Shown here: positions 1-64,000 of the stretch, one piece after another | Layout: the number at the start of each line of letters is the position of its first letter | Position numbering within the stretch: the first letter of the stretch is position 1 | NCBI RefSeq assembly: GCF_041260155.1 | Contig: NW_027248277.1 | Location: forward strand, 8,662,212-8,726,211 | Direction of reading: 5' to 3' | Source: Ptychodera flava | Lineage: Eukaryota > Hemichordata > Enteropneusta > Ptychoderidae | DNA: 64,000 nt | Program-made: the position numbers and the translations under genes | The notes under the pieces: generated by a model | Told to the model about the DNA's origin: nothing | Database searches by the model: none | Seen by the model: only the letters and a program-made list of their open reading frames with translations

Positions 1-308
1 TGAACAAAATATGTCATTTTGTGTTTTTTAATCCTTCTTATTTAGTTCCACTATCAGAGATGTGGAGCGGTTGCAGTGAGCAGGTTGATTGAGGTGCCCG
101 TCGTCCGTAGTCCTCTGTAAACTTTTTTCCCCTTCTCAGAAACTACTGATCAGAAATTTTTTATAAGTTACGTGAAAGCACTCAGGATGACTGTACTTTA
201 GTTTGTCAATATGATGAGTATATTTGCATATGCAGTTATGTTTGGGCTGATTGTCATGCTATTGGTCAAACATTACTTAATTTGTATTTTGTTTATTTTC
301 ATGTTTAG

Positions 309-6039
<5,731 letters not shown>

Positions 6040-7714
6040 GCTGTAACCACGACAACCAAATAAGAATACACGGGAGATATATATTTTACTGTACTAGTGT
6101 GTAAGAGGAAGAGCCAAAGAGTTGGACATGGTCGGATGAAGATAATATAATCATGCAGAAATCATAAGTTGTGGAAAAGTTACAAAATTTTACTGAAATT
6201 TAGGTTTTTAATTTTCTGACATTCGCACAATCCGTGTTCAGGAGAAGAAGAAAACAAACTAATCCTGCCACATGTAAAAAATGGTTAATTTCTGATTCTT
6301 TTAAATAATAGCTAGAAACATTAGTTGTCTAATCACCCCTGTTTCAATGTAAAATGGTATAATCTGCAGTGTTTAAAAGCAATGTTGGATGAAACTATTG
6401 GGTGGAAAGGGTTCAGGTAGTATTATTTTAAGTCTGTTTCTCATGTGTCACACAGTTGCTGCAAATTTTTTGAGCCCCTGCGTGGTGTACCCACACCCCC
6501 TTCCCTTATGAAATGGTTCAGTCTGCTCGTATGAAAGGCTGACAAATTAGATCTTTATGTAAATTAATGTGGATTTTGAACAACATTTTGGGATCAAAAT
6601 GCTTCTTAATGTGGTCAAATATCTTTGCACTTCTAACTTTTCAATTACTTGATCAGAAGACCTTTCTTTCTCAAAAGCTTTTAACAAAATTCTTTCGTTT
6701 TAATTTTGCACAGTTTTAACCTACATTTTCAGGTGATTTTAATCCTGAATGGAGCCACTTGATTGTGCTCACAAGTTTAGTGTACATGAACAATATGAAT
6801 TATTAATTAATTAATATTCTAAGCCCTTACTCCAAGCACGTCAATGCCAAGAATTAAATTTTGGCAAACAATAAACAGTGTACATTTTCACCAACAACAC
6901 TGATAATTATTAGCAACATATGGAAGGAAAAGGCAAATTTTAAAGAAGCAATTTGAAGCCTTTTCAAAAATAGTACATGTATACCCGTCACAGCTATTCA
7001 AAAATAGTTTGCCTATACTTCTCTTGTAGACACAGCAAGAGTGTTTTAGTGAAGGCCAAATGAAATGATTATCCTGTTATAGTTTGGAAAATATAACCAA
7101 ACAACAAGAATGACCTTTTTAAGCCATTATCTTTATCAACACTCCTACTGAAATCAGTATTTCTCTGCTGGAATTATCTCAAATGTAAAAAAAAATTTCC
7201 CTAAAGAAGTCCCAGACAATTTAAAAAGTGATTATAACTTTGAAAATTTTTTCATGTATGAGTGACATTTCTTAAAATTTATTTATTATTCAGGAAAGGA
7301 TTTTGGACCTATTGTGTGTTTGTCTACCCACGTGTAATTTTCAAGATCACATCGTAATCAATTGAATTCTTACCATGTATAACATGGGTATACGAAGTAA
7401 GAAAATATATTACTTGATTTTAACCTCTGATTTCTGACTTAAAATACAGCTTAAACAATGAACTCATGTTAAAATATACCCCCAAATTTTCAATCGGTAT
7501 TGCACAAACACAATGCGGAAGGAATGCACCATTTTAGACTGTAGGGGTGTATGGGCTATATTTAGGTTACCACTGGTGTATCCGCTAACCAACAGCATTT
7601 CTCAACTCAAATTTCTTGAAATCTTCTGTCAACCCAAATCAGTCTAATCTAATATGTAAACTTTACTTGCATGACAGAAAATGCACTTGATTCAGTTGTG
7701 TATCAAATCGATAT

Positions 7715-7804
7715 TAACATGTTCACCCCTAATTCCCCGTAAACAAGTCCACAATCACCATTGATAACAATGGGTTTGGGCCAAACCATGGTGGTCATAG
7801 GGAG
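7715..7804. mobile_element. Short MITE, family CCCTTTCACC
   Basis: Reverse-oriented copy with GTTCACCCCTAATTCCCC and the core CCATTGATAACAATGGG; the right terminus is eroded. Counterpart at 52895-52985. Confidence 0.6.
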
Positions 7805-7982
7805 GGCATTCATTGATCCCATTTATTTTCATCACCTACCTTGCTTACGTTTGAAGAAAAGTCTGAAGTTTTGTATCTTGGCCTTTACTTACAACTCACC
7901 GATGTGAAGTTGCATGCTGTCACCCCTGTTTTCTTCTTTAATGGTCCAACTTTTTCATAAAAAACAATAACCATTGACAACT

Positions 7983-8206
7983 TTAACCCTTTGAGCGCCA
8001 AAGTCTATTTTGTCCCCTTTATAAAATATAGCCCAGTCAATTTTTCTCAGATTTTTGCCAAAATTTTGAGAAAAAACTGTAGCAAATGAAATGTGATGTC
8101 CATTTGGTCCAAAATTATCAACAAATTACAGAAAAATTCATAAAAATTGGTAAAATTTTGCACTAAAATTTTGGCGGGAGAAAAATTACAGCACTCAAAG
8201 GGTTAA
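7983..8206. mobile_element. MITE with ends TTAACCCTTTGAGCGC, copy A
   Basis: About 224 bp, bounded by TTAACCCTTTGAGCGC and GCACTCAAAGGGTTAA. TTAA target with CCCTTTG termini is piggyBac-like. The interior is AT-rich with no coding potential. Confidence 0.7.
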
Positions 8207-8711
8207 CAGCTCAAACAAGGTCAGCTCCTTGCTCATTTCAGTTTCAGTTTCAACAAAAACCACTTTGCAACCCTTTGCCCCTTCAGTATCTCAAATATTC
8301 CAACGGCAGCTTTGATCACTATTTTGGACATGATACCTATTACAGCATTTGCTGACACCTGTGAGAATTCTGACAATTTTAATCGTAAAGCGTCTTTATT
8401 GCTGCTGCAGTAGAAGCCCCTTAGTGTGTCATTTCTGTTATGATCACAAAATATTTTCTGAAATCTTGTTCACGTGATTTCCGAGAGCTGTGAAAAACAA
8501 ATTCCAGACAAATACATACATATTCAGGAGAAAACTGTGACTTCATTCAAATTCAAAGCTATGACAAAGTTGGACATTGAAGCCAGGAAAGAGGGACGTG
8601 ACAGTATTAATCCTAAACTCTATTTATCACATTCTATATTTTCTTTGCAATCATTTTCATCCTTTGAGGAAAATTCTGTCCATTCTCAATCACATCTGTT
8701 GGTCATTTTAT

Positions 8712-8800
8712 CCCGTTCACCCCCCCAATCCCTGTAAACAAGTCCACACTCACCATTGATAACAATGGGTTTGGACCGAACCATGGCGGTGAAAGGGTTA
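8712..8800. mobile_element. Short MITE, family CCCTTTCACC
   Basis: CCCGTTCACCCCCCC to GGCGGTGAAAGGGTTA. Counterpart at 53892-53980. Confidence 0.62.
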
Positions 8801-9807
8801 AAATGCCTTTTTTGCGTGATGAACAAACTGAAATTTTTTTCTGTGGAAAACACATTTTATCAACCATAAACAGTCATATGTTACATTATAGGTAGGATTG
8901 TACATTGCGGTATTTTGACAGTTTTTGATATCCTTTTAAACTGTCAGAAATCTTTAAAAAGTGAAATTCATTGACCTCTCCAGATGTAATATGTGTACTC
9001 AAAATGTTACATGACCTCTGACCTTTGACTCAAATATAGCCGCCAGTGAAATTTCAAAATTTTAGTTGTATCTGAACTGTGGCTTCCCTCAGGTATAACC
9101 TGTTTGTGACCTTTATTTTGGTTGGGTTCATAGGTCAAAGGTCGTGCAGGGCTGTCTAGTTACTAGGCAATTATTTGTTCAATGCATTTCATCTCATTCA
9201 ACAGCATACACTGATGATTTTTAGATTCTTAGATGTAAATATATAGAAATTTCATCATCTGCAAAATTTAAAATTGAACAGGAGAATTTACACTGGGGAG
9301 CGCTTGGAATTTACCCAAAAATTTTAAACTTTGACAAAAAATATTTTAAACAAAGGGATTTATTCGTTTAAGGTGGTATTTCATGTTTTAAAACCCGTTG
9401 TGAGCAATAAATAGGGATACAATTTGATAAATTTTGCAGATTTGATAATACTGGTAAACAAAATTTAATACCCAGTGGAAAGATCTAGAACTTCGGTGAT
9501 ATTTTTTTTATTATTAGCCTTTCAAAACTGTACACGTGCAATGACAGGAAATTTTTCACAATTTGTATCAATGAAATTTTTCTCGTGTGTGTCATGTTCA
9601 TAATACTTTGAATTTGTTTTAACTTTTTTGTGAGCTTGGGTCTGTGTGTTTTCTAAGCTTCCAAAAGGCTTTATTGTATGTGTGATTTAGGGTCTTGTTT
9701 GATACCAGGAAACATACCATGTGACAGATATGTGCATGTTTCATTGAATATCTGTCTACTCTTTCAGAAAAAGCTAAGAGGACAGGTAAAGGCAATGGGG
9801 CCCTGAA

Positions 9808-9955
9808 GATGAATATTTACATTCAATTTTCATGAATATTCATGACATATATGAATATTCATGGCTGAATATTCATGAAATGTGTCATGAATATTCATGT
9901 AGCCCTAAATATGAATCTTCTTGTCAGCCCTGAACATGAATTTTCATGATTGCTT
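9808..9955. repeat. Array of ATGAATATTCATG-like palindromes, copy A
   Basis: Several overlapping or spaced copies of TGAATATTCATG with degenerate neighbours (GAATCTTC, GAATTTTCATG). The palindrome resembles paired POU-factor sites. Confidence 0.6.
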
Positions 9956-10667
9956 TGACTCTGTTAATATAAAAAATGTTCCCAATAAATTAACATGATG
10001 GCCCTGAATATGAATAATCATGACAGTCTTAGATATAACTATTCCAGATACCCTAATTAATTGAATGTTACTGAACATTGAAATACATTCTGTATCATAC
10101 ATTTTGAATGTCCATTAGAACTGTTCACATGAAGATTCGTCTTTCTTGATTCCATCTTATAAACAAATATGTCTCGTCTTTCTCAGTGCATGTCGGCGTT
10201 AAGTTGAAACAGTGGTGCATCTAAAAGACCATACTGCCACATTCATATCAAACATTGTGCATCCAATTTCTTCCTTCCAGTGCCCCTCAAAAATATATTC
10301 AACCTTACCATACAGTGTACAGGGCCCTCACCAAAACAGGTTGTGAAATTGTTGAAGTCCTTTGGAAGCTATTAAACTACCCACAGCCAAGTAAGCTTAG
10401 CTCAAAACTTTTAATGCTACCATGTAATTACTGATATTAAGAAGTTCAAAAGAAAAACGAAAAAAAAAGCTTATATATGATGACCAGTTTTAACAGAGAA
10501 AAGTTTGGAAATTGTTGCTAAGGCAACAGAAGTTGTGTATTTTCATTAAGAAGAGGCATATTTTTAGAGAATGACAGATGTTTGAAAATTGTCTTTTAGT
10601 TCTAGGGTATCATGTGTATTCACTGTACAGAGATGCCAAAATTTTGGAAATGTCTTGTGCTCTTTTT

Positions 10668-10762
10668 AACCTAAGCGTTCACCCCCAGATTTCATGTAAA
10701 CTGGTCTGTAATCACCATTGATAACAAAGGGTTTGGGCTAAACCATGAGATGGAAAAGGTAA
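10668..10762. mobile_element. Short MITE, family CCCTTTCACC (diverged)
   Basis: GTTCACCCCCAGATTTCATG with core CCATTGATAACAAAGGG. Counterpart at 55850-55942. Confidence 0.5.
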
Positions 10763-11219
10763 TGTATTCCTCTTGTGAAACAAAATTGTTGAAGTTAAAC
10801 ATTGTTATATTGTTAAAGCAGTACTTTCAAGGCAAGTTGTAGTTTAGGTGAAGGATTCTAACTGCACTGATTTGACCTTTCAACTTTGACCTGACCTCTT
10901 TTACATAAGAAATATACAAGAAATGCAGATTTTCTTTCACACAGATTCAGAATCAAGTCACATACAATAGTACTTCTGTTGTTCAATCCTTCCTTCTGAA
11001 ATGGTTCATAAGTCCAGAGTATCTGAAAGATTGTCGTATTTTCCATTGATTGGCTCCAATATAACATCAACCAATGTTTTGAGTGAAATCCTGCAGCTTG
11101 TTGACCAAGTAAAATTCCTTCTTTTGGAAAATTATTGACACCAAAGTTTTTAAAATCACTCCACATCTGAGAGAAAATCATGTCAAATTAGATTATGATA
11201 AGTATCGAATGTTATCAAA

Positions 11220-11425
11220 TTATATGTTTAAGGTTTCCCATAGAATGAAGTGAAATCTTAATTAGTCTTATTAAATCAAATCATATCAAATTAATCCAGA
11301 TTAACCTAATCAAGGCAGATGTGAATTCAGTTTATCAAATCTGTGAAATGAATTCCGTTTCACCGGATCAAATCTAATCAAATCTATCAAAATCAAATCA
11401 AATCAGTCTAATCCAAGATGGCGGT
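11220..11425. repeat. AATCA-rich low-complexity stretch
   Basis: Irregular runs of AAATCAAATC, TAATCAAATC and ATCTAATC over about 200 bp, also present near 56405-56610. No coding signal. Confidence 0.5.
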
Positions 11426-12817
11426 TTCGAGACCATGAAAAAATTGGCCATTTTTGTAACCTTTACCCTGATATTTTCATTTCTGTGAACCCACCATCTG
11501 GTGATTTGACGTTGTCACGACTACAAATAAACTTTTGGCTCGAGCATCAGTTTTGCCGATTTAGATGTTAAAAGTTTAAATCAAAATCTAAAACTTCAAA
11601 TAATGAAAATAGAAAGGGCACAAGACATTCCTTTGTAAAAAGTTAAAATAGTTGTAAATGTGGTGTTCATTTAGTTTGAATTTGGGATAGTTTACCCTAT
11701 GGATTGCCAACTTAAGTATGTAAACCTGAAATTGTAAGCCATGTGTGATGAACTTTGACACAGGGCAAAGTTAGAGAGCCCTCACAGTTTAAAATTTGAG
11801 AGTATAGATCTGGTTTTATTAAGGCAACATTCATGCATTAGTGGAAGTGAGACTGACTTCAACTGTCTAGGATTCGGTTGACTTGGTAAGTTACCAAGAT
11901 ATATACGGTACTGTTGTGATGTGCTCGAAGCCAGTATTAATGTACGAGAGATGTTGGATTCAAGCTTTTTGCTCATTTCATAAATTATTTCTGCATTTTT
12001 TTGAGGAAGTGTGTCAGAAATGCAATTTGGAAAGTTGAAAGTATTGTTAACAACCAGTGAGCATATTGCAGCTTCAATGTCCTTGACAACTCTCCTGAGA
12101 AAGAATTTTCAACTGTGAGGGCGCCCTAACCCGTGCTTGTTTAGAAACACCAGTATTTTTGAAGTTGTTTTCCCAAATTATCGGGTGCAGAACCCATAAT
12201 TCCAGAAAGTGTTTTTCAAGATTTTATTCCTGTATAATTGTACATGTTCTCCAGTTTTTCTGTTTTCCTGTATTTCATAGTTGATATAGTTAAGAATAAA
12301 AATGTAACAAAATGATCAGACATTTTCAGTGCGTACTGGTGCTTATGACGAGATTGTGAATGATTCTGGTGGATTTTGGAGAATACGTGCTACACTACAA
12401 AGCTAAGTTTCTGTGAGTTATGCCTGTGTGTGTGTGTGTGTTTTCAAAGCATTCCAAATGTCCAACTTCCTTCTATAATATATACATACGTTTACATACC
12501 GTATTCATCCATTTACAAAACCTAGCTTCAGTAGATGACCCTCCCAACTTTTAGGTGATTTTCAAAATTGCCATACATCCAAAAATTTTTTACAACCAAA
12601 AAATTAACCACAGGAACAGTTGATCAAATCTTGCCCATGTAAGTTTTTGTACATTCTGACAAAAGTGTGGAAGTTGAGAGTTCTGCTGAGTTGACACATT
12701 GGCATTAGAAGTGCTGCATGCTGGTGGAAAACATTGGGTTGCTTGATTATAAGTTCCCCTTATAATAACATCAATTTCATGTTGCTGATCCTGTCTGATA
12801 ATTAGACAAATACGGTA

Positions 12818-12904
12818 TGTACATACATACATACACACACACACACATGCATGCATACATACATACATAAACACAAACACACACACATAAACACAAACAC
12901 ATAC
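12818..12904. repeat. CATA/CACA microsatellite, copy A
   Basis: Mixed TACA and CACACA units. Confidence 0.9.
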
Positions 12905-14481
12905 GAAATATTGTGCGTGTCAATCCCATGCATTTACGTCACTAGTGCTCAGTAAACTGAACATGACAATAAAATCCCTTCGTCCATAAAGCAAAAACAA
13001 AAAACAATATTGGATATGCGAAAATATTTTTATTTCTGTATTTTGTAGGTAAGATAGCAACTGAAAAACATCAACACCGCTCAAAATCCAAAGCACAACA
13101 TTTTCTGGCCATAGAGGGCAGTGTTTCAATCCTAAGACCATCAGCAAAGTCTTTTGAAAGGCAAACCACATCAAACGATTTAAAATAATGTCACGATTTA
13201 AAATAACGTCACAATTGTTGCACAGTAGATAATGGCTGCAGAGAAAAAGATACCGTATTGTGATAAAATCCTTGTTTACATCCACTCATGGAACACATTA
13301 TCTTTGCATTGGAAGACAATTCTGCAGAAACAAAATGTGTAAATGGGTAAAAATTTATTTCCAATCTTTGGTCTGACAGCCTCATTTCCATTGCAAGACT
13401 GCACCCTAAAATACAGTACACTTTAGAGTTTGAGGTGCTGAAGAAGTGTATATTGTGTGGAAATAGTCCGGGGTTTGATAGTGGATGTCAATGTGAAATC
13501 ATGCAATAAATGTTGCCAGAAAACAAGATAATATGACTCTCCAAACATACTTTATTCATGGGACACACATTGTAAAATGTTTGACTTTTGATGAAAAATT
13601 ACTCTGGTAAAATTTTAAACGATAAAATCTGAATGATATAAATAGCGTTGGTGAGCCGTTTACATAAAGTGTGTGAAATTGCTAGTGAAAAATATCACTG
13701 TAGCATTTGCATTTGAATGTGATAACTGTATATCACAATCATGATTATTACACATCCATTTCTTATGATCTAAAAGATGCGAGACAAATATACATATAAC
13801 ATAGGTGGAATATATACATCACTACAAAAAATCTCCACCCAGTTTTAAAAAAAGGTTGATATTATAATCACTGCACATCTATATTTTCAGTTAAAACAGA
13901 GAATAGGACTTTGTTACGTAAGTGGTTTTGTGACATTTTAATTGCACACATAATGCTCAAGAACTAGAGTCAGATGAAGGTCGTAGAGTTAAATGATTGC
14001 TTTGGTATATTAAGAATAGAAGATCTAATCTCTCACATTAGAAGTTATTCTTTTTCTGCTTCAACTTATAAACAAATCTTTCTTTACTGAAAATTTCTTT
14101 TATGACATTGCAACTTTGGTAACAAATGATTTAAAAATTTTAGTCTGTTTAATTCAACAACTGAGAACTGTTTCGTCTCTGTGATAAATGATAACAGAAC
14201 CAGCTGACAACACAATCTGCTGTGTAACAACCTATGCGAGGAAAACATCAGATTTAACATACACCAGACTGCGTTATAAAATTGTAAAGAACTCATAAGG
14301 GAAAACTGATATTACATGACAGGGTAATATATTCCATATTAGAGATGGTAACATAGACTTTATAATATGAAAATAGACCATAAAATACAATTTTCATAAA
14401 AATTCCTACCAACAAATAATTAGAGTCTTTTCTAAATATTATTTAAAAATGTTCTTCTATCCATTTTGCAATTTGTCATTT

Positions 14482-14584
14482 CAGCTTGAGCTCACAATGT
14501 TTACATTGTTTCATCAAGTGAAGGAACTGAGAAACTCTTTATTCCGACACCATCATTCAGTAAAGGGGTTGTAAGCTCACGCTG
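14482..14584 (-). promoter_or_regulatory. SECIS element (type II) in 3' UTR of gene 1
   Basis: On the minus strand the basal helix pairs CAGC-TGAGCT (from 14584) with AGCTCA-GCTG (to 14482). The core has AUGA at 14553-14556 facing UGAU at 14513-14516, which gives the tandem G.A / A.G quartet. Then come 12 nt with GGTG/CACT and GGAA/TTCC pairing, the unpaired AAA at 14538-14540, and a GAG/CUC mini-stem typical of form 2 SECIS. The 12-nt spacing between AUGA and AAA is canonical. The paralogous gene has the same architecture with a different helix sequence, which is compensatory support. Confidence 0.9.
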
Positions 14585-15116
14585 AGCGACACAATTTTCA
14601 AAATGGGGGACATCATGGTGCTGTAAAGTAAACCTTTACCCAGTACTTGCTCAACTAATGGTATCATCCACAAAATTAACCACAAGGCATCTTATAAGTT
14701 AATAAGTCAGCTGGAGAGGGACACTGATTTTTGTCAAATTTTAAAATTACCAGCACTTCAGAATTTGGAGATTGATTAAAACGCTCAAGTAGTCAACAGG
14801 TCATTGCTGAAAAAAAGCCATGCACGACACAAGGCAAAGTTAAAGATCCACTTGTATGCAAATGAACTTATTGCACGTCTCTTCATTGCTGTTATAGAAA
14901 GGTTGCAAATATATGTAAAACATAACATTTCACCTCATTCCAAATGAATATATAAACATAATTTACATACAAAAGAGCCATCTCATTTACATATCAATAA
15001 ACACATATCATTTACATATGAATGGACATGTATCTTTGCCTTAAATCGTGCATTAGATGGAAATTGTTAGCAGCCATGATGTCCACATCTTGTTGCATTG
15101 CTGATTTGATGGTCGT

Positions 15117-18100
15117 CTACAGAACTACACATGAGCTGGCTTGCTTGTCAGTCAGCTCTTGGATATAATCACCTCTGTAGTCCTGAATTGCAATGACAAC
15201 CTGCCGAGAAACAAAACCAAACAATGAAAACAACAATGACGTAAAAAGGTACGAGAGCTGCTGTAACCTAACAAAGATATGCTTTTGGTATAAAACCATG
15301 CTAATGGCATCAGAACAATTTTTGTCTTTTTCGTAATTCTGATTGCATCCGACATAGTGTGCCTTCTACACTAATATGATGCGCCCCCGATGCAAAAAAA
15401 CTACCAGTGATGCACGCTGTTATGGGTCATGTGTAAAGATATCGGGCTGACCAAAATAAATTTCCACCATTCCGCAAACTGGGGCAAAGTTTCCAGAAAT
15501 CCATGTTTGGGTGAGGGCAAACTAAGGGGTCATAACTAGCCCCCCTAACTGTTGGCAGGTGGACAGACATGAGTGGAATTACTAGGGTTACTGGGATTGT
15601 ACTAGATAGTGTTATACCCAAGTCTCTGTTGATGAAGCATGTACAGGAGAAATTTAAAAACTTTGCATCATATGAGAGACTGAATCCCTTGACATCAAAC
15701 AGTCCCTTTAAAAAATAAGCTGTTACTTTTGATGATTTTTTCCACAATTTTTATTTGTAATGTCTCCTACAGTTTATTTTTGTATACCCAAAAACATGTT
15801 AAAACACTGTGTATTCCCCTTGTCAACACAGTATCTATATGGTGTACAATGCACTGTAATTGTTTACATTTGAATTCCAGTCCGGACCAGAATTCATTGG
15901 TCAACAATGACAATGCAGTCTACACAGGCAGAGTTGACAAGTTGAACCCTGTGTATCAACATGCTTTGGGGAGTAGAATACGAAAGCATAGTTGACATTA
16001 CTAATAAGAACAGAGAAAAAAAATTATCAAACGTTACCTGTTTGTCCCTCAAACACAACTGAAAGATTACCTGTTTTTCAACTGGAAAGCCACCTGTCTT
16101 CAGTTTGGAATACAGTAGCTTGTCATCGACAGTAATCTCAAAAGATCCTGGCAGAAGAGCAAAAGTTTTATTTCAAAACATTGAAAGAAGTAAATAAAAT
16201 TTTTGAGCAGTCATTTTGCACGTAAAATATCAATAAATTTTCAATTATCAGTAAATTTAAGATAATACAGCTGGTTTAAGTTGAATGTATTTAAAGAAAG
16301 TGGCAAAATGGAGCTGTTTCTAAAGTGCATTTCTTCATGCAAATATATTATTACATGTAGAAGTCTTTACTAATTGGCAGTGATATTAGACAGACTACAG
16401 ATTGCAAATTTGAATGTAAATGTATTATCAAAAGAAACAAAAAGTAGCATTCCAAATTATGCAAATATATATTTATCTATGCAAACACATTAGAAATTAT
16501 TCAATCATGCGAAATGGTATCATAGACCCTCCAGAAAAACAATGCAACTCACCCCGTCGACCCCTTGTTCCAGTAATCTCCGCATCTGGCGCTGCTTTAC
16601 GAATTTTGTTAGCAAGCGCATGATAGCGGCTGATGTAACCTCATCCACTACTGCAATTGAAAAAGAAAAGAAAAAAATATGAGATTTTATTTTTAAATAT
16701 TTATTCAGAAGTCAGTGGTTCCTCAGGGAACTACAATCAATGAAAGTCCAACTGTCGTGTGGTAGGGTGTGTTGTCAGCTGCATTAACTCCTTCACGATC
16801 GTGGTTTGACCCAGACCAACTGGTATCGAGGGTGATTGTAGATCTGCTCACAGGAAATTTAGGCGTGACCAGGTGGATGAGCACTGAATAACATTCTCTT
16901 TGAATCAAGAAAATTTTACATATACATATTTGTGTTGGGCTGACTCAACAATGTCAGACAGAACGGACCCCAAAAGGTGTTTTTATATCAACTTACATGT
17001 AATATTCAAAAGTTCTCTTGGATCAAGCGATTCGCGTTCAATACTTGATCGACCAAGCTTGTGGATAACTATGGCGTTTACGGTTTATTGTGTCAAAGGC
17101 CAACAGGCGCTCGTCATATTGCTATGTGTGTGAACAATGTGACGCAACCACAAATACGTTGCAATCTTGCATCGCAGGGGCCTTGAGTAATGAGATGCCA
17201 TGTGCCTGTGTTTTCATGTCACCTTCTGTGCTTTGGTAACCCATGGAGCTAAAAGACTTTTTTAGCTCCATGGGTAACCACAGCATTGGTGGTTATGGGC
17301 GAGTTGAAAGAGATAATCAGCGTACTCAATAAATTAATATTACGTACAGATCATGCACTCTTTATCAAACGGTGGCATGGAAACAACTCCGCCACGCTCT
17401 GTCGACGACGAAACCGAAGATCGTTGCATTTCTGTGGTTCAGATTTTTGCGCATCCAGAATTGGTAGAAAAATGGTCCCACGGTCCACAGGCGTACGGAA
17501 CGTTTCGTAGATCGTCGTCGGATGGGAAGTGACTGACACTGTGAGGCCGAAGGTACTGTATACCCTTATGAAAATTTTTAGCCTGCTGCACAGTGTTCCT
17601 GCACAGGTGCGGCACTAGTGCAACAGACAATTACTGTAACTCAACTGTAAGGCGACTTTTTCGCATGCAAATTAGCTGCTGCCGCACAGGCGCAAGAAAT
17701 GATAAAAACAGTAACTGTGCGGCAGCTTTGTGCAGGAACTGTGCAGCAATATACAGCAGGTTGCGGCAGCTCTGCTGCAAGGCGATTTTTTCTCATGCAA
17801 ATTAGTTGCTGCCGCACAGGTGCAAGAAGCAATGAAAACAGTAACTGTGCGGTAGCTTTGTGCAGGAACTGTGCAACAATACAACAAGTTGCAGCAGCTT
17901 TGCTGTAAGGTGATTCTTTTGCATTATACACATTAGCTACACTGAGCAAATATATAATGCAAGAAATGCTGAAAACAGTAACTGCAGTAACTTTGTGTTG
18001 GAAATGTGGAAGCCTGTGTTTGCACAATAGCCCTTTGAACTACAGAGTACATGAAAGACTGTGCAGGAACTTCACAGAAAATTGTGGCATCTTGCAGGAC

Positions 18101-21100
18101 AGCTACCAGGAGTAGGTAAAATTTGCGGCAAATTATTTTGCATGTTACTGCAGATTTGCCGCAAACCACAAAATGCAAAATTTCCTTCATAAGTTGGCAT
18201 AATTCCACAGCAATCAGCTCTGGGATAAACTTTTACCAATTTCAGCAACAGTAAGAAAACGAAATACATTATTAAATAGACGATAGATACTGAAAACCAA
18301 AGAAGCAACACAATTAAGTGACAGCATTAAGTGACAGCAAAATTTCTTGTATTGTACCATAAGTTTCAACGTTTTATCTTTTCCAAGGATATAATACGTT
18401 CAGCTCAGATATGTACACAGAAGTTGTAAAATCGCTTGTGTAAACATGGCCAATGTTAGTGACACCGTTGAAAACCTGACAGACTGTGGAAAGCACAAGA
18501 TGTGTTTTATTATCCAACTAAGCTCTGAAATACCAGTATCACAAGAAAAAATGGTCAGCGCAAATAAAGTTATTGTTAAATAAAAAGACATAGAGAAAAA
18601 AAGATTAAATTCAAATTGTGGTACGATTTATTTTAAATGCCATGTTCATTTCATGCCACAAGTATCTTCAAGAGAATTTCTTTTGACTCGAGAAGTTTCA
18701 TGTAACATTTACATTACTGTCATAGGCTGCGATTTGGCTTTCTGTTCTCTGAATTTCTTGTCCCTTCCTCACTATGCATTCTGAAAAATACAAATCGTTC
18801 AGGGAAGAAAGTCTTTACCGTTTGACCACACATTTAAACATCGCAATTTGATGAAAGACATCAATAATCATTTGAAAAGAGACAAAAAAGTTGAAAACTT
18901 GAAGCAAAAAAATGCATATACATTTATGATTATTAAATTAATAATGATCAAATGTCAAACAGCGGACAGCTCGCCGTATGTTGTTTACATACCAACGGCG
19001 GCGACAATCTGCAAAAATCTCAGCACTTACTGTAACTGTTGTGAAACGAAAGTGAATTCAGTATGAATCAGTACTCAACGAAAATTCATCTGTAGGTAAA
19101 CATAGCAATACAACGATTACAGAACATTATAGCGGGTGACTTACCGGTACATTTGAGAATTGCTCGCAGAGGCTGGATGATTCGATCCCGGTTCCGGTTG
19201 CAGGTCTCTCCGAACCGTGTGTACATACTTAGAAAACATAGTGAGCATTTTTACTGCTGTTCACGTTCACAAATTTTGAAACCCGTCTATCTCTGGTGCT
19301 GTATACACGTTTTTCCAACACTGTGATATCATTTGCCTGGCGATTCCATAGAAAGATCACGAAATTGTCCACTAGATAACTCCCTAACAACAAGTACACA
19401 GCCGATGGTACCAAAATCTAACTTCGCGCCGATCAAGCCTCATGACGTTAACGGAAGTGCGATCTGTAAATCATTGCGCGATTTATAATGTAGTCCCGTT
19501 TTTAAACGTTGGAATTGACTCTACATTATTCACCAATCCGTTATGTTTTATACTTGATAGAGCACCCAATTTACAAGTATAATGAAACAGGTTATTTTCA
19601 TCATAGAAAGACTCAAAATAGAGTAAAATTTCTTTCAACACGAAGATTCAATATCAATGCGCGAACTGAACTTGATGAACCGTGACCTCAGAGTGTAAAC
19701 ATGTCGGCTGCAGCTCAGCGCTGGACGTTAGCGAAGCAGCGTATTGGATTTTCGTAAAGCGGTCAGGATGGAGTGTGAAACACCCCAAAATTGTGCTCGG
19801 CAATTATCTAACGCTGAAAACATGGACAAAAGCATTGAATATCAATCCAGTCATAACAGAAAGCGAGATTTTGTTAGCGATGACAGGACACAGACTTAGC
19901 TTCCAGTGCTGGGCACTGTACGTACGTACCGTATACTGTATACACTGCTATAGCGTGAAGTCTGAACACGTCCACGGCCCTGCTTGGAGCCAAGGTACTA
20001 GTAGCGGGTCCTGCGACATTGAAGTTTATTTGTTTGTTTCTACAATGAAAAGTTCTCATCTGTCGATATTTTTAAGGTACAGATTTGCAGTAACAAAAGT
20101 CTACGACGCGTCCTTACACAAGTTACAGACCATCATAGATTTCGTTCGAAACTGTTTCAGTGCATTTTGGTATCACTCGCAGAAAATACAGAGTTTAACT
20201 TGCAAGTCAGACAAGTCCCTGTTTTAAAATTTGTTTTCCTAAAAATTCAGTTGTCGATTGAACCTTGATTACCAAACCAGATCGTCGAAGGGGGTACTCA
20301 TGTAATGATGTTACATGTCACTGCTGTATAATACAGATGTACTCTTTATATCCATCATCCTGCAATGTTGTTGAGTTTAGGCCTGTGTCGCTTTCACCAG
20401 CTGAACTGTGCTTTAAAAGCTGTCCATTATCTAACAGTTTTTATAATTTAAAAGTTGGATTGTCTGTTATAAAAATAAATGAATGTAAAATATAAATGAA
20501 AGGTCAGTTTTGTTTTCTTGAATATGACTGGTCACGAAGTGCAATGGTACACTGTACTCCCGGTAATAAAATACTCGGCAATGTGCCCATCATGTGTTGC
20601 TCCATATTTGCAGCAATAACCAATAACAATCTGTACACATAATTGTCATTTCTGGCACACAAGCTGCACACTTTGATGGCCTGCTGCACACAAGCTGCAC
20701 ACTTCAAGGTCTGTTGTACACAAGCTGTACACATTTTACATTTGCCGCACACAAGGTGTACAGTATGGAGATTATTGCACAGAAGCTGCACAGTTTTGTC
20801 TCCTGCTGCACAGTTTCTGCTCAGATTAACACTGTGCAGAAACTCTGCAGCTAGCTGCATTTTCCTGCACAGCCTCTCTTGCACAGCTTCCTGTGCAGCA
20901 CTAGTGCAGCAACTCTACGGCAGAGCTGCCGCTAGTCTACAGCAGAGCTGCCGCACAGTTTCATTTCATAAGGGTAAGCATGGAGGTAGGAAGAGTTAAA
21001 TAATAACACATGAGAGCGAGGGCAAGATCACGATTTATTGCCTGCCCAAGGGATGGTGTCATGATCGAAATATTGATGATGCCCGAGCCGTAGGCAATCA

Positions 21101-22254
21101 TGACCACCAGCCCGAGGTTATTATTTTTATTACACCGAACAAACTTCTTCGAGTACAGTTCGCCTTTCTGCATGAGTCGAGTCCAGACCTCAGCGTAAAA
21201 TGTTGTCAGTGCCAAGTCTAGGGTTGCCGCTGAAGGTTTGCCGATCTCTTCGGTGGCGTATCCAAATTTGTTGCTTGCATAGTCGCTGAACACAGAAATT
21301 GCATTCCTTGTTGCTATTTTCGCTCGTTTGCTGTTTACTTGCATCAAAATATCGTCCAACTGTGCCGGTGATAGCTCTGCATGACGTTTTGCAGCCATAG
21401 TTGCCTACTGCAAGTAGGCCTACAAGCGAACGACAATTTGTTACGCGCAGAAAGGTTGCGCAGTAAATAAACTGACGTCATCCATGTAATATCAAATGCA
21501 GAGGGCATCATCAGTTCGCAGAGGGCATCATCACTTTCGCAGAGGGCATCATCACGTTCTTTTACATGTCACGTGAGTCTTGTTTAACCACTGGCAGTGC
21601 ACGCTGAATGAGTGAGGTGTAATAAATAAGGAATATTACAGCCTTCGGCCTCACATTGTCAGTCACTTCCCATCCGACGACGATCTACGAAACATTCCGT
21701 ACGCCTGTGCCATGGTCGTAGGACCAAACTTCGGACACCAAAGGCGCTTGGCTCGTCGCTTCGCGAAGCCCTTTTGATATTATTGCGTCACATTGTTCAC
21801 ACTTCCACGCCACCTGTGGGCAGAGCCCAGGTCGACGGCCATCGAACTTTGTCACCGAAATGGGTCCATGTGTGTCGCCGGTGTTGGAGTGTAATTTGAA
21901 GGAAGTTTGGTAAAATTGTAAGAGCATGCACAACCCACGTAATCGGAAATACCGAAGAGAATAGCGGCACATTACCTAGGCACCTGGGAGGTTAGCTGCG
22001 TACAGTAGCTCGAGGTTTTGCCTGGGTATTTGGGTCGGACGGCAAAACCACTTTGCCGTCCGACCCAAATACCCAGGCAAAACCTCGAGCTACTGTACTG
22101 CAGCTACTGGGAGGTATGCCGTTGACAATGACAGGCCTACGATTAAACCACGCAAGTTTAATATAGTGAGACTGCAAAAAAAGGTTAACACATGCTACCA
22201 CGCTCACTCGAACACTATTCGTACTCACCAGAATTCAATGTGTATCTTGGCCAT
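15117..22254 (-). CDS. SELENOW: Selenoprotein W-like / MIEN1 (Rdx12)-type thioredoxin-fold selenoprotein with CAAX box, gene 1
   Basis: Four exons on the minus strand: 22229-22254 (MAKIHIEF plus TG of a Cys codon), 16553-16650, 16071-16147 and 15117-15200. Intron phases are 2, 1 and 0. Exon 2 opens with the last base of Cys, then Ser, Gly and UGA (16641-16643), giving CSGU followed by GYISRY: the CxxU redox motif of the Rdx family (SelW, SelT, SelH, SelV, Rdx12). Exon 3 has SFEITVDDKLLYSKLK and GGFPVEKQ, very like human MIEN1 ([23 protein letters not shown]). The last exon ends SSCVVL then TAG. CVVL is a CAAX box, with Leu favouring geranylgeranylation, as in MIEN1 (CVIL). Length is 94 residues, as expected. 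All exons stay open only if UGA is read as Sec, and a SECIS lies about 530 nt past the stop. A poly(A) signal on this strand is at 13551-13556. Intron 1 (5.6 kb) holds a nested gene. Likely a small cytosolic/membrane-anchored redox protein; whether it is nearer SelW or MIEN1 needs a tree. Confidence 0.9.
15775..15980. repeat. Fold-back repeat in intron 3 of selenoprotein gene 1
   Basis: Left ACATGTTAAAACACTGTGTA and CTTGTCAACACAG pair with right GTTGACAAG and CTGTGTATCAACATG, around a near-palindromic centre (15872-15895, GAATTC...GTCCGGAC...GAATTC). The same family occurs at 25318-25510, 26228-26425 and 60940-61135. Confidence 0.6.
16641..16643 (-). other. UGA selenocysteine codon, gene 1
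   Basis: TGA on the minus strand, in frame between CSG and GYISRY at the position occupied by Sec in SelW (CGAU-GY) and by Cys in MIEN1 (CEPC-GF). The frame is open on both sides and a SECIS is present downstream. Confidence 0.9.
16784..16878. mobile_element. Short MITE, family CCCTTTCACC (old, diverged)
   Basis: CTCCTTCACGATCGTGGTTTG, then GGGTGATTGTAGATCTGCTC. It lies in intron 1 of selenoprotein gene 1. Counterpart at 61936-62030. Confidence 0.4.
17234..17280. repeat. Perfect 21-bp inverted repeat
   Basis: TGGTAACCCATGGAGCTAAA and its complement (17234-17254, 17260-17280) are separated by five bases. The counterpart near 62381-62430 in copy B has two or three mismatches, so the hairpin is not maintained. 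Confidence 0.75.
17563..18010. repeat. CTGCACA-rich tandem repeat (about 130-bp units) starting at CCCTTATGAAA
   Basis: About three units with a 130-bp period, marked by GCAAATTAG-TTGCTGCCGCACAGG at 17667 and 17797 and a more diverged third unit near 17925. The left edge TA-CCCTTATGAAA matches in inverted form the end of the repeat at 20640-20974, so both appear to be non-autonomous elements with TA target sites. Confidence 0.6.
18698..19226 (-). CDS. Two-exon small protein gene of unknown function, nested in intron 1 of selenoprotein gene 1
   Basis: Exon 1 (19145-19226) runs from ATG through MYTRFGETCNRNRDRI to a strong donor (G then GTAAGT). Exon 2 (18698-18780) begins after a TTTTTCAG acceptor and continues in phase as ECIVRKGQEIQRTESQ, ending NVNVT then TGA. 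The 54-residue product is basic in its first half, has four Cys and no obvious membrane segment, and may form a short helix with Arg/Lys/Gln/Glu pairs. I do not recognise the family. Support is the matching phase, good splice sites, a stop shortly after exon 2, and a likely promoter upstream with an ETS-type CGGAAGTG at 19452-19459. It shares the strand of the host gene. It could also be the 5' part of an unannotated longer gene. Confidence 0.55.
19227..19700. promoter_or_regulatory. Possible promoter upstream of the nested small gene (perhaps bidirectional)
   Basis: CpG-richer than its surroundings, with an ETS-like CGGAAGTG at 19452-19459 near TGACGTTA. It sits between the minus-strand ATG at 19226 and a plus-strand ATG at 19701 that opens a short frame (MSAAAQRWTLAKQRI) ending in a potential donor (C then GTAAAG, 19754). 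The plus-strand exon is not supported by any downstream exon I could find. Confidence 0.3.
20640..20974. repeat. CTGCACA-rich short tandem repeat ending TTTCATAAGGG-TA
   Basis: Units of about 31-36 bp containing ACACAAGCTGCACACTT and variants, then CTGTGCAG palindromic stretches, ending in the inverted form of the 17563 terminus. Confidence 0.55.
20961..21398 (-). pseudogene. Crypton-like (DUF3504/KIAA1958-type) recombinase-related N-terminal fragment
   Basis: A 145-codon frame starting MAAKRHAELSPAQLDDIL. The stretch around residues 30-90 (ISVFSDYASNKFG, then LDLALTTFYAEVWTRL and KGELYSKK) resembles the start of the Crypton-derived tyrosine-recombinase family found in KCTD1-like, QRICH1 and KIAA1958 proteins, where a conserved FYAE-R-xxGxxYSxKSL block precedes the catalytic part. 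The catalytic part is absent, and the frame drifts into an adjacent repeat after about residue 90. Upstream of the ATG are three copies of GCAGAGGGCATCATCA and a TGACGTCA site. Probably a broken DNA-transposon fragment. Confidence 0.5.
21498..21554. repeat. Three 16-bp direct repeats spaced about 20 bp
   Basis: GCAGAGGGCATCATCA occurs at 21498-21513, 21518-21533 and 21539-21554, about 100 bp upstream of the Crypton-like ATG on the minus strand. It may be a terminal or promoter repeat of that element. Confidence 0.7.
21993..22106. mobile_element. Hairpin (fold-back) element with 9-bp target-site duplication
   Basis: Perfect 46-bp arms (22001-22046 and 22052-22097) around a 5-bp loop (ACCAC). 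They extend outward to TAGCTGC / GCAGCTA ends with one indel. The element is flanked by the direct repeat CTGGGAGGT (21984-21992, 22107-22115). A 9-bp duplication suggests a Mutator-like (MULE) derivative. It lies 120 bp downstream of selenoprotein gene 1 exon 1, inside intron 1. Confidence 0.7.
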
Positions 22255-22480
22255 TTCGCTAGCTAGAAAACTTCAAAAGACGCCCAACAAATGTCAAAAG
22301 TGAGGCAGACGCGAGATCGTGTTTATCTGAGACACTGGGTACAGCTATGATGACAGTGCAGTATTTACGATCAGTAAGGGACGGACCATTCCATTCGGGG
22401 GTGGGGGTGTCCTCAATATAGTACCTCTCCGTTGCAACACAGCCCACATTTATCTCGCATGCGCGCTCAGAAGACAGGTA
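22255..22480 (-). promoter_or_regulatory. Probable promoter / 5' UTR of selenoprotein gene 1
   Basis: Immediately upstream of the gene 1 ATG. It holds an NRF-1-like palindromic core GCATGCGCGC at about 22458-22467, a motif typical of housekeeping promoters, about 200 bp from the start codon. No TATA box is evident. Confidence 0.35.
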
Positions 22481-24010
22481 ATTACAAATGTAGATAAAAC
22501 GCTTTGTTCATCCTATTTACTATTTTGTCCAAATAGTATCTAACTATAAAAGAGACTTATTATTTCTGAACTGATAGTATTTGTCCTGTATTAATCCAAA
22601 CTGTTTCTTCGGTAACTTGCCTGTAGTAATTATATCTTTAAAGGATGGTTTCGTGTTTGAAAAATGCACAGACTCATGTTTTGTCAGACATAAGTTTATT
22701 ACTATTTAGAGGTAGTACATGTTCGAACACTGGCGCATATTTGAAGTACAGTATTATAAAGTTTAGGGCATGCATATTGTGACTATAGAGGGCAGCCTAA
22801 CATGTAAGTTGCATTGTAGTAGGGTATGATGTGCTGTGTACTTTGCTCCTATCGATGTTTGCTGCGAAACCACTTCAAATCGGCGAATATCAAGGATTAT
22901 TGAATTTGCAACATTCAACTTTACGAAAGATAAAAAAAATACAGTTTTCGAATCTTCATGGTTATTGGTTATTTTTGTACATTTGTAAGCACAGTTAATT
23001 CTCGTCGAGTACAAATACAATGTCATCACAAAAATTCACAACACAATTCTTTCCAGAATCACAACACAAAGGCTGTTGTGGCACTCAAGACAAAAATGAA
23101 ATTACTGCCAGGACTTGCTAAAATCACAAGATTTTTCACATATTTTTTTGGAAAGTAATAAGCAGCAATAAAAATTAATAATTGAATGCACAGTATAACT
23201 GTAGTTATACCTGAAACAGCAGAAAAATGCAAATAAATTTATTCTTACACTAGGCTAGGAAAGAATAATCCGATTGTAACTTGGATTTGCCACTCTTATA
23301 TAAGACAATTGGGAATTTTTTTGGAAATTGCAACCTCACCTTTGAGGAAGATATAGAGACAATACAGTAGAACGTCGATATTCAGGCTCTCAAACTTTTA
23401 CAACACATATTTGGTCTGACACATGATTCCTTTTTCTCTATTACCAAACTTTGACAGCTGATTTTTATTCCTTATTTTAAAAGGAATGGTTGAATCTCCC
23501 TTTATAGAAAGTTTCAAGCAAAAGTTTATGTCTTTCATTTTTGATTCACATACTACCATAATACCAGCCTGACTTCAGGACAATGAGATTCAAAATATGC
23601 TAACAAGAAGAAGAATACAAGCTACATGTACAGATTCTGTTGACAATGAATCTGTAAACGACAGAGACAATAAAACATACAATTTTGAAAAGATAAACTT
23701 CGATCTGTTTTTCAAAATTTTTATTGCAGATCACATTTTCTACTGTCCTAAGAAGGATATTATTAGTCATGATACTTTGCTGGAATATGCAAAAATAAAG
23801 ACACAAAAAATCGGAAAATGATACATCACTTGAAAAATTCTTTGTCATGTACACTATGACATGACTGAAATGATTCAATGATTTTATGGACACCGAGTTT
23901 TGAAAACAGTGGTACTGTTACAAAACTCTAGAAACTTGTAATAACTTTAGTGACATTTTATTTTTTCCGGGTTTTTAAAAAATGATTTCCAGATTGCAAA
24001 TCTTGCTTTT

Positions 24011-24119
24011 TTCAACCTGAGCTCTCAAGGTTTTACAAATTTCATCAAGTGCATAAAGTGAGACATTCTCTTTGTTCATACACTGTCATTGGGTAAAAGC
24101 TGCTGTGAGCTCACGTTGA
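24011..24119 (-). promoter_or_regulatory. SECIS element (type II) in 3' UTR of gene 2
   Basis: Minus-strand fold. The basal helix pairs TCAAC-TGAGCTC with GAGCTCA-GTTGA. AUGA at 24086-24089 opposes UGAU at 24044-24047. A continuous ten-pair helix (AGTGTATGAA against TTTATGCACT, with G.U pairs) leads to the unpaired AAA at 24071-24073, then a GAGA/UCUC mini-stem with a three-base loop. AUGA-to-AAA spacing is 12 nt. This is a textbook form 2 SECIS. Confidence 0.94.
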
Positions 24120-24453
24120 GGGGCAGAATTTACAAAATGGTGGACATCATGGTGCTCTGTGAGTGAACCTGCAAACCCCCATTTCTACAATTGACTAGCC
24201 CTGGAATGATTGGGGAAATATAAACTTATGCAAATTAGATGGAGATGGCTAAATTTGAAAGAGTGCAGGAGTAAAAGGATTGATCGCTTATTGAATATTG
24301 TAAATTATTTTGAATATCAAACACTGTCCAAAATATTTTGCATTGTAGTTGAATGTTTCCCTGATTTATCACTACAGAACTGCAAATTCGTCTTGCATGG
24401 TCTTTGGACGAAAAGTTGGACATACACGGATTTGTGAAATCTTTGTGTCATTT

Positions 24454-24534
24454 GAACTCTTTCACCTACACGGTTGGTCCAAACCAGTTGTTATCAATGT
24501 TGAATAGGGAATGGGTGGGGGTGAACTGGTTAAG
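24454..24534. mobile_element. Short MITE, family CCCTTTCACC, internally deleted
   Basis: CTCTTTCACCTACACGGTTGG to GGTGGGGGTGAACTGGTTAA, in the 3' UTR of selenoprotein gene 2 between its stop codon and its SECIS. Confidence 0.5.
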
Positions 24535-24553
24535 AATATCTGGAAATTTCTTG

Positions 24554-24555
<2 letters not shown>

Positions 24556-24609
<54 letters not shown>

Positions 24610-24632
24610 ATGTATGTATGTATATATATCAT
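24556..24632. repeat. (AT)n microsatellite
   Basis: Run of TA units with GTAT at the right, in the 3' UTR of selenoprotein gene 2. Confidence 0.95.
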
Positions 24633-24896
24633 CTGCAGTGTATGACTTTTGTCGAGAAGATACCCTCAAAATCTAATAAATACACAATGACATTAAATTC
24701 CAGCAATTTCAGCATTTCAATTAAATACTACTGCAATCAATGCCCATTTTACGGTGATCACCCCATTGAACCTCCCAACTGTTTTTCTTGGAACAAATCC
24801 TAATTGATTGCCTTTGGAATAAACCAATATCTTGGCTGATATAGGGGGTAGCAGCATCCATGATGTCCTCTGATGATATCAAAATGGTCTGAGTTC

Positions 24897-27800
24897 CTAC
24901 AAGATGATGCAAGAATATTGACTGTCTTTCAATTCCTCAATGTCACCACCCTTGTACTCCTTCACAGCCGTGACAACCTGTGGATCAAGAAATTCCAATT
25001 ATTATTATATAATATTGTACATTGTTTTGATGTCAACTAAGGGACAGACCATTAGATTTTGAGAGGTTGGTGGTGGTCGCAATCAGTTTGTGAATATTTT
25101 TTTACAATCATAAATTTAAAAAAAAATTTTCAAAGTAACTCATGATATGCTAATTTTTTTTCAAACTGTCAGATCTATCATTTTTTTGCCTTCTCATTTT
25201 ATTTTTTATTTTGCAAACCAGTCTGAAGATTTTTTTATCCAGATTTTTTGCTTTGAATTTTTTTCCCGTTTTTGACCATCCCCTCCCAAGGTCTAATGGT
25301 CCATCCCTAATATGTCTGGTTCTACTCCCAACAGCATGTTGAGATATTGAGTATTCAGCTTGTCAACTCAGCCTGTACATCACACAGACTGCATTGATAT
25401 TGTTGACAAATGAATTCTGGTCTGGACTAGAATTTGAACGTAAACAATAACACTGTATGTTACATGTATACATGCTGTGTCGACACAACTAAATAGTGGG
25501 TGTTTCAAACATGCAATGGATGCTGTAATTGTTGGTCACTGTCACCTGACATAACAAACAAACAGTTACATTTTTCTGATAAATTAGCCCTTAACTCTGT
25601 ACAGTAACAAAAAAATCTACCTTTTATTACTGCATTTCCTGTGCATATTAATACTAAATTCAGGGCAAGTTATTCTGATAATGGGCCCTTGAACTAAAAA
25701 TCTACATTACTAACCCTTTTATACATGTTTATACATATTACAGGGCCAGGGGATTTTGCAAAAGGATATGCAATCACAATAGTAAAATGTGACAGAAGTG
25801 GTTTCCAATGTGTATGACAACAACTTTACATTCCACACTATATTTTGCATAGGTAATTCATGTTCCAAGGCACATTAGTTAAATATCTGTTTCAGGATAT
25901 TTTTGAATGGTTCATCCTTAATAAATTAACCTCAACAGTTTGTTTGTACGAACAATTTCTGCTGTGAAGCTGTAAGGGTCTGTGATTCCGTTGACAGGTG
26001 ACTTAGTTCAAATGTGAAAGTTCAAGAGTAAAAGGTCATGACCTACCTGCTCGTTGTATGGAAAGCCGCCATATTTCAGTTTGGAGAACAGCACCTTTCC
26101 ATTGACTGTGATTTCAAAGGATTCTGTGAAAGAAATGATCAAAATCATATAAGTTCAAAATTCAGTGATTTAAAGGGCAAGAAGATGTGACTTTGACGAT
26201 TTTTTCACTAATTTTGTTTTATGTTTCAATTACAAGTTCTTGTTCTACTCCCAAGAGCAGGTTGAAATGCCAACTATTTAAATTGTCAACACAATGAGTA
26301 TATGTGTAGAATGGAGTCCAGACCAGAATTCACCCGGTACCGTCAACAATAACAATGCAGTCTACATATGTACAGACTGAGTTGATAAGCTGAACACTGT
26401 GTATCTCAACATGTATATCAAAACATTGGCACTACTTGTCTTTGTTATTCTAAAACAATAAATTTCAAAAAAGCCTTCCTTAAAACTCCAAATATGTTTA
26501 TTTTGCACATCTAGGATGGAATTATGAAGTTATCTTTACCCTTTCACCATAATGGTTTGACCCTAACCCATCATTATAAATGGTGGACATGGACTATGAA
26601 AATGGAATTAGTTGGGGACGAGTAATTAAACTGGCTTGAGACTGATGGCTTTCATTACATGCTGGCCAAACAAACCATCAGATTTATGACATTTTGACAG
26701 TGGTCACCAGGACAAACAAATACCATTTAACAAGATTTGCTAGCAGCAAGAAAACCGTGCCTATTCACCCCCAAGTCGGAAAGTCCCTGTAAACAGGTCT
26801 ACAATCATCATGGAAAAACGATGGGTTTGGACCAAACCATTGTGGTGAAAGGAGCAATACTGATTGAAATTAATTTAGAGTGCAAAATGCTAGTCCATTC
26901 CAACTCTAGAATTGACTCTCCAAACAACATAAATGTTGCGAGTCACTTTGAAGTGTTCTCAGCGTTTTGAAACCTCTTTCAAAATTAAATCTTGCTTCAG
27001 CAGCAATATCACTCCATCAGTTGTGTTGAAGATTGGAACACAACCATGGCTGAGGCAGGGTACAAATAACTGAAAAAATTAGCTATCTGTTTTTATCAAA
27101 TAGAACTAAAGTAAAGTACATAAGATATAATGACATGATACAGCTAACAATACTAGAAGCTATCTTACGACTTCTGCCAACTTCTCCAATAATCTCCGCA
27201 TCAGAAACTGCTTGACGGATCTGGTCAGCGAGTTCCTCATAGCGGGGCTCGTAGCCTCATCCACCACTGGAAAAAAAAAGAAAAGAAAAAATGTGGTTTT
27301 GGCAGGTAACGTTAACCTTTATAATAACTATATCATAGCTCTATCAATGTCAGTGAATTAATAAAAAATTTTGTTATGTCATCCCTCCAGATTATTACTA
27401 ATAATGTATCCGATTATCCAGCATTGAGGCCACGGATGTTTTCTACATCTACACATTCACTGGCATCGCCAAAACTATCAAACAATAGTAATAATGTACC
27501 CTCTTCCAACCCATAATGGACTGAAGTAACCTTTGCACTCGATAATGTACTCGGCTTTGCTGTGTAGCCGTACATTATGTCATGCATACTTTTACATTAT
27601 CATTACAATCATAGACCCAAGAGAAAATTCTCGAGGGTCTATGTTACAATGAATTATTTTTACATATAAACATTAGCCTATACCCATCATATATTGTACC
27701 TGAAATAAACTAGATAATGAATTATACATTTTCGATGAGTTAAATGATGTACAGGAGAACACATTGCATTGCTTGTAAATGCGATGATCATAGAATCCAG

Positions 27801-28258
27801 TTGACCTGGGTCAAATCGGTTAAAGGTCAAATAGAATAGAAAGCGTAAAGTTCAGTGACATTCGGGATTGAAGGTCAATTTTGCCGGACTATTTACGAGT
27901 ATTTTTTCTTAACGTTTTATGTGCGTTATTGTGCACCCCCAGGTATTGCCAATGAAAAAATATTGCTTTCTTCTGGCCAAATTGCTCCTGTATGGTAAAA
28001 CTACGGTCCCCCCACCGTGAGAAAACTCTAATAAAACACTTCAATGGAAATATTCTGACTGCATCACCTTCGATACGCGACGATCCTTGAGTGAAGGACG
28101 GCCTGGGGCGCGATTCACCGGGCCCCGTGCCCCCATCATGATTGACTTGTTCTGTTGTTCTGCAGAGCTGAGGGGGCCGAAAAAGGGTAAACACCGTTGT
28201 AAAAGCCTTAAATGTCTGTCAAATGTACTTACCAATACTCAATATGCACCTTTACCAT
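24897..28258 (-). CDS. SELENOW: Selenoprotein W-like / MIEN1 (Rdx12)-type selenoprotein with CAAX box, gene 2
   Basis: Four minus-strand exons: 28233-28258 (MVKVHIEY plus TG), 27169-27266, 26047-26123 and 24897-24977. Exon lengths 26, 98 and 77 nt and phases 2, 1, 0 match gene 1 exactly, so the two are tandem paralogues. The product is 93 residues: CGGU (UGA at 27257-27259) followed by GYEPRYEELADQIRQAV, then SFEITVNGKVLFSKLK, GGFPYNEQ, and a last exon ending YSCIIL then TAG. CIIL is a CAAX box. CGGU-GYEPRY is close to classical SelW, while the SKLKYGGFPY block and CAAX end are MIEN1-like. A SECIS lies about 780 nt past the stop and an AATAAA on this strand at 23957-23962. Introns 2 and 3 contain fold-back repeats and TTAA-type small elements. 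By family knowledge it is a thioredoxin-fold oxidoreductase-like protein; its substrate cannot be told from the sequence. Confidence 0.91.
25318..25510. repeat. Fold-back repeat in intron 3 of selenoprotein gene 2
   Basis: Same family as 15775-15980: TTCTACTCCCAACAGCATG, GTCAACTCAGCCTG, centre GAATTCTGGTCTGGACTAGA. Confidence 0.55.
26228..26425. repeat. Fold-back repeat in intron 2 of selenoprotein gene 2
   Basis: Same family: TTCTACTCCCAAGAGCAGG, centre GAGTCCAGACCAGAATTC, right end ACACTGTGTATCTCAACATG. Confidence 0.55.
26537..26630. mobile_element. Short MITE, family CCCTTTCACC (diverged)
   Basis: TTACCCTTTCACCATAATGG followed by a degraded core, in intron 2 of selenoprotein gene 2. Confidence 0.45.
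26762..26854. mobile_element. Short MITE, family CCCTTTCACC
   Basis: TTCACCCCCAAGTCGG, CCCTGTAAACAGG, and a right end ATTGTGGTGAAAGG. Intron 2 of selenoprotein gene 2. Confidence 0.55.
27257..27259 (-). other. UGA selenocysteine codon, gene 2
   Basis: In-frame TGA completing CGGU, the SelW redox motif, in an exon that is otherwise open and continues as GYEPRYEEL. It sits at the same exon position as in gene 1, ten bases after the splice acceptor. Confidence 0.92.
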
Positions 28259-28794
28259 GATGAACACCGCAAACTTGAGAAAATTCCAACAATACACGTA
28301 AATCTGGATATCAGTGGACAAGGATTCTGCAAATCACTATAGCTGCACTGTTGTCACCTGACACTTACAGTCACGTGACTTTCTGAAGGGATTGTTTGTT
28401 TGTGCTTATCTCCAATACAAGTCTTGACTCTTTTTCACCATATTTACGCTTTTGTATTTTTCCTCACATTAATGCAGTGCAGTATAAATTGGTTGGTCAT
28501 GATTGTTTTTCATTTAAGGTGGCTGGAAAGGCTATTTTTGCACCAATTCTTTTCTCAGAGTTAATGTCAAATTTCAAGTGTTAGAATCAACATATTTAGT
28601 TCAAATTTCAGGATAACTCCCTCGGCCTAATTAATACTTTCTCCAAAGAATATAAAAATTGTATATCTGAAGCCATAATTTTGAAATATGACACCAGTAA
28701 ATATTAAATTTAATTATTCATATTTTTTAACATAGTTGAATTTAATAATGATTGGATAGTACTTAATATTACCAAATTAGTTATAAATATGTTG

Positions 28795-28894
28795 NNNNNN
28801 NNNNNNNNNNNNNNNNNNNNNNNNNNNNNNNNNNNNNNNNNNNNNNNNNNNNNNNNNNNNNNNNNNNNNNNNNNNNNNNNNNNNNNNNNNNNNN
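28795..28894. other. Assembly gap of 100 N
   Basis: Exactly 100 N, the usual placeholder for a gap of unknown size, bounded by TATGTTG and TGTTGTAGG. It lies about 540 bp upstream of selenoprotein gene 2. Confidence 1.
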
Positions 28895-29609
28895 TGTTGT
28901 AGGTGCAATGTGTCTGTCTCATGTGCTGAGTTGTAGCACCGATGTGAAATGCATTGTAGTCCCAGTTCTCTGCATGTAATGTATACATGTATTTGTATAA
29001 ATGTACATTCGGGTTTGATTAAACAAAACACAAGAATGACCCATTGGTGATGGTTCACATGTGTGCAGCAGGGTTTGCTCTGGCTACTCAAGCTGATTAG
29101 CCTTTTTGGCTAATACGGTGTGAACACAAATAGCCAGATTTTTCTTTTGAGAGGTGAGGTCAAGGGTCACACATTCATCTCGAAGGGTCAAAGGTGATAT
29201 CATTAAAGGGCAGGGCCGGGTATAAATAGCTAGCTGCCCCCGTTGGAGTTAGTTCATGCAAAGCGTGGCTTGGGTGGCGTCACGCTCGATCGCTCCGTAA
29301 AAACCATGCCAAAATGGTCACAGGCGAAGAAATTTAGGCGTCCATGCACCTATACCTAACTATGAATGTCTGGTGATTGAATGTATCAATAAAATTTTAT
29401 GATTGAGCATAAATAAGGCTGATTTTGATCGATGAAGGTATTTCTCTTTGTCTTCAACTCGCGTGGCAAGCGGCCATAACAAAGGTCTGCAAGCTGTCAA
29501 TCAAAAAGGACGCGATACAGGTGTGAAGCGGTAAACGTTTGCGATGTCAACATGTTAGATACGCCACGTCATTGTAATTAGATGGAGCGACCTCAGTGCA
29601 GACCCGCAA

Positions 29610-29810
29610 GCACAGGCGCTATGTAGCTTGGGAGTCTGCTAATAGATCGATTTTCGGCTCGATCTATCGATCCCGTAGTCGATATGCCCACGACTGCAAC
29701 CTAAACACTCATTTAGGTTGCAGTGCAGGCATGTCGACTACGGGATCGATAGACCGAGCCGAAAAGCGATATATTTAGCAGACTTAGTAACCCAGCTCGA
29801 GCGCCTGTGC
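29610..29810. repeat. 201-bp imperfect inverted repeat
   Basis: Arms pair from GCACAGGCGCT (29610-29620) with AGCGCCTGTGC (29800-29810), through AGTCTGCTAAT (29633-29643) with ATTTAGCAGACT (29773-29784), to ACTGCAACCTAAA (29693-29705) with TTTAGGTTGCAGT (29712-29724). The loop is about 6 bases and scattered mismatches occur along the stem. No flanking target duplication was evident. Confidence 0.75.
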
Positions 29811-31420
29811 CCGCTCGTATGTCACTCAAGCCATAGCACGTTCTTGCGTAGATGCCGTACCACGACACGCCGCTATTTCCAATCGTTTCTTCCACAGAAC
29901 TGTCATGTTAAGTTCAGATTCAAGTTCTTTTAGATTTTGCTGTCGTACGGTGAAATATATTATTATTATCGTCTTGCCGTATTAAAAGATTTTTGAGGAC
30001 ATAAACGACATCGTGTGTTGCTCCATTGCCATGGAATCTGATGTCAAGGAAAAGCGGTGACTTTTTTCAAGTAGAATATAATTCCTTTCTGTTTGCACTC
30101 GTCAATTTATCGAAATACTTTTGTTCACAATTGAGTAAACTATAGACAGTTGACTGTCTCGATTCTCCCGTCTATGATTCGATATTCACTGACTCATTCT
30201 TTCTCTTCTTTGTCGATCGATGAAAGTAATTTCATCTTCAATACTCTGTCCTAATATGACAGATGTAATATCCAAACCTATATTGTCATTTATTTTTGAC
30301 CAACGTACAAAACTTGGTCCGTTCGCCAAAGCACATATCTGACGAGATGTTTTGCGAAACAGTGAAAAATATATTGGATGAACAGCCGTACTCTATGATT
30401 AGGGGATATTCATGTTGCAGTCTCTCCGAAAAAAAACGGGGATGTTTAGGCGATAACAAAGGCGATGACTCAGTATATAGTTGAATAAAAAAAATTTCCG
30501 ACATCATATTTTTATCTATTATAATAAAAGCGTACATTGTCGGCTTGATGTGCGACCGTACGCAGATCGCCCATATTCTCCTAAAACTAGTCAAAACAAT
30601 TCTGCGACGATGATGGTGTCTGTTCGTGAACGTCCTTGAACCCGTACCCGCGACCATTGTTTTTTTATGTGTTGCGTGGTTGATGATTGGTAGAATTCAT
30701 GTATCAAAATTTGAAGACACAAGTGATTGAATCCTGTGAATGTTAGGCAACTGACGGTGTGTAGGGACGGCAACAGTTCACGGACCATGGGTGTATCAGC
30801 AGTACGCAGTACATTGCATGCTTTCTAAGAATAAACAGCGTGTTTCTATAGCTACCATGCGAAATCCGGCTTTGACCAACGTTCCTGTCCTGTCGTAGGA
30901 TAACTTTTGAGCTGCGTAGTTACTGTTGAGGTTCAGATATCCGAATCTTTCGTGTTCGAAAGGCTTATCGATTTACAGAAAATGCTAAACTTTTGTTATT
31001 AGTTTACATGTACATACCCAGCACACGGGGCAAAGCTAAATACTTACCAGGTTGGAAAATTTCTGCGAGTCGCTCTCACCAGCGGTCGCGAGGAAAATAT
31101 GCGTCGATATCATTGATCCGCCATGTTTATTGTTGTTTGTACGTCTAGTTTGAAAGTCATAGACTTTCTCAACTGTGAAATTCATATTGCAATTTAATAT
31201 TTTACGCACGAAGTCACCTGTGCATTTAAATACGTCCATTCGGGAGCAGAAACGTTTACAGATTTTCGATGGTGATAACTAGCTCCATGTCATAACATGT
31301 TTCCAGTTCCGAAGTTTATCCGGTAAACGTCGTAAATCGAAATCTACATAAACATTGAGCGGTGATCGTGAAGCGTTAAATAAAAGTCGGCAAAATAAAA
31401 CATCAAATGGCTAGACTTGG

Positions 31421-31421
<1 letters not shown>

Positions 31422-31475
<54 letters not shown>

Positions 31476-31476
31476 G
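31422..31476. repeat. (GA)n microsatellite
   Basis: Simple dinucleotide run in unannotated sequence. Confidence 0.95.
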
Positions 31477-32625
31477 TGGTTTATGCACTCGCGAACTGAT
31501 CATGGTCTATAGGATGGATGGATGAGCTGTGTACGTTTACACGTTTGCGCTGCACAGATATCGAAAATGTACAGATACTTTCCCGAAATTTGATTTAATT
31601 TATAACAAGAGTAGAACAAAACCAAAAGTGTTGAAGATACTCTTCAGATGCTTGATTCGCAAGTTTGCTATTAAAGTTATACTTACAGAAAATAGTTGCT
31701 ACAGTCTTCTCTATAAAGAACTATGTTCTTAAACACCACGTTTCTTATGATCGGTGATGTTACATTTTATTATTTCTGTTAATAATCTTTTATAGATTAA
31801 TGCACCACGGTGTTAATTTCAGATTAATTCAACGATTTCAAACCGTAATTATTTTTTTAGTGAGAGGGCTTTTAGTAGTTCTGTAGACGAAACAATCAGT
31901 AATAGCAGAGTATCTTGGCAATGGCACGACGTCTACGCTATCGTTTAGCTGCAGCGATTGTACAGTTGCAGCCTGCGCCCGGGCCCCGGGTAGGCCTAAT
32001 TCGGAACGTAATAAAGCCGTCAGTTGCAGCGGCATCGTGCTGTACCTTTGTCATTACTGTTGAAGTACCCCTGTTATTGCTACAAGCATCGCGGGCCGCT
32101 TCATGAAACGTTTCTCAGTCTGCTCAGTGTACTGGTCTCGCCGTTATATTCAGTTACGTATAATCTGTTGTTTGCATGTCAACACATTAGCCTCTTTACA
32201 ACCTCCTGTGCACACTAATGGTGACCGTAATTTACACAGACGTAAACTTTTGATCCCGCCCGTGAATGTCAAAGGTGAACGGGATTAACTTGATCCCGGG
32301 TATCAAGTCCCTGGCCTTTAAACACTCAAGAGTAATCATACGGCTGACTCGCAGCGTGTTTGCAAGGTTATATCTGATTGGTCGATTGTCACAAATATTT
32401 CAGAAGTCTGCCACTTTCTCATCATCATGTGTATCCTCAGTGCTGCTTTAATAGTTCAATAAAAAGAATGCTTCGTATTAAAACTCATGCATGGCCATTG
32501 ATCACCACTTGAACTTTCAAACGTCAACCAAAGAAATTGTGAAGTACAAAAAAATACAGAAAAGAGAAACATCCTCAAGATCTTCATGAACGTGGCATGG
32601 CATGCCATGATCACTAGTACTGATA

Positions 32626-32695
32626 TAGCCCTGCGTACGATGCTGTGTGTTCCGCTACAGCTGTAGCGGAACACACAGCATCGTACGCAGGGCTA
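32626..32695. mobile_element. 70-bp perfect palindrome with 9-bp target-site duplication
   Basis: Two 35-bp arms meet with no loop (centre between 32660 and 32661, CTACAG/CTGTAG). Both sides carry the direct repeat GTACTGATA (32617-32625 and 32696-32704). The outer ends TAGCCCTGCGTAC resemble TAGCTGCGTAC of the 21993-22106 hairpin, so both may belong to one fold-back family. Confidence 0.7.
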
Positions 32696-33614
32696 GTACT
32701 GATACTGATACACGTCCGTGCATGGCCAAAAGACAGCAAAACTCAGTAACAATTTCCGAGCTAAGTAAACAGTGTTTTACAAAGCTGTTTCAAATCAAAC
32801 TGGTTTGCATAATCCCTCGCTATAAAAGTGACATTTTGGTGACATTTCAGCTTGAATCATACCTTGAAATAAAATATAAACGTGAAACAAAGACATCATG
32901 TATGCTGCCGTTCACGTTCTAGAGCATGGTTTGAACCCGTGAACTGGCATGTGCATTGGCTGCACGTAAAAGCAACTCTACTTTCCAAGATCAAACGGTC
33001 CATGTCTTGCGAAAACAACAGCAGAGCAGTGAAAATTGTAATGGTCACCGGTAAAAGCTCTTCACAGATGAAACGATGATCGCTGAAAACAACTGAAATT
33101 GCATGTTTAGACTATGACAACCTCCCGGGAAAACAGGACTAGCGTGAACGTGAACAATGGCGGACGTCACTGAAGTGGGACTATTCTATTTAGGTAACGG
33201 GGGACATTTCGGAGGGGCACAAGTACATGTATACGTGCCATTTTCCTCACGATACTATCACGGGAACTTCGATGTCCCATTAGTTTCTTTGATCTGAAAA
33301 GTAATTTTACCAACTTGTACGACCCATTATACTCTGAAAACAGTGGCAGGGCTTATACTTAGATGAGTACGGTAGTACTATGGTGAAAGACTTCCCAAGA
33401 AGTAAAACAAACACCGCAATGCAACAGAACATCGTAGAACAAAGTGACCGAACGTGCAAATTTTGAGTCGCCAGTCTGGCGATTGTTCTGACCGTCTGAG
33501 TCGCCAATGAGTGAATCAATTCGCCATTTTGCCGTCTGGCGAGCGGTAGCGCGAACACTGGTGCAGGGTTAGGATGTAAGAACAGCTCAAAGTAGTAAAT
33601 ACAGTAGATATTTG

Positions 33615-34075
33615 ATTGGATTCCAACTCACAGCCTATGGCACCCAGTGAATACATCGCAGTCAAAACTGCTCGGCCAAATCCCCACCCTTAAAAACCCT
33701 TTCACCACCATGGTTTGTCCAAATCCATTGTTTTCTATGGTAAAGTTGGACCTGTATACAGGGAACTGGGGGTGAAAGGGTTAAAAAGTGGTTCAATAAC
33801 TGAGCTAAGTTGTTACAATTTTACTGACTGTGACCCCTCCACACGCTTTAGAGTTCACGAAGCACTCACACTCACATACTCCCTATCACACATTGCACAC
33901 ATAAACTTTATCAGGGCGAAAGACAGCCTCGGGACAATTTTGTCCACCAATAGAGCTATCAACCAAGGGAAGAAAATTCAGTAGCTTTTCAATCGGATTT
34001 GAATTCACAATGTACGGCACCCAGTCACCTCGCGAATACATCACAGTCAGAACAGCTCGGTCAAAGCCCCATCCT
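33615..34075 (-). repeat. Possible tRNA-derived SINE remnants (two pieces)
   Basis: On the minus strand, pieces at about 33615-33690 and 34000-34075 share CTGACTGTGATGTATTCG and GGGTGCCGTA... leading to a B-box-like region. A third piece (about 36285-36330) reads GAGTTCGAATCCGATC, a good B box. Short and degenerate. Confidence 0.35.
33697..33784. mobile_element. Short MITE, family CCCTTTCACC (well preserved)
   Basis: About 90 bp from CCCTTTCACCACCATGG to GGGGGTGAAAGGGTTAA. The inner part repeats the inverted structure (CCATTGTTTTC, GACCTGTATACAGG). TTAA outer ends suggest a piggyBac-type MITE. This is the reference copy for a family scattered across the window. Confidence 0.7.
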
Positions 34076-34167
34076 TAACCCTTTCACCCCCAGTTCCCTG
34101 TGTACAGGTCCAACTTTACCATAGAAAACAATGGATTTGGGACAAACCATGGTGGTGAAAGGGTTAA
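34076..34167. mobile_element. Short MITE, family CCCTTTCACC, opposite orientation
   Basis: Inverted copy relative to 33697-33784, with TTAA at both outer ends. Together with shared flanking sequence (CACCCAGTCACCT, CAGCTCGGTCAAA) this forms a small duplicated block. Confidence 0.7.
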
Positions 34168-34677
34168 TCCTGTTTCTCCAAAGTTGTATTTATTTCTATG
34201 GTTTATCTGTGAATCCTGTTAGAAAGAGGATTAATAAGAGTGGTTCAGTAACTGAGCGTTGTAAATTGCAACTAATTTTAAAACGTAGATGAAACCTGCA
34301 TCTGTAAACCTGTCACCCCTTCTTCCAAATTTGGTCTCTCCCAGTTGACTTTCAATGAAATAATGAGCCTTGCATACTGGTGAATGGCATTTTAATTAAA
34401 AAGAATTCAAATAACAAACTGCGATATGTTTTTCCTATTTTTTTTTTGACAAATCCGAACCAGTAACACATGACAGTGCTTTTTTTACACCTTTCTCAAA
34501 TTTCCTTGAAATTAACCTGATATGTTGACCCCCATTGAAAAAAGAAGTATGGACTTAAGAGAATCTTTCATCAGCTATAACTTGTGATATATTTTCTCTA
34601 ATTTTCGTTTTATTCATAAAGTACATATGAGTTCATTATTCGCCTCTCAAAAATCATGTTGAAATTGATAAATCTTT

Positions 34678-34712
34678 CTCCCCCTCTCTCTCTCTCTGTC
34701 CGTCTCTCTGCT

Positions 34713-34748
<36 letters not shown>
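34678..34748. repeat. (CT)n microsatellite
   Basis: Dinucleotide run with a few GT/CC interruptions. Confidence 0.95.
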
Positions 34749-34752
<4 letters not shown>

Positions 34753-36463
34753 CCCCCTATGCAGTGTTAAATTGTAAAGTGCAAACTGTGTTTGTGTGGC
34801 ATCCAGTGTTATTGTTGATAGATGAATTTTAGTCCAAACTTGAATTCGATTACAATAGAATAGCACATAATACCTTCATACATAGTGTTTGCAAGGCTAA
34901 TAAGTAAAACATTCAGTTGACACTGTCTTCTATTGTTGCTGCAAGTTCAAAGAGCAAAATTTGTTCTTTTTTATGTAAAAACTCCATCAGTGAACATTAA
35001 TTTCAGATTGTATACAGTATTGAACACATCAATAAAACTCCCAGACAAGAGTAAATTATACTTTATCCTGATGACTGTGTTTTACGTACAAACACATATT
35101 TGACAATCAAATTGCATTTGTGAAGGAAAATGTGATGATGTAATGATTTCTTTTGCATATTGTGTGCTGTCTTACGTTCTAGTGTCATTTTGGTCACACT
35201 GCAAATTGAAAAACCACGCAGTATAATAGGCTCAATATAGCGTCATAAATCTTAATCTTCTTCTTCATTGTAAGGAAAAGCAAAATACATGGTTTTAAAC
35301 AACATTAAACACTGAAACCTTTACAACTCTAATCACAAACTATAAAACAGAGAAATACGTTAATATAGCTGTTTGCAAATAACGTCATTTTTATGCAAAA
35401 ATAAATATTTGTCCACATGTTCAGATGACATCCAAGAGTGACAAAAATACGGCGTAAAAGGTGCCTGCTAGTGTTTGCTATGAACACAAGAATAGGCACA
35501 CTAATAGCTCAGAGTACAAGCTGCAACAACAACCACACATACAACACTGACAAATTTGTCTGCATTTCATGGAGAGTGTCCGTTGTCACGTGTGTGCAGC
35601 TATATTCAGTAACAAACCTGTAACCGTGAACACAGGGACAAGGCCTCACCACTGTCACACTCTTCTATTCAAATAACAGGGTCAAAGGTCATAATAATTG
35701 TGTGTGCACTTTGCTAGTCCCTGATGTCAAATCAAATATGGATACAAACCAACCAAAAGTTTTATTGTATCCCTGGCTAGACCCCTGTCAAGTTGAATAT
35801 GCCTGATCAAAATATTTGACAGTTGATTGAAGTTCACCAATTGTTGATTTGACCAACTTGTAAAATACATTGCAACAATTGAATCAGACCACAGATTGTA
35901 GCAAAGATGTATTTTGACTGTTGTTACATTTTACCTCATTAAGACTTCATTTTACAACTCAAAGCATTGTCTTTTATTGTAAAGATACATTCAAATTACA
36001 ATGTAATTATATTCACACTATCATCAGCTGCACTTAAATCAGTGCATATGACCACTGTATGCTATTATGCTGCAGCATCTACTGTGAATAGTTTTTCGCC
36101 CTGCAAATAAAAAAAAAAGAGTTGAAAGGAAAAGAAACTGAAAATGATTTGACCGACTTCGGCAACTGTGGTGAAAACTGATCCTACTTCTATAAATAGA
36201 AGCAGGGCTTGCCAATACTGGATTGGGGGTATGGCCACCCATCTGGTTTTGGAGCAATGTATTCATATTCTGTAAATTTTTGATCGGATTCGAACTCTCA
36301 ACGTACAGCACCCAGTCACCTAGCGAAGACATGTCAATAACCATTTCAACAACAAAGGATTATACAAAACTTATGCATTGTCGTCAACCTCTCAGTACAT
36401 GTATTTCTGAAAAGTTTTTCATCTGAGAGTCTTATTTCTGTATCTTTCTTTGATTTATGTCAG

Positions 36464-39400
36464 TTAAAGCCCCAGTATTTGTAACTTTTAAACCTTTTTT
36501 TATGTTCGAAATTACATATTATTCTCTTACTGCCATCGTGAAATGCTGTTCAGTAAAGAAATAAGCCAAATTTGTGCTCCTGTAGTGACATACAAACGCT
36601 AAATATTGCCCGATCGAGTTGGATTGCCGCGCTGGTTTGTTGACAACTTGTAGGCTGTGCACGTGATCGAGAACGCCGATACTGATGACATCATCGAGCC
36701 TGCAACATTCCTGGGGCCTTGCCATGCCACGCCACAGCCACACTGTACTGCCATGGTCGCCGGCTGAATGACCTGCGAATGGTTTTATTTTGTTCTTCTC
36801 CGTTCAAATACGTACTGCTACTGTGTTTCAGAGGATACAGAACTTTGGCAGAGGAGGCCAACATTCTATTCTGGTACAGTGTGTTACATACGGGATTATT
36901 CAAACTGCAGTCGGCAGTGCACCGATGCGCACCCTGCAGTTGGTCACTCAGAACTCCGGGTACCGATGTAAAATCAAGACGACACTATATACACTTGGCT
37001 CACTTCTGTAGGCAAATAGCTATCAAAATTGAGTAACTTGAAGTAATAAATTTCAGCTGATTGTCGCTTTAGCGGCAAGGTGATTGCGAAATCGAAGCAT
37101 CATAGTTTGGCAATGTAAGGTAGGCTGTCGAATGCAGTGAACGCGATGGCCTTTGGCAGCAAGTAAGGGAACCGTCAGTATTTACGACCTGGGGGTCATT
37201 CAAAAATTGAAAGTTATAAGGGGATGCTCAAAATGTTTTTTCTTTGTCTTACTCTGTCCTCAATGACATAATGATTAGTTGATTATATATATTTTACTCT
37301 GATACATATTAAATAAAAAGAAAATAAATACTCTAACAGTACAAATAAATATCAACTAAATGAAGCAAGGCAAAAACTACAAGTAGGTGCTACTACTAGT
37401 AATACTTATTATGAAAGAGAAGATAGTGACGATGAGAATGATATCGTTGTTCATGTACGCAATGGCACCAGCGACAGTAAAGATGAAGATCAACAGTGGT
37501 GATGATGATGTCACACAGTAGTTTTCTGCAGTCGTTACCAGGGTTGAAAGGAGAGGCTGGGTCATGGAGAAATGTTCTCAACAGATATCACTACAAGTGC
37601 ACAGGATCTAGGACAAAACTGAACTGTTGTGAATTCATCCTTTATATTATCATAGAAATGTATATTTTATTTGACTTGAGTTCAACAACCATTTGGACAT
37701 TTAACCATACCATAATGACATGCTACCCATCCAAATTTAACAATACTGCATGGTCGGAGACTGCTTATTAGGTGAGCTTTTATATCTACATATAGTTACA
37801 TGGGCTCAGGTAAGCCAAACTTTCTGTTAGAGAGGGGGTTACTCAAAGAAGTCAGGGTTGGCTGGGGTGTGACTCAAAATTTCGGAGTTTGTAATGTAAT
37901 TCCTCCGACCCCCAGATCGTAAATAATGACGGCTCCCTAAATAGCTGTGAACGCCTGAGTCAGAACGATCGGGACCAGTATACGCACTGCTGTATCTCAG
38001 CGAAAATTTAGAAAAAAACAATGGAGCTCCTGCTAAGAAATTTACAGACTTTTGGCTCTTGATGCATCAGTTACTGAGCTTTTATACTGGTAAAAAGGCA
38101 TTCTGAATACGGCGGTAAATTTCCACCCAAACGCGAAAGGATAACACGCGGGCATTCTGCAATGGACGTTGTCAATTTTACCTTGCTGCAGGCCCCACAC
38201 CAATCTCGGCCCGGCCCCGCTGCACTTGTACAGTCTGCTACCTCCATGTAGTATAGCCTTACAGGACTAGTAGCCGGCCAAAACACACAAAAACAACGTC
38301 GCAGTGTAAAATCCGTAGGTCAGAACCGTTGATCATAAATTTTCAGAACCAGTGATGTTTAAAAGTTTTGTATTAGGTTTATGTGAATGACTTTCTCATC
38401 GAGCTGCGTCTATAATTGTCCCGGGCATTGTCCATGCAAATTTGGGACTTGCCTTAGCTCCCTCCGCTCGTCTGTAGACTACGGCCAAACTCACAGTCCT
38501 GAGCAAATTGTACAGTTGTGAAAGTCAGATATATGTATCATGAATTTTATGCAAAAATATATAAACAACAGAATCAAACCAGGAGGTTAGTTTGCTGTCG
38601 GGCCGGGTGCGCAGGGGACGACTTTGCAGTGAGGCCGGGATCTCTCTTGTGTTCGAACTTCTGAGCTTACAATGCAATGCCTGGAGCTCCATCGCATCGC
38701 AGCTAGCCGATAATTGTACTACTGTAGTCCTTGTGAGGATTAGATACCCGTTACGTTCGATATTATTTTGAAATACTTTTAAATTTAATAAGTAAGACTT
38801 TTGTACTGCATTCAAGATATGATTTTTCCTTCTGAGCGTTTTCAATTACGCCGTACGGCAACGATATGCGAAGTTGATAGGCTGTGTTGCCTGCAGCGTA
38901 GCCTGGCCGTACACAAAACTTCGTTTGAGTAGACGGGCAGAATCAGTCCCGTCATTTATTTTCAACGAAATTTTCATTATACTCCATAATGGAAGAAACG
39001 ACTAGTTCAATGATTACAATGGTGAAGTGTTGAATTTTTATTCATATATGTTTTTCTCTCTCAATTCATTCAGCAAACCATCGGTCACAACGTGCAGTGC
39101 CTTTCATGAAGCTTACAATCGACTGCCTCCGTCGTTAGTTTAGCTGTTCAAGACGTTTGTTTGCACGGCTCATTATAGTCGGAACAATCTGTAAACAATT
39201 ACATATTTATATTTTTCCGGTATTTCACCCAACTTTCGTGCGTTTTTAGCTGAGTCTCCAGTTTCGATGGACCAGACCTTTTCGAAGAGCGTATGGTTTC
39301 TACGGACGCCACAGTAAAACTTGCGTAGATGTGGTTGAGCATGCGCGGTGGTGTGATTACTTTCGTTTCGTGTGTCAACAAAGCTGACTTCTGGTCCGGA

Positions 39401-39564
39401 CAAGAAGTCATTTTTTACTCCTTTTACTGTTAATTGTGAAGCGGGCTGGGCATGCAAACCATGCGATTCAGTATTAATTATGGTCTACTTTCACATACTG
39501 AGGATGTCATTTTAATTAAAAATATGAAAAAAATTGTTAAAAGTTACAAATACTGGGGCTTTAA
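36464..39564. mobile_element. 3.1-kb DNA transposon with perfect 28-bp inverted repeats and TTAA ends
   Basis: 36464-36491 and 39537-39564 are perfect inverted repeats, both starting TTAAAGCCCCAG at the outer end, which points to a piggyBac- or Kolobok-type TTAA target. No recognisable transposase was found inside; the minus-strand frame at 39173-39457 has no motif I know. It holds a nested Harbinger-like element and sits just upstream of the first coding exon of CTDSPL2 copy B. Confidence 0.75.
37167..37937. mobile_element. PIF/Harbinger-like MITE nested in the 3.1-kb element
   Basis: 31-bp imperfect inverted repeats (37167-37197, beginning GGGAACCGTCAG, and 37907-37937) flanked by TAA on both sides (37164-37166, 37938-37940). 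A 3-bp TAA target duplication is typical of PIF/Harbinger. At 771 bp it is non-coding as far as seen. It must have inserted after its host element. Confidence 0.65.
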
Positions 39565-40056
39565 ATTGTGCTCTGAGAATTCATTATTCTCAATCTGGAA
39601 GGCATGCTAACATTCGAATAAACCATGTGATACATAGATCGGATATTTGCGTCATCTTATTTATGAGGAAATGCATTGCAGAATATTATTGTAGTACTGT
39701 TACTCCATAGTCGTGGACAGATTGGGATTTCAAGTTCGAACGATTTGTTTGTGCACCACTGTAAATGGTTGCCCCTGTTTTCTCAAGCTGTGGAAAATAA
39801 TGTGTTAATAATCACGATACTGTAAAAAAAAAAGAATACGTTTTCACTATCAAAGTATATAAAAATTATACGTTGCTGCCTAAATTACTCACATCTGTTT
39901 GTGAAGCTTTGGAGAACCCCAAGAAGAGAAGAGGCTCTCTGAATTAGATTTACTGGAGAGCGTCTGTTAAGAAAGCGACATTTGTCCTTGAACTTTGTGA
40001 AGTTTCACATTTATCAAGAAGTCCTCTTCCTTTGCAGAAATGGAAACGATGATAAA

Positions 40057-51228
<11,172 letters not shown>

Positions 51229-52894
51229 CCACGACAACCAAATAAGAATACAGGGAGATATATATTTTACTGTACTAGTGTGTAAGATGAAGACCAAAGA
51301 GTTGGACATGGTCGGATGAAGATAATATAATCATGCAGAAATCACAAGTTGAGGAAAGTTACAAAATTTTACTGAAATTTAGGTTTTTAATTTTCTGACA
51401 TTCGCACAATCCGTGTTCAGGAGAAGAAGAAAACAAACTAATCCTGCCACATGTAAAAAATGGTTAATTTCTGATTCTTTTAAATAATAGCTAGAAACAT
51501 TAGTTGTCTAATCACCCCTGTTTCAATGTAAAATGGTATAATCTGCAGTGTTTAAAAGCAATGTTGGATGAAACTATTGGGTGGAAAGGGTTCAGGTAGT
51601 ATTATTTTAAGTCTGTTTCTCATGTGTCACACAGTTGCTGCAAATTTTTTGAGCCCCTGCGTGGTGTACCCACACCCCCTTCCCTTATGAAATGGTTCAG
51701 TCTGCTCGTATGAAAGGCTGACAAATTAGATCTTTATGTAAATTAATGTGGATTTTGAACAACATTTTGGGATCAAATGCTTCTTAATGTGGTCAAATAT
51801 CTTTGCACTTCTAACTTTTGAATTACTTGATCAGAAGACCTTTCTTTCTCAAAAGCTTTTAACAAAATTCTTTCGTTTTAATTTCGCACTGTTTTAAACC
51901 AATATTTTCAGGTGATTTTAATCCTGAATAGAGCCACTTGATTGTGCTCACAAGTTTAGTGTATGTGAACAATATGAATTATTAATTAATTAATATTCTA
52001 AGCCCTTACTCCAAGCACGTCAATGCCAAGAATTAATTTTGGCAAAAAAATAAACTGTGTACATTTTCACGAACAACACTGATAATTATTAGCAACATAT
52101 GGAAAGGCAAATTTTAAAGAAGCAATTTGAAGCCTTTTCAAAAATAGTACATGTATACCCGTCACAGCTATTCAAAAATAGTTTGCCTATACTTCTCTTG
52201 TAGACACAGCAAGAGTGTTTTAGTGAAGGCCAAATGAAATGATTATCCTGTTATAGTTTGGAAAATATAACCAAACAACAAGAATGACCTTTTTAAGCCA
52301 TTATCTTTATCAACACTCCTACTGAAATCAGTATTTCTCTGCTGGAATTATCTCAAATGTAAAAAAAAATTTCCCTAAAGAAGTCCCAGACAATTTAAAA
52401 AGTGATTGTGACTTTGAAAATTTTTTTCATGTATGAGTGACATTTCTTAAAATTTATTTATTATTCAGGAAAGGATTTTGGACCTATTGTGTGTTTGTCT
52501 ACCCACGTGTAATTTTCAAGATCACATCGTAATCAATTGAATTCTTACCATGTATAACATGGGTATACGAAGTAAGAAAATATATTACTTGATTTTAACC
52601 TCTGATTTCTGACTTAAAATACAGCTTAAAACAATGAACTCATGTTAAAATATACCCCCAAATTTTCAATCGGTATTGCACAAACACAATGCGGAAGGAA
52701 TGCACCATTTTAGACTGTAGGGGTGTATGGGCATATATTTAGGTTACCACTGGTGTATCCGCTAACCAACAGCATTTCTCAACTCAAATTTCTTGAAATC
52801 TTCTTCTTCTGTCAACCCAAATCAGTCTAATCTAATATGTAAAATTTACTTGCATGACAGAAAATGCACGATTCAGTTGTGTATCAAATCAATA

Positions 52895-52985
52895 TTAACC
52901 TGTTCACCCCCAATTCCCTGTAAACAGGTCCAAAATCACCATTGATAACAATGGGTTTGGGCCAAACCATGGTGGTCAGAGGGAG
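52895..52985. mobile_element. Short MITE, family CCCTTTCACC (copy B of 7715-7804)
   Basis: Slightly closer to the family consensus than copy A: TTAACCTGTTCACCCCC followed by CCCTGTAAACAGG. Confidence 0.6.
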
Positions 52986-53164
52986 GGCACTCCATTGATC
53001 CCATGTATTTTCATCACCTACCTTGCTTACGTTTGAAGAAAAGTCTGAAGTTTTGTATCTTGGCCTTTACTTACAACTCACCGATGTGAAGTTGCATGCT
53101 GTCACCCCTGTTTTCTTCTTTAATGGTCCAACTTTTTCATAAAAAACAATAACCATTGACAACT

Positions 53165-53387
53165 TTAACCCTTTGAGCGCCAAAGTCTATTTTGTCCCCT
53201 TTATAAAATATAGCCCAGTCAATTTTTCTCAGATTTTTGCCAAAATTTTGAGAAAAAACTGTAGCAAATGAAATGTGATGTCCATTTGGTCCAAAATTAT
53301 CAACAAATTACAGAAAAATTCATAAAAATTGGTAAAATTTTGCACTAAAATTTTGGCGGGAGAAAATTACAGCACTCAAAGGGTTAA
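53165..53387. mobile_element. MITE with ends TTAACCCTTTGAGCGC, copy B
   Basis: Counterpart of 7983-8206, one base shorter. Confidence 0.7.
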
Positions 53388-53891
53388 CAGCTCAAACAAG
53401 GTCAGCTCCTTGCTCATTTCAGTTTCAGTTTCAACAAAAACCACTTTGCAACCCTTTGCCCCTTCAGTATCTCAAATATTCCAACGGCAGCTTTGATCAC
53501 TATTTTGGACATGATACCTATTACAGCATTTGCTGACACCTGTGAGAATTCTGACAATTTTAATCGTAAAGCGTCTTTATTGCTGCTGCAGTAGAAGCCC
53601 CTTAGTGTGTCATTTCTGTTATGATCACAAAATATTTTCTGAAATCTTGTTCACGTGATTTCCGAGAGCTGTGAAAAACAAATTCCAGACAAATACATAC
53701 ATATTCATGAGAAAACTGTGACTTCATTCAAATTCAAGCTATGACAAAGTTTGACATTGAAGCAAGGAAAAAGGGACGTGACAGTATTAATCCTAAACTC
53801 TATTTATCACATTCTATATTTTCTTTGCAATCATTTTCATCCTTTGAGGAAAATTCTGTCCATTCTCAATCACATCTGTTGGTCATTTTAT

Positions 53892-53980
53892 CCCGTTCAC
53901 CCCCCCAATCCCTGTAAACAAGTCCACACTCACCATTGATAACAATGGGTTTGGACCGAACCATGGCGGTGAAAGGGTTA
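53892..53980. mobile_element. Short MITE, family CCCTTTCACC (copy B of 8712-8800)
   Basis: Essentially identical to copy A. Confidence 0.62.
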
Positions 53981-54989
53981 AAATGCCTTTTTTGCGTGAT
54001 GAACAAACTGAAATTTTTTTCTGTGGAAAACACATTTTTCAACCATAAACAGTCATATGTTACATTATAGGTAGGATTGTACATTGCGGTATTTTGACAG
54101 TTTTTGATATCCTTTTAAACTGTCAGAAATCTTTAAAAAGTGAAATTCATTGACCTCTCCAGATGTAATATGTGTACTCAAAATGTTACATGACCTCTGA
54201 CCTTTGACTCAAATATAGCCGCCAGTGAAATTTCAAAATTTTAGTTGTATCTGAACTGTGGCTTCCCTCAGGTATAACCTGTTTGTGACCTTTATTTTGG
54301 TTGGGTTCATAGGTCAAAGGTCGTGCAGGGCTGTCTAGTTACTAGGCAATTATTTGTTCAATGCATTTCATCTCATTCAACAGCATACACTGATGATTTT
54401 TAGATTCTTAGATGTAAATATATAGAAATTTCATCATCTGCAAAATTTAAAATTGAACAGGAGAATTTACACTGGGGAGCGCTTGGAATTTACCCAAAAA
54501 TTTTAAACTTTGACAAAAAATATTTTAAACAAAGGGATTTATTCGTTTAAGGTGGTATTTCATGTTTTAAAACCCGTTGTGAGCAATAAATAGGGATACA
54601 ATTTGATAAATTTTGCAGATTTTGATAATACTTGGTAAACAAAATTTAATACCTAGTGGAAAGATCTAGAACTTCGGTGATATTTTTTTTTATTATTAGC
54701 CTTTCAAAACTGTACACGTGCAATGACAGGAAATTTTTCACAATTTGTATCAATGAAAATTTTTCTCGTGTGTGTCATGTTCATAATACTTTGAATTTGT
54801 TTTAACTTTTTTGTGAGCTTGGGTCTGTGTGTTTTCTAAGCTTCCAAAAGGCTTTATTGTATGTGTGATTTAGGGTCTTGTTTGATACCAGGAAACATAC
54901 CATGTGACAGATATGTGCATGTTTCATTGAATATCTGTCTACTCTTTCAGAAAAAGCTAAGAGGACAGGTAAAGGCAATGGGGCCCTGA

Positions 54990-55140
54990 AGATGAATATT
55001 TATGTGCAATTTTCATGAATATTCATGGATGAATATTCATGAAATGTGTTTTGAATATTCATGAAATGTGTTATGAATCTTCATGTAGCCCTAAATATGA
55101 ATCTTCTTTTCAGCCCTGAACATGAATTTTCATGATTTCC
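54990..55140. repeat. Array of ATGAATATTCATG-like palindromes, copy B
   Basis: The same array with different spacing and number of units: the most visible structural difference between the two copies apart from microsatellites. Confidence 0.6.
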
Positions 55141-55849
55141 TTGACTCTGTTTAATATACATGATGTTCCCAATAAATTTACATGATGGCCCTGAATATGA
55201 ATAATCATGACAGTCTTAGATATGACTATTCCAGATACCCTAATTAATTGAATTTTACTGAACATTGAAATACATTCTGTATCATACATTTTGAATGTTC
55301 ATTAGAACTGTTCACATGAAGACTCGTCTTTCTTGATTCCATCTTATAAACAAATATGTCTCGTCTTTCTCAGTGCATGTCTGCGTTAAGTTGAAACAGT
55401 GGTGCATCTAAAAGACCATACTGCCACATTCATATCAAACATTGTGCATCCAATTTCTTCCTTCCAGTGCCCCTCAAAAATATATTCAACTTGCCATACA
55501 GTATACAGGGCCCACATCAAAACAGGTTGTGAAATTGTTGAAGTCCTTTGGAAGCTATTAAACTACCCACAGCCAAGTAAGCTTAGCTCAAAACTTTTAA
55601 TGCTACCATGTAATTACTGATATTAAGAAGTTCAAAAGAAAAAAAAAAAAAAAGCTTATATATGATGACCAGTTTTAACAGAGAAAAGTTTGGAAATTGT
55701 TGCTAAGACAACAGAAGTTGTGTATTTTCATTAAGAAGAGGCATATTTTTAGAGATGACAGATGTTTGAAATTGTCTTTTAGTTCTAGGGTATCATGTGT
55801 ATTCACTGTACAGAGATGCCAAAATTTTGGAAATGTCTTGTGCTCTTTT

Positions 55850-55942
55850 TAACCTAAGCGTTCATCCCCAGATTTCATGTAAACTGGTCTGTAATCACTA
55901 TTGATAACAAAGGGTTGGGCTAAACCATGAGATGGAAAAGGT
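55850..55942. mobile_element. Short MITE, family CCCTTTCACC (copy B of 10668-10762)
   Basis: Same position and structure as copy A with a few changes. Confidence 0.5.
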
Positions 55943-57987
55943 AATGTATTCCTCTTGTGAAACAAAATTGTTGAAGTTAAACATTGTTATATTGTTAAAG
56001 CAGTACTTTCAAGGCAAGTTGTAGTTTAGGGGAAGGATTCTAACTGCACTGATTTGACCTTTCAACTTTGACCTGACCTCTTGCATAAGAAATATACAAG
56101 AAATTGAGATTTTTTTTCACACAGATTCAGAATCAAGTCACATATAATAGTGCTTCTGTTGTTCAATCCTCCCTTCTGAAATGGTTCATAAGTCCAGAGT
56201 ATCTGAAAGATTGTCGTATTTTCCATCGATTGGCTCCAATATAACATCAACCAAATGTTTGGAGTGAAATCCTGCAGCTTGTTGACCAAGTAAAATTCCT
56301 TCTTTTGGAAAATTATTGACACCAAAGTTTTGAACCAAAGTTTTGAAAATCACTCCACTTCTGAGAGAAAATCATGTCAAATTAGATGATGATAAGTATC
56401 GAATGTTATCAAATTATAGGTTTAAGGTTTCCCATAGAATGAAGTGAAATCTTAATTAGTCTTATTAAATCAAATCATATCAAGTTAATCCAGATTAACC
56501 TAATCAAGGCAGATGTGAATTCAGTTTATCAAATCTGTGAAATTAATTCCGTTTCACTGGATCAAATCTAATCAAATCTATCCAAATCAAATCAAATCAG
56601 TCTAATCCAAGATGGCGGTTTCGAGACCATGAAAAAATTGGCCATTTTTGTAACCTTTACCCTGATATTTTCATTTCTGTGAACCCACCATCTGGTGATT
56701 TGACGTTGTCACGACTACAAATAAACTTTGGCTTGATCATCAGTTTTGCCGATTTAGATGTTAAAAGTTTAAATCAAAATCTAAAACTTCAAATAATGAA
56801 AATAGAAAGGGCACAAGACATTCCTTTGTAAAAAGTTAAAATAGTTGTAAATGTGGTGTTCATTTAGTTTGAATTTGGGATAGTTTACCCTATGGATTGC
56901 CAACTTAAGTATGTAAACCTGAAATTGTAAGCCATGTGTGATGAACTTTGACACAGGGCAAAGTTAGAGAGCCCTCGCAGTTTAAAATTTGAGAGTATAG
57001 ATCTGGTTTTGCAAATTTGCGGAAGTGAGACGGACTTCAACTGTCTAGGATTCGGTTGACTTGGAAGTTACCAAGATATATACGGTACTGTTGTGATGTG
57101 CTCGAAGCCAGTATTAATGTACGAGAGATGTTTGGATTCAAGCTTTTGCTCATTTGATAAATTATTTCTGCATTTTTTTGAGGAAGTGTGTCAGAAATGC
57201 AATTTGGAAAGTTGAAAGTATTGTTAACAACCAGTGAGCATATTGCAGCTTCAATGTCCTTGACAACTCTCCTGAGAAAGAATTTTCAACTGTGAGGGCG
57301 CCCTAACCCGTGCTTGTTTAGAAACACCAGTATTTTTGAAGTTGTTTTCCCAAATTATCGGGTGCAGAACCCATAATTCCAGAAAGTGTTTTTCAAGATT
57401 TTATTCCTGTATAATTGTACATGTTCTCCAGTTTTTCTGTTTTCCTGTATTTCATAGTTGATATAGTTAAGAATAAAAATGTAACAAAATGATCAGACAT
57501 TTTCAGTGCGTACTGGTGCTTATGACGAGATTGTGAATGATTCTGGTGGATTTTGGAGAATACGTGCTACACTACAAAGCTAAGTTTCTGTGAGTTATGC
57601 CTGTGTGTGTGTGTGTTTTCAAAGCATTCCAAATGTCCAACTTCCTTCTATAATATATACATACGTTTACATACCGTATATCATCCATTTACAAAACCTA
57701 GCTTCAGTAGATGACCCTCCCAACTTTTAGGTGATTTTCAAAATTGCCATACATCCAAAAATTTTTACAACCAAAAATTGACCGCAGGAACAGTTGATCA
57801 AATCTTGCCCATGTAAGTTTTTGTACATTCTGACAAAAGTGGGAAGTTGAGAGTTCTGCGGAGTTGACACATTGGCATTAGAAGTGCCGCATGCTGCTGG
57901 AAAACATCAGGTTGCTTGATTATAAGCCCCCCTTATAATAACATCAATTTCATGTTGCTGATCCCGTCTGATAATTAGCAAATACGG

Positions 57988-58074
57988 TATGTACATACAT
58001 ACATACACACACACACACATGCATGCATACATACATACATAAACACAAACACACACACATAAACACAAACACAT
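57988..58074. repeat. CATA/CACA microsatellite, copy B
   Basis: Counterpart of 12818-12904. Confidence 0.9.
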
Positions 58075-59645
58075 ACGAAATATTGTGCGTGTCAATCCCA
58101 TGCATTTACGTCACTAGTGCTCAGTAAACTGAACATGACAATAAAATCCCTTCGTCCATAAAGCAAAAACAAAAAACAATATTGGGTATGCGAAAATATT
58201 TTTATTTCTGTATTTTGTAGGTAAGATAGCAACTGAAGAACATCAACACCGCTCAAAATCAAAAGCACAACATTTTCTGGCCATAGAGGGCAATGTTTCA
58301 ATCCAAATACAATCAGCGAAGTCTTTGAAAAGCAAACCACATCAAACGATTTAAAATAATGTCACGATTTAAAATAACGTCACAATTGTTGCACAGTAGA
58401 TAATGGCTGCAGAGAAAAAGATACCGTATTGTGATAAAATCCTTGTTTACATCCACTCATGGAACACATTATCTTTGCATTGGAAGACAATTCTTCAGAA
58501 ACAAAATGTGTAAATGGGTAAAAATTTATTTCCAATCTTTGGTCTGACAGCCTCATTTCCATTGCAAGACTGCACCCTAAAATACAGTACACTTTAGAGT
58601 TTGAGGTGCTGAAGAAGTGTATATTGTGTGGAAATAGTCCGGGGTTTGATGGTGGATGTCAATGTGAAATCATGCAATAAATGTTGCCAGAAAACAAGAT
58701 AATATTGACTCTCCAAACATACTTTATTCATGGGACACACATTGTAAAATGTTTGACTTTTGATGAAAAATTACTCTGGTAAAATTTTAAACGATAAAAT
58801 CTGGAATGATATAAATAGCGTTGGTGAGCCGTTTACATAAAGTGTGTGAAATTTCTAGTGAAAAATATCACTGTAGCATTTGCATTTGCATGTGATAACT
58901 GTATGTCACAATCATGATTATTACACATCCATTTCTTATGATGTAAAAGATGCGAGACAAATATACATATAACATAGGTGGAATATATACATCACTACAA
59001 AAAATCTCCACCCAGTTTTAAAAAAAGGTTGATATTATAATCACTGCACATCTATATTTTCAGTTAAAACAGAGAATAGGACTTTGTTACGTAAGTGGTT
59101 TTGTGACATTTTAATTGCACACATAATGCTCAAGAACTAGAGTCAGATGAAGGTCGTAGAGTTAAATGATTGCTTTGGTATATTAAGAATAGAAGATCTA
59201 ATCTCTCACATTAGAAGTTATTCTTTTTCTGCTTCAACTTATAAACAAATCTTTCTTTACTGAAAATTTCTTTTATGACATTGCAACAAATGATTTAAAA
59301 ATTTTAGTCTGTTTAATTCAACAACTGTGAACTGTTTCGTCTCTGTGATAAATGATAACAGAACCAGCTGACAACACAATCTTCTGTGTAACAACCTATG
59401 CGAGGAAAACATCAGATTTAACATACACCAGACTGCGTTATAAAATTGTAAAGAACTCATAAGGGAAAACTGATATTACATGACAGGGTAATATATTCCA
59501 TATTAGAGATGGTAACATAGACTTTATAATATGAAAATAGACCATAAAATACAATTTTCATAAAAATTCCTACCAACAAATAATTAGAGTCTTTTCTAAA
59601 TATTATTTAAAAATGTTCTTCTATCCATTTTGCAATTTGTCATTT

Positions 59646-59748
59646 CAGCTTGAGCTCACAATGTTTACATTGTTTCATCAAGTGAAGGAACTGAGAAACT
59701 CTTTATTCCGACACCATCATTCAGTAAAGGGGTTGTAAGTTCATGCTG
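59646..59748 (-). promoter_or_regulatory. SECIS element, gene 1 copy B
   Basis: Core identical to 14482-14584: AUGA, 12-nt helix strand, AAA, GAG/CUC mini-stem, UGAU. Base changes fall in the 5' strand of the basal helix, where TGAGCT became TGAACT and leaves one A.C mismatch against AGCTCA. The quartet and apical AAA are untouched. Confidence 0.87.
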
Positions 59749-60279
59749 AGGGACACAATTTTCAAATGGGGGACATCATGGTGCTGTAAAGTAAACCTTT
59801 ACCCAGTACTTGCTCAACTAATGGTATCATCCACAAAATTAACCACAAGGCATCTTATAAGTTAATAAGTCAGCTGGAGAGGGACACTGATTTTTGTCAA
59901 ATTTTAAAATTACCAGCACTTCAGAATTTGGAGATTGATTAAAACGCTCAAGTAGTCAACAGGTCATTGCTGAAAAAAAGCCATGCACGACACAAGGCAA
60001 AGTTAAAGATCCACTTGTATGCAAATGAACTTATTGCACGTCTCTTCATTGCTGTTATAGAAAGGTTGCAAATATATGTAAAACATAACATTTCACCTCA
60101 TTCCAAATGAATATATAAACATAATTTACATACAAAAGAGCCATCTCATTTACATATCAATAAACACATATCATTTACATATGAATAGACATGTATCTTT
60201 GCCTTAAATCGTGCATTAGATGGAAATTGTTAGCAGCCATGATGTCCACATCTTGTTGCATTGCTGATTTGATGGTCGT

Positions 60280-61806
60280 CTACAGAACTACACATGAGCT
60301 GGCTTGCTTGTCAGTCAGCTCTTGGATATAATCACCTCTGTAGTCCTGGATTGCAATGACAACCTCAGGGAAACAAACCAAACAATGAAAACAACAATGA
60401 CGTAAAAAGGTACGAGAGCTGCTGTAACCTAACAAAGATATGCTTTGGCACAAAACCATGCTAATGGCATCGGAACAATATTTGTCTCTTTTGTAATTCT
60501 GATAGCAAGGGACACATGTGCCTCTACACTAATATGATGCGCCCCCGATGCATACAAACTACCAGTGATACAGGCTGTTTGGGGTCATGCGTAAAGATAT
60601 CGGGTTGACCCAAATAAATTTCCACCATTCCGAACACTCGGCAAAGTTTCCAGAAATCCATGTTTGGGTGAGGGCAAACTAAGGGGTCATAACTAGCCCC
60701 CCTAACTGCTGGCAGGTGGACAGACATGAGTGGAATTTTCTAACTTATAGGGTTACTGGGATTGTACTAGATATGCTATACCAAGTCTCTGTTGATGAAG
60801 CATGTGTAAGAGAAACGTTAAAAACTTTGCATTATTTGAGAGACTGAATCCCTCGACATCAAACAGTCCCTTTAAAAAATAAGCAGTTACTTTTGATGAT
60901 TTTTTCCACATCTTTTATTTGTAATGTCTCCTACAGTTTATTTTTGCATACCAGAAAAACTTATTAAAACACTGTGTATCCCCCTTGTCAACACAGATCT
61001 ATATGGTGTACAATGCACTGTAATTGTTTACATTTGAATTCCAGTCCGGACCAGAATTCATTGGTCAACAATGACAATGCAGGCTGAGTTGACAAACTGA
61101 ACACTGTGCATCAACATGCTTTAGGGAGTAGAATACGAAAGCATAGTTGACATTACTAATAAGAACAGAGAAAAAATCATCAAAAGTTACTGTGACTGGC
61201 CCTCAAACGCAACTGAAAGATTACCTGTTTTTCAACTGGAAAGCCACCACTCTTTAGTTTGGAATACAGTAGCTTGTCATCGACAGTAATCTCAAAAGAT
61301 CCTGGCAGAAGAGCAAAAGTTTTATTTCAAAACATTGAAAGAAGAAAATAAAAATTTTTGAGCGGTCATTTTGCACTTAAAATATCAATTAATTTTCAAA
61401 TATCAGTAAATTTAAGATAATACAGCTGGTTTAAGTTGAATGTATTTAAAGAAAGTGGCAAAATGGAGCTGTTTCTAAAGTGCATTTCTTCATGCAAATA
61501 TATTATTACATGTAAGAAGTCTTTACTAATTGGCAGTGATATTAGACAGACTACAGATTGCAAATTTGAATGTAAATGTATTATCAAAAGAAACAAAAAG
61601 TAGCATTCCAAATTATGCAAATATATATTTATCTATGCAAACACATTAGAAATTATTCAATCATGCGAAATGGTATCATAGACCCTCCAGAAAAACAATG
61701 CAACTCACCCCGTCGACCCCTTGTACCAGTAATCTCCGCATCTGGCGCTGCTTTACGAATTTTGTTAGCAAGCGCATGATAGCGGCTGATGTAACCTCAT
61801 CCACTA
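60280..61806 (-). CDS. SELENOW: Selenoprotein W-like gene 1, copy B (exons 2-4; exon 1 beyond the window)
   Basis: Exons 61709-61806, 61225-61301 and 60280-60363 have the same lengths and phases as copy A. CxxU with UGA at 61797-61799, SFEITVDDKLL and the CVVL CAAX end are all retained. The coding differences seen from copy A are few: a Thr to Ser change before GGFPVEKQ and silent changes in exons 2 and 4. The acceptor of the last exon is weaker here (CTGAG instead of CGGCAG). Exon 1 would lie to the right of the window, about 5.6 kb upstream in transcription order. The gene looks functional as far as it is seen. Confidence 0.9.
60940..61135. repeat. Fold-back repeat, copy B of 15775-15980
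   Basis: Same intron of the duplicated gene, with small internal deletions. Confidence 0.55.
61797..61799 (-). other. UGA selenocysteine codon, gene 1 copy B
   Basis: In-frame TGA between CSG and GYISRY, identical in context to 16641-16643. Confidence 0.88.
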
Positions 61807-61935
61807 CTGCAATTGAAAAAGAAACGAAAAAAAACACGATTTTTTAAATATTTATTCAGTAGTCAGCGGTTCCCGAGGGGACTACAATCAATGGAAGTCC
61901 AACTGTCCTGTGGTAGGGTGTGTTGTCAGCTGCAT

Positions 61936-62030
61936 TAACCCCTTCATGATCATGGTTTGACCCAGACCAACTGGTATCGAGGGTGATTGTAGATCTACTC
62001 ACAGGAAATCTGGGGGTGACCAGGTGGATG
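61936..62030. mobile_element. Short MITE, family CCCTTTCACC (copy B of 16784-16878)
   Basis: Copy B retains slightly more of the right terminus (CTGGGGGTGACC). Confidence 0.4.
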
Positions 62031-62710
62031 AGCACTGAACAACGTTCTCTTTGAATCAAGAAAATTTTACATATACATATTTGTGTTGGGCTGACTCAAC
62101 AATGTCAGACAGAACGGACCCCAAAAGGTGTTTTTATATCAACTTACATGTAATATTCAAAAGTTCTCTTGGATCAAGCGATTCGCGTTCAATACTTGAT
62201 CGACCAAGCTTGTGGATAACTATGGCGTTTATGGCGTTTACGGTTTAGAGTGTCAAAGGCCAACAGGCGCTCGTTACATGAACAATGTGACGCAACCAGA
62301 AATACGTTGCAATCTTGCGTCGCAGGGGCCTTGAGTAATGAGATGCGATGTGCCTGTGTTTTCATGTCACCTTCTGTGCTTTGGTAACCCATGGAACTGA
62401 AAGACTTTTTAGCTCCATTGGTAACCACCGCATTGGTGGTTATGGGTGGGTTGAAAGAGATAATCAGCGTACTCAATAAATTTATTACGTACAGATCATG
62501 CACTCTTTATCAAACGGTGGCATGGAACCAACTCCGCCACGCTCTGCTCTGTCGACGACGAAACCGAAGATCGTTGCATTTTTGTGGTTTAGATTTTTGC
62601 GCATCCAGAATTGGTAAAACTGGTCCCATGGTCCACAGGCGTACGGAACGTTTCGTAGATCGTCGTCGGATGGGAAGTGACTGACACTGTGAGGCCGAAG
62701 GTACTGTATA

Positions 62711-63160
62711 CCCTTATGAAAATTTTTAGCCTGCTGCACAGTGTTCCTGCACAGGTGCGGCACTAGTGCAACAGACAATTACTGTAACTCAACTGTAAGG
62801 CGACTTTTTCGCATGCAAATTAGCTGCTGCCGCACAGGCGCAAGAAATGATAAAAACAGTAACTGTGCGGCAGCTTTGTGCAGGAACTGTGCAGCAATAT
62901 ACAGCAGGTTGCGGCAGCTCTGCTGCAAGGCGATTTTTTCTCATGCAAATTAGTTGCTGCCGCACAGGTGCAAGAAGCAATGAAAACAGTAACTGTGCGG
63001 TAGCTTTGTGCAGGAACTGTGCAACAATACAACAAGTTGCAGCAGCTTTGCTGTAAGGTGATTCTTTTGCATTATACACATTAGCTACACTGAGCAAATA
63101 TATAATGCAAGAGATGCTGAAAACAGTAACTGCAGTAACTTTGTGTTGGAAATGTGGAAG
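62711..63160. repeat. CTGCACA-rich tandem repeat, copy B
   Basis: Counterpart of 17563-18010, with the same three units and the same CCCTTATGAAA left edge. Confidence 0.6.
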
Positions 63161-63843
63161 CCTGTGTTTGCACAATAGCCCTTTGAACTACAGAGTACAT
63201 GAAAGACTGTGCAGGAACTTCACAGAAAATTGTGGTATCTTGCAGGACAGCTACCAGGAGTAGGTAAAATTTGCGGCAAATTATTTTGCATGTTACTGCA
63301 GATTTGCCGCAAACCACAAAATGCAAAATTTCCTTCATAAGTTGGCATAATTCCACAGCAATCAGCTCTGGGATAAACTTTTACCATTTCAGCAACAGTA
63401 AGAAAACGAAATACATTATTAAATAGACGATAGATACTGAAAACCAAAGAAGCAACACAATTAAGTGACAGCATTAAGTGACAGCAAAATTTCTTGTATT
63501 GTACCATAAGTTTCAACGTTTTTATCTTTTCCAAGGATATAATACGTTCAGCTCAGATATGTACACAGAAGTTGTAAAATCGCTTGTGTAAACATGGCCA
63601 ATGTTAGTGACACCGTTGAAAACCTGACAGACTGTGGAAAGCACAAGATGTGTTTTATTATCCAACTAAGCTCTGAAATCCAGTATCACAAGAAAAAATG
63701 GTCAGCGCAAATAAAGTTATTGTTAAATAAAAAGACAGAGAGAAAAAAGATTAAATTCAAATTGTGGTACGATTTATTTTAAATGCCATGTTCATTTCAT
63801 GCCACAAGTATCTTCAAGAGAATTTCTTTTGACTCGAGAAGTT

Positions 63844-63926
63844 TCATGTAACATTTACATTACTGTCATAGGCTGCGATTTGGCTTTCTGTTCTCTGAAT
63901 TTCTTGTCCCTTCCTCACTATGCATT
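63844..63926 (-). CDS. Exon 2 of the nested small-protein gene, copy B
   Basis: Same acceptor, same 83-nt coding length and same TGA as 18698-18780. Its exon 1 lies to the right of the window. Confidence 0.5.
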
Positions 63927-64000
63927 CTGAAAAATACAAATCGTTCAGGGAAGAGTATAAGTCTTTACCGTTTGACCACACATAAAACATCGCAATTTGA

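Follow-up and report, generated by a model that had tools for sequence, protein, structure and literature searches.

Gene anatomy and selection beyond the UGA codons

Here we describe two minus-strand genes, gene A (22254-15117) and gene B (28258-24897), located in the window, the whole 64,000-nucleotide stretch of Ptychodera flava DNA that was analysed. Each gene comprises four coding exons and is free of stop codons except for an in-frame UGA in exon 2 and the terminal TAG. In gene A, exon 1 (22229..22254) supplies 26 coding bases, MAKIHIEF plus TG, with a G at both -3 and +4 of the ATG and the donor GTGAGT; exon 2 (16553..16650; acceptor cag, donor gtgagt) carries the UGA, the candidate selenocysteine (Sec) codon, at 16643-16641 in the motif CSGU; exon 3 (16071..16147) encodes the blocks SFEIT..SKLK..GGFP; and exon 4 (15117..15200) ends in a C-terminal CVVL, then TAG. 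The first exon lies 5.6 kb upstream of the second, and was the sole B-like one among the three candidates returned by a mechanical scan of 16.7-26 kb. The exons of gene B, also on the minus strand, are 28233..28258 (MVKVHIEY plus TG, donor GTAAGT), 27169..27266 (UGA at 27259-27257, motif CGGU), 26047..26123 and 24897..24977 (C-terminal CIIL, then TAG). All donors in both genes have gt and all acceptors ag. The UGAs, the two CxxU motifs, the sequence blocks and the C termini were thus all found where the initial annotation had placed them. Its description of two four-exon minus-strand genes with identical exon lengths stands for exons 1 to 3, which have 26, 98 and 77 coding bases in A and B alike, but not for the last exon, which has 84 in A and 81 in B.

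The products are 94 (A) and 93 (B) residues long, both with a CAAX-type C terminus, and are identical at 54 of 93 aligned residues (58%, with Sec scored as a match). The cysteine that defines MIEN1, at the last position of CxxC, is replaced by UGA in A, in B and in a third copy, A2, described below. As regards the neighbourhood, ten open frames were compared with Pfam, and NIF alone scored above its cut-off, with three other matches weak and below theirs.

Over 93 codons, A and B differ with a pS of 0.62, so that synonymous sites are near saturation, and a pN of 0.25. For the 81 codons downstream of the UGA, where 46 of 81 residues are identical, pN is 0.27, pS 0.61 and pN/pS 0.44, with a bootstrap range of 0.31-0.61 and none of 2000 replicates at 1 or above; the 11 codons upstream are too few for a selection estimate of their own. 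The codons beyond the UGA are under purifying selection, and the sequence following the UGA has accordingly been translated for a large part of the pair's history. Both A and B therefore combine an in-frame UGA in a CxxU motif with a selected downstream frame.

The third copy and the 45-kb repeat

The initial annotation spoke of a tandem pair, which A and B bear out, but it missed the third copy, A2, at 61806-59646 on the minus strand. This copy lies in a direct repeat (45124..64000, plus strand) that reproduces positions 1-18851 of the window with a period of 45.1 kb. The repeat is 18.9 kb in size, and its two copies differ by 1.9% substitutions (358 in 18710 aligned bases), with an identity of 96.7% when gaps are counted and a longest gap of 36. 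Within the window A2 consists of exon 2 (61806-61709), exon 3 (61301-61225), exon 4 (60363-60280) and the SECIS of A (about 59748-59646); the window ends before exon 1 and any copy of B. Over 86 codons, the differences between A2 and A are three silent changes and T59S, and the acceptor of exon 4 is GAG in A2 and CAG in A. Divergence between A and A2 is 7.1% in intron 3 and 0.4% in the stretch from stop to SECIS.

A2 would be either a recent segmental copy of A or the other haplotype of A. We lean somewhat towards the repeat, A2 included, being an assembly artefact in which two haplotypes were set in line, so that the animal would have A and B only. The window's sole run of N (28795-28894, 100 bases) falls between the two repeat copies, which therefore probably lie on different contigs; moreover, the two haplotypes of an outbred animal may differ to this degree, with 1.9% substitutions and no indel longer than 36 bases across 18.7 kb. 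Against this, the N run may not be an assembly gap, and divergence along the repeat ranges from 0.3 to 5.6% per kb, a spread that duplication with gene conversion could give likewise.

SECIS elements downstream of the two genes

The initial annotation had assigned each gene its own form 2 SECIS, and both folds are present, on the minus strand, at 14482..14584 for A and 24011..24119 for B, 533 and 778 bases beyond the respective stops. The 3' flanks of A and B both form a two-helix hairpin with AUGA, a 12-base spacing, an apical AAA, a small extra stem and UGAU. The folding z-score is -4.06 for SECIS A, with none of 200 shuffles folding as well, and -3.86 for SECIS B, with one of 200. Furthermore, when the A and B regions were compared with one another, the SECIS block was the top-scoring match (76% identity over 147 bases, E 1e-25), ahead of an intronic repeat (1.5e-18) and exon 2 (4.5e-18), which were level. 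SECIS_1 was the best Rfam family in each of the two 201-base pieces, at scores of 23.5 (E 0.014) for A and 30.5 (E 1.7e-4) for B, both below the gathering score of 35. It was absent from a scan of 10000-32000 at E up to 1, and a scan of the whole window at gathering scores listed no family.

Taken by itself, a SECIS descriptor or a fold energy is weak evidence here and does not discriminate. A loose descriptor requiring at least 8 pairs gave 26 rows in the window, several of them variants of a single site, where 12 random 64-kb sequences averaged 14.6. A stricter version with at least 9 pairs gave 7 rows, four of which are SECIS B, and the random average fell to 1.75. Also, of 256 windows taken from the region, 9 equalled SECIS A in folding strength and 16 equalled SECIS B. 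A three-row consensus contained 27 pairs; 97.5% of its cells were paired, compared with 20-46% in slid versions. Two of these pairs were changed on both sides, a number equalled in 46 of 500 shuffles, and one slid version had one such pair; with three rows, two of them nearly identical, the covariation is only suggestive. We accept both elements on the combination of their position after the stop, 76% identity in the face of a 62% synonymous difference, the z-scores and the rank of SECIS_1 as top Rfam family. What marks a SECIS downstream of each stop is thus its core letters, its fold and its conservation, with an Rfam score under gathering.

From the gene anatomy we infer that the exon-2 UGA of A and B is read as selenocysteine, aided by the SECIS that follows each stop; the anatomy itself, the selection and the form of the SECIS were observed directly. 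Were the UGAs true stops, A and B would be decaying pseudogenes or would give truncated products, and the weak GAG acceptor at exon 4 of A2, together with the one broken helix pair in the SECIS of that copy, could be taken in this sense. Broken pairs also occur in SECIS B, however, so that one such pair is no sign of decay. The frame, the splice sites and purifying selection are maintained past the UGA despite the 62% synonymous difference, and the block that scores highest between the A and B regions is the SECIS itself. We consider true stops highly improbable, and very probably A and B are working, tandemly duplicated genes of the SelW2 type, that is, Sec-containing relatives of MIEN1/Rdx12.

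Family membership, relatives and the history of the Sec position

Profile searches, with C substituted for Sec in the queries, placed both products in the Pfam family Rdx (SelT/SelW/SelH; A 67.1 bits, E 1.6e-18; B 71.1 bits, E 8.9e-20; cut-off 22.6) and in NCBIfam CXXU_selWTH (TIGR02174; A 66.4 bits, E 2.1e-18; B 73 bits, E 1.8e-20; cut-off 34.2). Among solved structures, B matched MIEN1 (also Rdx12 or C17orf37; 2LJK), a member of the same fold family, over residues 2-93 at E 1.1e-18, a full-length likeness that includes the C-terminal CxxL. The two differ in that MIEN1 has CxxC where A and B have CxxU, and identity to MIEN1 is 34/92 for B and 32/92 for A. It could be argued that A and B are of the SelW1 type, orthologues of SELENOW with a CAAX end acquired by chance, since the Rdx family is shared and mouse SelW (2NPB) also matches B. 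That match is far weaker (E 2.8e-6) and confined to residues 3-67, whereas the one to MIEN1 spans the whole length, and the CAAX-like end is common to all 31 of the relatives with W at the Sec column described below. To our knowledge, SELENOW has no CAAX end. That A and B are of the SelW1 type is accordingly extremely improbable; pairwise scores place both nearer to SelW2/MIEN1, and the earlier assignment to the MIEN1 type is upheld.

Relatives were gathered as 197 distinct rows, the best 120 of 251 and the best 120 of 480 hits from two alignments, so that the tallies cover top-ranked rows only and are biased towards the queries. Among these listed rows, the Sec column holds C in 83, where C is ambiguous because database rows may pass U on as C, W in 31 and G in 1, and a CxxxG motif was not found in the other 82. 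A CAAX-like end (pattern C..[LIMFVAQS]) occurs in 163 of the 197, namely in 60 of 83 rows with C, 29 of 31 with W, the single row with G and 73 of the 82 without the motif. The two W rows that miss the pattern, P0122 and P0125, continue past CVIM with a W and a tail; counted as CAAX on this ground, they bring the W rows to 31 of 31 among the 197 listed. Some of the boxes are not classical, for example CNIL. The W rows all come from lgn or jgi sources, and W at the Sec column is probably a UGA read as Trp. A genuine Trp was set aside, and the tails of P0122 and P0125 would fit a UGA stop also read as W.

Three records named selenoprotein W2a, partial (P0109, P0147 and P0152), start at GY, directly after the Sec position, and end in CVIL; they give fish SelW2a a CAAX end like that of A and B. 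These truncated starts agree with the earlier expectation that automatic annotation trims such genes. A further record, named W 2b (P0194), is without the Sec motif and also ends in CVIL. Taken with the CAAX-like ends of the W rows, the W2a and 2b records suggest that Sec plus CAAX is the ordinary state of SelW2. The union of Sec with a CAAX end had been put forward as special to the present genes, a view that the 31 W rows do not support.

The SelW2 class is already known, and A and B are further members of it, as the initial annotation had suspected. SelW proteins carry CxxU (PMC3316567), and SelW2 selenoproteins, in the Rdx family like A and B, have been described as SelW2a, b and c in bony fish, frog and elephant shark, with SelW2a/b forming a tandem pair in zebrafish as A and B do here (PMC3316567), and in Schmidtea, Schistosoma and Trichoplax (PMC3828610). 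In amphioxus two SelW genes are listed (PMC3473315), and a Ciona gene is also named SelW2 (PMC2874816). A search of the hemichordate and echinoderm literature returned nothing, and a single-protein homologue search with B gave no match; we found no prior record of A or B.

One tree was built from 37 rows with the Sec column masked; it had no outgroup and its root was not inferred. Both outgroups were left out of it, along with P0128, P0129, P0077, P0109, P0147 and P0189, and the W rows P0124, P0127 and P0131 are in neither tree. In the 37-row tree A and B are sisters (98/88) and join six W rows, invertebrate-like by eye, in a set of 8 (96/89), while nine MIEN1 rows cluster together (100/100) within a set of 27 that also includes 18 fish-like rows (95/92). 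Sec-using, CAAX-ended relatives of MIEN1 thus occur outside the grouping of tetrapod MIEN1 with the fish-like rows. Compared with the SelW2 of the 18 fish-like rows, which are 37-47% identical to A and 40-49% to B, the A-B pair appears specific to the lineage of the window. An earlier tree, of 45 rows, included two outgroup segments (SelW1 and bacterial) on very long branches and was mostly unresolved. In it, A and B were paired at 65/89, and P0077, shown with Cys, grouped with the W row P0123.

Because W-type genes stand on both sides of MIEN1 in the 37-row tree, it is simpler to suppose that the MIEN1 line lost Sec. Mariotti et al. 2012 (PMC3316567) had put forward an origin of MIEN1 from SelW2 by Sec loss, so that the earlier suggestion that Sec preceded Cys in MIEN1 fits the tree and had already been made in print.

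The product of each gene would be a thioredoxin-like protein of 93-94 residues with a CxxU redox centre. Human MIEN1 is reported to be geranylgeranylated at CVIL (PMC6738349, PMC3527542), and a review gives MIEN1, Rac1 and Cdc42 as proteins that end in CxxL (PMC6738349). By analogy with MIEN1, CVVL and CIIL are probably geranylgeranylated as well, and we regard a lipid anchor on A and B as likely. Such an anchor would keep the redox-active selenol on the inner side of membranes, where the protein might serve as a selenol-based redox sensor or as a thiol reductase acting on signalling or actin; this role, again taken from MIEN1, is the weakest step of the proposal. The review that covers MIEN1 prenylation describes methylation of the prenylated protein as unstudied (PMC6738349).

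More tentatively, prenyl-anchored selenoproteins might be an old, animal-wide class with a membrane-held selenol centre, representing the Sec state of MIEN1, which one tandem duplication after another would have brought to three or four copies here; we consider this scenario rather doubtful, and the N run between the repeat copies counts against it. A lipid-anchored SelW2 was not discussed in the literature searched, as judged by the titles and abstract openings of the papers listed; the search left most subscription journals outside and is weak evidence of absence. The main text of PMC3316567 contains neither "caax" nor "prenyl", while "prenyl" occurs zero times in PMC3828610 and "caax" zero times in PMC3473315. 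For the cancer-linked MIEN1, A and B offer a natural comparison of Sec with Cys.

The 18.9-kb direct repeat and a phosphatase gene

An 18.9-kb direct repeat is present at 1-18851 and 45124-64000, with a period of 45.1 kb, and its two copies differ by 1.9% substitutions, the divergence per kilobase ranging from 0.3 to 5.6%. The sole N run within the window, 100 bases long, lies between these copies, at 28795-28894. Exons of a phosphatase gene lie on the plus strand at about 39943-51225; from its exon sequences the gene is probably CTDSPL2-like. A NIF domain was matched in 3636-3941 (E 4e-15), a phosphatase exon that belongs to the other repeat copy.

Sequence features of the selenoprotein gene copies

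In A2, the third copy of the SelW2-type genes, which comprises exons 2-4 and the SECIS of gene A, the splice acceptor at the start of exon 4 (60363) is GAG rather than CAG. The intron preceding this exon differs from that of A by 7%, yet the stretch from the stop to the SECIS by 0.4%. The apical AAA of the SECIS sits within AATAAA, a polyadenylation-signal word, in both A (14584-14482) and A2, whereas the SECIS of gene B (24119-24011) has AACAAA at this position.

Smaller repeated elements

Pieces of a dispersed repeat occupy intron 3 of A (15714-15978) and introns 2 and 3 of B (25320-25485 and 26179-26405); they are 68-81% alike among themselves, and lie on opposite strands in one comparison. 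An imperfect palindrome at 29633-29784 (85.7% over 154 aligned bases), with which mir-1278 matches under the gathering score coincide, is perhaps a small inverted-repeat element. Tandem-like units, 78% alike and spaced by about 130 bases, are found at 17645-18011 within a Cys- and Ala-rich open frame, and are also present in the second copy of the 18.9-kb repeat.
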